Source of the DNA: Psychroserpens sp. NJDZ02 | Lineage (GTDB): Bacteria > Bacteroidota > Bacteroidia > Flavobacteriales > Flavobacteriaceae | DNA: 64,000 nt | Assembly: GCF_004843725.1 (NCBI RefSeq) | Contig: NZ_CP039451.1 | Coordinates: forward strand, 3,726,001 to 3,790,000 | Reading direction: 5' to 3' | Shown here: piece after piece, positions 1 through 64,000 of the stretch | Layout of the letters: each line of letters begins with the position of its first letter | Position numbering within the stretch: position 1 is the first letter of the stretch | Program-made: the position numbers and the translations under genes | The notes under the pieces: generated by a model | Told to the model about the DNA's origin: nothing | The model's database searches: none | Seen by the model: only the letters and a program-made list of their open reading frames with translations

Positions 1-466
1 CCATACCGCAAATAGGGCAGGCTCCAGCTTCATCTTTTACTATTTCTGGATGCATTGGGCAGGTCCATTGCTCTGTAGTGTTGGTAGATAGGTTTTGTTC
101 TTCGACTAAATCCATTCCGCATACTGGGCAATCGCCAGATTTGTCATAGGTTTTATCGCCTTCGCAATGCATCGGACAGTAAAAAGTACCGGTACCTTGT
201 CCTTTGTTTATGTTTACGGACGTGGTACTATTGTTCTTAGCATGATTATGGTCTCCTAAATTATGTATGCTGTATCGACCACCATCGTTTTTTAAAGCCT
301 CCTGAAAGGTTTCTAAGGCGATATGTGATTCCATTTCTATCGTAGCTTCCGCTTTTTCTAAATCTACTGTAGCTTTTAAAACACCTTTTACTTTTAAAAG
401 GGTGTCTTCAACATGACTGCGACATCCGTTGCAAGTCATACCGTGTATGTGATATGTGTGTTTCAT
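1..466 (-). CDS. Probable copper-translocating P-type ATPase, N-terminal part (truncated by window edge)
   Basis: Only the first 155 codons are in the window; the gene runs off the left edge. The reading begins with an HMA metal-binding domain whose motif is GMTCNGC (about residues 9-15). A His/Asn-rich linker follows, then two heavy-metal-binding zinc-ribbon-like modules of the form CPMH...CPVCGMD and CPMHPE...CPICGM. There is no signal peptide, so this end is cytoplasmic. This order (HMA, then two CPM modules) is what I recall at the N-terminus of Bacteroidota Cu(I) P-type ATPases, which export copper from the cytoplasm. The start lies 2 nt after the tolC-like stop, so the gene is the next member of the copper operon. 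A periplasmic adaptor (CusB), which can also carry CPM modules, is a less likely alternative because no export signal is present. The catalytic DKTGT region is not visible here. Confidence 0.75.
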   Translation of the reverse strand, partial: MKHTYHIHGMTCNGCRSHVEDTLLKVKGVLKATVDLEKAEATIEMESHIALETFQEALKNDGGRYSIHNLGDHNHAKNNSTTSVNINKGQGTGTFYCPMHCEGDKTYDKSGDCPVCGMDLVEEQNLSTNTTEQWTCPMHPEIVKDEAGACPICGM

Positions 467-468
467 TA

Positions 469-1707
469 TTACTTAGTTAAATAATTAATAATTATAGTTT
501 GTAAATAGTAGTTTTTAATAGATTCTATTTGATTAATTTGAAACTTTAATTGTAGTTCCTGAATATCTAATACATCATTAAAATCAATAGTACCAGTTTC
601 GTAACTTCTTACCAAAATAGATTCGGCATCTTTAGCTTGTTTTAAGTTTTTTACTTGTGTATTGTAACTGATTCTAGCTGATTTCCTGTCGTTTATGGCT
701 TTTTCTAATAGTGTTTCTAGCGTGTTTAAACGGTCTTGTTTTTGAAATTCGATTTCTTGCTGTTGTAATTTGTTTTGCTTGGTTTTCGATTTATATTTTT
801 TATTGAATATAGGAATAGACACCGAAACCATTGGCATAACTATATCCTTTCCGTTATCATTAAAAGTCATATTTGGTCTTTCTGAAATGGCGATATAATC
901 TAAACCAAAACCTATCATTGGGCTACTTTCTTTCTGGTTTAGTAGTTCTGATTTTTCTACGGAAGCAAATAATTTATCATACTTCAATAGTTCTGGATGT
1001 AATGCTAAATTTTGAAACGTAATTTCAAGTGGTTCGGAAGGCATTGTTAATGACGCCACAATAGAAACTTCAATAGTATTATCTCTATTCAAAAGCTTGT
1101 TAAAAGCGGTTTGCTCTGCTAAAAAATCGTATTCTAAAACCTGTTGTAATTGCTCTAATTCATTCTGACGAATTTGTAACCTAAAGACATCAACTGCAGA
1201 TGCTTTTCCAACTTCAACAGATGTTAAAGCCAATGTTTCATAAGTATCTAACAATTCAATATTTTCTGTTAAGACAGCCTGTTTCGCTTTGTTAACATAC
1301 AATTTATAGTAAGATTCAGACACAGAAACGATTAACTTTCGTTTTGCAATTACGATGTCTTCATATTTGGCATCTGCCAGTGCACTCGCATAATTTTCAC
1401 GGGAAGTAATAGTGCCAAACCAGGGTAGCATCTGTTTTGCAGATACTTTAAAGCGTTGCGCTCCTGTGCGTGTTTCTGGTTCACTGACAAAATAACCAGC
1501 ACTAAATTCGGTATTAGGAAGTGCATTCACTTCGTTTACTTTTTCATTAGCTATGTTATACTGTAATTCAAATGTCTGAATATCAGGATTGTTTTCCAAA
1601 GCAGTAGTAATGTATGTTTCTAGTTCTTGAGAATTTACAGAGTGAACAAAGAAAAGTGAAAAACTAAAAACAATGAAATGCAGTACTTTTTTAATAGAAT
1701 TTGTCAT
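469..1707 (-). CDS. TolC-family outer-membrane efflux protein
   Basis: This 412-residue protein starts with a signal peptide (hydrophobic stretch at about residues 8-26, ending HSVNSQ). It then shows two long helical halves typical of the outer membrane efflux protein family, for example a pattern ALENNPDIQ near the N-terminus and a second half starting near LALHPELLKY. It would form the outer-membrane channel that completes the CusA metal-efflux pump. The length matches family members of 400-450 residues. Its ATG overlaps the stop of the four-helix-bundle gene by 1 nt (TAATG), and its stop is followed 2 nt later by the ATPase start, so it is translated within the copper operon. CusC/CzcC-type function is inferred from context; the sequence alone shows only the TolC family. 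Confidence 0.85.
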   Translation of the reverse strand: MTNSIKKVLHFIVFSFSLFFVHSVNSQELETYITTALENNPDIQTFELQYNIANEKVNEVNALPNTEFSAGYFVSEPETRTGAQRFKVSAKQMLPWFGTITSRENYASALADAKYEDIVIAKRKLIVSVSESYYKLYVNKAKQAVLTENIELLDTYETLALTSVEVGKASAVDVFRLQIRQNELEQLQQVLEYDFLAEQTAFNKLLNRDNTIEVSIVASLTMPSEPLEITFQNLALHPELLKYDKLFASVEKSELLNQKESSPMIGFGLDYIAISERPNMTFNDNGKDIVMPMVSVSIPIFNKKYKSKTKQNKLQQQEIEFQKQDRLNTLETLLEKAINDRKSARISYNTQVKNLKQAKDAESILVRSYETGTIDFNDVLDIQELQLKFQINQIESIKNYYLQTIIINYLTK

Positions 1708-2060
1708 TATAATCTAGATTTTGATGTTTTTATGGAACTAACCAACATAGCTACCAATTCTTTATTTAAATTGAAATGATTTTCATATTGCTGTTTATTA
1801 ATATAATTAGTGTCTTTTAATAAATCGATCCAATACAAAGTTTCATTGGCTTCTTTAAGAGCAATACTCATTTTATGAATAAAATCTGCTTTACTCTGTG
1901 CAAATTCCGCTTCACGAATTAACGCTCCAACAGCTGTTCCACTTCTTAAAAGTTGTTTACTTAAAACATATTCCTTTTGTTCTGTAACTAGTAATTGAGA
2001 TAATTTCACAATTAAAATAGCAAAGGCATAACTTTTATCTTTTAAAATACTTCTTCCCAT
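1707..2060 (-). CDS. Four-helix-bundle protein (23S rRNA IVS/bAvd-like family)
   Basis: A 117-residue, wholly helical, Lys/Glu-rich protein with no signal peptide. The segment LLRSGTAVGALIREAE, followed by a helix containing KADFIHKM and a third containing ALKEANETLYW, is the signature of the small four-helix-bundle family. That family is found in intervening sequences of 23S rRNA genes, as Avd of diversity-generating retroelements, and as many solitary copies in Bacteroidota. The biochemical role of solitary copies is not established. Here it sits between cusA and tolC, which is not a normal component of an efflux operon. Upstream it is bordered by a 7-nt periodic array that also covers the end of cusA, and downstream its stop overlaps the tolC start by 1 nt. 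The arrangement suggests a late insertion that kept the operon translatable. No reverse transcriptase or template/variable repeat is present nearby, so it is not part of a DGR visible here. Confidence 0.85.
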   Translation of the reverse strand: MGRSILKDKSYAFAILIVKLSQLLVTEQKEYVLSKQLLRSGTAVGALIREAEFAQSKADFIHKMSIALKEANETLYWIDLLKDTNYINKQQYENHFNLNKELVAMLVSSIKTSKSRL

Positions 2061-2069
2061 AATTTTAGT

Positions 2070-2176
2070 GTTTCACTTAGAACTCTTTACTTTAATCTTT
2101 TCACTTTCAACTTTCAACTTTCAACTTTTAGTTTTTCACTTTTAGTTTTTCACTTTAATCTTTTCACTTTAATCTC
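2070..2176. repeat. 7/14-nt periodic array spanning cusA 3' end and four-helix gene leader
   Basis: On the plus strand the stretch is built from ACTTT-initiated units: 14-nt units of the type ACTTTAATCTTTTC and ACTTTTAGTTTTTC, plus three 7-nt units ACTTTCA. All phases are multiples of seven. It contains the cusA stop codon at 2150-2152, so the last residues of CusA (IKVKRLK) are encoded by array units. Because seven is not a multiple of three, gain or loss of units on the coding side would change the CusA tail. From memory, similar ACTTT/GAAAG arrays accompany solitary four-helix-bundle genes in Bacteroidota; that link needs a search. Confidence 0.8.
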
Positions 2177-5100
2177 TTCTCTCCAGCTATATAAAACTGG
2201 GACAATAAAATAGGAGGTAATGTCAATAACCATCCCTCCGAATATTGGAATAGCCATCGGAATCATAATATCGCTTCCTTTACCTGTGGATGTTAAAACG
2301 GGTAACAACGCTAAAATGGTGGTTACTGTAGTCATTAAACACGGACGAATACGTTTTTCGGCAGCATGTAAAGCAGCAGCTCTAATACTTTTTTTGTCAG
2401 ACGGTTTTTCGCGATCAAAAGTTTGTGTTAAGTAGGTAGCCATAACTACACCATCATCTGTAGCAATACCAAATAGTGCAATAAAACCGACCCAAACTGC
2501 GACACTTAAATTAATGGTTTTCATATTAAAAAGGTCTCGCATATTCTCGCCAAACAAGCTAAAGTTGAAAAACCAATCTTGACCGTATAACCAAATCATG
2601 ATAAAACCACCAGCAAATGCAACCGTAATTCCGGTAAATACCATTAATGATGTGCTAACAGATTTAAACTGAAAATAAAGTATTAAAAAGATGATAGCCA
2701 ATGCTAACGGAACAACAACAGACAATGTTTTTTCTGCTCGTAATTGATTCTCATAAGTTCCAGTAAATTTATAACTGACCCCTTTTGGAACAATTAGATC
2801 TCCGGACTCTATTTTTTGTTGAAACAAGGCTTGTGCATTTTCTACAACATCAACTTCTGCAAAACCATCCAATTTATCAAACAAGACATAACCTACTAAA
2901 AAAGTGTCTTCACTTTTTATGACTTGTGGACCTTGCTCGTATTTAATGGTTGCCAATTCACTTAAAGGAACAGGACTACCCGTTTCTACAGGAATATAAA
3001 TATCTTTTATATCTTCCGGATTACCACGTAACTCTCTTGGGTACCGCACTCTTACAGCATAACGTTCTCGTCCTTCAACGGTTTGTGTTAATGCCATACC
3101 GCCAATAGCAACTTTTAAAACACTTTGTACATCTGCTATTGAAATGCCATAGCGTGCTATTTTTTCTCTATCGATATCAATTAGTAAGTAAGGTTTACCA
3201 ACAATTCTATCTGCAAAAACAGCTTCTATTTTAACACCTTCCGCTTGTTTTAGTAGACGTTCCAATTCTAAGCCAAAGGCTTCAATTTGTTTTAAATCTT
3301 GACCTTTTACTTTAATTCCCATTGGCGCACGCATACCGGTTTGTAACATGACCAATCTGGTTTCAATAGGTTGTAATTTTGGTGCAGACGTCACGCCTGG
3401 TAATTTGGTGACGCGTACAATTTCGTTCCAAATATCATCAGGACTTTTAATTTCTGGTCGCCAGTTTCTGTAATATTCACCGTTGTTATCTTCGATAAGT
3501 TGTTCTTTTGCATTAAGAGATTGCCACGCTTCACTTTGTTCTGCTCGCAATGACATTCCGTTTTTCAACTCAAACATCCCATCAGCATTCACTTTATAAC
3601 GTTGTCTTTTTCCTTCGGAATTGCGCATGTATTCCGATTTATATTGAATCATGTTTTCATACATGGATAAAGGCGCAGGATCTAAAGGCGAATCTGTTCT
3701 ACCAGCTTTTCCCACTACAGTTTCAATTTCTGGAATAGTCGCAACCGCCATGTCTAATTGTTGAAGCACACGTTTGTTTTCTTCAACACCAGCATGTGGC
3801 AAGGAGGTTGGCATTAATAAAAACGACCCTTCATTTAAGGAAGGCATAAACTCTTTTCCTGTATTTTTCATAATCCAAAATCCAGATATAAGAACGGTCG
3901 CAGGAATTATTAAAAACAACACTTTATTGGCTAGAGCCCAGTTTAGAATCTGACTATAATACCTTCTAAAAACAGAAAACACACCTAAAATTCCGAAGCA
4001 TATAATAGCAACAAAAATAAGATTGACAATGATACTGCGGTTAAAACCTAACGGTCTCCAATATTCGGCAAGTAGACATACAATTGCAATCGAAGAAATA
4101 ATAATATTTATTAGATTTATTTTCTTCTTATCTAATCTCTTTAAAACACCTAGTAAACCAGTGATACCAAAAGCGACTAAGAGTAATCCTAACCAAAAAC
4201 CGTTAATAATAATTGCAATTCCCGCAAGTATTAAAACGCCATTTAAAAAATATCTAAAGGAATTTTTTAATGTTGTTTTTCTGAATAAATACGCTGCAAA
4301 AGGGGGAATTAAAAACAAGGCGATTACCAAAGAGGCTGATAATGCCATCGTTTTTGTAAAGGCTAAAGGTCTAAACAATTTCCCTTCTGCACCAATCATA
4401 GTAAATACGGGTACAAAACTGATAATAGTAGTTAAAACGGCAGTTAAAATAGCACCAGATACTTCCGCAGTAGCGTTGTATATGATTTCGTTTATTGACA
4501 ACTTATTATTTTCAACAGCATTGTGATTATTCTGAAGAGATTCCTCGTTACTCGTGCCTCGCGCTGTCGGAATGACATTTTCATTGTCGTCCAGATGTCG
4601 AATCATGTTTTCGGCGAGTATGACACCAACATCAACCATAGTTCCAATAGCAATAGCAATACCCGAAAGCGCCACAATATTGGCATCTACGTTAAACAGT
4701 TTCATGGCAACAAAAACCATTAAAACAGCAACTGGTAGTAATCCTGAAATTAAAATAGAAGCTCTTAAATTAAAAACCATTATTATAATCACCAAAATGG
4801 TAATTAATATCTCTAGCGTCAATGCTTCATTAAGCGTGTCTAAGGTTTCTACAATTAGTTCTGAGCGATCGTAAAAAGGAACCACCGTTAATTGAGAGGT
4901 GCGTCCATCTGCTAACACTTTAGATGGTAAACCGCCTTTAAGCTCGTTAATTTTTGCTTTTACATTGGTAATGACTTCCATCGGATTGGCGCCATATCTT
5001 GCCACTACAACACCACCAACAACTTCTGCACCTTCTTTGTCTAAAATCCCTCTTCGTGCAGCAGGACCTAAGGTAACCTTACCAATATCTTTAATTTTAA

Positions 5101-5920
5101 TAGCCGTAAAGTCGGCGGAAGTCACCACAGCGTTTTCAATATCTTCAACAGATTTTACATAGCCTAAACCACGTACTAAATATTCGGCTTGATTAATTTC
5201 TAAGGTCTGTGCACCAATGTCTTGATTACTATTTTTAACCGCTTTTACAACTTGGTTTAAACCAATATTGTATTGGCGCATTAATTCGGGATTAACATCG
5301 ACTTGATATTCTTGAACATAACCACCAATAGAAGCGACTTCAGCAACACCACTAGCAGAAGATAAACCATATTTTACATAGTAATCTTGAATACTTCTTA
5401 GTTCTTGTAGGTCCCAACCACCAGTGACGTTTCCGTCTGCGTCACGACCTTCTAAAGTGTACCAAAATATTTGCCCTAAACCTGTAGCATCCGGTCCTAA
5501 AGCAGGATTTACATCTTCTGGCAATAAGTTACTTGGTAAAGAATTTAACTTTTCTAAAATACGACTACGGCTCCAGTAAAACTCAACATCTTCTTCAAAA
5601 ATGACGTAGATACTAGAGAATCCAAACATAGACGAACTACGAATGGTTTTTACTCCAGGAATACCCAATAGGGAAGAGGTTAATGGATAGGTAATTTGAT
5701 CCTCAATATCTTGAGGCGATCGACCATCCCATTTTGTGAATACAATTTGTTGGTTTTCGCCAATATCAGGAATGGCATCTACAGCAACAGGATCGCTTGG
5801 TAAAAAGCCACTGTCCCAATTAAAAGGTGCGTTTACAGTTCCCCAACCAATAAAAAGGGCGAGCAATAATACGGCTACGAGTTTGTTTTCTATTAGAAAT
5901 TTAATGCTTCTATTTAGCAT
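2150..5920 (-). CDS. cusA: CusA/CzcA-family heavy-metal RND efflux pump
   Basis: The 1256-residue inner-membrane pump exports Cu(I)/Ag(I) (or related ions) by proton antiport, together with the TolC-like channel encoded downstream. The first membrane helix is at residues 9-30. The TM4 motif reads GIAIAIGTMVDVGVILAEN, which resembles the monovalent-metal (HME4, CusA) class more than the divalent classes. A Met-rich segment (MLQTGMRAPMG) lies in the porter domain, and the tail has the typical RIRPCLMTT and GSDIMIPMAIP segments. An extra membrane block at about residues 550-660, also seen in Bacteroidota CusA proteins, makes it longer than E. coli CusA (about 1047). Two short segments, one near residues 450-461 (IPTARGTSNEES) and one near residues 790-801 (MSLRAEQSEAWQ), are translations of dispersed palindromic repeats. 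The C-terminus IKVKRLK comes from the 7-nt array. No cusB is visible in the window; it may lie beyond the left edge. Confidence 0.93.
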   Translation of the reverse strand: MLNRSIKFLIENKLVAVLLLALFIGWGTVNAPFNWDSGFLPSDPVAVDAIPDIGENQQIVFTKWDGRSPQDIEDQITYPLTSSLLGIPGVKTIRSSSMFGFSSIYVIFEEDVEFYWSRSRILEKLNSLPSNLLPEDVNPALGPDATGLGQIFWYTLEGRDADGNVTGGWDLQELRSIQDYYVKYGLSSASGVAEVASIGGYVQEYQVDVNPELMRQYNIGLNQVVKAVKNSNQDIGAQTLEINQAEYLVRGLGYVKSVEDIENAVVTSADFTAIKIKDIGKVTLGPAARRGILDKEGAEVVGGVVVARYGANPMEVITNVKAKINELKGGLPSKVLADGRTSQLTVVPFYDRSELIVETLDTLNEALTLEILITILVIIIMVFNLRASILISGLLPVAVLMVFVAMKLFNVDANIVALSGIAIAIGTMVDVGVILAENMIRHLDDNENVIPTARGTSNEESLQNNHNAVENNKLSINEIIYNATAEVSGAILTAVLTTIISFVPVFTMIGAEGKLFRPLAFTKTMALSASLVIALFLIPPFAAYLFRKTTLKNSFRYFLNGVLILAGIAIIINGFWLGLLLVAFGITGLLGVLKRLDKKKINLINIIISSIAIVCLLAEYWRPLGFNRSIIVNLIFVAIICFGILGVFSVFRRYYSQILNWALANKVLFLIIPATVLISGFWIMKNTGKEFMPSLNEGSFLLMPTSLPHAGVEENKRVLQQLDMAVATIPEIETVVGKAGRTDSPLDPAPLSMYENMIQYKSEYMRNSEGKRQRYKVNADGMFELKNGMSLRAEQSEAWQSLNAKEQLIEDNNGEYYRNWRPEIKSPDDIWNEIVRVTKLPGVTSAPKLQPIETRLVMLQTGMRAPMGIKVKGQDLKQIEAFGLELERLLKQAEGVKIEAVFADRIVGKPYLLIDIDREKIARYGISIADVQSVLKVAIGGMALTQTVEGRERYAVRVRYPRELRGNPEDIKDIYIPVETGSPVPLSELATIKYEQGPQVIKSEDTFLVGYVLFDKLDGFAEVDVVENAQALFQQKIESGDLIVPKGVSYKFTGTYENQLRAEKTLSVVVPLALAIIFLILYFQFKSVSTSLMVFTGITVAFAGGFIMIWLYGQDWFFNFSLFGENMRDLFNMKTINLSVAVWVGFIALFGIATDDGVVMATYLTQTFDREKPSDKKSIRAAALHAAEKRIRPCLMTTVTTILALLPVLTSTGKGSDIMIPMAIPIFGGMVIDITSYFIVPVLYSWREEIKVKRLK
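3517..3554. repeat. Dispersed palindromic repeat inserted in frame in cusA (copy 1)
   Basis: The plus strand reads GAGATTGC at one end and GCAATGAC at the other, with a T- and C-rich middle. The complement is the GTCATTGCGAGC...GCAATCTC form that I recognise as a common dispersed repeat of Bacteroidota genomes. It falls inside the cusA reading frame and is translated as MSLRAEQSEAWQSL, in the periplasmic porter region between otherwise conserved segments. It introduces no stop and no frameshift. Identification as a repeat family is from memory; the inverted ends and the in-frame position are directly visible. Confidence 0.7.
4537..4576. repeat. Dispersed palindromic repeat inserted in frame in cusA (copy 2, variant family)
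   Basis: The plus strand begins GAGATTCC and ends GGAATGAC, the same architecture as copy 1 but with CC/GG in place of GC/GC and a G+C-rich core (CTCGTGCCTCGCGCTGTC) that contrasts with the AT-rich surroundings. It is translated within CusA as VIPTARGTSNEESL in a cytoplasmic loop right after TM4, where CusA relatives usually run directly from the HLD motif into the next helix. The insertion preserves the frame. Confidence 0.7.
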
Positions 5921-6037
5921 AAGGTTTGATGTTTAAAACAATTAGAAAAGGATGTTATCCAAAATAGGAAAACACCAAATACAGTACAGTATCCTAATGA
6001 TATACATCACTGGATACTACAGTCTATTGTTTTAAAA

Positions 6038-6451
6038 TCAGATTAAATACGTTTCGTCTAACTTAAAGATTTGAGTTCTGACGAGTGGTGGTTGATACGT
6101 TTCAAAAGAAACGGTGTTATTTTTTACACCTTCAAAAAGATTGATATACGTGTAAACAAATGAAGCTATAAAAAAATGTTGCTCCAACGACACTTGATCT
6201 AAATTAAGCTTAAGCTCATTTTGACCATCCACAACAAGTTGTTCGTCACTACAACAGCTTTTTTTTGTAATAACACAACCTTCTTTTGCCGGTTGTGTCA
6301 TTTCCATACCGCAGCCTTTTGCTTTTTGGAACAACGCTGTTTCTACTAAAGTATCACCACAATAATGCATGTTAAATGTAAATGACATTGTAGATAGTAA
6401 CACTACCAAAGCCATTGCAAAAGACATTATTTTATGTAATACTTGCTTCAT
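6038..6451 (-). CDS. HYC_CC_PP family small exported protein of copper operon
   Basis: This 137-residue protein has an N-terminal hydrophobic segment (about residues 9-27) consistent with a signal peptide or single anchor. It then shows the three motifs that name the family: MHYCGD just after the signal, KSCCSDE in the middle and YQPPLV near the C-terminus. Four or more further Cys/Met residues (GCGMEM, EGCV) suggest binding of a soft metal. In flavobacteria I recall members immediately upstream of CusA-type efflux genes, as here (118 nt before cusA, same strand). A role in periplasmic copper handling is inferred from the Cys/His/Met content and the neighbours; no reaction is known to me. Confidence 0.8.
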   Translation of the reverse strand: MKQVLHKIMSFAMALVVLLSTMSFTFNMHYCGDTLVETALFQKAKGCGMEMTQPAKEGCVITKKSCCSDEQLVVDGQNELKLNLDQVSLEQHFFIASFVYTYINLFEGVKNNTVSFETYQPPLVRTQIFKLDETYLI

Positions 6452-6460
6452 AAGAAGTTA

Positions 6461-6468
6461 CAAAGGTA
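6461..6468 (-). promoter_or_regulatory. Possible -7 box (TACCTTTG) before the copper operon
   Basis: On the minus strand TACCTTTG matches the Bacteroidota -7 consensus TAnnTTTG, 9 nt before the ATG of the HYC_CC_PP gene. No clear TTG is found at the -33 distance. The leader would be only a few nucleotides, so either transcription starts elsewhere or the true start codon is the Met at residue 9. Confidence 0.35.
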
Positions 6469-6532
6469 TAAAATATATTGAGGAACTATTTAAAGTTGTG
6501 TTAATTAAAGCTTTTATTTACTACAAGATTAA

Positions 6533-7177
6533 TTACTCAAAAGTATGACGCTGTTCTGCTGTTGATGAGGCACTTAATAATTGATTAAACATTTTTATCG
6601 AATCAAAATTTTGAGTGATAGCATCCGATACCGCAATTCCAGAAATCTCTATTTTTAATAACGCTGTAACGTCTTCTGTTGTAACACCTCCAAAAGCAAT
6701 TATTGGAATTGGTGTTTTTAAAATAGTGGTAACGGCTGCTAAACCAGCCATGCCTAGAATAGGAGCTGCATTATTGGTTGCGCTACTGTCTTTAAAAGGC
6801 CCCAGAAAAATATAATCTATTTGAGCGTCTAATAATTTTTCACAGTCTTCTATAGTGTTTGCTGTGCCACCAATACTTTGCCAAGGATATAAATGTGTTT
6901 TGACTAGAGTAGGAGACGCGTCTATTTTATCTAAAAATACGCCATCAGCTTTAATAGCCTTTGCTATTTTATAATAATCGCAAATGATTAATCTTGTTTG
7001 ATAGTGCGTGGTTATTTTTATAACCTCCTTAGCTAGTTTTAAATATTTTTTTTCTGATACATTGTCATAACGTAATTGCACTAATTCTGCTCCAGAAGTA
7101 CACGCTTTTTGAATGTTCTCTAAAATGTCTTTTGACGAGTTTCCTTGGCTGATATAATGTAATTTAGGTATAATCAT
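6533..7177 (-). CDS. Diverged thiamine-phosphate synthase (ThiE) paralogue, probably not catalytic
   Basis: The 214-residue TIM-barrel protein of the ThiE/TenI family aligns along its whole length with the operonic ThiE at 40192-40797. Shared features are the start IIPKLHYISQG, the motif GGTANTIEDC and the end of the barrel (IIAFGGV). Several active-site positions differ. The family IND motif (LIINDHYK in the other copy) is LIICDYYK, HLGK has become FLDK, and the phosphate/pyrophosphate loop FTKTKQ has become DSSATN. The start at 7177 is chosen over an ATG 48 nt upstream because it matches the paralogue's N-terminus and avoids overlap with the preceding gene. It lies 37 nt after the redoxin-like gene on the same strand, far from the thi operon. 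It may be a regulatory or repurposed paralogue; that is inference. Confidence 0.8.
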   Translation of the reverse strand: MIIPKLHYISQGNSSKDILENIQKACTSGAELVQLRYDNVSEKKYLKLAKEVIKITTHYQTRLIICDYYKIAKAIKADGVFLDKIDASPTLVKTHLYPWQSIGGTANTIEDCEKLLDAQIDYIFLGPFKDSSATNNAAPILGMAGLAAVTTILKTPIPIIAFGGVTTEDVTALLKIEISGIAVSDAITQNFDSIKMFNQLLSASSTAEQRHTFE

Positions 7178-7214
7178 GGTAGCGGTATCTTTGTATTGTT
7201 TCTTATAAGAAAGC

Positions 7215-7649
7215 TTAATTAACAAGGCTTTCTAATGCATAAAATAAACGGTTTTGGGCATTATCTTGCGATCCAAAAATGGAACGGAATAATGCGCCTT
7301 TTTCAGAAATTAAAACCCATTGTGGCGTGCCTTCTGATTTAAATTGGTCAAAAACGCTGTGGTTTTTATCTATGTAAATGGGAAAAGGATTCTCTCCACT
7401 GGTAAAAATACTTTTTATTGATGCTTTTGTGCCTTCTCTATTTGGAAAATCAGCATGAATACCTACCACTTGAATGGATGGATAGTCTTGTTGAAATTGA
7501 TAAGCTAAAGGAATAGCACGTCCCGTGCATCCTAAACAGTCATTATTATAGATAATAAGTAATATTACTTTATTTTGATAAAGTGCCATTAAATCTAAAG
7601 GTAATCCTTCTAAATCTACAACTGATATTGTTTTTATAGTGTTAGTCAT
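7215..7649 (-). CDS. Thioredoxin-like (redoxin/AhpC-TSA type) protein
   Basis: A 144-residue protein with a thioredoxin-like fold. A CLGC motif follows LLIIYNNDCLGC, in the place of the redox CxxC, then helix AIPLAYQFQ, strand IQVVGIHAD and a cis-Pro-type segment EGTPQWVLI. It would be a cytoplasmic thiol-disulfide oxidoreductase, since no signal peptide is present from the chosen Met. The Met at 7649 is preferred because the upstream extension in the same frame is Cys/Leu-rich and unlike a protein N-terminus. It forms a pair with the diverged ThiE gene, 37 nt apart. The substrate is not evident. Confidence 0.7.
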   Translation of the reverse strand: MTNTIKTISVVDLEGLPLDLMALYQNKVILLIIYNNDCLGCTGRAIPLAYQFQQDYPSIQVVGIHADFPNREGTKASIKSIFTSGENPFPIYIDKNHSVFDQFKSEGTPQWVLISEKGALFRSIFGSQDNAQNRLFYALESLVN

Positions 7650-7815
7650 GTTTAGAGTTTTCCGTTGTATTACCGTTTTGAATTGAGGTGTAAGGCATGG
7701 TATTAAGAAATATAGTAAACAACATTGCTTTAATGGTATTCCATTCAGAAACAAAAATACAATTATTATACACAACTAGGCATTAAAGAGCAATACCGAA
7801 AGGTTACTAATGCAA

Positions 7816-7852
7816 AAAAGTATTGTGATTTTTTTAGGATCACAATACTTTT
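7816..7852 (-). terminator. Strong hairpin terminator after sprF
   Basis: A perfect 14-bp stem, AAAAGTATTGTGAT (7816-7829) with ATCACAATACTTTT (7839-7852), encloses a 9-nt T-rich loop. It lies 31 nt beyond the sprF stop, and on the minus strand the distal stem ends in a U-run, so it should end the sprCDBF transcript. Confidence 0.85.
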
Positions 7853-7882
7853 AAATTATAATGTTATAGGTGTTATTACATT

Positions 7883-8875
7883 CTAATTTAGACCTGCGTC
7901 TCTATATTTTCTCCAACTTGTACCTTGAGTACATTGGCAATCACTCATACCTTGTAAAAAGTCTATCCCTATAGTAATGGCATGTGTACCAGAATTATAT
8001 GCTGATAAGTCATTCATAGTAATTTGGTAAGAATATGCGAAATAAAAACCTTTTTTCATAACACCCGCCATTGGTCCAATGTTAAGTGGTTTTAGTGCTT
8101 GATCATTTAAAAAACGATAAGATGCACCAACCCAATAATAATCTCCATTACGATTAAACTTTCTATACTTAAAGTTAATATCTGTACTAGATCTTCCATC
8201 GTTGTTATATCTCTGATAGAAAATAGATGGTTCCATCTCTGTATATTTAGCAGTTTGAAAAATATATCCTGCATAACCTTGAAAATTTAGTAATTTACTT
8301 GGTTCTATTCCTGTAAAGTTATCAATATCCTTATCTAGTATGTTATTAGCATTAAAACTAGCATAGAATAGTTTCCAACGGTATAAAATACCGACATCAA
8401 AATTACTGTTGTTAATAGAGCGATCGTCTGTGATACTTGGATCTACAATCGGCATTTCATCATTACCTTCAAAATTATCGATATCAATTCTAAAGCTATT
8501 AAAATTGTATGATAGACCAAAGGACAAATATTGTTGTGATTTGGAATCTAAAGTAATATGATGAGCAAAAGAAAACTTGGCACCTTTTTGAAGCGTGTTT
8601 CCGTTTTTATCATTGTATAAAGTAACACCAACACCTGTTTGGTTACCAATTCTAAAATCGGCATACAAAGCTTGGTTATCTGGCGCATCTTTTATACCTA
8701 CCCATTGTGTTAACCCGTTAGCTCTAATTCTTAAATTATCTCCAATACCTGCGAATGTTGGAGAAATAATAAAATCGTTATCTGCCAAGTATTGTGTAAA
8801 TACAGGTAGATTTAATTCTTGCGCATAACTGTAAGAAGCGAAAAGAAGAACGATATATAGTGTGATTTTTTTCAT
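7883..8875 (-). CDS. sprF: SprF, PorP/SprF-family membrane protein for SprB export
   Basis: The 330-residue protein has a signal peptide (residues 1-18, SYSYAQ) followed by the PorP/SprF pattern: PVFTQYLADNDFIISPTFAG at the start and many amphipathic beta strands such as SFGLSYNFNSFRID and YRFLNDQ. In Flavobacterium johnsoniae SprF is required for secretion of the adhesin SprB by the T9SS, and PorP/SprF proteins are thought to tether type-B cargo at the surface. The gene starts 22 nt after the sprB stop and closes the operon in the F. johnsoniae order (C-D-B-F). A strong terminator follows. Confidence 0.9.
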   Translation of the reverse strand: MKKITLYIVLLFASYSYAQELNLPVFTQYLADNDFIISPTFAGIGDNLRIRANGLTQWVGIKDAPDNQALYADFRIGNQTGVGVTLYNDKNGNTLQKGAKFSFAHHITLDSKSQQYLSFGLSYNFNSFRIDIDNFEGNDEMPIVDPSITDDRSINNSNFDVGILYRWKLFYASFNANNILDKDIDNFTGIEPSKLLNFQGYAGYIFQTAKYTEMEPSIFYQRYNNDGRSSTDINFKYRKFNRNGDYYWVGASYRFLNDQALKPLNIGPMAGVMKKGFYFAYSYQITMNDLSAYNSGTHAITIGIDFLQGMSDCQCTQGTSWRKYRDAGLN

Positions 8876-8897
8876 TTAACTATTTATTTAGATTCTA

Positions 8898-11800
8898 TTA
8901 TCTGTAAAGTGTAAAATGTCCAACATATTCCTTGTCCAATAGTGTGCTATTAGTTTTTACTACGTACCAGTAATCTCCTGTCGGCAATTCTGTTCCGTTG
9001 TATGTACCATCCCAATATTGACCAACACGGTATGTTGCTATTTTACGACCATAACGATCGAAAATATCAAAAGTTAAGTCTGGGAAATCCTCTACACAAC
9101 CTGGTGCCCAAGTATCTACAACACCATCATTATTTGGTGTAAAATAGTTTGAAATACATGGTCCAACTAGTTCTATATTAATTCTTGCTTCCGCTTGACA
9201 ACCTGCGCTATCTGTAACTACTACTGTGTAATAACCAGCTTCTGTTACGACATATTCACTTTGACTGCCATAATTGATATTGTTTAAAGTATAATTGTAG
9301 TCTCCTGTACCACCTGTTGTTTCTGCTATGATACCACCTGGCTCATCTCCTTCAACTAAAACTAAAGTTAATGGTTGGTAATCTTCAATAGTAAAGAACT
9401 CTGTGTATTGTACACAACCATTAGCATGTGTCACTTCGATATAGTGATCAACACCATTGGCATGGTCTACATTTGTAAAGATGTTACTTGCTTGACTACC
9501 GACACCGTCTAAAGAGAATTGTAATAAACTTAGATCTGTGATACTTTCATCTACATTAACCGTAACCGTATTTGAAAGTACATTATTATCACATAAGTAG
9601 TCTACTACAGCAACAGGATCAATTCTTACAGCTTCAGGGAAAGTAATATTCCATTCTGATTCACAACCTACAGCATCTCTAATAAATAATAGGTGATCTC
9701 CACCATTTAAATTAGTAAAATCAAAAACAGTTTGAGTTGCTGTTCCAGTAGTATATGTTCCATCATAGTCATCTAACACCACACTGTAAGGTAAGCTTCC
9801 TCCAGATATTTCGATACTAAAAGCACCATTGGCATCGCCTTCACAATTTTCTGGTAGAAGAGAACCTGAAACAATCTGAATTAAGACTGGTTCTGGATCT
9901 GTTATTGTAAATGTATCTGTGTAATAACATCCTAAAACATCTTGAGCAATAAACGTATACGTACCAGCTTCTAAGTTTTCAAAAACATTAGTTTCAAAAA
10001 ATTGATTTAGTTGTGGTGAAATCGCATATTTAATAATACCAGTTCCTCCACTAGCTGTAATCACTAATCGACCATCATCTTCTCCACTACAAGTAATATC
10101 AGTAGCTTCAAAATCAACTTGTAATGCTGAAGAAGGTTCAGTAATTGTAATTGAATCCGAATCCATAATACAGTTATTACTTGAAACCGTTACTGTATAT
10201 GTTCCAGCAATTAAATCGGTAAAAGTAGCAGGGTTGTCTGTTGTCACTTCAATAGTATTACCTAAACTGTCTTCCAATGTATAACTGTAGTTTCCTAATC
10301 CACCTTGTGCAGACGCTGTAATGGTTCCGCTATTATCTCCAAAACAATTAATCGTAGGATTATCACTGGTTAAAGTCAGCTCTAAATCAGGAAGTACATC
10401 TATAGTAATTTCATTTGAAACAATAGAAACACAACCATTAGCATCTCTAACATAGTATTGGTATGTTCCTGGTGTTACAGGAATTACTACTGAGGTAGTA
10501 AATGTTCCTAATACATTAGAGAAGTTACTTGTATCACTATAAGTATATATTCCTGTTCCTCCAGTTGCTGATAAAGTTAATTGGTAAGCAATAGGACAAG
10601 GTTGTGTACTAGAGTTTACTAAACTAGCGTCAATTTCTGTAGGTTGATTTATAACGATATCTACTGATGTCATTGTACAATTAAATCCATCCTCTATAGT
10701 TACAGAGTATGTTCCTGCGCCTAAGTCTGTAAAGACATTAGAAAGTTGTGGTCCCGAATTGCTTACACTAGGTGCCGAACTGTTAAGTGTATATGTGTAA
10801 TTAGCACCTTGTCCACCAGTAACATTAGTTACTGTTATACTTGCATCTTGATCTCCAAAACATGAAAGCAATGTTGCATTTGGCGTAAAAGTCGCATCAA
10901 TAGGTGTTGGTAATGCTAGAATTATATTTTCTGAAACAATACAACCTTGAAAGTCTCTAACGTTTACTGTATAACTTCCTGCTGACAGGTCTGTAAATTC
11001 GCCGTTAGTTGAATAAGGTACATTTGATGCTCCTGTTAATTCATATTCTAAATTACCCCATCCACCTGTACCAACAGCTGAAATAGTTCCCATATTATCA
11101 AGACAAGTTACAGACGTTTGCGTTGTTGTAAGCGCTAAAGCTGCTGTTGGTCTTGTAATTGTAAAGTTTTTAGTAACTGTACAGAATGGATTTCCTGTTA
11201 ACGTTGCATTTATAGTGTATGTCCCACCAACTAAACCTGTAATTGTTTCTGGTCCAGCATCGATGCTTGTACCAGAATCTACAGTTGTTCCAGAGCTATC
11301 TAAAACAGTATAGTTAAATTGTCCTGATTGATCTGGGTTAGTCGCTGAAACAACATCATCTATAAAAGTAACATTAACACTACCATCATTATCATTAAAA
11401 CAAGTCACATCAACAACTGTATCTATAATAAGATCAAAAGTGTTTGGATTGTTGACATAATGTACATCTTGTAGTGTACAACCAGAATCTAAATTTGTAA
11501 CAGAAATAATATAGTTGGCAACATCCAATCCGGTGAAAACACCTGTTGTATTTGTTTGACTATAAACACCTCCTGTTACTGATCCCGTAACATCTTCTAC
11601 TGTATATTCTAAGTTGGTTGGTGTACCATTACTTCCTGATGCAGTTACCGTAATATCTTCTAGATCATTACATGTAATTGGATTATCAACTGTTACAGTG
11701 ATAGTATCTAAGTCGATGTAAGGATTAATAACAACTGTTGTTGTTGTCGTCCCTAAACAACCTTTATCATCATAAACATTTACAGTATAAGTTCCTCCAG

Positions 11801-14800
11801 AAGCATCTGATTCTGTATAAACATTACTTGCACCAGATTGTACTACAGTACCACTTTCTACGAATTCGTATATAGTATAAGTTCCAGAACCACCAGTTAC
11901 TGAGCTTACAGTAATTGAAGCGTAATTAATAGTATTAGTATCCGTTGTACATTCATATTGAGTAACAGTAGGAGCAGAGACTACAATTATATTTGGTTCT
12001 GCAACAATAACATCTTCTGTTTCGAAACATCCTTTACCTGAATTTACTTGTACTGTATAAGTACCAGCAGCTAATCCTGTAAAGATATTCGAGTTTTGAG
12101 GTCCTACAACAATTGGTGCTGTGATCTCATAAGTATATACTGGGTTATCGTTAGTTGCAGGTAAATCTACAGTAATAACACCGTTGCTTTCTCCATTACA
12201 AGTAACATCGGTAGCAGTAGCTGTAAATGTAACAGGTGTTGCTATATCTAAAGTTACACTTGCAGTATTAGTACATGATGTTGCTGCATCCGTAATTGTT
12301 ACTACATATGTTCCTGAAGGTACTCCTGAGAATACATTTCCTGTTAAAGTTACTGAAGCAGGATTAGGACTTAAAGCGTAAGTATAACTACCTGTTCCAT
12401 TAATACCAGTTACTGTGATTTCTCCATCGTCATCAGAACAACTTGGCGAAATAGCTGCAAGTGTCAGTGCGATAGGATCGTCAATAGTGTAAGGTGCTGT
12501 ATTAATACATCCATTAGCATCTTTTACTGTAATGGTATACGTTCCAGCTGCATTAACTGTAAAGTCAGGACTTGATTGGAATCCACTACCTATACTATAT
12601 TCATAAGGTGCTATTCCTGAAGCGACACTGACTGTAAATGAATAATCATTTGTTCCACTTAAACATTGAGAACCAGCAATCGTAATTCCTGTTGGAATAG
12701 GATCTGTATCAATAGTGATAGCTAAAGGTGTAGTGATAACACAACTATTAGTGTCTTGAACATAAACCTCCCAAGCTGTAGAGATTGCTGGGTCTAATAC
12801 AGCAGAGTTTGAACTTGAATACGTTCCTGCAGGAAAACCACTTACTACAAATGAATAACTGTAAGATCCATTTCCTCCAGAAGCAGTTACACTGACTTGA
12901 GCACCATCATTACAATTTGCATTGATGTTAGTATCTAACACTAGACTTAGTGGAGTAGCTTGTGCTACATCAATAGAGGTCGTTGCAGTACATCCTGTCG
13001 TTTCGTCAGTAATTAGAATAGTTTGAGTACTTGCTGATGTCAAACCAGTAACAGAAACTGTAGCACTAGTTTGTCCTGTTACCGTTGGAGCACCATTAAT
13101 TGAATAACTATAGCTTCCCGTAAAATTAGAGACTGTAAATGTTACTTCTCCGTCTGTTCCTGGGTTACAAGTGACATCACTTATTAATTGTCCTATCACT
13201 TCTATATTATCAACATCTTGTACGATATATAATTCTTGATAAGAACAACCGTTACCGTCGGTAACTTGAAAAGTATAGTTATCTACAGATAATCCTGTAA
13301 AGATACCAGTTGATGCTCCCGTTGTATTTGTAGTTGCACTTGCAGGAGATAAAATTTCAAAACTTAAAGCAGTAACACCTCCTGTAGTAGTTAACGTCAC
13401 ATCACTAGTACTAACTAAACATGTTATTGGAGTCGCGCTAAAATCTAAATCCGTTGGAGGATCTAAAGGATCAACTGCTATAGCACCTGTAACCTCACAA
13501 CCATTTGCATCTCTTACGATGTAATTAATAGTTTGTACAGTACCATTGTTGTTAACAGTAAACGTATTAGTTGTTGTGAAACCAGAACCATTAAAACTGT
13601 AATAGTACTCACCAGAACCTGTTGGCGTTCCATCTTGACCTAATACTGTAATGACTGTTGCGACATCACAATTAGTTATTGCAGAAAGAGACTCGGTTGC
13701 AGTTAAAACTATTGGCTCTGTTATTGTTATCGGAGCACTAGCATAACTACAAGAACTAGCATCTATAACTGTAACGATGTAAGATGTCCCTTGAGATAAA
13801 CCAGTAAATACGTTAGAACTTTGTGGTGTTCCACCATCTAATTGGTACATAAAAGGACCAGTTGCAGATGTTGTTGTTACTGTAATAGTTCCATCACTAC
13901 CACCATTACAACTAACATTAGTTTCTGCTGTTGTAAAAGTTGTAGGTATAATAGCATCTACATCTTGACTTGCTGTCGATTCACAACCAGCAGCATCAGT
14001 AACTATAAAATCGTAAGTTCCTGCTGTTGCAGCTGAATAAACGTTGGTTGCCATAGGGCTAAATGTAACACCACCATCTGTTGATACTTGATACGTATAT
14101 GATGCACTATCACCACCAGAAGCGGTTAAAGTGATTTCAGCATTTGGACTAGTTGTACAATCTAAAGCTTTAGTTAAATCAGCACTTAATAATACTTGAT
14201 CGTTAACAATGTATGGTGTTGAAGCCACACAACCGTTTCCATCTTGGATATACAAGGTATAGGTTCCTGCAGAAGCCACAGTAAAATCTGGACTTGAGAC
14301 AAAGGTTGTTCCATTCATACTATATAAAGGACTTCCTATAGTAACGGCACCAGTAATTGTAATATTTATTGGGTTACCAACAAAACACGGTGATGTTTGT
14401 GGATCTATTGTTGGTTCTAAATCTTTAACTAGCGTAACATCGAAGTCTCTAATACAACCGTAAGCATCAATAGCATAAACAGTATAATCACCAGCTGCTT
14501 CGTTAAACGTATTAGGTGATGCCCAAGCTGTACTTGTAGCATCAGGAGCAGTAGCTGACGCTAATAAAATTTGATATTGATAAGGCGCAGTACCATCGCT
14601 AGCAATTCCGGTAATAACACCTAAATCATTACAGTTTTCGTTAGAAGATACAGACGCTGTTAAGTTAAAAAGTATAGCAGACTCCGTGATATTAAACGGA
14701 TCTGTAGTTATACCACAATCCATATTTGAACCTGATGTTTCTGTAATAGTCACAAAATAGTTACCAAATGGTAGCGGTCCTAAATTACTAACAGAAAGTG

Positions 14801-17800
14801 ATCCATTTGCTGGTACCGTTCCAGATCCTGTTGCAGGTGGTGTTACTGGTGCTAATGTTAATGAATCAAATATCTCGTAAGTCACATCAATAGGCGCAGT
14901 TTGTGTATTATTTATTGTAAAAGACACATTACCATCAGCACTTCCTGTACATGTAATGTTATTAGAAACAACACTATCTACAGTTAATGTTGAATTTGTA
15001 GGTATTGGTGTAGTTGCTGTTTCATAATAATAACATTTGGTATCATCATCATATACTACAAAGGTATAAGTAACATCCGGAGTTAAACCTAAAAATGTTG
15101 TAGATACTGGTACTCCTGTACCTAATTGCCAAGTAGGTGATCCTGTAGGGATACCATCCCAAGTCATCCCTGGACCTGTGTATATTGCAAAATAGAATGG
15201 TCCAACACCTGTTATAGAACTACTAGAACCTATACTTACATCTGCTTGTCCACCAAGACCACAATCTAGTATTGTTGCGTCGATATTGATATCTAAATCA
15301 TCTGGTGGTGATGCTACTAGTATGTTTTGTTCTATAAAAGTACACCCATTTGAATCTGTAATTATTATTTCATAGATACCAAAATCTACAACTTCAAAAA
15401 CTTGAGTTGCACCATCTTGGTTAAGCACTTCTTGATTATAACCATTTACACCTGTTACATGATACGTATAATTTGCAGTACCACCAATAACTGAGTTTAT
15501 GATTATTTGACCAAGAGAAACACCAGTTGAACTACATGTAATTGGTGTTACATTAAAATCTAAAACAATTGGACTTGGTTCAGATATTGTAATTAGTTCT
15601 ACTTCTGTACAACCTCTAGCATCTGTTACAGTTACGGTATAATCACCAGCTGGTAGACCAGAAGTTTGAGAACCATAAGACGTACTTGTTGTTGTATTAT
15701 ATACTTCAAATACATAAGGTGCTTGACCTAAAGTTGTATCTGGTGTAATAGAAATTGCTCCGGTTTCTTCACCACTACAGTTAATAAAACCTGTTTGTGC
15801 AACTGTGATATCAGGAGTAACTGCTGGCGTGATTTCTATAGGAGTTGTTGTTACTACTGTACAAGAACTAGCATCTGTTACCATAAAAATATAGCTTCCA
15901 GGTGTTGTTGTATTTAGCACGTTAGTAGGCATAGTGGTATAAGTCGTTCCACCATCAGTAGAATACTCATAAGTATATATAGTATCTCCACCTGTAGCTG
16001 TTAAAGTGATTTGCGCTTCTTGTGGTAAAACACAGGTGATGTCTTTATCTAATACCGCTGCTAATGTTAATTGAGGATTAACTGTAACAGTATCTGTTAC
16101 TATACAACCATTACCATCTCTTACAGTTATAGTATAAGTTCCGGCTGTTACTGTAAATGTATTTCCAGTTTGGAAGTTTGTACCATCAATGCTATACATT
16201 AATGTAGCAATACCAGTTGCTGTTGCAGTAATAGTAAAATTATTACCTGTCCCAGTACATTGGTTATCTAGAGTTGCAGTTACAGTAGGTAAGTCATCAC
16301 GTATAATTGTAACTGTATCCATAACAACACAGTTATTACTATCCATGACATAAACATCAATTACCAACCCTAAAACACTAGTGTCTACAGTTGTTGATGT
16401 ACTATAATCAGTAGTGATTGGAGCAGTACCTCCTGAAGTTACGTAGGCGTAAGTATAAATACCTGTTCCTCCTGATAATGTAGTGAAAGTAATATTAGAA
16501 TCGTCTGTATTACAATTTACGTTACTACCGGTAGCGGTAAAGGTTATTTGTGTCGTTGGATCAATAGTTATTGAAGCAGAAGTAGAACATCCTGTTGCAG
16601 TATCTATGACATCAAACGTATAAGAACCCGCTGGTAAATCAGTTACGGTAACTTCGTTATCTGTTTGAGTTTGTGTTCCTACATTAGGTGTTAATGTATA
16701 CGTATAGTTTCCTAAACTGCTAACATCGGTCATTGTGAAAATAGCTGTCCCATCATCAGAACCAAAACAAACTTGATCCGTATTTGTATTAGCTACAGCA
16801 ATGTTAATGCTTGGAGCAATATTGTGAGAAGCACTAATTGTACAACCATTAGCATCTGTAATTTGGAACGTATAATTTCCTGGGGCTAAATTTGTAAATA
16901 CTCCAGTAGAAACACCAGAAACATTAGACGTTTCAGACGCAGGTGCTGTAATTTCAAATATAAACGGCGCAATACCATCTGTTGGTGTAACGGTTACTGA
17001 TGTTGTTGCATCGTTACACGTAATTACATTAGCATCCGCAAATGTCATTCCTGTTAAAGGATTGTATGGTGGAATTTCTATAGTTTCGGTATCAATACAA
17101 CCATTGCCATCTCTTACAGAATATGTAATTGTTTGCGCTGTAGCTGTATTAGTTACTGTTAATACGTTTGTAGCAGTGTATGCAGTACTTCCATTAAAAC
17201 TATAAGTATACGTACCAGTACCTCCAGAAGCCGCTACCGTAATATCCGTTGTAGTACTACAATTTGTATTATTAGATAGCGTAGCAGTAGCAACAATTTC
17301 GGTAGGATTATTTAAAGTAATCGTATAAATAGGTGATACACAACTATTAATATCTTGTATTTGGTAAGTGTAGTCACTAGTTATAGCTGTAGTTGTATTT
17401 GCATCTAGTCCTGTAAATAATGACGTCGAAGAAAATGCGCCACCATTAAAACTAAATGAATACCCTCCAGCACCACCTGCTGCAAACAATTGAATTTCAC
17501 CATTAGCATCATCAAAACATAAAGGATCAATGCCATTTGCAGTTCCTGTTGGTGTAGAAATAGCAGCAATAGTGTTAATTCCTGATTCAGCAGTACAACC
17601 TTGTGCATCCGTTACCTGAAATTGGTAAGTTCCTGCTGTTGGTATTGCATATGTAAATGGTGATCCAGTAGCACCTAAGTCAGTGTAAGGACTTCCATTT
17701 TCAGAAACGGCATATGTAAATGGTGCTAATCCGCCAGTTATCGTTCCGGTGATTTCAGCATCAGGCGTTGCAGTACAATCTAAATCTTTAGTTATTACAG

Positions 17801-20800
17801 CATTTAAAACCAATTCTGGTTGGATTGTTTCAGCTGCTAAAGTAACCTCACATCCAAAAGCATCTCTTACTATTATTGTATAAGTACCTGGAGTTAAATT
17901 AGCGAAATCGTTTTCATCTTGAAAGGCACCACCATTAATATTATATTGGTATGGTGTTACACCTCCAGAAGCAGTAACTTCTATTGTTGCACCACTAGCA
18001 GGATCAAAACAAAAATCTGAAGCAGTACTTATTGTAGCTGTAGGAGCAATTGGAGCGTCTAAAGTTAGTGTTGTCGATTCTGTACAACCTGCAGCATCTG
18101 TTAGTTCAATTGTATATGCTCCTGCAGCGACATCAGTTAATACACCATTTACAAAATTTGTTGTAGTAAAAGGTGTTACTGTGTCAATTAACTGAAAAGA
18201 ATAACCAGGTGTTCCTCCTGTGGCGCTTACTGTAATTGTAGCACCGTCTAAACAAGTCACCTCCGTATTAGTAAGGTCAATAGTCAATGGATTTGGTGCA
18301 GTTATTGTTTCTGTAAATGGAAACTCACAAGTATCAACACTATCATCGTAACGTATTATAACTTCATAGGTGTCATCCGTTAATCCAGTAATGGTGTATG
18401 GAGACGTCATTTGTGTAATCCAAGTCGCTCCATTATCTATTGAATACTGAAATCCTAAAGTCGTATCAAAATTTTGAGCAGCAATTGTTATTTCACCATC
18501 TGAATCTCCCGAGCAAGTAACCATTGACGTTCCTGTAATATCTGCAGTAAAAGCATTTCCGGAATCAATAATAAAAGGGAAATCTACTACTGTAGTACAA
18601 GAAGCTGGTAATTGAAACACTCTGATATCGTCTATAGCGACGTCATTACCACCATTTTGCTGTACATTAGATCTTAAAACAAAAGTTAAACTGGTGTTTG
18701 CACCAGGGTCTAATGTTGTAGGCGTGCTAGGGTATTCTATCCAATTATTTGTTTTTGGTATATCTCCTGTACTATAAGAATCAATTACATTACCACCAGC
18801 ATCTATTAAATCAACTACTAAATTAGGATCAAATCCACCAGTTCCAACTCTAAGTAAATTAAGAGCAGCAAATTCAACTTGTATTGGTTGATTAGGAATG
18901 ATATCATTAATTTGTTTTTCATATAAGATAGCTGTAACAGGAATAGATGATCCAATATTTACAACTAAAAATCTTCCATCTTGTGTTGGAGGAGTTGTTG
19001 CAGGCGTATGGTCAACAGGGTCTAACCATGTACCAAACGGATTTATAATATCTGATGTAACAGAATATTCTCCATCATTAATATGCGTAGTTCCATTACA
19101 AGCACCAGGTGCTATTTGATGTTCAAAGCAATAATAAGTTGTATTTATTCCAGGAGATGTAGTATTTGGACCATAACCAAAAGTTTCGTAAAGTAAATTA
19201 CTAAATGTAGGGACATCAAGTAAACTGTATTCTACACTTACCGTATGAGATCCTGTTGGCACATTTGTAAATGTTTGTGGATCTGCTGTGTTTGGGTTAA
19301 GTATCCCGTCTATATAGTAATCATAAGTATAATTAGTTCCCCCATTATTTGTTATGGTTACGGTAGCATTTCCAGAACCATCACAATTAAATAAAGTATC
19401 ACCAATTTCAATAGTTGGAGCAGGAGGCTCTTGGTCTAATATAGTATCGTCCATAGAAAACACACAACCATTAGCATCACGAATATATACTGTATAACTT
19501 CCTGGATCTACAAATGATTCATTTGATGTTATCCATGTTGCTTGGTTATCAAAACTATATTCATATAAATTAGGTGCAGGAAATGGTGTTCCACCTTGAG
19601 GGTTGGTAATTCTAATTGTTCCTTCTCCAGATGGTCCACAACCGGCAAGTGCAGATATACCTGCAGTTGCAGTTAAAGCTTCATCGGGTTGATTTATAGT
19701 AATTGTTTCTACTGTTGTAAAACATTCTGATGTATCAAGCGTATATTTAATTATGACAGGATAGTCACCACCACTTAAGTTAGAAAATGTAGGATTAGCA
19801 GTATATGTTGAGCCGTTATTAATACTAAATTCTAAAGTGTATCCATTAGCATTTGTGACATTAATTTGAATTTCACCAGTTGTATCATTATAACATAAAA
19901 CATCTGTTTGTGTTATGTTATATTCTGGATCAGGTATATCATTTAATGTAATACTTGTAGTAGCAATACAGTTATTAGAATCTACTACAGTAATATTGTA
20001 AGTCCCTGCAGATGTAACAACTATTTCTGGTACTGTTTGAAAGTCTGTTGTACTATTCACAAAATAGAAATAAGGGGCTGTTCCTCCTTGAGGATATACT
20101 GTAATTTCACCATCATTACAAGTCAAAGGACTTGTAATAGCCGATGTAGCAGTTAATAAATCTGGCTCTACAATAATTACATCTTCTGTGTAAGTACAGC
20201 CATCTTCTGTTGTTACTGTAGCAGTATAAGTTCCAGGGTTTAAGTTTTCAAAAGCATAGGTATTCTCTAAAATAGGACCAACACTATTAACTACTGTTCC
20301 ACCCATAGATAGCGTGTAGAAATATTGAGGATCAACATCATTTGCCGCTAATTGAATGGTTCCTTTATCGCCATTACACAAAGGTTGTAGTATTGTTGAT
20401 GTTACTGTAAAATTACGTTCTCTTATTTGAATGTCGGGAACTGTAAAAACACAAGGGTTTGTATCGATACCTGTTTGCACAATATAAACCGTATAAAGAC
20501 CTGCTGTATCAATAGCAAAAACGTTACTGTCTTGATATGTAACACCATCTAAACTGTACTCGTAACCTGAAGGCACATTATTAACGGTAATACTTCCATC
20601 AGTAGTACAAATGATATCTGTAGAAACAACGGTTGCTTCCAATAAGTTTTGATACACATTAAAATAGAATTGTACAAAACAACCACCAGCATAATTAATA
20701 GTTAATCTGAATTGACCAGAAGTGTTTGCTAAATAGTCAGATCCAGTTTCCACTTCGTTCCATACACATGAATTATCTTCATTTGCACAATCTGTATTGG

Positions 20801-22778
20801 TGACTGCCGTACAGCTAGACTCGTCTAGTTGTTCCCATATAATGGATGATGCTCCAGTAATATTTGTTTCAATAAGTGTTGAATCATTTATACCACATAA
20901 AAATATATTTGGTAATAATTTCCCATTGTTAGGACAAGTTACGACTTCATCAGCGTAAGGTATTACAGGATTTTCCAACGAACCACCAAAAAGGTCTACA
21001 TTAAATTGTTGTGTTATTGATTGACAAGGTGCTATAGCAGTGTTATATACATAATAAGTTCCTGTTTGATCAACAGTTATACTTTGACCAGTTCCAATTA
21101 CTGGCGATCCAGTATCACTAGTAGACCAAGAATAAGAATCGTATCCATCAGCAGCGGTCAATTCTAAAGTTGCCCCACATAATACTTCATTTTGAACAAA
21201 AGTACAGTCTAATTCTGCTAAGAAGTTAGTCGCTTGAGGTGTAAATAAACAACCGACGTTACTGTTTAAACTAGGATCATCTGTTAGTTCAAATTCAGAA
21301 TTTAAAGTTCCGTAATAAGTAGCATATGCTTGGTTGGTAACTATATTTGAACAAGCATCTGCTAATTGATTACAAGCATCAACAACACTGGCTTCTATTC
21401 TAATTTCATAGACAGGATCATTTTCTTCAACCAAATAATTTGCAACATCCAATAAAAGTGTTCGTGTTCCAGGATCGTAACTTGCTACTGTAACACCAGC
21501 AGGAAGGACTAAACCTGAAGGATAATCAAAAGTTATATTTACGGGTAAAATATCTTTAATTTGAAAACTGGTAGCATCATCATTTCCGGTATTTTGAAAA
21601 CCAATAACATAATTTAACGCATCTCCTAAATCAATCGTTGTTCCTGAAATGTCATTTCCTGCGTCATCTTCTACTGTTTTTGTCAATACAATATTGGGTT
21701 CAATTATATCTACTGCTAATGCAAAAAAGTAAGGAAAATAAGTGTCTCCATTCGTTTCTAAACTTACGATTGCCGATGTGGCATCATTAGCAATCACTAA
21801 GTTACTAGGATTATCAACAGCCAAAATACCTGTATCAAAACCTAAAGTATTTGTACTATTTGGTACTCTATCATCAACAGGTAAACCACTTAATTGAGTA
21901 ATAGAACTGTTAAAAAAGTTATTTTGGTCTCGATCATCACTTCTTAAAGCAGTACCATTAAGTCTTAAACGGTCACCAAAAATTTGTTTATCACCTTCTA
22001 ATGCTGCAAACGCAAAATTTGCTCGTACTGGAGTAGGATTAGGAACTGTTCTAAAACCACTAATTGGAATATCTGCGTTCGGATTTTCTGAAAGACTAAT
22101 TGCACTAAAACCATCAAAACTTGTTATTGATTTACCAGTTAATGTCGGATCTTCATAAACAATAAAAAGAGACCAACCAGCTGATTGACCTGTACCGTTA
22201 GAATCATCTTGGGATCTACCTTGAGCAGAAGACACATTAGCTACAGTATAAGTTCCTAAATCAGATACTGACCCAAAGGCCGTTACAATGTCTGTAACAT
22301 TTGCGTGACAGGCATAAGAATAACTATCCCCTCCATCAACAGAATTAGTACCGGCATCGTATATAACAGTACCTGTAATATCATTATAGCCCCCAGTAGG
22401 ACCTTTTAATTTAACGTCTGTAATTGATTGACTACCAGGATTAACCGCTGCCCAATATAAATCTGCTCTAATTATACGATAGCAGTCTATGTTTGGAATA
22501 GTTAAGTCTGCACTAGAAGAACTGAATGTAGAAGCATCACTATCAATGTCAATATATCGCATATTGACTTGGTTATTATATGCATTATTGTTATTAAAAG
22601 CAGAATTGCCAGGACCAAGAATATTGTTTCCAATAAGGACAATATCTCCTTTTACATCCATGTCAAATGTTGGCGGATTAGCATCAACAAAAGGCACATA
22701 ATTTTGACTATAAGATGTAAAGCCTAAAAACAGTATAAATGCCGTAATGAGAACTTTAGAAAAAGTAGGATTTTCCAT
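8898..22778 (-). CDS. sprB: SprB-type giant gliding adhesin (4626 aa), T9SS type B cargo
   Basis: A secreted cell-surface adhesin that is moved along the cell during gliding in flavobacteria. Order of parts: signal peptide (about 1-24); N-terminal beta domain (to about 355), including the motif DMDVKGDIVLIGNN; a DUF11-like repeat domain (about 360-480, with GDALNYVIGFQNTGND); and a Cys-rich linker region to about 715. About forty SprB repeats follow, to about residue 4535, each with the pattern C...DG.I.V...GG...Y.Y...L..G.Y...V.D..GC. A jelly-roll-like domain (about 1185-1390, ending AIDDIRVF) interrupts one of the early repeats. The C-terminus (about 4543-4626) is a type B T9SS sorting domain with YFTPNNDGVVDTW, FDRYGR and LPTGDYWYVV. 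It is shorter than F. johnsoniae SprB (about 6500 aa). Neighbours sprD (67 nt before) and sprF (22 nt after) confirm the assignment. Confidence 0.92.
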   Translation of the reverse strand: MENPTFSKVLITAFILFLGFTSYSQNYVPFVDANPPTFDMDVKGDIVLIGNNILGPGNSAFNNNNAYNNQVNMRYIDIDSDASTFSSSSADLTIPNIDCYRIIRADLYWAAVNPGSQSITDVKLKGPTGGYNDITGTVIYDAGTNSVDGGDSYSYACHANVTDIVTAFGSVSDLGTYTVANVSSAQGRSQDDSNGTGQSAGWSLFIVYEDPTLTGKSITSFDGFSAISLSENPNADIPISGFRTVPNPTPVRANFAFAALEGDKQIFGDRLRLNGTALRSDDRDQNNFFNSSITQLSGLPVDDRVPNSTNTLGFDTGILAVDNPSNLVIANDATSAIVSLETNGDTYFPYFFALAVDIIEPNIVLTKTVEDDAGNDISGTTIDLGDALNYVIGFQNTGNDDATSFQIKDILPVNITFDYPSGLVLPAGVTVASYDPGTRTLLLDVANYLVEENDPVYEIRIEASVVDACNQLADACSNIVTNQAYATYYGTLNSEFELTDDPSLNSNVGCLFTPQATNFLAELDCTFVQNEVLCGATLELTAADGYDSYSWSTSDTGSPVIGTGQSITVDQTGTYYVYNTAIAPCQSITQQFNVDLFGGSLENPVIPYADEVVTCPNNGKLLPNIFLCGINDSTLIETNITGASSIIWEQLDESSCTAVTNTDCANEDNSCVWNEVETGSDYLANTSGQFRLTINYAGGCFVQFYFNVYQNLLEATVVSTDIICTTDGSITVNNVPSGYEYSLDGVTYQDSNVFAIDTAGLYTVYIVQTGIDTNPCVFTVPDIQIRERNFTVTSTILQPLCNGDKGTIQLAANDVDPQYFYTLSMGGTVVNSVGPILENTYAFENLNPGTYTATVTTEDGCTYTEDVIIVEPDLLTATSAITSPLTCNDGEITVYPQGGTAPYFYFVNSTTDFQTVPEIVVTSAGTYNITVVDSNNCIATTSITLNDIPDPEYNITQTDVLCYNDTTGEIQINVTNANGYTLEFSINNGSTYTANPTFSNLSGGDYPVIIKYTLDTSECFTTVETITINQPDEALTATAGISALAGCGPSGEGTIRITNPQGGTPFPAPNLYEYSFDNQATWITSNESFVDPGSYTVYIRDANGCVFSMDDTILDQEPPAPTIEIGDTLFNCDGSGNATVTITNNGGTNYTYDYYIDGILNPNTADPQTFTNVPTGSHTVSVEYSLLDVPTFSNLLYETFGYGPNTTSPGINTTYYCFEHQIAPGACNGTTHINDGEYSVTSDIINPFGTWLDPVDHTPATTPPTQDGRFLVVNIGSSIPVTAILYEKQINDIIPNQPIQVEFAALNLLRVGTGGFDPNLVVDLIDAGGNVIDSYSTGDIPKTNNWIEYPSTPTTLDPGANTSLTFVLRSNVQQNGGNDVAIDDIRVFQLPASCTTVVDFPFIIDSGNAFTADITGTSMVTCSGDSDGEITIAAQNFDTTLGFQYSIDNGATWITQMTSPYTITGLTDDTYEVIIRYDDSVDTCEFPFTETITAPNPLTIDLTNTEVTCLDGATITVSATGGTPGYSFQLIDTVTPFTTTNFVNGVLTDVAAGAYTIELTDAAGCTESTTLTLDAPIAPTATISTASDFCFDPASGATIEVTASGGVTPYQYNINGGAFQDENDFANLTPGTYTIIVRDAFGCEVTLAAETIQPELVLNAVITKDLDCTATPDAEITGTITGGLAPFTYAVSENGSPYTDLGATGSPFTYAIPTAGTYQFQVTDAQGCTAESGINTIAAISTPTGTANGIDPLCFDDANGEIQLFAAGGAGGYSFSFNGGAFSSTSLFTGLDANTTTAITSDYTYQIQDINSCVSPIYTITLNNPTEIVATATLSNNTNCSTTTDITVAASGGTGTYTYSFNGSTAYTATNVLTVTNTATAQTITYSVRDGNGCIDTETIEIPPYNPLTGMTFADANVITCNDATTSVTVTPTDGIAPFIFEITAPASETSNVSGVSTGVFTNLAPGNYTFQITDANGCTISASHNIAPSINIAVANTNTDQVCFGSDDGTAIFTMTDVSSLGNYTYTLTPNVGTQTQTDNEVTVTDLPAGSYTFDVIDTATGCSTSASITIDPTTQITFTATGSNVNCNTDDSNITFTTLSGGTGIYTYAYVTSGGTAPITTDYSTSTTVDTSVLGLVIDVYVMDSNNCVVMDTVTIIRDDLPTVTATLDNQCTGTGNNFTITATATGIATLMYSIDGTNFQTGNTFTVTAGTYTITVRDGNGCIVTDTVTVNPQLTLAAVLDKDITCVLPQEAQITLTATGGDTIYTYEYSTDGGTTYTTMPTNVLNTTTPGSYIFMVTDASSCTVVTTTPIEITPAVTPDITVAQTGFINCSGEETGAISITPDTTLGQAPYVFEVYNTTTSTSYGSQTSGLPAGDYTVTVTDARGCTEVELITISEPSPIVLDFNVTPITCSSTGVSLGQIIINSVIGGTANYTYHVTGVNGYNQEVLNQDGATQVFEVVDFGIYEIIITDSNGCTFIEQNILVASPPDDLDINIDATILDCGLGGQADVSIGSSSSITGVGPFYFAIYTGPGMTWDGIPTGSPTWQLGTGVPVSTTFLGLTPDVTYTFVVYDDDTKCYYYETATTPIPTNSTLTVDSVVSNNITCTGSADGNVSFTINNTQTAPIDVTYEIFDSLTLAPVTPPATGSGTVPANGSLSVSNLGPLPFGNYFVTITETSGSNMDCGITTDPFNITESAILFNLTASVSSNENCNDLGVITGIASDGTAPYQYQILLASATAPDATSTAWASPNTFNEAAGDYTVYAIDAYGCIRDFDVTLVKDLEPTIDPQTSPCFVGNPINITITGAVTIGSPLYSMNGTTFVSSPDFTVASAGTYTLYIQDGNGCVASTPYIVNDQVLLSADLTKALDCTTSPNAEITLTASGGDSASYTYQVSTDGGVTFSPMATNVYSAATAGTYDFIVTDAAGCESTASQDVDAIIPTTFTTAETNVSCNGGSDGTITVTTTSATGPFMYQLDGGTPQSSNVFTGLSQGTSYIVTVIDASSCSYASAPITITEPIVLTATESLSAITNCDVATVITVLGQDGTPTGSGEYYYSFNGSGFTTTNTFTVNNNGTVQTINYIVRDANGCEVTGAIAVDPLDPPTDLDFSATPITCLVSTSDVTLTTTGGVTALSFEILSPASATTNTTGASTGIFTGLSVDNYTFQVTDGNGCSYQELYIVQDVDNIEVIGQLISDVTCNPGTDGEVTFTVSNFTGSYSYSINGAPTVTGQTSATVSVTGLTSASTQTILITDETTGCTATTSIDVAQATPLSLVLDTNINANCNDGAQVSVTASGGNGSYSYSFVVSGFPAGTYSSSNSAVLDPAISTAWEVYVQDTNSCVITTPLAITIDTDPIPTGITIAGSQCLSGTNDYSFTVSVASGIAPYEYSIGSGFQSSPDFTVNAAGTYTITVKDANGCINTAPYTIDDPIALTLAAISPSCSDDDGEITVTGINGTGSYTYALSPNPASVTLTGNVFSGVPSGTYVVTITDAATSCTNTASVTLDIATPVTFTATATDVTCNGESNGVITVDLPATNDNPVYTYEITAPIVVGPQNSNIFTGLAAGTYTVQVNSGKGCFETEDVIVAEPNIIVVSAPTVTQYECTTDTNTINYASITVSSVTGGSGTYTIYEFVESGTVVQSGASNVYTESDASGGTYTVNVYDDKGCLGTTTTTVVINPYIDLDTITVTVDNPITCNDLEDITVTASGSNGTPTNLEYTVEDVTGSVTGGVYSQTNTTGVFTGLDVANYIISVTNLDSGCTLQDVHYVNNPNTFDLIIDTVVDVTCFNDNDGSVNVTFIDDVVSATNPDQSGQFNYTVLDSSGTTVDSGTSIDAGPETITGLVGGTYTINATLTGNPFCTVTKNFTITRPTAALALTTTQTSVTCLDNMGTISAVGTGGWGNLEYELTGASNVPYSTNGEFTDLSAGSYTVNVRDFQGCIVSENIILALPTPIDATFTPNATLLSCFGDQDASITVTNVTGGQGANYTYTLNSSAPSVSNSGPQLSNVFTDLGAGTYSVTIEDGFNCTMTSVDIVINQPTEIDASLVNSSTQPCPIAYQLTLSATGGTGIYTYSDTSNFSNVLGTFTTSVVIPVTPGTYQYYVRDANGCVSIVSNEITIDVLPDLELTLTSDNPTINCFGDNSGTITASAQGGLGNYSYTLEDSLGNTIEVTTDNPATFTDLIAGTYTVTVSSNNCIMDSDSITITEPSSALQVDFEATDITCSGEDDGRLVITASGGTGIIKYAISPQLNQFFETNVFENLEAGTYTFIAQDVLGCYYTDTFTITDPEPVLIQIVSGSLLPENCEGDANGAFSIEISGGSLPYSVVLDDYDGTYTTGTATQTVFDFTNLNGGDHLLFIRDAVGCESEWNITFPEAVRIDPVAVVDYLCDNNVLSNTVTVNVDESITDLSLLQFSLDGVGSQASNIFTNVDHANGVDHYIEVTHANGCVQYTEFFTIEDYQPLTLVLVEGDEPGGIIAETTGGTGDYNYTLNNINYGSQSEYVVTEAGYYTVVVTDSAGCQAEARINIELVGPCISNYFTPNNDGVVDTWAPGCVEDFPDLTFDIFDRYGRKIATYRVGQYWDGTYNGTELPTGDYWYVVKTNSTLLDKEYVGHFTLYR
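10920..18055 (-). repeat. Second-order repeat in sprB: four blocks of seven SprB repeats
   Basis: Within sprB, repeat units seven apart resemble one another more than their neighbours. Marker units with a KDLDC/KDITC/KALDC core followed by AEITL or AQITL occur near 17780, 16035 and 14165, and the equivalent position is near 12445, giving a period of about 1.7-1.9 kb. The linkers agree: PIVL or EIVA before one unit, DLD/DLDF before the next, and a D-x-x-P linker six units on. This indicates that blocks of seven repeats (about 590 residues) were duplicated three times. The DNA copies are diverged, so the event is old or under diversifying selection. Confidence 0.7.
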
Positions 22779-22845
22779 TTTTTATTAGTTTTGTTTATTT
22801 AAAACACTGTTAGGTGCCATCAATAAAATAGGGATTAATTAGTGT

Positions 22846-25752
22846 TTAGTTTTTTATATTTAATATAGACATATTGCTATTGTATGCCTTGTTTCCTTTG
22901 TTCTTAGTTGCATTTTGAGCTTCTGGTAAATAATCAAATTTTTGATAATAAATGTAGTACTTACTGGTATTAACATCATAAAAGAAATTAATATTATTAA
23001 CTCCTGCTTTTACTGCTTTAGTCAGAAAGTCATTTCTTTTATTAATGTCTTTATGTACAGCTAACACAAGATAATAACCACTTTCTTCTTTATTAACATT
23101 TTCTAATATTTGAATATTATCACTTTGTTTCTCACCGAAATCAAAATCAGAAGCTGTAAGAGTTTCAGTACTTGGCATAGTAAAATCTTTTATGTTTTTC
23201 AATGCTGTTCTATCTTGCTTATAGCGTTCGTCTTCGTTATCAAATACAGCACGTTTAATTCTTCTTCTACGTTCGTACTCGGTTGATATTTTAATATCGG
23301 CTAATTTTTGTTCCAATTTAGATTTTGCGGCGATAGCCTCTTCTTGTTCAAATACTAGACGCTCCATAGTCTCATTGTAATACCTGTCAACGTTAGGTGA
23401 ATTTCCATCAGAGTTATTGTCATAGTAGTTTTGCAAGTTTTTAATCTGCTGATTTCTATCTTCAATACTCTTTTCTAAATCCAATTTAATTGCATTTAAT
23501 GCGTTGTTTTCCGCCGTAATACTTTTAAATGGTTTTGGTTTAACTACAATTCCTTGTTCTCCTAAATCATTTTCTTCTTTTAAGTCTTGAAGATCACTAT
23601 CTTTTACATTAATGATATCAGTAAATCTTTGAAGTAAATCACTCTGCGTCTTTTTGGATGCTTCCGTTTGATTAGAAATGGCTTGAATTTTTTGTCCGAC
23701 TGCATCTGTAAACTCTTCAGCAGGCGTTTCTTCAACCACTTCTTTAGCTTGTTGCTCTGCTAATAATTTTGCATCAGCTTCTTCCTTAGCTTTTTGTTCT
23801 GCTAATCGTTTAGCGTTTGCATCAGCTTCTTCTTTAGCTTGTTGCTCTGCTAATAATTTTGCATCAGCTTCTTCTTTAGCTTTTTGTTCTGCTAATCGTT
23901 TAGCATTAGCATCAGCTTCTTCTTTAGCTTTTTGTTCCGCTAATCGTTTAGCGTTTGCATCAGCTTCTTCTTTAGCTTTTTGTTCTGCTAATCGTTTAGC
24001 ATTGGCTTCAGCTTCTTCTTTAGCTTTTTGTTCTGCTAATCGTTTAGCGTTGGCATCAGCTTCTTCTTTAGCTTTTTGTTCCGCTAATCGTTTAGCGTTT
24101 GCATCAGCTTCTTCTTTAGCTTTTTGTTCTGCTAATCGTTTAGCATTGGCTTCAGCTTCCTCTTTAGCTTTTTGTTCTGCTAATCGTTTAGCGTTGGCAT
24201 CAGCTTCTTCTTTAGCATTGGCATCAGCTTCTTCTTTCGCTTTTTGTTCTGCTAATCGTTTAGCGTTTGCATCAGCTTCTTCTTTTGCTTTTTGTTCCGC
24301 TAATCGTTTAGCGTTGGCATCAGCTTCTTCTTTAGCTTTTTGTTCTGCTAATCGTTTAGCGTTTGCATCAGCTTCTTCTTTAGCTTTTTGTTCCGCTAAT
24401 CGTTTAGCATTGGCATCAGCTTCCTCTTTAGCTTTTTGTTCTGCTAATCGTTTAGCATTGGCATCAGCTTCTTCTTTTGCTTTTTGTTCTGCTAATCGTT
24501 TAGCATTAGCTTCAGCTTCTTCTTTAGCTTTTTGTTCTGCTAATCGTTTAGCATTCGCGTCAGCTTCGGCATCTACTTCGTTTGTAGCTTCTTGCTCTGC
24601 TAGTACTTTTGCTTCAGCTTCTTCTTTAGCTTTTTGTTCTGCTAATCGGTTAGCTTTTAGTTCTTCTCTAGCTTCTTGATCGGCTAATCGTTTCGCATCT
24701 GCATTTTCTTTATCTTTAGCCTTTTGTTCGGCAATAGCTTCTCTATCAACTTTAGGCTTCGATGGAGCTATTTTTTTACGTCTTTTAGGTTTACCAGAAA
24801 GTAATCCACTAACTTCATCATCACCACTATATTGATAATTTTCAGTGTTTTTGAATCTATAGGCTAATGTGATCTCATGCGATGGACCAAAATCTGTTAA
24901 ATCTCCAATCGCTTTTTCAAAATTATATTCAACAGCTATTTGCGGAGAAATATTAACACCTAAACCACCAGAAACACCATAAACGGAATTATAACCTGCT
25001 TGCGCCCAAATTCCTTTAGGAACAGTGAACATTGCCGTAGCAGATAGTATGGTTTCGTCTGTTTTAAATTCGGATTTTATTAAAGTTGAAAATTTAGTTT
25101 CATCAAAAAAGCCTCTTGTATCCAAATACCCTGTGTACATTAAATGTGCTTGAAGACCCTGTTCTGGATTATCTTCTAATATTAAAGAGGACTCTAAATT
25201 ATACGCTACCAAATTATTAATTGATAAACCAAAATCAAAAAAACCATTTCCGTAATTAATTCCAGGATTTACAGTTAATAAAAAGTTTTCAGGAACATTT
25301 TCTATAGATGGATCATCAAAGTTTGTAACAACACTACCTGTATTTAAACCACTTTTATAAGCGCCTATGTTTAAACCGAAAGTTAAATTACTATCTCTAT
25401 CTAATCTAACGTTGTAAGCGAAATTTAAGATTCCTCCAAAAGTCGTTAAAACACCATAATTTTGCTGAAATACAGCTAAACCGGCTCCAATATTTTCACC
25501 AAATCTACCAGAATAACTCCCTAAATAGGTTAGTGGTGCGTTCTCAAATTGTACCCATTCTCTTTTATTAGAAAAGCTAATATATTTATTTTGCTCTCTT
25601 ACAAAACTAAAAGTTGGATTAATAGCGAAACGGTTAAATGTTAATGAGTTTCTTACTGGAATATTAAGTGCAACAACGCCATCACCTTCTTGAGAAAGAG
25701 ACCTCTGAAAAGAACAGATACATAACACTAAAACTAGAAGGTATGTTTTCAT
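22846..25752 (-). CDS. sprD: SprD-like protein: PorP/SprF barrel fused to long charged coiled coil and SPOR-like end
   Basis: 968 residues. A signal peptide (1-20) leads into a PorP/SprF-type barrel (about 25-315, with SLTFNRFAINPTFSF and beta strands such as GVSGGLGVNISPQIAVEYNFE). A basic stretch (PKRRKKIAPSK) follows, then about 335 residues of Ala/Glu/Lys-rich helix built on AKRLAEQKAKEEADAN, and another helical region with a predicted coiled coil (about 690-840). The C-terminal 100 residues (YYLVLAVHKD...YYIYYQKFDYLPEAQNA) resemble a SPOR-type or PG-associated fold. In F. johnsoniae sprD sits between sprC and sprB and is needed for normal SprB function. Position and the PorP/SprF domain support the same role here. 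The gene starts 1 nt after the sprC stop, indicating coupled translation. The SPOR resemblance is by eye. Confidence 0.8.
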   Translation of the reverse strand: MKTYLLVLVLCICSFQRSLSQEGDGVVALNIPVRNSLTFNRFAINPTFSFVREQNKYISFSNKREWVQFENAPLTYLGSYSGRFGENIGAGLAVFQQNYGVLTTFGGILNFAYNVRLDRDSNLTFGLNIGAYKSGLNTGSVVTNFDDPSIENVPENFLLTVNPGINYGNGFFDFGLSINNLVAYNLESSLILEDNPEQGLQAHLMYTGYLDTRGFFDETKFSTLIKSEFKTDETILSATAMFTVPKGIWAQAGYNSVYGVSGGLGVNISPQIAVEYNFEKAIGDLTDFGPSHEITLAYRFKNTENYQYSGDDEVSGLLSGKPKRRKKIAPSKPKVDREAIAEQKAKDKENADAKRLADQEAREELKANRLAEQKAKEEAEAKVLAEQEATNEVDAEADANAKRLAEQKAKEEAEANAKRLAEQKAKEEADANAKRLAEQKAKEEADANAKRLAEQKAKEEADANAKRLAEQKAKEEADANAKRLAEQKAKEEADANAKRLAEQKAKEEADANAKEEADANAKRLAEQKAKEEAEANAKRLAEQKAKEEADANAKRLAEQKAKEEADANAKRLAEQKAKEEAEANAKRLAEQKAKEEADANAKRLAEQKAKEEADANAKRLAEQKAKEEADAKLLAEQQAKEEADANAKRLAEQKAKEEADAKLLAEQQAKEVVEETPAEEFTDAVGQKIQAISNQTEASKKTQSDLLQRFTDIINVKDSDLQDLKEENDLGEQGIVVKPKPFKSITAENNALNAIKLDLEKSIEDRNQQIKNLQNYYDNNSDGNSPNVDRYYNETMERLVFEQEEAIAAKSKLEQKLADIKISTEYERRRRIKRAVFDNEDERYKQDRTALKNIKDFTMPSTETLTASDFDFGEKQSDNIQILENVNKEESGYYLVLAVHKDINKRNDFLTKAVKAGVNNINFFYDVNTSKYYIYYQKFDYLPEAQNATKNKGNKAYNSNMSILNIKN
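23740..24560 (-). repeat. 48-bp in-frame tandem repeats in sprD
   Basis: About fifteen near-identical 48-bp units encode AKRLAEQKAKEEADAN, with D/E exchange in the third-last position. One unit near 24205-24228 is cut to 24 bp (NAKEEADA), and two units near the 3' side are the variant KLLAEQQ. The unit is a multiple of three, so changes in copy number lengthen or shorten the coiled coil without a frameshift. The reverse strand is also open for 225 codons, but only as a by-product of the repeat. Confidence 0.9.
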
Positions 25753-25753
25753 A

Positions 25754-27217
25754 TTATTTTATGATTGTAATTGAGCCTTTTCTAACTTCATTATCTGAGG
25801 TTGTTATTATGTAGTAAAATACTAAATTTATACTGGTAAGATTTAAGTCATTTTCAGGCCAGTTGTTTTGATAAGCATCTGTATTTACAACAACTTCACC
25901 ACGATTTGTAAGTATTGTTACTTGAGTATTTGACCCTACTACATATTGTGTTGGTATTATCCAAGTATCATTAATGCCGTCTCCATTAGGACTAATCATA
26001 TTAGGAATTAAATCGACTTCTGGAAATGGATCAAAAGGTTCTGTAACTTCAAATGAAAATATTTTAGTCGCTTCACAACCTGTATTTTGTGTAACAATAA
26101 CGGTGTAATTTCCGTAATCTGTAGCTTCAAAACTATCTGTGGTAGCAGTAGATATTAAAACGTCATCCAAATACCATTCAAACTCCGGTGAAATAGCAGT
26201 GTTAGTGATCACTACCGATAAAGATTCACCGTCTTCTATCGTATTGGTATCTTCTACATTGATTGAAGCCTCAAAAGTCTGACTGACTATAGTAATTTCT
26301 CCAGATGCAACACAACCACCCAAATCAACTTGAACACTATAAGTTCCAGATTCTGTAGTCTCATACATTTGCGTTGTAGCGCCACTGATACTATTTCCGT
26401 TTTCAAACCATTGGTAGCTATCTCCCGAAATAGTACTTAGGACATTAGGACCTTGGTCAGGACAAAATAAAGTCCCTAGGCTTGCCGATATACCAGCATC
26501 TGCACCTCCAGCACCTACTTCAGAAATAGTGACACGATTAGAAAAAGAATCAGAGGTACAGGTCCCATAATCTGTTTCGACAAAATAAGTACCTGCTTCG
26601 GTAACCATAAGAGAATTACCTGTAGCGACAAATTCTGACGTAGTTAATCCTGTGACGCGGTACCAATTGTATGTAAGAGATGGGTAGGCTAGGGGAGAGT
26701 CGTTATCTCCAGACCCAGGATTATCTATTGTTAATAAATAACTACCACCAGAGCAAAACACTCCTGTTTCTATTAAATTATTAATAGTAAATGGCGCATC
26801 TTGTAATTTATAATAAGCAGCAAAAGGAGCGGATCTACCGCTGGTTGCTGCAGGTGCAGAACTTTTTACACGAATTCTATAATTTTCTCCGGCAAGTGTA
26901 GTCGGAAAAGCAAAAGTTAAAGTGGCAGGTGAAGATGTTGCTGCACCTGAGCTAAGCAAATTTAAAGGTATAGGATTTGTAAAATCACCATCAGCATCAG
27001 ATAATTGTAAAGAAAACACATTTGAAGCCTCTAATTCATTCTCTGGATTAAAAAGAAAAGAAACAGTGTATTCATTAAAGTTTTCGTTAGCACAGGCTTG
27101 TGTAAAACCTAAATTTGGAGCACCTATAACTATCTGAGCATTCACTGTTTGTAGGGCAGTAAAAAGCAGTAGACAGACTAAGATACTTAGTGTGCATTTT
27201 TGTTTTTTGGTTTGCAT
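25754..27217 (-). CDS. sprC: SprC-like exported protein with type B T9SS sorting domain
   Basis: This 487-residue protein has a signal peptide (about 1-27, TVNAQ), a central region of Ig/PKD-like beta modules (repeated Y.W....L....SGTY.V patterns, for example ETTESGTYSVQVD and EATDYGNYTVIVT) and a C-terminal gliding-motility type B domain (about 405-487). That domain starts PNMISPNGDGINDTW, but its end lacks the usual WDG...TGxYYY core and reads NLVFYYIIT. It is the first gene of the sprC-D-B-F order and is followed 1 nt later by sprD. In F. johnsoniae SprC is needed for proper surface localisation of SprB. No promoter match is seen in the 59 nt upstream, so it may be read through from the preceding secreted-protein gene. 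Confidence 0.82.
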   Translation of the reverse strand: MQTKKQKCTLSILVCLLLFTALQTVNAQIVIGAPNLGFTQACANENFNEYTVSFLFNPENELEASNVFSLQLSDADGDFTNPIPLNLLSSGAATSSPATLTFAFPTTLAGENYRIRVKSSAPAATSGRSAPFAAYYKLQDAPFTINNLIETGVFCSGGSYLLTIDNPGSGDNDSPLAYPSLTYNWYRVTGLTTSEFVATGNSLMVTEAGTYFVETDYGTCTSDSFSNRVTISEVGAGGADAGISASLGTLFCPDQGPNVLSTISGDSYQWFENGNSISGATTQMYETTESGTYSVQVDLGGCVASGEITIVSQTFEASINVEDTNTIEDGESLSVVITNTAISPEFEWYLDDVLISTATTDSFEATDYGNYTVIVTQNTGCEATKIFSFEVTEPFDPFPEVDLIPNMISPNGDGINDTWIIPTQYVVGSNTQVTILTNRGEVVVNTDAYQNNWPENDLNLTSINLVFYYIITTSDNEVRKGSITIIK

Positions 27218-27276
27218 CTGGTTGGTGTAGTCTTCTATGCTATAAATTGCGGTGAAAAATTATTTTTTTTTTAAAA

Positions 27277-28575
27277 CTAGTCTTGACTTTTAGAAGCTGC
27301 AATTTTGTTAATAATTAATCTAAAATCAGGACGGGTTGTACTAGACGCATCTATAAAAGTTTCCGAATCAGGGCCTTTAGAGTATACGTTATTAAATGCT
27401 CTACTACCATACCAATTTTCTAGATCTTCATTATTAATATTGTCCTTAATAAAAATATTTCCAATACAGTTATTAAAATAAGTACTAGTGAATTCTATTT
27501 TATCTAAGTTTTCACTATTAATTTTAATAGCTTCATCTAAGATTACAGCAGGCTTAAAACCAGATATTACACTTTCATTAATTTTAAAAGACACGTCGTT
27601 ACCTATAAAAATAGCTTCATTAACTAAACCAATCTCAATATCATAATCCAAATCTCTACTTAAATTAATTAGGGTCAGATTGTTTGCTTGAACTAATGTT
27701 TGTCTATCACTTACTGAATTACCTTGATCATCATTATTTAAAGCATACATACATCTTGAAGGTGCAGGACCAGAAACATAAGGTGACTTTATGGCTAAAG
27801 AATTAGTTATATGACATTGTGCACCATAATTTAATTTATAATCGTTACTACTTGATTTATATGATACAAATTTATCTAAACTTACTGCTCCACCTAAAAC
27901 ATTGAAAGAGTCACCGTCGCAAAAACTTACCATTATATTTTCAAGTAACGTTTCAGTACCGACACCAGCTAAAGTAAGTGCGCTAAAGTAGCCATGTGAT
28001 TTAGTTCTTTTACCAGCGTATTCAATTCTTACAAATTTTAGAACACCTGAATTACTTTCTATATTCTCTCCACCGTATGTAATGTTTTTAGTTTCCGAAG
28101 CGTCTAATCCGTAATTTAGTAAAGAGGTGTTTTTAATACTATTAGTTGGAGCATCACCTAAAATGAAAAGCCCTCCCCAATCTCCAGGTTGTTTAACGGC
28201 CCTGCTAGATGTAAATATAATAGGATCGGTATTTTCTCCTTCAGCTATAATAGTAGAACCATTAGTGATGGTTAGTGATCCTTTAGATTTATAATCACCT
28301 ACAATTATAGTACCAGGCTCTATTGTTAAGGTTGTGCTATCTGTGACAAATACGTCACCAACTAAAAGATAGATATCTCTTTTGTTTAGTTTTTTGTCTG
28401 TATCAATATTACCGCTGAGTATTTGAGTCGGTTTACCGTATTGCGTTTTATTCGGTTTAAAATCAGTCCAAGGGTTTAACCAGTTGTCATATCCTGTGAC
28501 ACCTTTTTCCTGTTGAGCAAAACTAGTGCTTAACGAAAACAATATTAACAAAGTGATGTGAGTAAATTTTTTCAT
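27277..28575 (-). CDS. Secreted right-handed beta-helix-like protein
   Basis: The 432-residue protein has a signal peptide (about 1-20, STSFAQ). The body shows a regular ladder of short beta strands with the family segment LTIEPGTIIVGD...GSLTITNGSTIIAEG, then IIFTSSR and GDWGGLFILGDAPTN. These segments occur in a group of Bacteroidota surface proteins predicted to fold as parallel beta helices. No type A or type B sorting domain is seen at the C-terminus (ends IIDKIAASKSQD-like, basic), so it may be periplasmic or lipid-linked by other means. The Met at 28575 is chosen because the upstream in-frame ATG at 28635 lies inside the promoter region at 28623-28653, while MKKFTH begins a good signal peptide. 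It lies 59 nt before sprC on the same strand. The function is unknown. Confidence 0.7.
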   Translation of the reverse strand: MKKFTHITLLILFSLSTSFAQQEKGVTGYDNWLNPWTDFKPNKTQYGKPTQILSGNIDTDKKLNKRDIYLLVGDVFVTDSTTLTIEPGTIIVGDYKSKGSLTITNGSTIIAEGENTDPIIFTSSRAVKQPGDWGGLFILGDAPTNSIKNTSLLNYGLDASETKNITYGGENIESNSGVLKFVRIEYAGKRTKSHGYFSALTLAGVGTETLLENIMVSFCDGDSFNVLGGAVSLDKFVSYKSSSNDYKLNYGAQCHITNSLAIKSPYVSGPAPSRCMYALNNDDQGNSVSDRQTLVQANNLTLINLSRDLDYDIEIGLVNEAIFIGNDVSFKINESVISGFKPAVILDEAIKINSENLDKIEFTSTYFNNCIGNIFIKDNINNEDLENWYGSRAFNNVYSKGPDSETFIDASSTTRPDFRLIINKIAASKSQD

Positions 28576-28622
28576 GAGGGTTAAATTTAATTGAAATAGA
28601 TTATTAAAAATAATGTATAGAA

Positions 28623-28653
28623 CAAAACTAAACAAATTTCATATGAAATGCAA
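28623..28653 (-). promoter_or_regulatory. Bacteroidota-type promoter for the secreted beta-helix gene and possibly sprCDBF
   Basis: Minus strand: TTG at 28653-28651, a 20-nt spacer, then TAGTTTTG (28630-28623), which fits the TTG...TAnnTTTG consensus. It gives a leader of about 40 nt before the ATG at 28575. Read-through into sprC, 59 nt after that gene, is possible. Confidence 0.65.
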
Positions 28654-28752
28654 ATAATATCGATAAAGTGTTATTTTTAGTCGGAGATCTTACTGTTTAC
28701 CGTGTAAAAACTTCTGCATTGGTTAAAATTAATTATTTTGTTTAAAACTTTT

Positions 28753-28770
28753 TCGTCAAATAATTGACGA
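28753..28770. other. Small perfect inverted repeat between two secreted-protein genes
   Basis: TCGTCAA (28753-28759) and TTGACGA (28764-28770) form a 7-bp stem with a 4-nt loop, 6 nt beyond the stop of the 150-residue gene. It may mark the end of that transcript, although the minus-strand sequence after the stem is A-rich rather than U-rich. Confidence 0.4.
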
Positions 28771-28776
28771 GATGTG

Positions 28777-29229
28777 CTAATCAACTTTAAAGTCATCATA
28801 AGTGAATAGTGATTTTAATGTCTGCTCATAAAACAAAATAGCAGCAATTAAATCTCCAGTATCCGAGTATGGTAATATTGATCTTTGAAAATCTACTGTA
28901 CTATCAAAATATTCAACAGATGCCTTTTGATTTGCTTCTAGTGTCTTTTTGTTTTCCTTAGTTACAGGAATACCTAAAGTTTTCATAGTAACATTCGTTT
29001 TAGTTGCAAAAGCAATATTGGGAAGTATATTTACAAGAACTTCGATTCGTTGTATATATAAGTCTAACAATTCCCCTTTTGGCATTTTATTTAGTTCGTC
29101 CAAATTGTGGTATTTCCTAATACTTACTTTTCCAGTAATTAGTCTCGGTGTTGTGTCTTTAGTTTGAGCGAAACTGATACTAAATATCATTAAAAGAAAT
29201 AGGGTTAAAATAGTAGTCTTTGTCTTCAT
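28777..29229 (-). CDS. Small exported protein of unknown function
   Basis: The 150-residue protein has a clear signal peptide (about 1-21, SISFAQ). The mature part is helical, with a central LDELNKMPKGELLDLYIQRIEVL segment and an aromatic C-terminal helix (LFYEQTLKSLFTYDDF). No known family is recognised. It is on the same strand as the spr cluster, 200 nt upstream of the beta-helix gene, and has its own consensus promoter. Confidence 0.75.
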   Translation of the reverse strand: MKTKTTILTLFLLMIFSISFAQTKDTTPRLITGKVSIRKYHNLDELNKMPKGELLDLYIQRIEVLVNILPNIAFATKTNVTMKTLGIPVTKENKKTLEANQKASVEYFDSTVDFQRSILPYSDTGDLIAAILFYEQTLKSLFTYDDFKVD

Positions 29230-29259
29230 TTTTAAAGTGTTTTTAGTGTAATATTAAAA

Positions 29260-29289
29260 CAAATCTATATAAATTATTAAAATAAACAA
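29260..29289 (-). promoter_or_regulatory. Consensus Bacteroidota promoter (TTG-N19-TAGATTTG)
   Basis: On the minus strand TTG (29289-29287) is followed after exactly 19 nt by TAGATTTG (29267-29260), the -33/-7 consensus. It gives a leader of about 25 nt for the 150-residue exported protein. This is the best promoter match noticed in the window. Confidence 0.75.
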
Positions 29290-29831
29290 CTCAATTTTAT
29301 TTTTTTTTGATGTTAATTTACTCTATGTAATGTATATTTATCCGTTAAACGGCGTATTCATTGGGTTAAAAGCGTATTTTTACGATGAATTACTTTTTTG
29401 TTATTTTTTAATTAATGACAAAAATAAAGTAATTTTCTTTAAAATAGAACGATTTTGCTAAAAACGCTAGTCGTTTAAAATAAGTGTGTTAGTTATATAA
29501 TATGTGGAACTTTAAAATTTTATGTTTCGGCCCTTAAACAATAATTCTTTATTTCTTATATTAATTTGTAACATCGCATATAAATAAGCACCATTTAATT
29601 TTATAAATATTAGCTGTTTATGATTTGTTATTATGTAGTTTTCAATAAGCGTGCCAAAAATTAATAAGAACAATAAAGTGCTCGTTATAAAGTAGTACTA
29701 AGAGAATTTAAATTAATATAATACAGTAGAGGTCGACCTTATTATACCGATCTTTTAGATTAAGGTTAAAAAAAACGGAATATTAAACATTATAGTTAAT
29801 TTGTTTATTAGGGGATGGTGTGTAAATAGTC

Positions 29832-30038
29832 TTAAATAAGTTCTAATCGTTGATAATCATTGTGTTTATGACAGCGTGCAAACATTTGCAATTGGCCCGC
29901 ATCAATCAATGATAATGTATGCCATTCAAAAGTTTCTTTTGACTTTGATACAAAAGCATGCGCTATAATTGATAAACATAACGTTATACTAGAATTTAGC
30001 TTCCTATTTAAAGAAAATACAAAATGTATAACTAGCAA
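29832..30038 (-). pseudogene. Possible gene remnant (68 codons)
   Basis: The last 35 codons (TFEWHTLSLIDAGQLQMF and on to RLELI) have protein-like composition and a visibly higher G+C than the flanks, while the first 30 codons look random. The stretch could be the 3' end of a lost gene. No family is recognised. Confidence 0.25.
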
Positions 30039-30210
30039 TAAGGATTAAAAAAATAGTAACTCTAATTTTATTATTACCAATTGTAAGTCCATATAAGTAA
30101 TGTGTACTCTGATATCTTTTGTTAATAATTTTATAATCTGGCCTTAATTGGGTGTTAAAATATTTTCCAAGTGAAATATAAGATTTAATTTTATATTTAT
30201 TTGGAAATTA

Positions 30211-30293
30211 CAAGGCAGTCGAAGGGTTTAGAAATAAGTCGATCACTTATCTAGTTGGGATGAGTAACTAATATATGTACGACTGCCCCCTTG
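30211..30293. other. Structured inverted-repeat element, possible leader RNA
   Basis: CAAGGCAGTCG (30211-30221) pairs with CGACTGCC (30280-30287) and, across a 3-nt bulge, with TTG. It encloses two smaller hairpins: ATAAGT/ACTTAT (30234-30250) and AGTT...AACT (30253-30269). The element begins about 230 nt upstream of the flavin oxidoreductase gene. It has no U-run, so it is not a simple terminator, and no T-loop, so it is not a tRNA. Confidence 0.45.
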
Positions 30294-30443
30294 ATCTAGT
30301 TAATTACCTTTTCGAAAAAATAACGTTTAAGCTTTTATGCTAAAAGATTACAATTAGCATTAGGGCTGTATATCGCTTTTGTCACTTTGTTTACATAATA
30401 GCGACTATGTCAATACTATTATTAGAATTACTTAATATTATTT

Positions 30444-31451
30444 ATGAAAACACAACATAACACTCTATATTCCATTTTAGACCTTGCATTGGTCTCAGAA
30501 GGTCATACTTTAAAACAAACTTATAATAACGCTTTAAAACTAGCACAAAATGCAGAGGCTTTTGGTTATACCCGGTATTGGTTAGCAGAGCACCATAACT
30601 CATCAAATATTGGTAGTAGTGCAACGTCAGTATTAATTGGCTATGTTGCTCAAGGGACACAAACTTTACGTATTGGCTCTGGAGGTATTATGCTGCCAAA
30701 CCATTCGCCATTAATAGTAGCCGAACAGTTTGGAACTTTGGGGGCTTTGTATCCACACCGAATTGATTTAGGTTTAGGTAGGGCGCCAGGTACAGATCGT
30801 GAAACAGCAGAAGCTATTCGGTCAGATTTTATGCAGGCGGCACATTCTTTTCCTAATGAATTAGATAAAATACAAACCTATTTTTCTACAGAAAATTCAA
30901 AAGCTAAAGTACGTGCAACTGTTGCAGAGGGTGTTGATGTGCCCATTTATATTTTGGGTTCTAGTACAGATAGTGCTCATTTAGCTGCTAAAAAAGGATT
31001 GCCTTATGCATTTGCTAGTCATTTTGCTACAACCCATTTATGGGAGGCTTTGGCTATTTATCGCGAAGAATTTAAGCCGTCAGACGTATTACAGAAACCA
31101 TACACCATAGTGGGATGTAATATAATTATTGCTGATACTGATGAGGAAGCAGAACGACTATCAACTTCGTTAATTAAAATGATTGTCGGCATCTTTACAG
31201 GAAAGCGTGATTTTGTGCAACCGCCAACAGGCATGACTAACGAGTTTAGAGATATTTTGCAAAACCCGCAGATACATCAAATGCTTAAATATTCTTTTAT
31301 TGGAAGCAAAGCCACTGTTAAAGCTCAGGTTAAAGAATTTTTGGATAAAACTAAAGTAGACGAACTTATTGCAGTTAACAATATATACGGTATTGATGAT
31401 CGTATTAAATCCTATCAGTTATTTGCTGAAATTATGAAAGAATTACAGTAA
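30444..31451 (+). CDS. LLM-class (luciferase-like) flavin-dependent oxidoreductase, YhbW-like
   Basis: This 335-residue cytoplasmic protein of the bacterial-luciferase fold uses reduced FMN and oxygen. Family segments are YTRYWLAEHHN (residues 41-51), the glycine-rich IGSGGIMLPNHSPLIVAEQF, and IDLGLGRAPGTD, all diagnostic of the E. coli YhbW subfamily, whose length (335) matches. The physiological substrate of this subfamily is not established. It is an isolated gene on the plus strand, ending before a bidirectional terminator at 31779-31815. Confidence 0.88.
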   Translation: MKTQHNTLYSILDLALVSEGHTLKQTYNNALKLAQNAEAFGYTRYWLAEHHNSSNIGSSATSVLIGYVAQGTQTLRIGSGGIMLPNHSPLIVAEQFGTLGALYPHRIDLGLGRAPGTDRETAEAIRSDFMQAAHSFPNELDKIQTYFSTENSKAKVRATVAEGVDVPIYILGSSTDSAHLAAKKGLPYAFASHFATTHLWEALAIYREEFKPSDVLQKPYTIVGCNIIIADTDEEAERLSTSLIKMIVGIFTGKRDFVQPPTGMTNEFRDILQNPQIHQMLKYSFIGSKATVKAQVKEFLDKTKVDELIAVNNIYGIDDRIKSYQLFAEIMKELQ

Positions 31452-31778
31452 AGGAGGTTTTTTCTAATAAAATTATCACGGTTATTTTTTACAGGAAGAA
31501 GTGTAACTAATTTAAACCACTTAATATCTTTAGGTATAATTGAATATAACCGAATCGCTACAATTGGCAATCGGACTTTTAAATAGCTAATTACTCCTTG
31601 GTCAGTTATATAAATTGGACAAAATTTACTTCTGATATTATATATGATATTGGTGAAACGGAGAGGGAAACCGTTAAAGCAATTACACTATTTCTAGAAA
31701 GTTAAATTAATGGAGCGTATAATATGATTGTTACGAACCAATTTTATAAAATAGAATGTCATGCTTTACTAAAAAAAT
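31452..31778. other. Intergenic stretch with a possible short gene remnant
   Basis: A frame open from 31583 to 31705 (plus strand) reads with protein-like composition near its end (YDIGETERETVKAITLF), but it has no usable start and no recognised family. It may be the 3' end of a decayed gene. The rest is AT-rich and empty. Confidence 0.3.
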
Positions 31779-31815
31779 AAAAGCCTATTAAAAACAGTTG
31801 TTTTAATAGGCTTTT
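31779..31815. terminator. Bidirectional terminator hairpin
   Basis: AAAAGCCTATTAAAA (31779-31793) pairs perfectly with TTTTAATAGGCTTTT (31801-31815) around a 7-nt loop. It lies between the converging oxidoreductase and outer-membrane barrel genes and has A/T runs on both sides. Confidence 0.85.
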
Positions 31816-31878
31816 AAAATGTAAGTTTTAGTTGTTTTGGATATAATTAAGCTTCCAGATTAACTAGTTTTACATGTC

Positions 31879-32739
31879 TTAATTTTTAGAAGAACTCTTA
31901 AACTTGTAAGTTATACCAAAGTTAATTCCAAAAGATGAATAAGGTACTTTTTGTGATAATTTTTTAGATTCATCTGTTTCATTATGGGCTAAATTATCAA
32001 CGTAAGTTGTTTTTTTATTATACCCTGGGGCTAAATTATCTATATCGTAAAAACCACTGACAGCAACAGTACCATCTGGTAAAACAATATCTGTATTAAA
32101 TTCTGTGATTTCAGAATCTTTACGTTTTAAACTGATACCGTAATATTCAGCTTCAACAAAAAGATTTAAATTATCATTTAAATTAAATTTATATCCTAAA
32201 GCTCCTACAAATCCTAAAGGGAAATGGCCATGAAAATCTTCTACATAATTAGTTTGCGTATAAGATCCTTGAGGCACACCAAATGCATTAGCTTGGTCTT
32301 CTGTAAATACAGATTTACTAGATACTACAGCTTCAGTTTTACCTCCCAATTTTAATAACGCACCAAAGCGACCATAAAAATTATTTGTAAACTTATACAC
32401 TATAGTTGTAGATGCTCCAAAAGCACGCGCTCTTGCTACTGCATCAACAGTGTTAGAAGGTGTATCAATTTCAGATACGGTTTGATCGGTACCATATAAA
32501 TAACCAAAACCTAAATCTACACCGACAGATTCGTTAAAAAAATAAGTCCCTCTAATTTGTACATTAGCACCCTCTCCATAACTACCATAAGAATTTTCAG
32601 TTTCAACAGAATTAGTTGATTCACCTAATTTCATTCCGGCGCTACTAACAGCATATCCAGTACTTACCGAAACCTCAAACTGAGCATAAGATGTTGCACT
32701 TAGTAAAGAAGCTGCAAACACAATAAATAATTGTTTCAT
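31879..32739 (-). CDS. Outer-membrane beta-barrel protein
   Basis: The 286-residue protein has a signal peptide (1-19, ATSYAQ). Alternating amphipathic strands (FEVSVSTGYAVSSAG, GVDLGFGYLYG, NLFVEAEYYGISLK) lead to a terminal strand SSFGINFGITYKFK ending near the C-terminus, typical of an 8- to 10-stranded OmpA/OmpW-sized barrel. No catalytic motif is present. It is monocistronic, convergent with the oxidoreductase gene. The role is unknown; porin-like or adhesive functions are possible. Confidence 0.8.
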   Translation of the reverse strand: MKQLFIVFAASLLSATSYAQFEVSVSTGYAVSSAGMKLGESTNSVETENSYGSYGEGANVQIRGTYFFNESVGVDLGFGYLYGTDQTVSEIDTPSNTVDAVARARAFGASTTIVYKFTNNFYGRFGALLKLGGKTEAVVSSKSVFTEDQANAFGVPQGSYTQTNYVEDFHGHFPLGFVGALGYKFNLNDNLNLFVEAEYYGISLKRKDSEITEFNTDIVLPDGTVAVSGFYDIDNLAPGYNKKTTYVDNLAHNETDESKKLSQKVPYSSFGINFGITYKFKSSSKN

Positions 32740-33288
32740 AATTTTTAATTTGAATTTTTAATTTTAGAAAAATGTTTATAGTATAATTTTGTACTTACAA
32801 CTATAAAATGAACGTAAATGTACTTTTTTTAGCGAATTTAATTTACTATTTATTTGAATACTTATGTTAAAGTATTAATCTAAGGTATTAAATATACTTG
32901 TGTTTATGGGATTAGCTTGGTTTAGTTTTGCGTTATTTATAAGAAAAGAATAAAAGTTTTAATTTTAATGGCGCATACATGTTAAAAACTTGAAATATTC
33001 TGTTTTTATTTTTTGACTTATCAATAATTGTTTCATTTTAATATGAACCATTTTTTTGATTGTATTTGCGACTAAATCTATTGTGACAACAAAAAATACT
33101 ATTATAAAGCGTATACAATTAATTAATCAAATTTTATTTTTAACAAAAGAAAAAGTAATGTACTGGTTAAAAGTGAAAGCCTTCCGCATATTGTATGTGA
33201 AGTCTTTAAAAGTATATTGAAGCTTATGTAATAAAAATTTCATGTATCTTCACCTTTCATTTTTGGATAAAAAAAGCCTATTATATTT
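32740..33288. other. Divergent intergenic region, nothing specific seen
   Basis: 550 nt of AT-rich sequence between divergent genes. It should contain the promoters for the barrel gene (minus) and the lipoprotein gene (plus), but I find no full TTG/TAnnTTTG match, and no RNA structure or open frame of note. Confidence 0.5.
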
Positions 33289-34233
33289 ATGAAGTATTTC
33301 TCACTATTGTCTAGCCTGCTTATTTTTATTTTATTTGGTTGTAACGAGAAAAAGTCTGATAATGAAAGTGAGGTGCGTAACTTTGTTAAACAATGGAATG
33401 CATCACATACACCATTGAAGGTCGCCTATCTAGAGCGAGATTATATGGACGTAGTTACTTATTATGGAAATGAATTTACAAGAACTCAGGTGCAAGAAGA
33501 TAAAAATTTACTTTTTGATCAATTTCCAGATTACACGCAACGTATTTTAAATAATCAAGTTGACATCATTAAGGAGGCTGGTAACTATTTGGTGACTTTT
33601 ACAAAACGTGTAAATTATAACGGAATTGAAGCGGATTACAACTCGTATCTGTCCGTAATCTATAAAAACAATATTTTTAAAATATTAAGAGAAGGCGTCA
33701 CTAAAAAGGACAATAATCTTGAGGCTCCAATTTTTCCTAATGCCCGTAAAAACTTTGAGGATCTTTCTAAAAAACGGAAATTATATGGTGATTTTAACGG
33801 AGATAATCTATCAGACTATGCTTATGTTATCTCTCCAGAAGTGTCTTTTGATGGATTGAAAAAATCTGCATCCACCATAAAATGTGAAGATGTATGTCAT
33901 AGTATAGTCTCCTTTAGTAATACGGATTTAAAAGACATAATAGTAAAAGGAGCGTACCAATCGGAATTAGAAAACCTTAAAGACTTAAATAGTGACGGAG
34001 CGGATGAGATTGGTTTTTGGGATATAAAACCCACGACTAAGAGTCTATATGTTTTTGACGCGGCTAATAATAAACTGATAAGCGGACCAATTGTAATAAA
34101 CACTACTGTCCATAAAAACTTAAGCCTTATAGATGTTTTTAAAAAGACAGGTCCTAATAAAATTACAGTGTCGCATAGTCAACAAGTAGATGGGAAATGG
34201 ATTTTAAAGAATGAGGTGATTGTATTGGAATAA
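33289..34233 (+). CDS. Lipoprotein with FG-GAP/EF-hand-like calcium segment
   Basis: A 314-residue lipoprotein. The signal ends in the lipobox LFGC (Cys18), followed by NEKKSDN. The first half (about 25-140) looks like a small alpha+beta domain with the pattern of NTF2/SnoaL-type folds (WNASHTPLKVAYLERDYMDV). The second half has two FG-GAP or dockerin-like segments, GDFNGDNLSDYAYV and LKDLNSDGADEIGFWD, whose D-x-N-G-D/S-D spacing suits calcium binding. No enzyme is recognised. It stands alone and ends well before the terminator at 34526-34559. Confidence 0.75.
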   Translation: MKYFSLLSSLLIFILFGCNEKKSDNESEVRNFVKQWNASHTPLKVAYLERDYMDVVTYYGNEFTRTQVQEDKNLLFDQFPDYTQRILNNQVDIIKEAGNYLVTFTKRVNYNGIEADYNSYLSVIYKNNIFKILREGVTKKDNNLEAPIFPNARKNFEDLSKKRKLYGDFNGDNLSDYAYVISPEVSFDGLKKSASTIKCEDVCHSIVSFSNTDLKDIIVKGAYQSELENLKDLNSDGADEIGFWDIKPTTKSLYVFDAANNKLISGPIVINTTVHKNLSLIDVFKKTGPNKITVSHSQQVDGKWILKNEVIVLE

Positions 34234-34525
34234 ATATGTCGTTATTGATATGACGTCTTCTCAATTTTTTATTAGCAAATATTAAATTGAAAAGAATTCT
34301 GTCTTGTTTTTCCTAAAATTGGCGTTGCACGAGAATCGCGTATTTGAAAATAAACGTATCCTATTACGGAATATTGAAATTATGAAGAAACTATTAAAAT
34401 AGCTTCCATTGTGTAATTTTTTCTGTTAAGGTATTTTATTACAAACTAAATTAGTAGGCAAGCATAAAACAATAATTAAAATAAATAATTTATAACATCA
34501 TTTATTTATTCTAATGTTAGAACAA

Positions 34526-34559
34526 AAAAGCCAGTTTGAAATCATTCAAACTGGCTTTT
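34526..34559. terminator. Bidirectional terminator hairpin
   Basis: AAAAGCCAGTTTGAA (34526-34540) and TTCAAACTGGCTTTT (34545-34559) form a perfect 15-bp stem with a 4-nt loop between convergent genes. Confidence 0.9.
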
Positions 34560-34593
34560 GCTATTATTAGTCTAATTAAAATACTTTGTCGTT

Positions 34594-36783
34594 TTAATTA
34601 GATATTATTTGTTTAACAATTGTTCCATTACTAGTTGTTAAACTTATAAATAACATTTGATTTTCTAGACCGGATAAATCTACTTGTATAGTTTTACTTT
34701 GAGATGCTTTACTTACTAAGTTAGAAACACTTTTTATCAAGGTTCCTCTAACATCAAATATTTCTATTTTGCCAGTAGTGTCAAACGGTGTTGAATATTT
34801 TATATTAATAACACCATGGAAGGGTACAGGATAAGCATCTAGTGTTATTAAAGCTATCCTAGCTAGATTAACATTGCAAGCATCACCATATCCATCTCCA
34901 TCAGTATCTAGTTGATCTGGATTTGGAATATAAGGACAGTTGTCAATACAATCTGCAACACCATCTTCATCAGTATCCTCAAAACCTTCATCGATAAGAC
35001 CGTCGTTATCATTATCAATGCCATCGCAAATTTCTTCATCACTTGCTGGTTCACAAGCATCACCAATGCCATTACCATCAGAATCTGCTTGATCTGGATT
35101 AGCAATTAAAGGGCAATTGTCAATACAATCTGCAACACCATCTTGGTCAGTGTCAGCGAAGCCTTCATCTATAAGTCCGTCGTTATCGTTATCAATGCCA
35201 TCGCAAATTTCTTCAGAAAAGTCTGGATCACATACATCACCAATGCCATTACCATCAGAATCTGCTTGATCTGGATTAGCAATTAAAGGGCAATTGTCAA
35301 TACAATCTGCAACACCATCTTGGTCAGTGTCAGCGAAGCCTTCATCTATAAGTCCGTCGTTATCGTTATCAATGCCATCGCAAATTTCTTCAGAAAAGTC
35401 TGGATCACATACATCACCAATGCCATTACCATCAGAATCTGCTTGATCTGGATTAGCAATTAAAGGGCAATTGTCAATACAATCTGCAACACCATCTTGG
35501 TCAGTGTCAGCGAAGCCTTCATCTATAAGTCCGTCGTTATCGTTATCAATGCCATCACAAATTTCTTCAGAAAAGTCTGAATCACATACATCACCAATAC
35601 CATTACCATCAGCATCTGCTTGATCTGGATTAGCAATTAAAGGACAGTTGTCAATACAATCTGCAACACCATCTTGGTCAGTATCTTCAAAACCTTCATC
35701 GATAAGACCGTCGTTATCGTTATCTACTCCGTCGCAAATTTCTTCAGAAGGCAATGGGTCTTCGATGTCTATTATTGCATCAAATGGGTAAGCGTGAATT
35801 TCACCTGAGTTTTGCTCTAATACTTCAGCAATAATTTGCCCGTCAATATTGGAATTGCTTCTGTTATTAAAACGAGCGCTTGGTGCGTATATCGTACCGT
35901 AAATTTGTGCACCACCTGTATAATCAATAGTAGAGTTTACATTTGGAAAGTTATACAAGATATAAGCTGCATAGTCTAAAGGACTACCCACAATATTAGG
36001 CCAGCTATTAATTGTAACCAACTCAGGGGTATCACTACTGTCAGTAATATTTATAATAAAAGGGGTTGTTGTTGATGGTACTTCTGTAATAAATTTGATT
36101 TCATTCAATCCATTAAACTCAGCAACGGTTAAATTAATAACATTTGTTTGATTTGGAATTAAATCAATCCATAGTTTACCAGTACTGAACTCATTTTCAT
36201 TCCAAGTTACGTTTGTGTCTTGACTACCTATAACATTTGAAATAGACGTGAATTGACTAAATGCTTCAACAAAATCTATTTGTGGGTCTGCAGAGATAGA
36301 AGTCGTCGCTTGATTTGTTGACAATTCTATTTTAGGATTACTGTTAAAGTTACCACCTGTGTATGTAATTCTAGTATTTATAGGTGTGTTGTTATTATCT
36401 AAATTGAAAATAGAACTTGTAGATAAATCTCCTATTTTGATATAATTGTTTTCTAAAATATGTAATCCACCAGCGACATAATTTACCTGTTGATTTACAA
36501 TTAAAGCGGTTGGTTGGGGGTCATTATTAAAATAGTTTACTCCTCCAAAGATATTAAACGTTCCGTCTATGGTTAGATTTCCACCTACTGCCCAAGACCC
36601 TTCAGATTCTGTACCCATTGCGATAGCATCACCAGAAGTAAATACAGTAAAATTATTTGCAGCTTCTGTAGGGCTAATAGCTTGATTTTGTGCTACTACA
36701 CTAACAGTCGTGCATGCTAAAACCAAACTGACTTTAAAAAGTTTGTTTTTTAATCGATTAAATTGTAAATCTTTTGTTTTCAT
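34594..36783 (-). CDS. T9SS cargo protein: choice-of-anchor A domain, MopE/thrombospondin type-3 repeats, type A sorting domain
   Basis: 729 residues. A signal peptide (about 1-31) is followed by a choice-of-anchor A domain (about 35-335, with AANNFTVFTSGDAIAMGTES and GSWAVGGNLTIDG). Then come five copies of EICDGIDNDNDGLIDEGF plus the thrombospondin type-3-like D.DQDGVADCIDNCP...DQ.D.DGNGIGD.CD (about 344-638), rich in calcium-type Asp ladders and paired Cys. The C-terminus (about 650-729) is a type A T9SS sorting domain, with AYPVPFHGVINIKY, IEIFDVRGTLI and a final KQIISN. It should be exported by the T9SS and attached or released at the surface. A consensus promoter lies 30 nt upstream. 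Confidence 0.85.
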   Translation of the reverse strand: MKTKDLQFNRLKNKLFKVSLVLACTTVSVVAQNQAISPTEAANNFTVFTSGDAIAMGTESEGSWAVGGNLTIDGTFNIFGGVNYFNNDPQPTALIVNQQVNYVAGGLHILENNYIKIGDLSTSSIFNLDNNNTPINTRITYTGGNFNSNPKIELSTNQATTSISADPQIDFVEAFSQFTSISNVIGSQDTNVTWNENEFSTGKLWIDLIPNQTNVINLTVAEFNGLNEIKFITEVPSTTTPFIINITDSSDTPELVTINSWPNIVGSPLDYAAYILYNFPNVNSTIDYTGGAQIYGTIYAPSARFNNRSNSNIDGQIIAEVLEQNSGEIHAYPFDAIIDIEDPLPSEEICDGVDNDNDGLIDEGFEDTDQDGVADCIDNCPLIANPDQADADGNGIGDVCDSDFSEEICDGIDNDNDGLIDEGFADTDQDGVADCIDNCPLIANPDQADSDGNGIGDVCDPDFSEEICDGIDNDNDGLIDEGFADTDQDGVADCIDNCPLIANPDQADSDGNGIGDVCDPDFSEEICDGIDNDNDGLIDEGFADTDQDGVADCIDNCPLIANPDQADSDGNGIGDACEPASDEEICDGIDNDNDGLIDEGFEDTDEDGVADCIDNCPYIPNPDQLDTDGDGYGDACNVNLARIALITLDAYPVPFHGVINIKYSTPFDTTGKIEIFDVRGTLIKSVSNLVSKASQSKTIQVDLSGLENQMLFISLTTSNGTIVKQIISN
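34872..35752 (-). repeat. 177-bp tandem repeats with near-identical inner copies
   Basis: The calcium-type repeat of 59 residues is encoded by 177-bp units. The three central units are almost letter-for-letter identical (the same 60-nt text recurs at 35224 and 35401), while the outer units differ at many third positions. This pattern points to recent unit duplication or gene conversion in the centre of the array. Confidence 0.9.
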
Positions 36784-36812
36784 TCAAGGGTTTATTTGTG
36801 ATTAATTTCTTG

Positions 36813-36846
36813 CAAAAATAGGAACTTTATTAGAGATACATAGCAA
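36813..36846 (-). promoter_or_regulatory. Promoter for the choice-of-anchor A gene
   Basis: Minus strand: TTG (36846-36844), a 23-nt spacer, then TATTTTTG (36820-36813), within the accepted spacing of Bacteroidota promoters. The ATG follows about 30 nt later. Confidence 0.5.
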
Positions 36847-37153
36847 GATTATTTTCAAATTTTAAGAATATTGAATGTTTTTCTATTTTTATGGATTTCT
36901 AAGATAGTTGAAGGATTTTCAGTGTGTTGTGTTTACACCCAATAATAGAATGCGATTATTTTATTTACCGAATGTGTTTTCATTCGGTTTGCCACTACTA
37001 TTCTAGTCAGATGTCTCAAAACACTTAGGTTGAAGCGTCACACAGGGACAAAGTGTTAGTAGTTATTTTAACAAGCGCATTTTTAAAATTCCCCCTATGT
37101 GAGCAGATTAAAGTTTTAAATTTTAAGAATAGATGGAAAAGAAGTTAAATACA
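36847..37153. other. Intergenic region with a small hairpin
   Basis: ACCGAATG (36967-36974) and CATTCGGT (36981-36988) form an 8-bp stem with a 6-nt loop. It lies 165 nt beyond the thiF stop and could mark the end of the thi operon, though it lacks a U-run in that direction. No other feature is seen. Confidence 0.35.
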
Positions 37154-38209
37154 TTACATCTTTAATGACTCTAACTGCAATATATTTATAACCAATTTTT
37201 TTTCTTTTAAAATTTGAATCGCTTTTTGACTGCGAAGACCTGATTTACAATACACAACCAAATCTTTATTTGTAAATACTTCATGTGTTCTTTTTACTAA
37301 CTCTGCTAACGGAATATGTTGTCCTCCGATATGATACAATGCTCTTTCATCATGTTCACGGACATCTAGTAAATTATACTTTTCTGAATCCTTATTTAAT
37401 TGATCTATTGTGATTTTTAAATGATTTGTGGTTATACCACAAGCAAACTCATAGTTATTCTCTAGGTTTTTGATTTGAATGGTATCGTTCTTTTTAAAAT
37501 TCAATACTACTTGTGCCATCGTGAGCATATTATAGGTCAACAATTTTCCCGATAAGACATCTCCAAGACCAGAAATAATCTTAAAGACTTCATTGGCTTG
37601 TAATACGCCTATTAAACCGGGAAGTACACCTAAAACACCAACATCAGAACAATTAGGTATTGTATTGGGTTTTGGAGGTGTTGGGAATAAACAGCGATAG
37701 GTTGGCCCGTTATTATAATTAAAAACGGACACTTGACCTTCAAATTTAAAAATAGATCCAAAAACTACTGGCTTTTTAAGTAATACTGCAGCATCGTTTA
37801 TTAAATATCTAGTCGGAAAATTATCTGTACCGTCTATAATAATATCGTAAGGTTTCATTATATCTAGCGCATTGTCTGTAGTCAATCTGAGGTTGTAACT
37901 CTCAAATTTGATATAAGGATTTAATAATTTCAGGTGACTTATGGCTGATTCCGCTTTATTTTTTCCAATATCTTGATGTGTATATATTATTTGACGTTGC
38001 AGATTGGATTGCGACACAGTATCATTATCAACGATACCAATAGTACCAACTCCCGCTGCAGTCAAATATTGCAGTATGGGACACCCTAATCCACCGGCAC
38101 CAATAATTAGTACTTTTGCTTGTTTTAATTTTAACTGACCTTCTAATCCTATGTCCTCTAGAATGAGATGTCTGTCATATTGTTTCTGTTCGGATGGTGT
38201 TAATGTCAT
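37154..38209 (-). CDS. thiF: ThiF/MoeB-type adenylyltransferase with C-terminal rhodanese domain
   Basis: A 351-residue cytoplasmic enzyme that adenylates the C-terminal Gly of ThiS and supports sulfur transfer for thiazole synthesis. The E1-like domain (about 1-245) has GAGGLGCP in the nucleotide loop, DNDTVSQSNLQRQ, the ATP-contact segment GTDNFPTRY, and the active-site region IPNCSDVGVLGVLPG. The rhodanese domain (about 265-350) has the active loop CKSGLRS. The first Cys of the usual zinc pair (CYRC in MoeB) is Thr here (TYRC), so the zinc site may be absent. The Met at 38209 is chosen because the upstream extension overlaps thiH. It starts 1 nt after the thiH stop and is the last gene of the operon. 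Confidence 0.88.
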   Translation of the reverse strand: MTLTPSEQKQYDRHLILEDIGLEGQLKLKQAKVLIIGAGGLGCPILQYLTAAGVGTIGIVDNDTVSQSNLQRQIIYTHQDIGKNKAESAISHLKLLNPYIKFESYNLRLTTDNALDIMKPYDIIIDGTDNFPTRYLINDAAVLLKKPVVFGSIFKFEGQVSVFNYNNGPTYRCLFPTPPKPNTIPNCSDVGVLGVLPGLIGVLQANEVFKIISGLGDVLSGKLLTYNMLTMAQVVLNFKKNDTIQIKNLENNYEFACGITTNHLKITIDQLNKDSEKYNLLDVREHDERALYHIGGQHIPLAELVKRTHEVFTNKDLVVYCKSGLRSQKAIQILKEKKLVINILQLESLKM

Positions 38210-38210
38210 T

Positions 38211-39329
38211 TTAATTGAATTCAGAATAATTGTTATACCAATCTTTCCAGACCACTTCATAGCCTTGAGCGGTAATCATGTCTTTAATTTGTTCTGTGTT
38301 TCTTTCATCAGAAATTTCGAACTGTTCCAGCGATTGTGGATCTACTGCATAACCACCTGGATTGGTCTTAGATTCTGCACTAATAGACGTTATTCCTAAA
38401 TTAATAATATTATTTCTAAAGGTTTCACTTTCTCTAGTAGACATGGATAATTCCACATCTTCATCTAATAAGCGATACGCACAAATTAATTGTACTAAAT
38501 CAGAATCCGTCATTTCTACTTTTGGTTGTACTTCTCCTTGATGTGGTCTTAGTCTAGGAAAAGAAATAGAGTACTTTGTTTTCCAATACGTTTTTTGCAA
38601 ATACTTTAAATGCAACGCCGTGTAAAAACTATCCACTCGCCAATCTTCTAATCCAAATAAAGCGCCAATTCCTATTTTATGGATACCTGCTTTTCCTAAT
38701 CTATCTGGGGTATCCAAACGATAGTCAAAATTCGATTTTTTACCTTTTGGATGATGGATTTTATAAGTTGCTTTATGATAGGTTTCTTGATAGACTAACA
38801 CGGCGTAGAGTCCGGCTTCAATAAGTTGTTTGTAGTCCGCTTCATCTAATGGTTGTACTTCTATACTAATATTAGAAAAATGTGGTCTAATTAATTCTAT
38901 AGCGTGTTTTAAATAAGAGACACCAACGGTTCTATTGGCTTCACCGGTTACTAATAATATGTGATCATACCCTTTGGATTTTAGATGTGTGATTTCCTTT
39001 AAAATTTCGGCATCAGATAGAGTTTTTCTTGGGATTTTATTGGTCATACTAAAGCCACAATAGGTGCAAATATTTTGGCATTCGTTTGATAAATACATCG
39101 GAATATACATCTGTATTGTATTACCAAAGCGTTTTTTTGTTATCGTTTGGCTGCGTTGTGCCATCTCTTCGATAAAAGGTTTTGCTGCAGGAGAAATTAA
39201 AACTTTAAAATCGTCTAAATCTATGGCCTCTTTATCTAATACTTGTCTAACATTATCGGAGGTGTATTTATAAATTTCTGTTTCTAAAGTATCCCAATCG
39301 TAAGTATCAAAGGTGTTTTTAAATGACAT
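38211..39329 (-). CDS. thiH: 2-iminoacetate synthase ThiH
   Basis: A 372-residue radical SAM enzyme that cleaves tyrosine to p-cresol and dehydroglycine (2-iminoacetate), the glycine-derived precursor of the thiazole ring. The radical SAM cluster motif CxxxCxxC is C84, C88, C91 (ECQNICTYCGF). Conserved LVTGEA, IEVQPLDEADY and SISFPRLRP segments are present. The length matches E. coli ThiH (377). It lies 39 nt after thiG and 1 nt before thiF. Use of ThiH rather than ThiO fits an anaerobic-type thiazole route. Confidence 0.95.
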   Translation of the reverse strand: MSFKNTFDTYDWDTLETEIYKYTSDNVRQVLDKEAIDLDDFKVLISPAAKPFIEEMAQRSQTITKKRFGNTIQMYIPMYLSNECQNICTYCGFSMTNKIPRKTLSDAEILKEITHLKSKGYDHILLVTGEANRTVGVSYLKHAIELIRPHFSNISIEVQPLDEADYKQLIEAGLYAVLVYQETYHKATYKIHHPKGKKSNFDYRLDTPDRLGKAGIHKIGIGALFGLEDWRVDSFYTALHLKYLQKTYWKTKYSISFPRLRPHQGEVQPKVEMTDSDLVQLICAYRLLDEDVELSMSTRESETFRNNIINLGITSISAESKTNPGGYAVDPQSLEQFEISDERNTEQIKDMITAQGYEVVWKDWYNNYSEFN

Positions 39330-39368
39330 GTATTAAGCGTTTAGTATTGTACTTTATTGTAGTACGAA

Positions 39369-40139
39369 TTAATTGAGAAAAGAGGTTAATGGACTACTAG
39401 CTTCCGCATGATTTTTAATAGACGCTAATTTAGCTTGATAGGCTAATCGACCAGCTTCTACAGCCATTTTAAAGGCTTTAGCCATAATCACAGGGTCTTT
39501 AGACACTGCAATTGCAGTATTTACTAAAACAGCATCCGCGCCTAATTCCATAGCATAAGCAGCATGTGATGGGCTTCCAATACCAGCATCCACAATAACA
39601 GGAACGGTAGATTGCTCGATGATAATTTCTAAGAAATCCACCGTTTTAATACCTTTATTGGTGCCAATAGGTGCGCCTAATGGCATCACACATTGCACAC
39701 CCACATCTTCAAGTCGTTTACATAATACCGGATCAGCGTGAATGTAGGGCATCACTACAAAACCGAGTTTAACTAGTGCTTCAGCCGCTTTTAATGTTTC
39801 TATAGGGTCTGGTAAAAGATATTTTGGGTCAGGATGAATTTCTAATTTAATCCAATTAGTGTGTAAGGCTTCTCTAGCTAATTGTGCAGCAAACACAGCT
39901 TCTTTAGCGGTTCTAACTCCTGAGGTATTTGGTAATAGATTAATATGAGGGTGTTTTAAATGTGATAAAATATCGTCCTCCTCATTATTAACATCCACTC
40001 TTTTTAGCGCCACTGTTATCAGTTCACTTTCTGAAGCTAACAATGCCTCTTTCATTAGTTTTGAAGAACTAAACTTACCCGTTCCAGTGAATAGGCGAGA
40101 GGAGAATGTTTTATCTGCTATGTTTAATTTTTGAGTCAT
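39369..40139 (-). CDS. thiG: Thiazole synthase ThiG
   Basis: A 256-residue TIM-barrel enzyme that condenses deoxyxylulose 5-phosphate, 2-iminoacetate and ThiS thiocarboxylate to the thiazole phosphate. Family segments are [31 protein letters not shown], Lys98 in [17 protein letters not shown] (the Schiff-base lysine position), [13 protein letters not shown] and [29 protein letters not shown]. The operon position between thiE and thiH is standard. Confidence 0.96.
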
Positions 40140-40191
40140 TTGTTGTGTTTTGAATTCTTTTCAGTTTGGATACTCTAGAAAATCTTTCGTT

Positions 40192-40797
40192 TTAGTTTAA
40201 AAGGGTTTGAAATTTTGAAATATTAGTTACATCATTAGTAATAGCTCCAGAAACGGCAATACCATGAACACCTGTTTTTAGTAGTTGTGAGACATCTTTT
40301 AATGTAATACCGCCTATCGCTATTATCGGTGTTTTGGTTTGTAAGTCTTCTAATAGTTTTTTATATCCTGATACACCTAAAACGGGGCTTAAATTCTGTT
40401 TTGTTTTTGTAAATTGGTAAGGCCCTAAGCCTATATAATTGACTTGTTTTTCTAGTAAAACATTACAATCTTCAATTGTGTTGGCTGTTCCTCCAATGAT
40501 AAACATGTGGCCTAAATAATCTCTAACGAGTAGGGGGCAGGCATCGGTTTTTCCTAAATGGACACCATCTGCTTCTACCGCTTTTGCTATTTTATAATGA
40601 TCGTTTATTATTAGTTTAGTGTTAAAAGAGGTGGTTATAATTCTCGCTTTTTTAGCGATGTCTAAAAGAGTTTTAGGTTCACCGTTTTTTAAACGTAATT
40701 GCACCCATTTTGCACCCGAAGCACATGCTTTTTCAATGTTTTCTAAATGAGATTCAGGAGTCTCTCCTTGTGAAATATATTGTAATTTACTAATCAT
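40192..40797 (-). CDS. thiE: Thiamine-phosphate synthase ThiE
   Basis: This 201-residue TIM-barrel enzyme joins the hydroxymethylpyrimidine pyrophosphate and the thiazole phosphate. Active-site elements are intact: WVQLRLKNG, LIINDHYKIA, DGVHLGK, the GGTANT loop and the pyrophosphate loop FTKTKQ, followed by IIAIGGI. This sets it apart from the diverged copy at 6533-7177. Its ATG overlaps the thiD stop by 4 nt (ATGA), so translation is coupled. Confidence 0.92.
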   Translation of the reverse strand: MISKLQYISQGETPESHLENIEKACASGAKWVQLRLKNGEPKTLLDIAKKARIITTSFNTKLIINDHYKIAKAVEADGVHLGKTDACPLLVRDYLGHMFIIGGTANTIEDCNVLLEKQVNYIGLGPYQFTKTKQNLSPVLGVSGYKKLLEDLQTKTPIIAIGGITLKDVSQLLKTGVHGIAVSGAITNDVTNISKFQTLLN

Positions 40798-41558
40798 TTT
40801 TTCTGATAATTATGTGTTCCTAATAGCGATTGGTTAGAACTTAAAAACTGTTCTGTGTACCATTTTGTGTTTTTACAAGCATCTTCTAAAGCGATATTTT
40901 GCATTATATTGGCTGCTAACGCAGCAGATAATACACAGCCACTACCATGTTTATCATAAATAGGTTGCGTTGTCATGGGCGGTATATTTAATTTTACTAT
41001 TTTACTATAATACACTTCATCCCAACCTTTTTTATCCGTTCTGTGTCCTCCTTTTAAATAGATATTAGTCTTTTGGGCTATAAAATCGATAGTCTCTTCA
41101 ATACTCTTGTTTGGAAATAAAGCTTTTATTTCGTCATAATTTGGTGTTATAAAATCGCAGTGTTGTAATACATTTTCTAAAATTTCTAAATCTTGTGACG
41201 TATGAAATGTAAATCCCGCACTTGCTTTTAAAATAGGATCTAACACTATTTTAATATTGGGATTCAGTTTTTTTAAGGTTTGAACGGCCGTTAACAAAGT
41301 CTCCCAAGAAGCTATGATTCCTATTTTTACAACTGCTATTGAAAAGCGTTTAAAAAGCAATTCTATTTGCTGCAAAATAATGTCTTTGTCTATCCAAATA
41401 CAGTTTGTGAATTCGGTGTCATTCTGAACCGTAACAGCAGTGCACACTGATAATCCATATAGATTATGCGCTTCAAATGTTTTAATGTCCGAAGTGATTC
41501 CGGCGCCACTAGAAGGATCTAGCCCTGCGATAGTTAAAATATAGTCTTTTTGATTCAA
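40794..41558 (-). CDS. thiD: Hydroxymethylpyrimidine (phosphate) kinase ThiD
   Basis: A 254-residue ribokinase-fold enzyme that phosphorylates HMP and HMP-P to the pyrophosphate used by ThiE. The motifs are IAGLDPSSGAGITSDIKTFEAH at the start, AVTVQN, the DPILKASAG segment and the terminal GSGCVLSAALAANI loop that holds the catalytic Asp/Gly region (here HGSGCVLS, with Cys in the catalytic Asp position seen as GxGCxxSA in ThiD). The length agrees with the family. It overlaps thiE by 4 nt and follows the TenI-like gene by 50 nt. Confidence 0.94.
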   Translation of the reverse strand: MNQKDYILTIAGLDPSSGAGITSDIKTFEAHNLYGLSVCTAVTVQNDTEFTNCIWIDKDIILQQIELLFKRFSIAVVKIGIIASWETLLTAVQTLKKLNPNIKIVLDPILKASAGFTFHTSQDLEILENVLQHCDFITPNYDEIKALFPNKSIEETIDFIAQKTNIYLKGGHRTDKKGWDEVYYSKIVKLNIPPMTTQPIYDKHGSGCVLSAALAANIMQNIALEDACKNTKWYTEQFLSSNQSLLGTHNYQKK

Positions 41559-41608
41559 AATGTTTAGGTGTTTAGCATTTTAAGAAACAATCTGTTTGAT
41601 ACATGTCA

Positions 41609-42217
41609 TTATAATGACTTTGTGAGCAGCGTTTCGTAGCATTTTTTTATATTTTTAAAAGACTCCACAGGATTTTCAGTATTCCAAACACCACCCAATA
41701 CACCAATGCCTTTATATGCTAATGTTAAAGCTTTAGCGATGGTATCTTCACTAATACCACCCATACCGATAATTGTCTTATCAATAGCTTTGACGTCAAA
41801 ACCACGCCCTTCATAATTTGCTTTAGAAATCGAGGAAAATACAGGACTTAATAAATGATAATCAAATTCGAATGTACAATCTTCTACTATTTTAGGATCA
41901 TGAAAAGAAGAACTGATTGTTTTTCCAAACATGTTTAAACTTTTAAAATACTGTCCTGGATTATCAATATGATCTATTCGTTTTTGTTCTTGAAAATGAA
42001 CGCCTTTTAAGTTAAACGTATTTATCAATTCATGATGATAATGCACTACGATTCTATTGTGGTATTTGCTATCTATTTGATTTAAATAGGCGACATGCTC
42101 GTCGTAATTTTTATCCGGTTTTCTAAAGTGAAAAAACAGTAGTCCTGCTTCAAATAATTGATTTAATATTTCAATTTCGTTGGGACTATCTTTTTCTGGA
42201 GCAATAAGAATTATCAT
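41609..42217 (-). CDS. TenI/ThiE-like protein of the thi operon
   Basis: A 202-residue protein with the ThiE/TenI fold but weak conservation: LLFFHFRKPDK in place of VQLR.K, RIVVHYHHEL in place of the IND motif, KGVHFQ for GVHLGQ, and SPVFSSISKANYEGRG in the phosphate loop. The end IIGMGGI...GIGVLGGVW is family-typical. TenI proteins of this kind catalyse aromatisation of the thiazole tautomer in Bacillus; that role is plausible because a true ThiE is encoded two genes downstream. It is separated from thiC by 120 nt containing repeat hairpins and from thiD by 50 nt. Confidence 0.78.
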   Translation of the reverse strand: MIILIAPEKDSPNEIEILNQLFEAGLLFFHFRKPDKNYDEHVAYLNQIDSKYHNRIVVHYHHELINTFNLKGVHFQEQKRIDHIDNPGQYFKSLNMFGKTISSSFHDPKIVEDCTFEFDYHLLSPVFSSISKANYEGRGFDVKAIDKTIIGMGGISEDTIAKALTLAYKGIGVLGGVWNTENPVESFKNIKKCYETLLTKSL

Positions 42218-42233
42218 GGTATACTGGTTTTTG

Positions 42234-42322
42234 AGTTAGGGATTGCAGTGGCATCCTTTTGCTTTTTTTTTTTGCAAAAGATACAACGGAAAGCCCGCCC
42301 ACGCTTTTTTTATAAGCGTGGG
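42234..42322. repeat. Dispersed flavobacterial intergenic element with two hairpins, inside the thi operon
   Basis: The plus strand reads TTAGGGATTGCAGTGGCATCC, then a hairpin CTTTTGC/GCAAAAG (42256-42280), then ATACAACGGAAAGCCCG, then a second hairpin CCCACGCTT/AAGCGTGGG (42298-42322). The string GGGATT..AG.GGCATCC...GATA.A.CGGAAAGCCCG is one I remember seeing very often between flavobacterial genes. It sits between thiC and the TenI-like gene, so it may attenuate or process the operon mRNA. The family recognition is from memory only. Confidence 0.6.
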
Positions 42323-42337
42323 AACTTCCAAATTAGT

Positions 42338-44218
<1,881 letters not shown>

Positions 44219-44241
44219 TTATATAAGGTAGGTTGATAGCA

Positions 44242-44445
44242 TTATCCCCCCTGAGTAGCGGTTATAATTAATAGGTGATCACCATCGATTAAGCGTGTAG
44301 TATCCCAATCGTTTTTGGCGATAATAGTCTGATTGATAGCCACAGCAATGCCATTAGCAGGAATAGAAAGCCCATTAAGTACGGCTTCTAAGGAGCTATT
44401 TGTGGCAAATTGGTGTGTGGTATTATTTACTTTTATGTTTATCAT
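44242..44445 (-). CDS. thiS: Sulfur carrier protein ThiS
   Basis: A 67-residue ubiquitin-like protein ending in Gly-Gly (ATQGG), whose C-terminal Gly is adenylated by ThiF and turned into the thiocarboxylate that supplies sulfur to ThiG. It has the family patterns INIKVNN and PANGIAVAINQTII. The Met at 44445 is chosen since MINIKVNN matches the usual ThiS start; the upstream in-frame ATG would add ten atypical residues. It is the first gene after the TPP riboswitch. Confidence 0.93.
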   Translation of the reverse strand: MINIKVNNTTHQFATNSSLEAVLNGLSIPANGIAVAINQTIIAKNDWDTTRLIDGDHLLIITATQGG

Positions 44446-44558
44446 TTGTTTAAAATCATTAAAAAAAAGCATCATGCTTTATTTGCAATGTTATAAACGA
44501 TAAAAGTGTTGAGAATGGAAAAAAGGAGCAGTGTTGAGAATACAACAAACTGATAACT

Positions 44559-44630
44559 TTTCCCTCCGTTGGTATTAACCAAATCAGGTTCTAAGGATTT
44601 TTCTCAAACTAATTTAATAGCTACTCCTAA
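44559..44630 (-). ncRNA. TPP riboswitch (THI element)
   Basis: The minus strand contains the conserved TPP-sensing core: AGGAGTAGC (P1/P2 5' side), TTGAGA in place of the common CTGAGA, ACCTGATTTGG, TTAATACCA and CGGAGGGA, in the right order over about 70 nt. It lies 115 nt before thiS and just after a -7 box. High TPP should lower expression of the whole thi operon. Confidence 0.93.
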
Positions 44631-44641
44631 AGTTTACTATA

Positions 44642-44649
44642 CAAATGTA
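44642..44649 (-). promoter_or_regulatory. -7 box (TACATTTG) of the thi operon
   Basis: On the minus strand TACATTTG fits TAnnTTTG and ends 12 nt before the riboswitch core, so transcription would start right at its 5' end. No clear TTG is found at -33. Confidence 0.6.
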
Positions 44650-44812
44650 ATAATTTAATTGAATTATGTGAGGTGTATTTTATAAAATCTCGAATGGTAT
44701 TATTTATTTTATTAAAATTGTATTTTAAATACAACAACATTAGTTAATGATGCCAAGTTTATAATTGTAAAATATAAATATGCCAAAGGGCACCGTATAA
44801 TCTTATAAATTT

Positions 44813-45376
44813 ATGAAAGTAAAACAATTTAAATTTAGAGCTTTTTTAGTCGAAAAGTATTATAAAATGTGGAGTATTTTTGCTGTCCTATTAGTGTCTA
44901 TAATAGTTGTTCCAGGCTTATTATTAGCAAATTACTTTTTACCTGATGATACGGCAAATACACCTTTATTTTCACACCTATTTATATTAGTAATAATAGC
45001 AACACCCTTAATGATGGTATTGTTTATTGTAATTAATGCGTTATTTTTTAAGACGTTAAATGTTTCTTTAGGAGAATTGATTACAATACAAGGACGTAAA
45101 AAAAAGCTATATCAATTTAATAAAAGTGATATCACTAAAATTATAATAAAAAGTAATGATGACAAAACAATTCATAACAGATTTAGAATTTTAGAAATGT
45201 ATTTTAATGAAAATAAAAGCATTAATATTATCAGTAAAGATAAAAATCAAGAAGGTGTTTTTAATAGCTTTCTTGAAGCCTGTATCCTATATTTTGAGTT
45301 AAATAGAGATAGTGCAGAAAAAATAGTTGTAAATACTTCAGGTGATTACAAATTAATTTTTATCCTTAAAAACTAA
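44813..45376 (+). CDS. Membrane protein of unknown function with a PH-like cytoplasmic half
   Basis: 187 residues. Two hydrophobic segments (about 20-42 and 53-76) are followed by a charged half (about 80-187) whose pattern of strands and one final helix (GELITIQGRKKKLYQF...NSFLEACILYFEL) is like the small PH/bPH2-type domains of bacterial membrane proteins. No family is confidently recognised. It is divergent from the thi operon. Confidence 0.6.
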   Translation: MKVKQFKFRAFLVEKYYKMWSIFAVLLVSIIVVPGLLLANYFLPDDTANTPLFSHLFILVIIATPLMMVLFIVINALFFKTLNVSLGELITIQGRKKKLYQFNKSDITKIIIKSNDDKTIHNRFRILEMYFNENKSINIISKDKNQEGVFNSFLEACILYFELNRDSAEKIVVNTSGDYKLIFILKN

Positions 45377-45758
45377 AAGCAAGAGAGTTGTATTGATTGT
45401 GAGGTATGTAAATTAAAGAATTTGAAGTGTTTTTTATAAAAACCTTCTGTTAATACACCTAAAAATTGGTGTTATATTATTAACTTTTGTAATCCTTCCA
45501 ATATTATTTATTCCACAATTAATTGCTCTAATTGCGCACATAATTAAGAATTATACGATCAAATTAGTTAAAATATAAAAAAGTAGAAACGGATAGTGTG
45601 GCAATTGTTATTTTTTTTTAGTTACAGTATTTTTAATTTTTTGGTAAAACAGGCAGATTTATAATCAGTAAAACAAAATGGCGAATGATTTTACTCGTAT
45701 TGTATTCAATTTGGATTACTTTTATGCCAGTTTAAAAATCAATACTAAACCAATCAAC
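45377..45758. other. Intergenic region with duplicated promoter segment
   Basis: The last 75 nt, just before the SH3 lipoprotein gene, recur in front of the second copy (46790-46860), including CGTATT.TATTCAA.TTGGATTA and AAATCAATACTAAACCAA, so this is likely the shared promoter and leader. A frame open at 45426-45570 that would encode a hydrophobic peptide has no start codon and is not called. Confidence 0.5.
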
Positions 45759-46697
45759 ATGAACAGAAGTACCCTAAAAAAATACTACCTAATTATGCTA
45801 TTACTGGCCGTTATCGTCGGTTGTAAAGATAAAGAAACTTCCGCACCAGATAATACTGTAGACAACAGTAGTAGTAAAATTGAAGAAGATGGAGCTCTAG
45901 ACGTTAAAACGTCTAATTTTTCCGACAATGACCAATCATTAATTTGCTTGTGGTCAAAAGTAGGTCTTAGAGATATCCCTGGAAGAAAAGGTGCAAAATA
46001 TCTGACGACCATCTATTTTGGAGAAACCGTAAAATTTTTAGGAGAAAAAGAAACCGCTAGTGATAATAAAGAGTATTTAAAAGTAGAGCTATCTGATGGT
46101 TCGGAAGGTTGGGTTTATGACCTTTTGTTTTCAGAAAATGGTAAGTTAGCAGTACTTAAAAAACCTTTAGCAATATACAAAAGACCAGATGTAATGGAAT
46201 TTGTAGGTAATAAGTTTGATAGAGGTGATATTGTTGTGCTGTTAGATCAGAGTAAAGGAGAGTGGGAAAAAATAACGGGTTTTGAAAAGAAGAATGAAGG
46301 TTGGATTAAAAAAAGTGATGCTTTTGTCTACGATGATTTAGATATTAAATTAGCCATTTTATACAATAGAGCTATTAATGAAGATAGCAACTCTAAAAAA
46401 CAAAAAAAACTTAAATTGATTACTGGTAACCCTGCGTTTCAAAACTCAAGCTTTATTGATATTGTAGAAAAAGCTTTGGTAAGAGACAATGGCATCAATT
46501 ATGGAATTATTAACGATCCTGATGGCTATACTAATATGAGAGAAGGTAAAGGGACTGATTATGCTATAGTAAAAAAAGTATTTGACGATGAAAAATTTAC
46601 TATTCAACGTAATGATGGTGATTGGTCTTTAGTACGTCTTATGGATGGTACTAGCGGATGGATACACGGTAGTCGTATAACAATAGTGAGTGAATAA
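45759..46697 (+). CDS. SH3-domain lipoprotein, copy 1
   Basis: A 312-residue lipoprotein with lipobox IVGC (Cys about 20) after MNRSTLKKYYLIMLL. After an acidic linker it has bacterial SH3-like modules: VGLRDIPGRKG...VKFLGEK...GSEGWVYD (about 70-125), AIYKRPDVMEF...GEWEKITG...GWIKKSD (about 135-190) and a C-terminal one, TNMREGKGTDYAIVKKV...WSLVRL...GWIHGS (about 250-305). These modules bind peptidoglycan or peptides in the periplasm. The Met at 45759 is chosen over 45678 because the duplicated copy has its ATG at the same point of the duplicated leader and the lipobox then falls correctly. It is a tandem paralogue of the next gene. Confidence 0.82.
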   Translation: MNRSTLKKYYLIMLLLAVIVGCKDKETSAPDNTVDNSSSKIEEDGALDVKTSNFSDNDQSLICLWSKVGLRDIPGRKGAKYLTTIYFGETVKFLGEKETASDNKEYLKVELSDGSEGWVYDLLFSENGKLAVLKKPLAIYKRPDVMEFVGNKFDRGDIVVLLDQSKGEWEKITGFEKKNEGWIKKSDAFVYDDLDIKLAILYNRAINEDSNSKKQKKLKLITGNPAFQNSSFIDIVEKALVRDNGINYGIINDPDGYTNMREGKGTDYAIVKKVFDDEKFTIQRNDGDWSLVRLMDGTSGWIHGSRITIVSE

Positions 46698-46863
46698 CAA
46701 ATAGTCTATTTTATAAAAAAGCACTACTCATTAAATGTCTTTTCCTATTAAAAAAGAACAAGAGAAAAGGCAAGAGAAAAAATAGTGACATAATTTAATT
46801 CGTATTCTATTCAAATTGGATTATATTTATCGCTGTTAAAAAATCAATACTAAACCAAGTAAA

Positions 46864-47883
46864 ATGAAAAAAAACTCATTAAAAAAGTACTACTTAATTA
46901 TTTTATTACTATCCGTTATAGTCGGTTGTAAAGATAAAGACACATCGTCTTCTTCTAATAACGACATGGAGACTAGCACTGATTCAGAGCGCGGTAATGA
47001 TTCAGACTCTGGTGATGATTTAGACGTTAAAACCTCTAACTTTTCCGAGAGTGATAAATCATTAATCTGTTTATGGCCTAAAGTTGGCTTACGTGATATA
47101 GCAGGAAGAAAAGGCGCCAAATATTTAACAACAATCTATTTTGGAGAAACCGTGAAATTTTTAGGAGAAAAAGAAACTGCTAGTGATAATAAAGACTATT
47201 TAAAAGTTGAGTTGTCTGATGGTCAACAAGGTTGGGTATACGATTATCTATTATCTGAGAATGGCAAATTAGCAGTATTAAAAAATACTTTAGCGATTTA
47301 TAAAAGACCTGATGTTATGGAATTTGTAGGTAACAAGTTTGGACGAGGAGATATTGTTGTTGTTTTAAATGAATCTAAAGGTGACTGGCAAAAAGTGACT
47401 GGTTTTCAAAAAGAAAATGAAGGTTGGATTCAAAACAGCGATAACTTTGTTTATGACGAGTTGGATATTAAGTTAGCCATTTTATACAACAGAGCTATAA
47501 ATGAAGACAGTCAATCTAAAAAGCAGAAAAAGCTTAAATTAATTACTGACAACCCAGCATTTCAACAATCTAGTTTTATTGATATTGTTCAAAATGCTTT
47601 AATTGGTGATGATAATGATGCGTATGGTGAAGATGATTTTAGCGAATTAGACGCGTCTATAAGCTCTGATCAATTATATATTAGTACTGATGTCTTAAAT
47701 GCGAGAAGCAACCCTAATTCTGAGGAAGACAATGTCGTTTTTCAATTAGAAAAAGGAGATGTATGTGATATTATTGAGAAAGGAAATTTTGAAACTATAA
47801 GAGACAATAGCAGTAATTGGTATAAAATTAATTTTAATGGTAATGAAGGTTGGGTTTTTGGCTACTTCACTTCAAAAAAATAG
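46864..47883 (+). CDS. SH3-domain lipoprotein, copy 2
   Basis: The 339-residue tandem paralogue of the preceding gene has lipobox IVGC after MKKNSLKKYYLIILLLSV. Residues about 60-235 are closely similar to copy 1, including VGLRDIAGRKG, VKFLGEKETASDNK, AIYKRPDVMEFVGNKFGRGD and the helical LAILYNRAINED segment. The C-terminal SH3 module (about 270-335, LNARSNPNSEEDNVVFQL...WYKINF...GWVFGYF) is clearly different from that of copy 1. Duplication followed by replacement or fast divergence of the last domain is the likely history. A terminator follows 33 nt later. Confidence 0.82.
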   Translation: MKKNSLKKYYLIILLLSVIVGCKDKDTSSSSNNDMETSTDSERGNDSDSGDDLDVKTSNFSESDKSLICLWPKVGLRDIAGRKGAKYLTTIYFGETVKFLGEKETASDNKDYLKVELSDGQQGWVYDYLLSENGKLAVLKNTLAIYKRPDVMEFVGNKFGRGDIVVVLNESKGDWQKVTGFQKENEGWIQNSDNFVYDELDIKLAILYNRAINEDSQSKKQKKLKLITDNPAFQQSSFIDIVQNALIGDDNDAYGEDDFSELDASISSDQLYISTDVLNARSNPNSEEDNVVFQLEKGDVCDIIEKGNFETIRDNSSNWYKINFNGNEGWVFGYFTSKK

Positions 47884-47915
47884 ATTAAAATTTTAATTAC
47901 TTTATCTGATTAAAT

Positions 47916-47950
47916 AAAAAAACCTTCGTTAATAACGAAGGTTTTTTTTT
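47916..47950 (+). terminator. Rho-independent terminator after the SH3 lipoprotein pair
   Basis: AACCTTCGTT (47921-47930) and AACGAAGGTT (47934-47943) with a 3-nt loop, preceded by an A-run and followed by eight T. Confidence 0.9.
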
Positions 47951-47995
47951 GGAATTAAACCTTGTCAGATTTTAGAAGAGCAAACAAAAAGACAT

Positions 47996-48349
47996 ATGGT
48001 AACATCAACAGATTATTTAGACTTTATAAAAGATCAATTGGCCACTTGGAAACCAATAATTACAAAAAAAATGTTTGGTACTATTGGGTTGTATGCTGAT
48101 GGTTTAATGTTTGGTATAATAGCTAAAGACACCATTTACTTTAAAGTAGATGCGACCAACAAAAACTACTATTTAGATGCAGGCTCTGCACCGTTAAGAC
48201 TTTTTAAAAATGATACCATAGTGCCCTCTTTTTATGATGTTCCTGTAGAAATTATTGAAGACTATATACAATTTGTTGTTTGGGCAGAGTCGGCATTAGC
48301 GATTCAAAAACGGGGTAATAAACAAAAAAAGACAATAAAGTGTTATTAA
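47996..48349 (+). CDS. TfoX/Sxy N-terminal domain protein
   Basis: The 117-residue protein fits the TfoX N-terminal domain. It has the signature KKMFGTIGLYADGLMFGIIAKDTIYFKVD, LDAGSAPLRLF and the final Y-x-VP.EI.ED segment, with a basic tail (KRGNKQKK). In gammaproteobacteria Sxy/TfoX activates competence genes with CRP, but the stand-alone N-terminal proteins common in Bacteroidota have no known role. It is a short monocistronic gene after a strong terminator. Confidence 0.82.
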   Translation: MVTSTDYLDFIKDQLATWKPIITKKMFGTIGLYADGLMFGIIAKDTIYFKVDATNKNYYLDAGSAPLRLFKNDTIVPSFYDVPVEIIEDYIQFVVWAESALAIQKRGNKQKKTIKCY

Positions 48350-48443
48350 GTAATTATCTTTTTGCTATGCTAATAAAGTGTTACTTATTTAATTTGCTAA
48401 TACATTAAATAATAAATATTTAGGATGTAATAACTTAAATTAT

Positions 48444-48451
48444 TAACTTTG
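48444..48451 (+). promoter_or_regulatory. -7 box (TAACTTTG) before the C1q-like exported protein gene
   Basis: TAACTTTG fits TAnnTTTG, 10 nt before the ATG at 48462. No TTG lies at the -33 distance. Confidence 0.4.
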
Positions 48452-48461
48452 ATAAAAAAAT

Positions 48462-49097
48462 ATGCACAAAATTATTTTTATATTTATTTCTTCACTTTTT
48501 TCTTTTACGCTGTATGCTCAAGTAGGTATTAACACAACGGATCCCCAAGAAACATTGCACGTACAAGGTTCTGTAAGGATTGAAGACGGCTCTGAAGGAA
48601 CCGATAAGGTCTTGACTTCTGATGCTGATGGTACAGGAACTTGGAAACAATCAAAAATCAGTAATATCATTGGTGTTTTAGGAGCTGGTGTTGATGTACC
48701 TTACAATACTAGTGCTTATTTACAAACAGGTACATCTATTACGTTGCCTCCGGGTAAGTATGTTGTTAATGTCAGTATGTTATTAACTCAAACATCTGGA
48801 AGAGCAGTAAATGATAGTAATTTTTGGTTGCGTTCTTCATTTTCTGATAGTAATGTTGGCGTCGGTATTTCTGGAGACATTGTAAATGGAGGGAATTTAA
48901 TTAGTGGTAACCATATACCTAGTGCTATATATTCAATACTCTCAGGTTTTGTATTCATTAATAATAGTACTGCAGTAGATAAAACGTATTACTATATTGT
49001 AGGAAATTGCACGACATTTAATACAACAGCTACTATTAATAGTTTTGGTGGAACCACATGGGCAGAAAATAACATAGTTGCTTATAGAATTGATTAA
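48462..49097 (+). CDS. Exported protein with tail-fibre-like repeat and C1q-like C-terminus
   Basis: The 211-residue protein has a signal peptide (1-19, TLYAQ). It then has the segment VGINTTDPQETLHVQGSVRI, extremely common at the start of Bacteroidota surface proteins, and KVLTSDADGTGTWK. The remainder (about 65-211) is a beta-rich domain with LPPGKYVVNVSMLLTQ and a final NNIVAYRID strand resembling the C1q/TNF-like jelly roll. It may assemble as a trimer at the cell surface. No T9SS sorting domain is present. Confidence 0.7.
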   Translation: MHKIIFIFISSLFSFTLYAQVGINTTDPQETLHVQGSVRIEDGSEGTDKVLTSDADGTGTWKQSKISNIIGVLGAGVDVPYNTSAYLQTGTSITLPPGKYVVNVSMLLTQTSGRAVNDSNFWLRSSFSDSNVGVGISGDIVNGGNLISGNHIPSAIYSILSGFVFINNSTAVDKTYYYIVGNCTTFNTTATINSFGGTTWAENNIVAYRID

Positions 49098-49370
49098 TAT
49101 CCAGAGATTATCAATAATTTATTTAGTGTAGCCTTTAGCTTTTTTTTAACGATTGTTGTGCATACTTATTTGTACATCATTAGTAAGGGAAATAAAAAGC
49201 CTATTTATAAAGACATGCAAGTGTTTAGGCTGACGATGATAGCGATCTATTGAAACCTGTTGTTATAAGTAAAAAGTAACGGTGATTTTCAAAAACTATA
49301 ATTCAGTTTACACTGTGCGCTTTTAAAGTTTTATAGCATTAAAAAAACATTTAGTATAAACTTAAAAACC

Positions 49371-50225
49371 CTATTCCATAATAGCTTTTAACTCAACTGT
49401 TTTCCATTCAGTGTTAACGGATATCAATTGCTTTAAAACAGCGATATGACTAGCTCCCATAAGTATCATAATACGGTTGTCCTTAGATTGAGTATATTTC
49501 TGAATTAATCCATAACTATAGATGTTTCTTTTAATCCATTCGGATGCTAGAAAAGAACCTACCGTACTATTTAAATCACCACCTTTATTGGCTCCTTCTA
49601 AGTACCATGACAAATCAAGCTGTCGTTGTTTGTCGTCATTTAAGAAGTATAAAATGTCTTTAAGAGACCGTTGTTCAGAAACTAGTGTATTATAATTGGA
49701 TTCATAGTGTTTTATGTCCGCATTAAAAGAAGAAATGAGTGTGGTTTGTTTAGCTAATTCCATAGCTTTCATTAAACTATCATAAGGAAATTGGGTATTT
49801 CTAAAATCAATACCATACACACGGTCCTGTTTTAATGTTTTGGCCACTCTGAAACCAAGTTGATAAATTTCATTTCTTTTGTCAGTTCCCCATTTTGTTG
49901 TTTTATACAAGTTAAGAAGGGAATCTAATTTTGGTTGATAGTCTAAAGTTCTTTCCACAAAAATCTTATCTGGTTTAAATGCTGCTATTTTATTTGCAAT
50001 GTCATTTAAGTCTTTTTGATAGGTGGCAGAAAGGATATCAATTTCATTAGTTTGGGTAACATCAAAACCTGCTTTTTTGTAGTTATTCCAGTGTGAAGTT
50101 CCAACAAGTAACACTTCTGTTTTTATAGTATCCAATTGTTTTTTTTCGTCATCAAGTGTATTATTACCTTGTTTAGTATTACATGAAACAAGGACTAAGC
50201 CTATAATTAAAAGTGAATTTTTCAT
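49371..50225 (-). CDS. DUF5694-type lipoprotein (TraB/PrgY-like fold)
   Basis: A 284-residue lipoprotein with lipobox LVSC (Cys15). The body has LLVGTSHWNN near the start, AFKPDKIFVERTLDYQPKLD, GIDFRN and, near the end, RIMILMGASHIAVL. These GTxH, E-R and GASH features are those of the DUF5694 group related to TraB/GumN-type putative metallo-proteins. The catalytic role is unproved. It is divergent from the LytS/LytTR genes. Confidence 0.72.
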   Translation of the reverse strand: MKNSLLIIGLVLVSCNTKQGNNTLDDEKKQLDTIKTEVLLVGTSHWNNYKKAGFDVTQTNEIDILSATYQKDLNDIANKIAAFKPDKIFVERTLDYQPKLDSLLNLYKTTKWGTDKRNEIYQLGFRVAKTLKQDRVYGIDFRNTQFPYDSLMKAMELAKQTTLISSFNADIKHYESNYNTLVSEQRSLKDILYFLNDDKQRQLDLSWYLEGANKGGDLNSTVGSFLASEWIKRNIYSYGLIQKYTQSKDNRIMILMGASHIAVLKQLISVNTEWKTVELKAIME

Positions 50226-50430
50226 TTTGTTCGTTTTATGATTACTTCAAAAGTAGTAGCGTAACGTATATGATAGTGCCAGTTTTTGATGACTACCATC
50301 AAGCATTCCATTAACGATATAAGGCACACAACATTTAATTTTGTTGTATGATTTTAGGGTTTCGTCCTAGAAAAGACGGGGTATATATTTAAATTTAAAG
50401 ATTATAGTTATTTAAAGATACTTTTGTAAA

Positions 50431-51444
50431 ATGAATATAAAAAAAGAATGGACCTATCATGGCTTATTAGCGCTGCTTTTATTAGCACTGCAGCTACTTC
50501 AAGTTTTTGTTCTTAAAGAAAAACAAGGCTTTTTTAAATTACAAAGCCTACTACTGGAAACCACGTTTTACAGTACTTGTATAATTATCTACTTTATTAA
50601 TTTTAAAATAGTTTGCCCGTATTATCTTAAGCGAATAAAGATTGCTCAATTTTTAATAGCTTTAGTAGTCCTGTTTTTATTATTTGCAGGGATTAGGTAT
50701 CTATTGGAGGAGGTTATATTGTTTAATATTACAGGGTTTCATAATTATTACGAGAAGACAAGGAAAGTGGGGTTTTATATTCTTGATAATTCTTATTATG
50801 CCATAAAACCTATTCTATATAGTACTTTAGCGTATTTGGCGATTAAATTAATGGAGACCAATAATCATAATAAAGCTGAATTAGATCATTTAAAATCTCA
50901 AATTAGCCCGCATTTTCTTTTTAATACACTCAATGCTTTTTATGTTGAATTAATTGATGACAAGCCTGAGACAGCTAAAGATATTCATAAATTATCCGAA
51001 TTACTTCGGTACGTGACTTATGATTCTCAAAAAGATTTTGTGTTTTTATTTAATGACATTAAATTTTTAGAAGACTATATTCATTTCTTTAAAAAACGAT
51101 TTGAGAACGAGTTTTCCGTTGACTTTAAGGTTTCTGGCAGAGTACATAACCAACAAATACCAGCACTGGTTTTAATTCACTTTATAGAAAATTTGTTTAA
51201 ACATGGCGTTGTAAACGATAAGAATAATCCCGCAACCATTAATTTATTTATTGATGAAGACTTTATAATATTAAAGACTAGAAACAAGATCTTAACGTCA
51301 GAAAAATTTATGGCTTCAGGAATCGGTACCAAAAATGTAAAACGTAGATTGTCAACATTATTTAGTTCAAATTATGAATTAGTTTATACCAATGACACTC
51401 CTTATTTTAATACCCATTTAAAAATGCCGCTATGGAAAAAATAA
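50431..51444 (+). CDS. LytS/YehU-type sensor histidine kinase
   Basis: 337 residues. Four membrane helices (about 11-27, 42-58, 70-92 and 123-140) precede a His-kinase domain of the LytS class. The phospho-acceptor box LKSQISPHFLFNTLNAF has its His at about 161, followed by LSELLRYVTYD and an N-box region ALVLIHFIENLFKHG with IENLFKHG in place of the common VENAIKHG; the C-terminal GIGTKNVKRRL is the G-box. It would sense an unknown signal in the membrane and phosphorylate the LytTR regulator. It overlaps that gene by 13 nt. Confidence 0.9.
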   Translation: MNIKKEWTYHGLLALLLLALQLLQVFVLKEKQGFFKLQSLLLETTFYSTCIIIYFINFKIVCPYYLKRIKIAQFLIALVVLFLLFAGIRYLLEEVILFNITGFHNYYEKTRKVGFYILDNSYYAIKPILYSTLAYLAIKLMETNNHNKAELDHLKSQISPHFLFNTLNAFYVELIDDKPETAKDIHKLSELLRYVTYDSQKDFVFLFNDIKFLEDYIHFFKKRFENEFSVDFKVSGRVHNQQIPALVLIHFIENLFKHGVVNDKNNPATINLFIDEDFIILKTRNKILTSEKFMASGIGTKNVKRRLSTLFSSNYELVYTNDTPYFNTHLKMPLWKK

Positions 51445-52145
51445 AAAAATGTATTATAGTAGATGATGAGCCGCCAGCAATACGCTTATTAGAAAAATAT
51501 ATTGATAAAGTGGCCTTTTTAGAGCTTATTACGACAACCACAAACTCTTTAGAAGCACTTCAAATCATGGAAAAGGAGGACATCGATTTAGCTTTTTTAG
51601 ACATACAAATGCCAAATTTAACGGGGATTCAGTTATCTAAAATTGTTAACGACAAAACTAAAATTATCTTTACTACAGCATACCCACAATTTGCATTAGA
51701 AAGTTATGATTTAAATGCGGTAGATTATTTATTGAAACCTTTTGATTTTGAGCGCTTTTACAGAGCTGTATCTAAAGTGAATGTTTCAAGTAAAACACAA
51801 GACATTAATACTACCGCAGCGTCATATTTATTTGTGAAAACAGATGGGAAAAACAATTTTGAAAAAATAAATAATTCAGATATTCTATACATAGAAGGGT
51901 TAAAAAACTATGTTGCCATTCACTTAAAAAACAATAAACAGATAATAACTTATAATACTTTAAAGCATATTAGCGAGAGTTTACCAACTCACAATTTTAT
52001 TCAAATCCATAAATCGTTTATAGTCGCTATTATTCATATCGAAAAAACAAATTCCATTGTGGTTCAAATAAATGGAAAAGAGCTGCCTTTAGGAAATACA
52101 TACAAAAGCTTATTTTTTGATAGAATTGAAAAAAACAAATTGTAA
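51432..52145 (+). CDS. LytTR-family response regulator
   Basis: 237 residues. The receiver domain (1-120) has VDDEPP, the phospho-acceptor Asp57 in FLDIQMP, and TTAY with LKPFD as the conserved Thr and Lys regions. The LytTR DNA-binding domain (about 138-235) has NSDILYIEGLKNYVAIHL and FIQIHKSFIVAI. It pairs with the overlapping sensor kinase. Targets are unknown; the adjacent nucleoside hydrolase operon is a candidate. Confidence 0.92.
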   Translation: MEKIKKCIIVDDEPPAIRLLEKYIDKVAFLELITTTTNSLEALQIMEKEDIDLAFLDIQMPNLTGIQLSKIVNDKTKIIFTTAYPQFALESYDLNAVDYLLKPFDFERFYRAVSKVNVSSKTQDINTTAASYLFVKTDGKNNFEKINNSDILYIEGLKNYVAIHLKNNKQIITYNTLKHISESLPTHNFIQIHKSFIVAIIHIEKTNSIVVQINGKELPLGNTYKSLFFDRIEKNKL

Positions 52146-52311
52146 TTAACAGTAGTTAAGAGAGCTATCGCACATAGATAGTGAATAAAATAGACGAGTA
52201 ATGTTTAATCTTTTTGTACGACCAAGGGTAGAATCAATCATAAATAGTGTCAATTATACATTTGATTGTATTAAAACAAATACAAACACTGTCTACCAGT
52301 ATAGAAAACAC

Positions 52312-53301
52312 ATGCAAAACATAAATAACACCTTTAAAAAAGAAAAAGCCTTACATTTTAATAAAGTCATTAAAAGTGCTTTATTACAATACATATTTAT
52401 AAGCGTTGCTTTTGTTAATGCAACTGTTGTAGGTCAGGAGTTGGACCAGCGTTTACCACTTATTATTGATGCAGATACTGCAAACGAAGTCGATGATCTT
52501 TACGCTATTGTTCGTGCCATTACAGAACCTACATTTAATATTCTAGGTATCACATCCGCACAGTTTCATACCTCGCCTTTAGCTACAGATAATACAGTTC
52601 AAGAAAGTCAGGAAATTAATGAAACTATATTGCAATTAATGGGGCAGGAGTCCATTCCGTTACCATTAGGGAGCAATGTTCCATTACAGAATAATACAAA
52701 TCCAGCAAGTTCTCCTGCGTCTAATTTTATAGTAAAAATGGCGCATCAATTACCTGTCAATCAAAAATTGAATGTCGTAGTATTAGGATCTTGTACTAAT
52801 ATTGCGAGTGCCATTTTGGAAGATCCATCTATAATAAAAAAACTAAAAGTCCATTATCTTGGATTTTGGCATGATGTAGACACTAATACTTATAATAAAA
52901 AGGAATTTAATTCTGGCAATGATCCTATCGCGGTAGAGGTACTTTTAAACACTAAAGACCTTGATTTGACTATTATGACGGCAACCACTAGCCAGCACCT
53001 TGTATTTACAAAAGCAGAAGTAGACCTTAATTTAAAAAATAAAGACGGTATTTCCGATTATTTGATCAATAGATGGGAGACTTACCAACGTTGGTGGACC
53101 AAAGATGATCCAGAAAAAAACAGTTGGATTATGTGGGATGTTGCCATTATAGAAGCATTGGCTAATCCTGAATTATCAAAAACGAAATCTTTTCTAACAC
53201 CACCAGAAAATACGCAACGAGTAATAGATATCCATACGAAAATAGAGGTAGATAAAATGACTGCCGATTTTTGGAAAAGCTTGAATAATTATAAACATTA
53301 G
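52312..53301 (+). CDS. Exported nucleoside hydrolase family protein
   Basis: A 329-residue enzyme of the inosine-uridine nucleoside hydrolase fold that hydrolyses the N-glycosidic bond of nucleosides to base plus ribose. The calcium-binding Asp cluster is DADTANEVDD (the family has DTDPGxDD; the form here with two extra residues is one I recall from Bacteroidota exported members), followed by AIVRA. The family segments VLGSCTNIASAI and FNSGNDPIAV, and the terminal WDVAIIEAL, are present. A hydrophobic stretch (about 21-38 from the Met at 52312) ahead of GQELD looks like a signal peptide, so it is likely periplasmic. An earlier in-frame ATG at 52201 gives an atypical extension and is not preferred. 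It ends 3 nt before the sugar-kinase gene. Confidence 0.82.
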   Translation: MQNINNTFKKEKALHFNKVIKSALLQYIFISVAFVNATVVGQELDQRLPLIIDADTANEVDDLYAIVRAITEPTFNILGITSAQFHTSPLATDNTVQESQEINETILQLMGQESIPLPLGSNVPLQNNTNPASSPASNFIVKMAHQLPVNQKLNVVVLGSCTNIASAILEDPSIIKKLKVHYLGFWHDVDTNTYNKKEFNSGNDPIAVEVLLNTKDLDLTIMTATTSQHLVFTKAEVDLNLKNKDGISDYLINRWETYQRWWTKDDPEKNSWIMWDVAIIEALANPELSKTKSFLTPPENTQRVIDIHTKIEVDKMTADFWKSLNNYKH

Positions 53302-53304
53302 AAT

Positions 53305-54282
53305 ATGTATCTAGAGGCAACTAATTCCATTTCAGATTTTGAAACGTGTTTAAATTCCATTGGTTTTTTAGACCCAAAGCAAGAACACATAAAAACTGTC
53401 GAAAAACCTGGAGAAGGTAATATGAATGTGGTTCTTAGAATACGTACCAATACGCGTTCTTTTATTGTTAAGCAATCCCGACCTTTTGTTCAAAAATATC
53501 AAGATATACCTGCGCCTATTGAGCGTATCGCTGTAGAGTATCAGTTTTATAAAGCCGTTACCAATAAAAGCATTAAACCTCACATTCCTGAAATACTAAG
53601 TTATAGTGCCGATAATTATTTGTTATTATTAGAAGATTTAGGTGATTGTCAGGATATGTCATCCTTGTATGATGATAAGCATATCAGTAAATCACAACTG
53701 GATCAACTGATAAGTATTGCCTCTCAAATTCATAAATCAAAAGCTATAGATTATCCTAAAAACAAGGCCTTACGGTTACTTAATCACCAACACATATTTG
53801 TACTTCCTTTTGCTAAGGCTAATGGTTTTTCTTTAGATACAATCCAGGAAGGCTTAGAGGAGCTAGCACTTAATTATAAGTCTGATAACCTCTTAAAAAA
53901 AGAAATAGAAAGAGTAGGAGAGCAATACTTAGCGGAAGGCAATACGTTATTACATGGCGACTATTATCCAGGAAGTTGGATGGCTAAAGGTGACCATATT
54001 TATGTGATTGATCCAGAATTTAGTTTTATGGGCTTTGCCGAATTTGATATAGGTGTACTAGTGGCGCATAGTATTATGATTAACATGGATATAGGCTGTC
54101 TTCAAACCATAACAACAACCTATCCAGAACCACTTAACAACCAATTACTCGCAAAAGTAGCAGGTATAGAAATTATGCGCAGAATAATAGGTTTAGCGCA
54201 ATTGCCTTTAAACAGATCAATTCAAGAAAAGAAAATACTTTTAAAAATGGCGCATGCTTTGATTCTTGATGAAAATAATTAG
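53305..54282 (+). CDS. APH-fold kinase, similar to 5-methylthioribose kinase
   Basis: A 325-residue aminoglycoside-phosphotransferase-fold kinase. The N-lobe segment KPGEGNMNVVLRI, VKQSRPFV and the middle LLLEDLGD are like those of methylthioribose kinase (MtnK). The catalytic loop reads LLHGDYYPGSWM and the metal-binding segment VIDPEFSFMGFAEFDIG. It lies 3 nt after the nucleoside hydrolase gene, which suggests that it phosphorylates the sugar (ribose or methylthioribose) freed by that enzyme, or acts on a nucleoside-like sugar after uptake. The exact substrate cannot be read from sequence. MtnK is usually about 400 aa, so this is a shorter relative. Confidence 0.75.
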   Translation: MYLEATNSISDFETCLNSIGFLDPKQEHIKTVEKPGEGNMNVVLRIRTNTRSFIVKQSRPFVQKYQDIPAPIERIAVEYQFYKAVTNKSIKPHIPEILSYSADNYLLLLEDLGDCQDMSSLYDDKHISKSQLDQLISIASQIHKSKAIDYPKNKALRLLNHQHIFVLPFAKANGFSLDTIQEGLEELALNYKSDNLLKKEIERVGEQYLAEGNTLLHGDYYPGSWMAKGDHIYVIDPEFSFMGFAEFDIGVLVAHSIMINMDIGCLQTITTTYPEPLNNQLLAKVAGIEIMRRIIGLAQLPLNRSIQEKKILLKMAHALILDENN

Positions 54283-54557
54283 TATTATATAAAACTGTCC
54301 TTTTACTACGTTTTCTTCATGAGTGTTTCTACGTATATACTGTACATGATTTTTGACATCAAAAGATTAGGAAATAAGGCTTTTATGCGTTTTTCTATAT
54401 ATTATAACATTCAATAAATAAAAACTTAACAAAATTAATTACCTTGTCAGTGTTTATAGTTTGACTTTCATTTATTTGATTTTTGAAACTAAAACTTATC
54501 GTAAACCATAGCCGATAAGATAACCTTTTGTACTAACCAAGACAAAAACTCAACCTG
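54283..54557. other. Intergenic region, nothing specific seen
   Basis: 275 nt, AT-rich; no hairpin or consensus promoter found. Confidence 0.5.
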
Positions 54558-56918
54558 ATGATACGTAAAATTAAAATACTTCTCTTTTTAGCAGTTATCT
54601 CTGTACAATACAGTTTAGCACAAACCAACGATACTTTATATTTTGATGTCAATTGGAAGAAAACTACTAAACCAAATCATGCCTTTTATAGACCATTACC
54701 TTTAAAAAAAGTCGATAGCCTAGTCTTAATCCAAGATTTTTATAAAAATGGAAACATGCAAATGCAAGGGTATGCGTATGCTATAAATGAAGAAAAGTAT
54801 GCAGGCGATGTTTATTATTATTATGAAGATGGTAGTGATAGCTCCCGCAGTAAATATATAAATACAACAAACAGGCCATTACCATATTATCATCACAACG
54901 GAACAGTTTGGAAAACCATTACGTACAAAAAGGATGTTAAGGTTGGTGTCGTAAAGCTATATAACAACAAAGGGCAAGAAATTAGGGAAGAAATCTTTAA
55001 AAAAGGGTCCAGAGTAAATGATACAATAGATAAATTTACTAACTATTACTATGAAGGTTATTCTGATCAAAAAATTCCGTTTAATGATCATGTTGTAAAA
55101 AAAATAAGACCAACTAAGGCATTGTATTGGATGAATTCTGGACAATTGGCATCTGTATCAGATTATAACGATAATTATACACTGACTGCTCAGAAAATAT
55201 ATAATGAGACAGGAAAAAAGCTAAAACACTATAAACAAAGCGATTTTTTTGGTTCTAGATTAATAGATGGCAATTACTATGAGGTTAAAACAAGCAATGG
55301 TTTTGCTGTTTTTATCGACTCCACATCGCAAGTTAGTCAGCAAAAACAAGTGGTTAAAATCGACGATATTAGCCTAATACAAGCAGCTAAAACAAATAGT
55401 TATATTAACTTTTATAAAAAAATAGCGACAGATAACTATTCAGAAATTGACTTTAGAATTTTGCATAAAAATCAAGATAATGGTGTATTGGCGTCTTTTG
55501 TAACTTATAACAATCCTAATAACTCCACTTATTCTATTAATGATTTATATGATGAGAGAGAACATAGCATTGCTATCAATCAAATAAAAGAACAAACTGT
55601 ATTACAATTATTTGAATCTTTAAAATCAATAGAATGGGAGACTAATTATAGCGAAACAAATCGTTATGATAGTGACACCATTGCGCACAAAACAACATTC
55701 AAATTATTAAACAATTACATTTTTACCAATGTAGACAATACGTTTACAACTAAAAGTAGGGGCGGTTTTGGCTCCTTTTACACAAGTGAAGATGATGACG
55801 TCAAAAAATGGCGATTAGATAAACTTCACTTTTATACCATGCGCGTTTTCTTACTAAATGGTAATAAACCTATTATTATATTAAGTGATGAGCAGGATAT
55901 TAAGTATTATATCATACCTACTATAGACAATAGTTTTATTGTAAATTTTAAGGATAGAAAGTATAATATCGCACAACCAAAAGTATATATCCCATTTTCT
56001 GATAGAGCATTGCAAAGTCTTGTTGCATATGTTGATGCTAGCAATTTTTATAAAATTTCTAAAAAAACAGGTAAGCATTATATTGCTAATGCTTTTAATG
56101 AAACCATAATTGACAAAGCCTATGATAGTATACAATTGACAAAACAGTATATTATTGGTAGGCATAAAAACACTATAGATATTTATAATATCAAACTTCA
56201 AAAATTACCAATACAGAATATCCGTCAAGCGTATTATGATAGAGGCAATTTACAAGTACTTACAAATGATGGTCTATTTTATATTGATGCCCTAGGAAAC
56301 AACACGCAAAGAAAATCTATTTCCTATTCGTTTTGTGGGACTGTTAGCTCTACAGACTTTACAATATTTGAGACCAAAGGACAAAATCCCGTCAATGCTA
56401 TTAAAATTTATTATGGAGGTGTCGGTAGAGGCTATCGTGAGGAAAATATTTTAAAAATTAATAATTTAGACACCAGTTACCAATTAACGTTTTTAAATAA
56501 AAAAAAGCAAGATGGTTATAACGGTAACAGTAGTTTTGTGGATGGTTATAAAAATGTTACAAAACTGTTAGTTGTAACCAAAAACAATAAAGTTGGACTG
56601 TATAATTATAGCCTAGAAAATGTCAAGTTTGATAATAAAAAAGATACGACGAGAGAAAATGAGCTAGTTTCAGGGCGAGTGCGATATGGAAGTACAAATG
56701 CAAAAGTGCTATTACCTGTCAAATATGATGCTATTCAATTTCTTAATCCTTTAATAATTGTTAAACTAAATAATGCCTACGGTATTTATCCTCTAAAAAA
56801 TGGATTAAAATATAAAGCGTTAGGTAATATTGATAATAATTTTATGTCTTTTGAGACACTTGATGGTAAAAAAGGTTGGATTGATGTACACACGCTTGAG
56901 GAGTATGACATCAATTGA
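54558..56918 (+). CDS. Large exported protein of unknown function
   Basis: 786 residues with a signal peptide (about 1-21, YSLAQ). The first third contains MORN-like short repeats of the kind FYKNGNMQMQGYAYAIN, YYYEDGSD and YHHNGTVWKTITYKK; the last third has WG-repeat-like strands (KVGLYNY, NAYGIYPLKNGLKY, KKGWIDVH). No catalytic motif or sorting domain is recognised. Many Tyr/Lys/Asn residues suit an extracellular or periplasmic beta-rich protein. It stands between unrelated genes, 155 nt before the next one. Confidence 0.65.
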   Translation: MIRKIKILLFLAVISVQYSLAQTNDTLYFDVNWKKTTKPNHAFYRPLPLKKVDSLVLIQDFYKNGNMQMQGYAYAINEEKYAGDVYYYYEDGSDSSRSKYINTTNRPLPYYHHNGTVWKTITYKKDVKVGVVKLYNNKGQEIREEIFKKGSRVNDTIDKFTNYYYEGYSDQKIPFNDHVVKKIRPTKALYWMNSGQLASVSDYNDNYTLTAQKIYNETGKKLKHYKQSDFFGSRLIDGNYYEVKTSNGFAVFIDSTSQVSQQKQVVKIDDISLIQAAKTNSYINFYKKIATDNYSEIDFRILHKNQDNGVLASFVTYNNPNNSTYSINDLYDEREHSIAINQIKEQTVLQLFESLKSIEWETNYSETNRYDSDTIAHKTTFKLLNNYIFTNVDNTFTTKSRGGFGSFYTSEDDDVKKWRLDKLHFYTMRVFLLNGNKPIIILSDEQDIKYYIIPTIDNSFIVNFKDRKYNIAQPKVYIPFSDRALQSLVAYVDASNFYKISKKTGKHYIANAFNETIIDKAYDSIQLTKQYIIGRHKNTIDIYNIKLQKLPIQNIRQAYYDRGNLQVLTNDGLFYIDALGNNTQRKSISYSFCGTVSSTDFTIFETKGQNPVNAIKIYYGGVGRGYREENILKINNLDTSYQLTFLNKKKQDGYNGNSSFVDGYKNVTKLLVVTKNNKVGLYNYSLENVKFDNKKDTTRENELVSGRVRYGSTNAKVLLPVKYDAIQFLNPLIIVKLNNAYGIYPLKNGLKYKALGNIDNNFMSFETLDGKKGWIDVHTLEEYDIN

Positions 56919-57073
56919 ATGTGGTTTTTTAAGCAAAAATCATGTCGAGCTTTACATCTTCAAAATTGTTTTTATCGCCCAATTATATTTTACTTAAAAT
57001 CACTAAAATCACTAAAATTAATAAAGATTTACAATATTTTTGTGTTTTAAACAAAATGCATAAACACTAAGAT

Positions 57074-57673
57074 TTGTTAAAGAAAACGCAACAATTACCC
57101 CAAGAAGAAGTACTAGATACCGATTATTTTATTTACTGTTTAGAAGCAGTTGAAGATATAGAAATCGAAACAGTTACTGAAACACAAAACAAATTAGGAC
57201 AATTAACCTTGCAATATGGTGTAGCAAGTATTTATAATACATGCGACACTATTGAAGGATTAGAATCTAACTTAAACATTTTAATTTTAGATGATCATAA
57301 TTTTAATGATTACGAAATAATCTATCTAGTTATATCGGGTGAAGCCAATAGTATTTGTTTAAATGATTATTACTACAGTCTACAAGAAATAGCAGAAATG
57401 TTTGAAGGACGGTTAGAGGGGAAGATTCTTCATTTTTCCAATGTAAAAGTCTTAGATTTGGACGAAGAGGAAGCTCAATATTTTTTAGATATTACTGGTG
57501 CAAAAGCTATTTCTGGATATGGTTATGAGTCTAACGGAGTAACTAGCTCAAATCTTGATATTGCATTTTTTAATTTATTTAAGGAAGACCATAATATGTT
57601 AGATGTTGTGGAGGAGTTACATCAAAGACATTACAAACTATGTAAACTACTTGATTTTAGATTGTATTATTAA
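57074..57673 (+). CDS. Conserved-looking cytoplasmic protein, TTG start, unknown function
   Basis: A 199-residue acidic alpha/beta protein with the segment NILILDDHNFNDYEIIYLVISGEANSI and a C-terminal helical region (HQRHYKLCKLLDFRLYY). An in-frame TAA at 57068-57070 closes the frame just upstream and no ATG lies near the beginning, so TTG at 57074 is the probable start. It could belong to the small stress or nucleotide-related hypothetical proteins of Bacteroidota, but I cannot name a family. It lies 173 nt before vgrG and may or may not belong to that module. Confidence 0.6.
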   Translation: MLKKTQQLPQEEVLDTDYFIYCLEAVEDIEIETVTETQNKLGQLTLQYGVASIYNTCDTIEGLESNLNILILDDHNFNDYEIIYLVISGEANSICLNDYYYSLQEIAEMFEGRLEGKILHFSNVKVLDLDEEEAQYFLDITGAKAISGYGYESNGVTSSNLDIAFFNLFKEDHNMLDVVEELHQRHYKLCKLLDFRLYY

Positions 57674-57846
57674 AGGAATACTCAATATGTGTTTGAAGCT
57701 GTAAATTTAAATTTAAACAGATTTTCTATATAAAACCGAATGATTATTGATTAGGAGTTAGATCTATTAGTATTTTCTATAAAATTGTAATATATTTACT
57801 TTACAGATTACGTAGTAGTACAATATAAAAAACTAAAAATCAATAC

Positions 57847-59610
57847 ATGGCACTACAAACCAGTACAGAGATATTTATATCTGGCATACCAATACAATCT
57901 TATGTTAGTTTAAAACTTTCACAAGAAATTGATGCACATCACGATTTAGAATTAGTTTGTCGGACTGATGTTGTTGAACGATTATCCCAAGAATTAATAG
58001 GAGATAGTAAAGAATATTTGGGAGGTATAATAACCATTGTAATCAAGGCTTTTTCAGATTTCGGGACCTTTAAGGAATTAGAATTTAAGGGGATTATAAA
58101 TAAAATAATAGGGACAAAAGGATTTCATCATGATAGTGGTGATTTAATCACTTTACATGCAAAAAGTGCTTCAATATTAGCTGACGATGGAGGACATTAT
58201 GCTTCTTTTAGTGATATGACCCTCTTTGATATTCTAAATCAAACCTTTTTAGGCTACGATGTAGGAAAATTAGAAACTAGTTTTAAACCTGTGTCGTCAG
58301 ATACAATTCATTATTCAGTACAACACAATCAAAGTGCTTTTAGTTATGCTAGTCGGTTAGCTGCTTATTATAATGAGTGGTTTTATTATGATGGTAAAAA
58401 ACTTGTATTTGGTAGTCCAAGTGCTGAAGAAACAGAGTTGGCTTATGGTGTTGATTTACAAAAATTATCTTTAGAATTGAGCACAGTACCTAACTCTTTC
58501 GATTATTTTACTAATGATTATCTTACAGATCAACTACATAAAAAAAGTAGTAGAGATGTAGAAATTTCTTCTAACGGATATCATGGGTTTACAGACATCA
58601 AATCTAAAGAATTGTTTAATAAACAAACTCAGGTATACCATAACCTATATAGTGATGCTTCGCTAAAACCAAGATTAGATACTCAAGTAGAACAATATAC
58701 AAAGGCACAAGCTATACAACAAGTTGTAGCAAAAGGAATAAGTGATAATCCAGGAGTAAATCTTGGAGAAATTGTTAATATAAAAGGTTACGGTGCTTTT
58801 AGAATTATTAAAGTAATACATACTAATATAGAGGATGGTGTATATCAAAATGAATTTGAAGCCGTTACAACAGATATTAATGTATATCCCAAAACCAATA
58901 TTCTGGCGTTTCCTAGAAGTGAGACACAAGTTGCTACTGTTGTAGAAAATGTTGATCCTGATGGAATTAGTCGTGTACAAGTACAATTTCCTTGGCAAAA
59001 ACTTAGTGGCGCACTAACACCTTGGTTACGTGTAGTCTCTCCTCATGCGGGTGGAGATAAAGGGTTTCATTTTATACCAGAAAAAGGAGAAGAAGTACTA
59101 GTGGGATTTGAAGGGGGGAATGCAGAACGACCTTATGTACATGGCAGTATGTATACCGGTACTGCACAGCCAGGTAATTTTCAAAGTGGAGCAAACGATA
59201 TCAAAGCGATCCAATCCCGTAGTGGGAATAAAATGGTTTTGGATGATAATGTAGGGAGTATGTTACTCACTGATAAAGGAACTGCTTCTATGATGATGGA
59301 TGGAGCAGGAAATACCATAGTAACTACAAATGCTAGTCATACCACAACGGTAGGAGAAGAGTCTAGCGTGCTGAAAATGGATGCTGATGGGAATATAGAC
59401 CTTACTGGCAAAGAAAAATTAACGATTACAATAGGCGAAAGTAGTATTACAATGAAGAAAGATGGCACAATCAAAATAAAAGGAAAAGCCATTACTGTTG
59501 AAGGCGATGATATTGGGGTCGGGGCTAATAAATCTACAGCAATTTTTTCTCCAAGTAATCATATTGCAGGAAATACAAAAATGGATGGTGGAGATGTATT
59601 TATTAATTAG
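57847..59610 (+). CDS. vgrG: VgrG-type spike protein (type VI secretion, Bacteroidota type)
   Basis: This 587-residue protein forms the trimeric tip of the secretion tube and carries effectors. The gp27-like base (about 1-330) has the family pattern HHDLELVCRT, FKGIINKI, NQSAFSYASRLAAYYNEWFYYDG and GVNLGEIVNIKGYGAFRI. The gp5/OB part (about 355-440) reads VENVDPDGISRVQVQFPW, TPWLRVVSPHAGGDKGFHFIPEKGEEVLVGFEGGN and RPYVHGSMY. The C-terminal beta-spike region (about 455-587) has repeated short polar strands (KMVLDD, SSITMKKDGTIKIKGKAITVEG). It is followed by an adaptor-like gene (14 nt) and a PAAR-like effector (16 nt), the usual arrangement. The structural genes of the apparatus are not in the window. 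Confidence 0.88.
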   Translation: MALQTSTEIFISGIPIQSYVSLKLSQEIDAHHDLELVCRTDVVERLSQELIGDSKEYLGGIITIVIKAFSDFGTFKELEFKGIINKIIGTKGFHHDSGDLITLHAKSASILADDGGHYASFSDMTLFDILNQTFLGYDVGKLETSFKPVSSDTIHYSVQHNQSAFSYASRLAAYYNEWFYYDGKKLVFGSPSAEETELAYGVDLQKLSLELSTVPNSFDYFTNDYLTDQLHKKSSRDVEISSNGYHGFTDIKSKELFNKQTQVYHNLYSDASLKPRLDTQVEQYTKAQAIQQVVAKGISDNPGVNLGEIVNIKGYGAFRIIKVIHTNIEDGVYQNEFEAVTTDINVYPKTNILAFPRSETQVATVVENVDPDGISRVQVQFPWQKLSGALTPWLRVVSPHAGGDKGFHFIPEKGEEVLVGFEGGNAERPYVHGSMYTGTAQPGNFQSGANDIKAIQSRSGNKMVLDDNVGSMLLTDKGTASMMMDGAGNTIVTTNASHTTTVGEESSVLKMDADGNIDLTGKEKLTITIGESSITMKKDGTIKIKGKAITVEGDDIGVGANKSTAIFSPSNHIAGNTKMDGGDVFIN

Positions 59611-59624
59611 AATGAGATAAAAAT

Positions 59625-60593
59625 ATGTTTAATAATAATAATAATAATAATAGAATACTTGTTTCTGAACCATTTTCTGACCGTTATACATTACTTATTG
59701 ATAGTAAAATGATGGCAGGTAATGTTTCCATGAATTCTAAGACGCGAATGCGATGGGATTTTAACGTACATCGTGTTAAAGAAGACTATTTAGAAATCTC
59801 ATTATTACAATTAGAAAACACCCTAATAGAAAGTGATAATCCAATGATTAAGGATATATCTGCTATGAGTCAAGCTTTTGGTAGAATGTATTCAGAATTA
59901 CATTTAATTATAAGCCATACAGGAAAGGTGCTTGAAGTATTAAATATGGACCTCATTTTAGATAAATGGAATATTGCTAAAAAAGAAATGGAAAAAGCTA
60001 TTGAACATTCTCCAGAAGCAAAAGATATTTTAATACTAAACGATGAGATATTCAACGATAAAGAAAAAGTAAAATTAGCTATCGGCGCTAATGATTTCTT
60101 GAACCTTTATTTTCCTTACGTGTATGGTAAATCATTACCTTATACTAATGGAGATATTATCACCAATAATTTTTTGAACTCAAATACGTTACAATGGAAA
60201 ACAAAGGTGAGTGCAAAAGAACTAGATAAGGCTACAGGATCTTTACTTTTAGTAGATGTGTCTTCTGAACCACATGGGATACTAACCAAAAGTTGGCATC
60301 AGAAAACATATAAGAGTTTTGAGAAAGTTATGGATATTAAAAAACTAGAAACAACCCTTAGTAAAAAGGCTCAGTATACAGTTTCAAAAAATAATGGTAA
60401 ATTATTAGAAGTAACTTCTTCTAACATTGAAATAGCAGACAAGGAAAAATTATTTACTGTAATGAATTATAAAATGGTCGCAGATCATAAAGATTTTCAA
60501 ACTAATAGTGAGCAAAAATCTACAAAAGATTATAAAGAAAATTCTGGTACTAAACGCAGTGGCAGAATGTCTTTTTTAATTGATGATATGTAA
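59625..60593 (+). CDS. Probable effector-loading adaptor/chaperone between vgrG and the toxin
   Basis: A 322-residue protein without a signal peptide. The first ten residues are MFNNNNNNNR, encoded by an (AAT)7 run. The rest is alpha+beta with ENTLIESDNPMIKDISAMSQAFG, FPYVYGKSLPYTNGDI and ATGSLLLVDVSSEPHG. No named family is recognised. Its place between vgrG and a PAAR-like effector is where adaptors (DUF4123-, DUF2169- or DcrB-like proteins in other T6SS) are found, so the role is inferred from position only. Confidence 0.6.
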   Translation: MFNNNNNNNRILVSEPFSDRYTLLIDSKMMAGNVSMNSKTRMRWDFNVHRVKEDYLEISLLQLENTLIESDNPMIKDISAMSQAFGRMYSELHLIISHTGKVLEVLNMDLILDKWNIAKKEMEKAIEHSPEAKDILILNDEIFNDKEKVKLAIGANDFLNLYFPYVYGKSLPYTNGDIITNNFLNSNTLQWKTKVSAKELDKATGSLLLVDVSSEPHGILTKSWHQKTYKSFEKVMDIKKLETTLSKKAQYTVSKNNGKLLEVTSSNIEIADKEKLFTVMNYKMVADHKDFQTNSEQKSTKDYKENSGTKRSGRMSFLIDDM

Positions 60594-60609
60594 ATAACTC
60601 AAATTAAGT

Positions 60610-62217
60610 ATGGGCAATAAAATTATTACAGAAAAAGATTTCTGGATATGTTCTACAGGATGTGTTCCTGCGCCTTTTCAGGGTACAGCTTCTCGTCCTA
60701 AAACCAAATCTGGAGATGTATATATTACCAAGAGAGATACCTCTACAGCTAGTTTTATTGATTTTGGGTGTAGTAAATATATGTGGATTGCAGCTTTAGC
60801 AGCAGCAGCATTAGTTGTTGGTGCTATTGTAGTAGGCGTACTCACCGTAGCAACAGGTGGTGCTGCATTATTAATCATAGGTGCTATTGCAGGAGCAGCA
60901 GGTGCTGCTTTTGGTGGAGCAATTGGTGGATTATTGTGTGGACAACAATTAAGTGGTAAACGTACATGGACTGGCACTAAAAATGATTTTAAAGTAATAG
61001 GGACTCCAACAATTACAGGAGACAGTACGATGACCTGTGCTGCAGGTGGAAGTATTACTTTTGCTCCTAATATCAAGAATTGGTGGCAAGCCATATCATT
61101 AGCATCAGCTAATTATATAGGAGAGATTTTTCAGGGAATGATGATTGGTGTTACGGTCGGTGCTGCTGGGATGGCATTTTTGGGTGGTGCAGCCGCTTAT
61201 GGGATAGGAGGAATGAAAGCTGTAGGGCACGCAGGATTACGATTTCTGGCAAGCACACCTAGAAACCTAGCTGTAAATGCAATAGAGAGCATAGGTAAAG
61301 TAGGACTTCTTTTTCGAGGTGTTGGTGGAGTACAGGGTGGATTACAATCTTATGGAGAAACAGGAAGTACCAACGCAGGATCCATAGCTGAAGGTGTTTT
61401 TGGGGGAGAGGTAAGTGCGTATCGTGTTGTTACAGGTCAAGGCAGTTGGAATGATGTGTGGGGTACCGCTATGATGTTGCTACCTGTAGGACAAGGAAAA
61501 CGAGACGTAGAGAATAATTTTCGTAGTGCAGCAGACGACGCAGCAGATGGGCCTGCGAGAGATGCGGAACCTACACATGCAGATGAAGGAGAAACGACTA
61601 CCAAAGCAGATGAACCTGAAACTACTAAGAGTGATGATCCAGAAACTACTAAAGCAGACGAAGAGGAAGGAAATACGACACGAAATACAGAAAGTGAATC
61701 TCCTACAAAACCAGATAAGGATGGGGAGGCGTATGAGGCTGCTCCTAAACCCATAAAAAATTATGAGACTACTAAAATGTCTGAAAATTATAAAGGAGAA
61801 GAAACTGGAAATGGATGGTGCGCTCCTAAAAAGGTAAAATATCTAACCCATACAGAAAGAGCAAAACTAAAGCTTGAATTTAAAGATGGTAAAGTTTATG
61901 ATTTTGAAGGAAATTTATTTGACACTTCAAATTCAAATTCTATATTTTCCGATGGAAAAGCAATTTTTGTGATGGATGCTCAAGGAAATATTTATGCTTC
62001 AAAATATCAAGCTATTGGCGAATTTCATCATTCAAGTATTCTTGGAGGTGAACCAGTTGCTGGGGCTGGAGAAATTACGGCAAGTAATGGAATAATCACA
62101 GAAATATCAAATAAAAGTGGTCACTACCAACCTGATCGGGCTATTAACTCGCAGGTGATTGAGCAAATAAGTAATCAAAGAATAAACACAGCAATTATTA
62201 AAATATCAGGATATTAA
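60610..62217 (+). CDS. PAAR-like polymorphic effector with C-terminal toxin domain
   Basis: 535 residues. The PAAR-like (DUF4280-type) spike-tip segments lie at about 1-45 (DFWICSTGCVPAPFQGTASRP) and 130-157 (KVIGTPTITGDSTMTCAAGG). They are separated by a Gly/Ala-rich hydrophobic hairpin (about 58-115), and a second hydrophobic part runs from about 165 to 225. A Thr/Glu/Lys linker (about 310-385, ETTKADEPETTK) precedes the variable C-terminal domain (about 395-535). That domain has VKYLTHTERAKL, AIFVMDAQGNIYAS, GEFHHSSILGGEPVAGAGE and SGHYQPDRA, segments that I remember from the ends of polymorphic toxins but cannot tie to an activity. The immunity candidate follows 4 nt later. Confidence 0.8.
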   Translation: MGNKIITEKDFWICSTGCVPAPFQGTASRPKTKSGDVYITKRDTSTASFIDFGCSKYMWIAALAAAALVVGAIVVGVLTVATGGAALLIIGAIAGAAGAAFGGAIGGLLCGQQLSGKRTWTGTKNDFKVIGTPTITGDSTMTCAAGGSITFAPNIKNWWQAISLASANYIGEIFQGMMIGVTVGAAGMAFLGGAAAYGIGGMKAVGHAGLRFLASTPRNLAVNAIESIGKVGLLFRGVGGVQGGLQSYGETGSTNAGSIAEGVFGGEVSAYRVVTGQGSWNDVWGTAMMLLPVGQGKRDVENNFRSAADDAADGPARDAEPTHADEGETTTKADEPETTKSDDPETTKADEEEGNTTRNTESESPTKPDKDGEAYEAAPKPIKNYETTKMSENYKGEETGNGWCAPKKVKYLTHTERAKLKLEFKDGKVYDFEGNLFDTSNSNSIFSDGKAIFVMDAQGNIYASKYQAIGEFHHSSILGGEPVAGAGEITASNGIITEISNKSGHYQPDRAINSQVIEQISNQRINTAIIKISGY

Positions 62218-62221
62218 AATT

Positions 62222-62512
62222 ATGGAAAAGTTAAAACAAGGCTTAACTATCCCGATGTATGTATTACATTACATAGATAGTATGGAAGACTTAAATGAGA
62301 AGATTGAAAAAATTAATTTTTTAAAAAAAGAGTATCCTTTGGATGACAGGAAAAATATCTTTGCTTCGCTAGAATGGGCTATGGATAACAAAGACTATAA
62401 TTTTTTATCTCTAATGTCCTATGCAAATGATAGATTTTCAAATAATGATATTTTTCAATATCTAAACAAATTATATATTTTGTTCAAACAAAGAAATCTT
62501 AATATTTCTTAG
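62222..62512 (+). CDS. Candidate immunity protein for the upstream effector
   Basis: A 96-residue cytoplasmic, acidic-to-neutral helical protein (LNEKIEKINFLKKEYP, LEWAMDNKDYNFLSLMSYAND) with no recognised family. It starts 4 nt after the effector stop, the usual place of the cognate immunity gene. The role is inferred from position and size. Confidence 0.6.
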   Translation: MEKLKQGLTIPMYVLHYIDSMEDLNEKIEKINFLKKEYPLDDRKNIFASLEWAMDNKDYNFLSLMSYANDRFSNNDIFQYLNKLYILFKQRNLNIS

Positions 62513-62655
62513 GATAGATACTTCCTGTTTTATCAATAAGCAAACACTATGATTCTTGGTTGTTTTCTCATTACATAACCAAAATTTAAAATTGTTTGTA
62601 GCTATTTAATTATATTGAATAACATATTTAGATATTAAAATTATGTAAAAATTAA
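62513..62655. repeat. Intergenic stretch ending in a copy of the toxin-immunity junction
   Basis: Positions 62631-62660 repeat 62210-62239 (toxin 3' end plus immunity start) with 27 of 30 bases identical. In the copy the ATG (62643-62645) is followed at once by TAA. The rest of the stretch is AT-rich and empty. Confidence 0.75.
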
Positions 62656-63156
62656 AATAATACCACCAATAAAAATACAGAAAGTGAATTACCCACAAAA
62701 CCAGATAAAGATGGGAAGGCGTATGAATCGGAAGTATATGATCCAAGAAAAGATCCAAAATTTGAAGAATTAGCTAGAGAAGAAGGGAAAAATAGTAAAG
62801 GAGATATTATTAAAGCTGAGAATGAAGCAGAAGCTATATTAATTGCAGAAAATAAAGGTATAGTTGAGAACCCCAGTAGACCAAATAGAAAATTAGGAGA
62901 ACCTGATTTAAATTTTAAAATTGATGGACCAGATCCCTATAGATGGACAGATGTCAAGACTCCAGTTAATAGGGGAAACTTAACAAGAATGGCAGAAGGT
63001 ATTGGAAAAAAAATACCTTTGCAGAAAGGCGGAACTAATGATGTATTGCATATAGTAGATTTAAAAAACATACCACTTTCTGAAAAAGCATCATTTCAGC
63101 AAACAGTTATAAATTCGGCTGGAAGTCAAGATGGAATAGTTTTCATTAATAATTAA
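62656..63156 (+). pseudogene. Orphan toxin C-terminal cassette (no start codon)
   Basis: A frame open for 166 codons ends at TAA 63154-63156 but has no usable start; a stop lies just before at 62653. It begins with a copy of the effector linker: bases 62674-62726 match 61684-61736 in 48 of 53 positions (NTES..PTKPDKDG). The C-terminal part is a different toxin-like domain with EPDLNFKIDG followed by DVKTP, a spacing suggestive of a PD-(D/E)xK nuclease or CdiA-CT-type tRNase core. This is the layout of displaced toxin tips in polymorphic toxin loci, silent unless recombined onto the full effector. The nuclease idea is inference. Confidence 0.75.
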
Positions 63157-63163
63157 AAAAGAG

Positions 63164-63730
63164 ATGATAGGTTTAGAGCAGAAAATAAATGATCACTTGA
63201 AATGGTTGGACAAAGAAGAAGGTAATCAACTAGATATTGAAAATGAAGAAATAAATAATTTTAATTTTGAGAATGTTGATTTAAATAGTGGAATCTTCAC
63301 AAATGTTAATTTTACTGATATTGATATTATAGAAGTGAATTTAAGTGGTTCTTACTTTTTTAATTGTGTTTTTAATAATGTTAGTTTTAAAAACGTGAAT
63401 TTAAGAAAAAGTGAATTTCATGATTGTCATTTTATTAAATGTAATATAGAGAAGTCTAATATCACTAAAACTGAGTTTTTTAATTTGAAATCAAATAACA
63501 CGAGTTTTTTGGAAGTGGATTTAGGTTGGGCATTTATAGATGGCTCAAGTTTTATTAAATGTGTTTTTGATAAGATTATCGTAGAAGGTACTATTATTGC
63601 AGATACTGAAATGCAAAATACTAGATTTAGACACCTCAAGTTTTCTAAAAAGTATCCTTTGAAATATGCAGAACAAAAGAATATTATTTATATTGAAGAT
63701 GAAGCAGTTTTTATAAAGGAAACTACTTAG
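63164..63730 (+). CDS. Pentapeptide-repeat-like protein, candidate immunity for the orphan toxin
   Basis: A 188-residue protein with many A(D/N)Lxx-like five-residue turns in a relaxed form: FNFENVDLNSGIFTNVNFTD, VNLSGSYFFNCVFNNVSF, VNLRKSEFHDCHFI, and so on from about 30 to 155, expected to fold as a right-handed quadrilateral beta helix. It starts 7 nt after the orphan toxin cassette, and immunity genes are often kept with displaced toxin ends to protect the cell. Pentapeptide proteins are known to mimic or bind nucleic-acid-binding sites, which would suit a nuclease target. The function is inferred. Confidence 0.65.
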   Translation: MIGLEQKINDHLKWLDKEEGNQLDIENEEINNFNFENVDLNSGIFTNVNFTDIDIIEVNLSGSYFFNCVFNNVSFKNVNLRKSEFHDCHFIKCNIEKSNITKTEFFNLKSNNTSFLEVDLGWAFIDGSSFIKCVFDKIIVEGTIIADTEMQNTRFRHLKFSKKYPLKYAEQKNIIYIEDEAVFIKETT

Positions 63731-63789
63731 TTTTATCCCCTTATAAATTAGGAGTGATCTTTTAAATATCAAAATCAATATATTTGAAT

Positions 63790-64000
63790 ATGATGGATAA
63801 TGAAATACATGATACTCTCTATACATATACTGATGAAGATGGTAATCAAGGAGAAGACCTTAGAGAAGTTCAGTTATTAGAAAGTTTTTCTCAAGAAAGG
63901 ATAGAAAAGTTGACTAATTTGACTAATTTGACTAATAATGAGGATAGGTATATAGCGTATCAAGCAATGCTCATATTATTATCTTGGGGAATAGATGTAG
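63790..64000 (+). CDS. Further small gene of the toxin-immunity array (truncated by window edge)
   Basis: 70 codons are visible. The protein starts MMDNEIHDTLYTYTDEDGNQGED and contains a triple LTN repeat encoded by three TTGACTAAT units (63910-63936), then AYQAMLILLSWGIDV. It is acidic and leucine-rich with no signal peptide. Its place at the end of the array suggests another immunity protein. The remainder lies beyond the window, so no family is assigned. Confidence 0.55.
   Translation, partial: MMDNEIHDTLYTYTDEDGNQGEDLREVQLLESFSQERIEKLTNLTNLTNNEDRYIAYQAMLILLSWGIDV

Follow-up and report, generated by a model that had tools for sequence, protein, structure and literature searches.

In-frame palindromic repeats appear to have colonised two permissive loops of the metal-efflux permease CusA again and again in Flavobacteriaceae

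Palindromic repeats that are translated as part of a bacterial protein have precedents. Rickettsia palindromic elements (RPE) are given as 105–146 bp in length in the available part of PMC2229807, and RPE-4 and RPE-6 have been classed as CGTC repeats, a group of CGTC-tagged palindromes (Di Nocera 2013, PMC3733652). Already known from the part of the latter paper available to us are, besides this classification, repetitive extragenic palindromes (REPs) lying in frame inside genes, as some copies of the CGTC repeats do, and REPs of different kinds occupying nearly the same position in recB of two Xanthomonas species; the same source names G. forsetii as CGTC-positive (PMC3733652). Are such insertions rare accidents or a regular source of new protein segments? 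This question has been raised ever since the Rickettsia reports. We take G. forsetii to be Gramella forsetii, a member of the Flavobacteriaceae.

The window analysed here comprises 64,000 nt of Psychroserpens sp. NJDZ02 (NZ_CP039451.1, positions 3,726,001–3,790,000), whose genome—G000 in the numbering of genomes (G) and loci (L) used below—is a single contig of 4,319,537 bases. It contains a cusA gene whose product scores 775.4 bits against TIGR00914, above the curated cut-off of 701.45, and is 99% identical over the searched region to CusA of Olleya sp. Bg11-27. The features of this locus, with F1 to F6 denoting types of element, are:

2150..5920, minus strand: cusA, CusA/CzcA-type RND metal-efflux permease, intact ORF of 1256 aa
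3517..3554, minus strand: element 1, F1 type, GTCATTGCGAGC..GCAATCTC, 38 nt, in frame in cusA
4537..4576, minus strand: element 2, F2 type, GTCATTCCGA..GGAATCTC, 40 nt, in frame in cusA
4502..4536, minus strand: putative decayed second half of a doublet (reverse F3-type), suggested by relatives
3470..3664, minus strand: site-1 loop, MYEN..RNWR, where relatives hold different elements
4493..4588, minus strand: site-2 loop, between TM4 and TM5

Both repeats are present as an earlier note had described them, in frame in an uninterrupted cusA and richer in G+C (0.50 in element 1, 0.575 in element 2) than the gene around them (0.367). On the coding strand of cusA, element 1 (minus strand 3554-3517) reads GTCATTGCGAGCAGAACAAAGTGAAGCGTGGCAATCTC and is translated in frame as MSLRAEQSEAWQ, SLRAEQSEAWQ being encoded by the 38-nt element and the G of GTC falling in third codon position; element 2 (minus strand 4576-4537) reads GTCATTCCGACAGCGCGAGGCACGAGTAACGAGGAATCTC and is translated as VIPTARGTSNEES, with GTC as a codon. 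From RND topology, the site-1 loop presumably connects TM7 and TM8, and the site-2 loop is presumably cytoplasmic. By alignment, most of the site-1 loop lacks a counterpart in E. coli CusA (3k07), whose residues 641 and 642 align to residues 763 and 818 of the query. An AlphaFold model of CusA residues 1-1200, based on 36 close homologues, reached a mean pLDDT of 33, too poor for an exposure test. Repeats of other kinds also occur in the window. Seven-bp repeats of the AGTGAAAA type (2063-2175) start within the 3′-terminal codons of cusA, which encode the tail EEIKVKRLK, and extend toward a 23S-rRNA-IVP four-helix-bundle gene (1707-2060); a repeat resembling this type sits, by eye, in frame at CusA site 2 of L068, L039 and L111. 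Further along (8898-22778, 23666-24805 and 34881-35711), the window contains a 4626-aa repeat-rich protein as well as 24/48-nt and 177-nt tandem repeats.

Judged by tag, tail and distribution, both window repeats are members of a dispersed palindrome superfamily, (C/T)GTCATT..AATCTC, whose elements lie mostly between genes. The earlier note was right about the common end signature but not in seeing two different families: tag and tail are alike, and the two are variants within one superfamily. For the loose signature GTCATT-N14-40-AATCTC, chance predicts 0.28 matches in the window, and two matches were reached by 4 of 100 shuffles; within the window alone this form is thus weak evidence. Across 60 related genomes, three generic signatures yielded 262 matches (103, 136 and 23) against 3, 0 and 0 in backward-read controls. 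The set of 103, obtained with GTCATTSCGA..SAATCTC, includes two overlapping pairs (G026:C7 and G005:C1), and all three of its control matches stem from one genome. Within the own genome, the generic signatures match 30 times in 4.3 Mb, and GTCATTSCGA..SAATCTC by itself gives 10 matches and none when read backward, which bears out the description of the repeats as dispersed. Related copies with the signature of elements 1 and 2 lie, for instance, near 1186603, 1685186 and 4183770-4196802, and GTCATTCTGAACTTGTTTCAGAATCTC is present in six copies. The base preceding GTC is C in 32 and T in 26 of 64 GTCATT copies (together 58), and both window copies carry TGTC. Ten of the 262 generic matches (5, 4 and 1 by signature) fall into cusA, compared with about 0.3 expected for such a gene length, in a comparison from which neither shared descent nor the two overlapping pairs were removed. 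When a 27-aa peptide of the F2/F3 doublet served as query, six matches were obtained in 4 of the 60 genomes, four of them in cusA; the other two, both in G014, contain a stop. Elements of further kinds were seen in the own genome: BIME-like clusters of plus- and minus-oriented GTCANNTTGAGC elements (G000:C1:3641608-3642549 and 4107130-4107534), and a GTCATTCTGAAC element that provides the last codons (RRHSELVSESH) of a gene that we call metH-like from reading its sequence (L005, G000:C1:887962).

How does this superfamily compare with its closest described relatives? As far as the CGTC repeats are characterised in the available part of PMC3733652, these bear CGTC, TGTC or CCTC at one end, and the elements resemble them in the (C/T)GTC tag, a stem starting with AT, the occurrence of head-to-head doublets and the in-frame position of some copies. 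They differ from the 8–9-bp stem and 4–5-nt loop given there in that most copies have a 5-bp outer stem and a long core: the outer stem is perfect over 5 bp in the window copies and measures 5 bp in 75 of 79 copies of the GTCATTSCGA..SAATCTC pattern. In the own genome, by contrast, the F3 type has an 8-bp stem and a 5-nt loop, and thus has the stem of a CGTC repeat. Both window copies end in CTC, unlike the CCA of most CGTC repeats (PMC3733652, available part), though our search patterns required CTC. Single elements of 38 and 40 nt, and 72 nt for the clearest doublet (that of L098), also set the superfamily apart from the longer RPE, at least as sized in the part of PMC2229807 cited above.

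To follow the two sites through relatives, we assembled 30 cusA loci plus the best 80 of at least 562, leaving 105 distinct genes after removal of five duplicates. A mismatch-tolerant scan, whose consensus sequences were derived from cusA copies, located elements in 32 genes, 30 of them with one at site 1, 10 with one at site 2 and 8 with both, and left 73 genes without any at either site; because many copies share descent, these counts are not independent. In the remaining 360 kb of the 105 genes the scan gave no match. Nor did it give one in 675 kb of DNA flanking the 80 loci, unsurprisingly, as about one generic match is expected per 0.7 Mb. The segments are missing from the CusA of many relatives, and related copies lie elsewhere in the genome; neither of the two outcomes that the earlier note had named as refuting it came about. 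Where that note takes relatives to be uninterrupted, it needs correcting, for many carry different elements at the same loops. Element 1 is present in G000 and G005 and absent from the 97% identical gene of G003, and F1-type elements recur in the cusA of other lineages. The F2 element at site 2 is found in G000, G003 and G005 (in the last deviating from the exact signature); most of the 105 genes lack it. At least five types occupy site 1: F1 (GTCATTGCGAGC..), F2 alone or followed by a reverse F3, F4 (GTCACCTTGAGCGCAGTCGAAAGG), F5 (GTCAGTTCGAGCGCAGTCGAGAAC) alone or followed by a reverse F4, and F6 (CCTTCGACAAGCTCAGG). Among 120 listed CusA proteins (8000 scored), sorted by simple peptide motifs with near-identical rows kept, site 1 was F1-like in 73, F2-like in 8, F4-like in 8 and other in 31, and site 2 was F2-like in 80 and without an element in 40.

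Some genes come close to showing the empty site. In L042 and L052, ENEN and KLPINT are adjacent at site 2, and L098 has 24 extra codons between them; comparing the three by eye, we saw no clear target duplication. Two Winogradskyella loci, L066 and L068, differ in an F2-derived segment at site 1, where AAAAC may, again by eye, be found on both sides of the element. A second element in opposite orientation 3′ of the site-2 element is clear in L040, L041 and L098. In G000 itself this second half lies below the detection limit of the mismatch-tolerant scan; the stretch at 4502..4536 (minus strand) codes for most of LQNNHNAVENNK, and by comparison with these relatives the 3′ extension of site 2 appears to be what remains of a second, oppositely oriented element. 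Both loops, whose elements are absent or replaced in relatives, look permissive, as the earlier note had supposed. Given the length and variability of the site-1 loop over the 105 genes, one might ask whether this loop is merely a lineage-specific variable part of CusA that came to resemble REPs by convergence, with no mobile DNA involved. However, members of the superfamily lie between genes of the same genomes as well as in unrelated genes, F5/F4 doublets arranged as at cusA site 1 are found at four other places in G033, and G+C jumps at the elements; we give convergence next to no chance.

The occupants of these loops change quickly. In a cusA phylogeny that excluded the loops (a quick search, with support below 80 in 30 of 102 inner branches), the family state at site 1 must have changed at least 21 times, or at least 14 times counting presence alone, and that at site 2 at least 5 times. 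Within a single clade (L031, L032, L033, L064 and L065), with backbones about 95% identical, site 1 holds F1, F4 or F2. F1 of L031 is 87–97% identical to that of L037, L042, L099, L103 and L109, with third codon positions at 50–58%; for L042 and L099 the values are 95% and 97%, with third codon positions at 55–56%, and for the more diverged L104 and L114, F1 identity is 82–84%. In six of the ten F1 genes, excluding L104 and L114 as well as L032 and L064 as near copies of L031, pS is 0.127 in the F1 element against 0.608 in the backbone. By these silent sites, F1 is far younger than its host genes. The site-2 insert, shared by descent among five close sequences, has a pN/pS of 0.68 there, compared with 0.037 in codons 1-430, which indicates that it is under weak protein-level constraint. 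Flanking sequence beyond the element is common to some F1, F4 and F5 alleles and not to others (L116). This points to both local recombination and separate insertion as likely contributors; where flanks are conserved, recombination of alleles would explain part of the spread without any new insertion.

Turnover of this kind could also reflect diversifying selection on the CusA loops, for example through escape from phages or toxins, which would favour imported loops and find in the repeats a handy source. The fast replacement of site-1 alleles within genes about 95% identical fits this idea, but the site-2 insert has a pN/pS below 1, and LeuS and IcmF, which we take to be cytoplasmic enzymes, show similar turnover. 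We therefore attach hardly any credence to it. The comparison of these two proteins drew on 30 LeuS and 24 IcmF loci from 40 genomes, with types assigned by eye where no pattern matched. One loop of LeuS carries F2 in G007 and an F5-like element in G001 and G004. G000, G003 and G005 retain an F4-like remnant there, and the loop is free of elements in G002, G008 and G009; the IcmF element is present in G000, G001, G004, G005, G007 and G008 and absent from G002, G003 and G009. In the own genome, icmF (L237) thus has an in-frame element and leuS (L344) a remnant. Turnover at one loop in either protein is similar to that in cusA.

Which other genes accommodate the repeats? Among 209 distinct copies (the loci from L150 onward plus seven early loci), 26 lie inside ORFs of at least 200 aa, flanked on both sides by 20 aa or more, six of them in cusA; these 26 do not include the copies in cusA of G000 and G005. 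Within the 26, two copies (L242) overlap, L274 is doubtful, and those in IcmF of G000, G001 and G005 are related by common descent. The length limit excluded ORFs below 200 aa, among them two that consist of repeats (L164 and L183). The elements follow the orientation of the gene in 24 of the 26 intragenic copies, and in 21 of these 24 GTC is a codon. Hosts above the cut-offs of curated models are IcmF, LeuS, DNA polymerase I (the host at L219, by family scan), ValS, PDH-E2 and HemW; below the cut-offs are a 3-hydroxyacyl-CoA dehydrogenase, another E2-like protein and the HsdS-like protein of L150, and the hosts at L236 and L267 have a weak BREX methyltransferase match. F1 elements lie in frame near an end of HsdS-like genes at L150:15460-16953, L242:1502-2972 and L168:1436-2683, the HsdS label of the latter two deriving from reading the sequence. 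In-frame copies in unrelated conserved genes are a trait shared with RPE, and the likeness to Rickettsia palindromic elements that the earlier note had drawn is supported.

The same note had also considered that the elements act in the mRNA. Their nucleotides are indeed alike across distant genes, and the well-preserved doublet of L098 folds as RNA with a z-score of −2.71, a value that none of 200 shuffles equalled; a hairpin in cusA mRNA or DNA, affecting stability, pausing or protein binding, could then be what acts and the peptide a by-product. Yet for the two copies in the window RNA folding does not surpass that of shuffled sequence (z −0.52 and +1.01), diverged copies such as L100 and the second half at site 2 have lost the palindrome and kept the frame, and the 73 cusA genes scoring empty in the scan do without an element at either site, while the nucleotide likeness is equally well explained by recent arrival. 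For want of a folding signal in the window copies we rejected a function as mRNA hairpin and regard it as very unlikely.

How the elements move is a separate matter. With their inverted doublets of short palindromes, and with a near-empty site that bears no obvious target duplication, they resemble REPINs, doublets mobilised by a resident RAYT-type (Y1) transposase of the IS200/IS605-like kind, and over 37 genomes at genus and family level copy number correlates weakly with the number of Y1_Tnp matches (rho 0.33, p 0.04). Over all 60 genomes, however, the correlation is rho 0.21 (p 0.11), and G007, G014 and G033 have no Y1_Tnp match, yet 20, 22 and 16 element matches. The tag is (C/T)GTC and not the GTAG of REPIN/RAYT systems, and 32 fetched Y1_Tnp loci, with about 1.5 kb on each side, contained no element, so that we found no Y1 transposase gene flanked by these repeats. 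In this respect the superfamily again resembles the CGTC repeats, which have no association with transposase genes according to the available part of Di Nocera 2013 (PMC3733652). With neither the Y1_Tnp survey nor the flank scans revealing a link, RAYT mobilisation was rejected; we consider it rather unlikely, and found no mobilising enzyme.

Our preferred reading, to which we assign a probability of roughly 0.85, is that RPE-like palindromes of the CGTC type have repeatedly colonised permissive CusA loops and been exchanged by local recombination, their peptides being tolerated spacers. It starts from what was observed: dispersed copies, in-frame presence and absence, turnover, a bias in orientation and frame, and weak constraint. 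Short, mobile, REP-like palindromes with a (C/T)GTC tag would have been inserted in frame into two tolerant loops, probably arriving as a hairpin-forming single strand by way of an enzyme or a replication-repair route. Insertion would be recurrent, as other families, alone or in head-to-head pairs, occupy these loops in relatives. An insertion would survive where a permissive loop allows the frame to be kept, mostly when the reading frame starts with GTC, and would afterwards either decay or pass between lineages by short-tract recombination, local recombination presumably acting as a second spreader. The resulting peptides would persist as tolerated spacers under weak constraint at the protein level. 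A bolder, tentative extension, to which we give somewhat less than even odds, is that the Flavobacteriaceae maintain an exchangeable pool of loop cassettes: several coding-competent palindrome families with a favoured orientation and frame that replace one another, are swapped between species in very short recombination tracts and so keep supplying new loops to housekeeping proteins (CusA, LeuS, IcmF, ValS and PolA). On this extension, selection for being translatable in one frame may even have shaped the elements.

Against the literature, what appears new is the turnover of several families at the same loops, together with silent-site evidence for it; the available part of PMC3733652 does not describe several genes in which one loop passes from family to family. 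Among the papers listed by our searches, none announces in its title or the opening of its abstract an in-frame palindrome in Bacteroidota, in Flavobacteriaceae or in cusA, and a flavobacterial entry among the intragenic REPs in the supplement of PMC3733652 is possible. Close species here provide a natural series of presence, absence and replacement at one loop, complete with outgroups and silent-site clocks, from which the rate of insertion, the frame bias, the tolerance and the decay of such elements become measurable. The series also carries a warning: where such proteins have variable loops, these may derive from repeats rather than be adaptive. Such repeats appear to rewrite the tolerant parts of proteins again and again.
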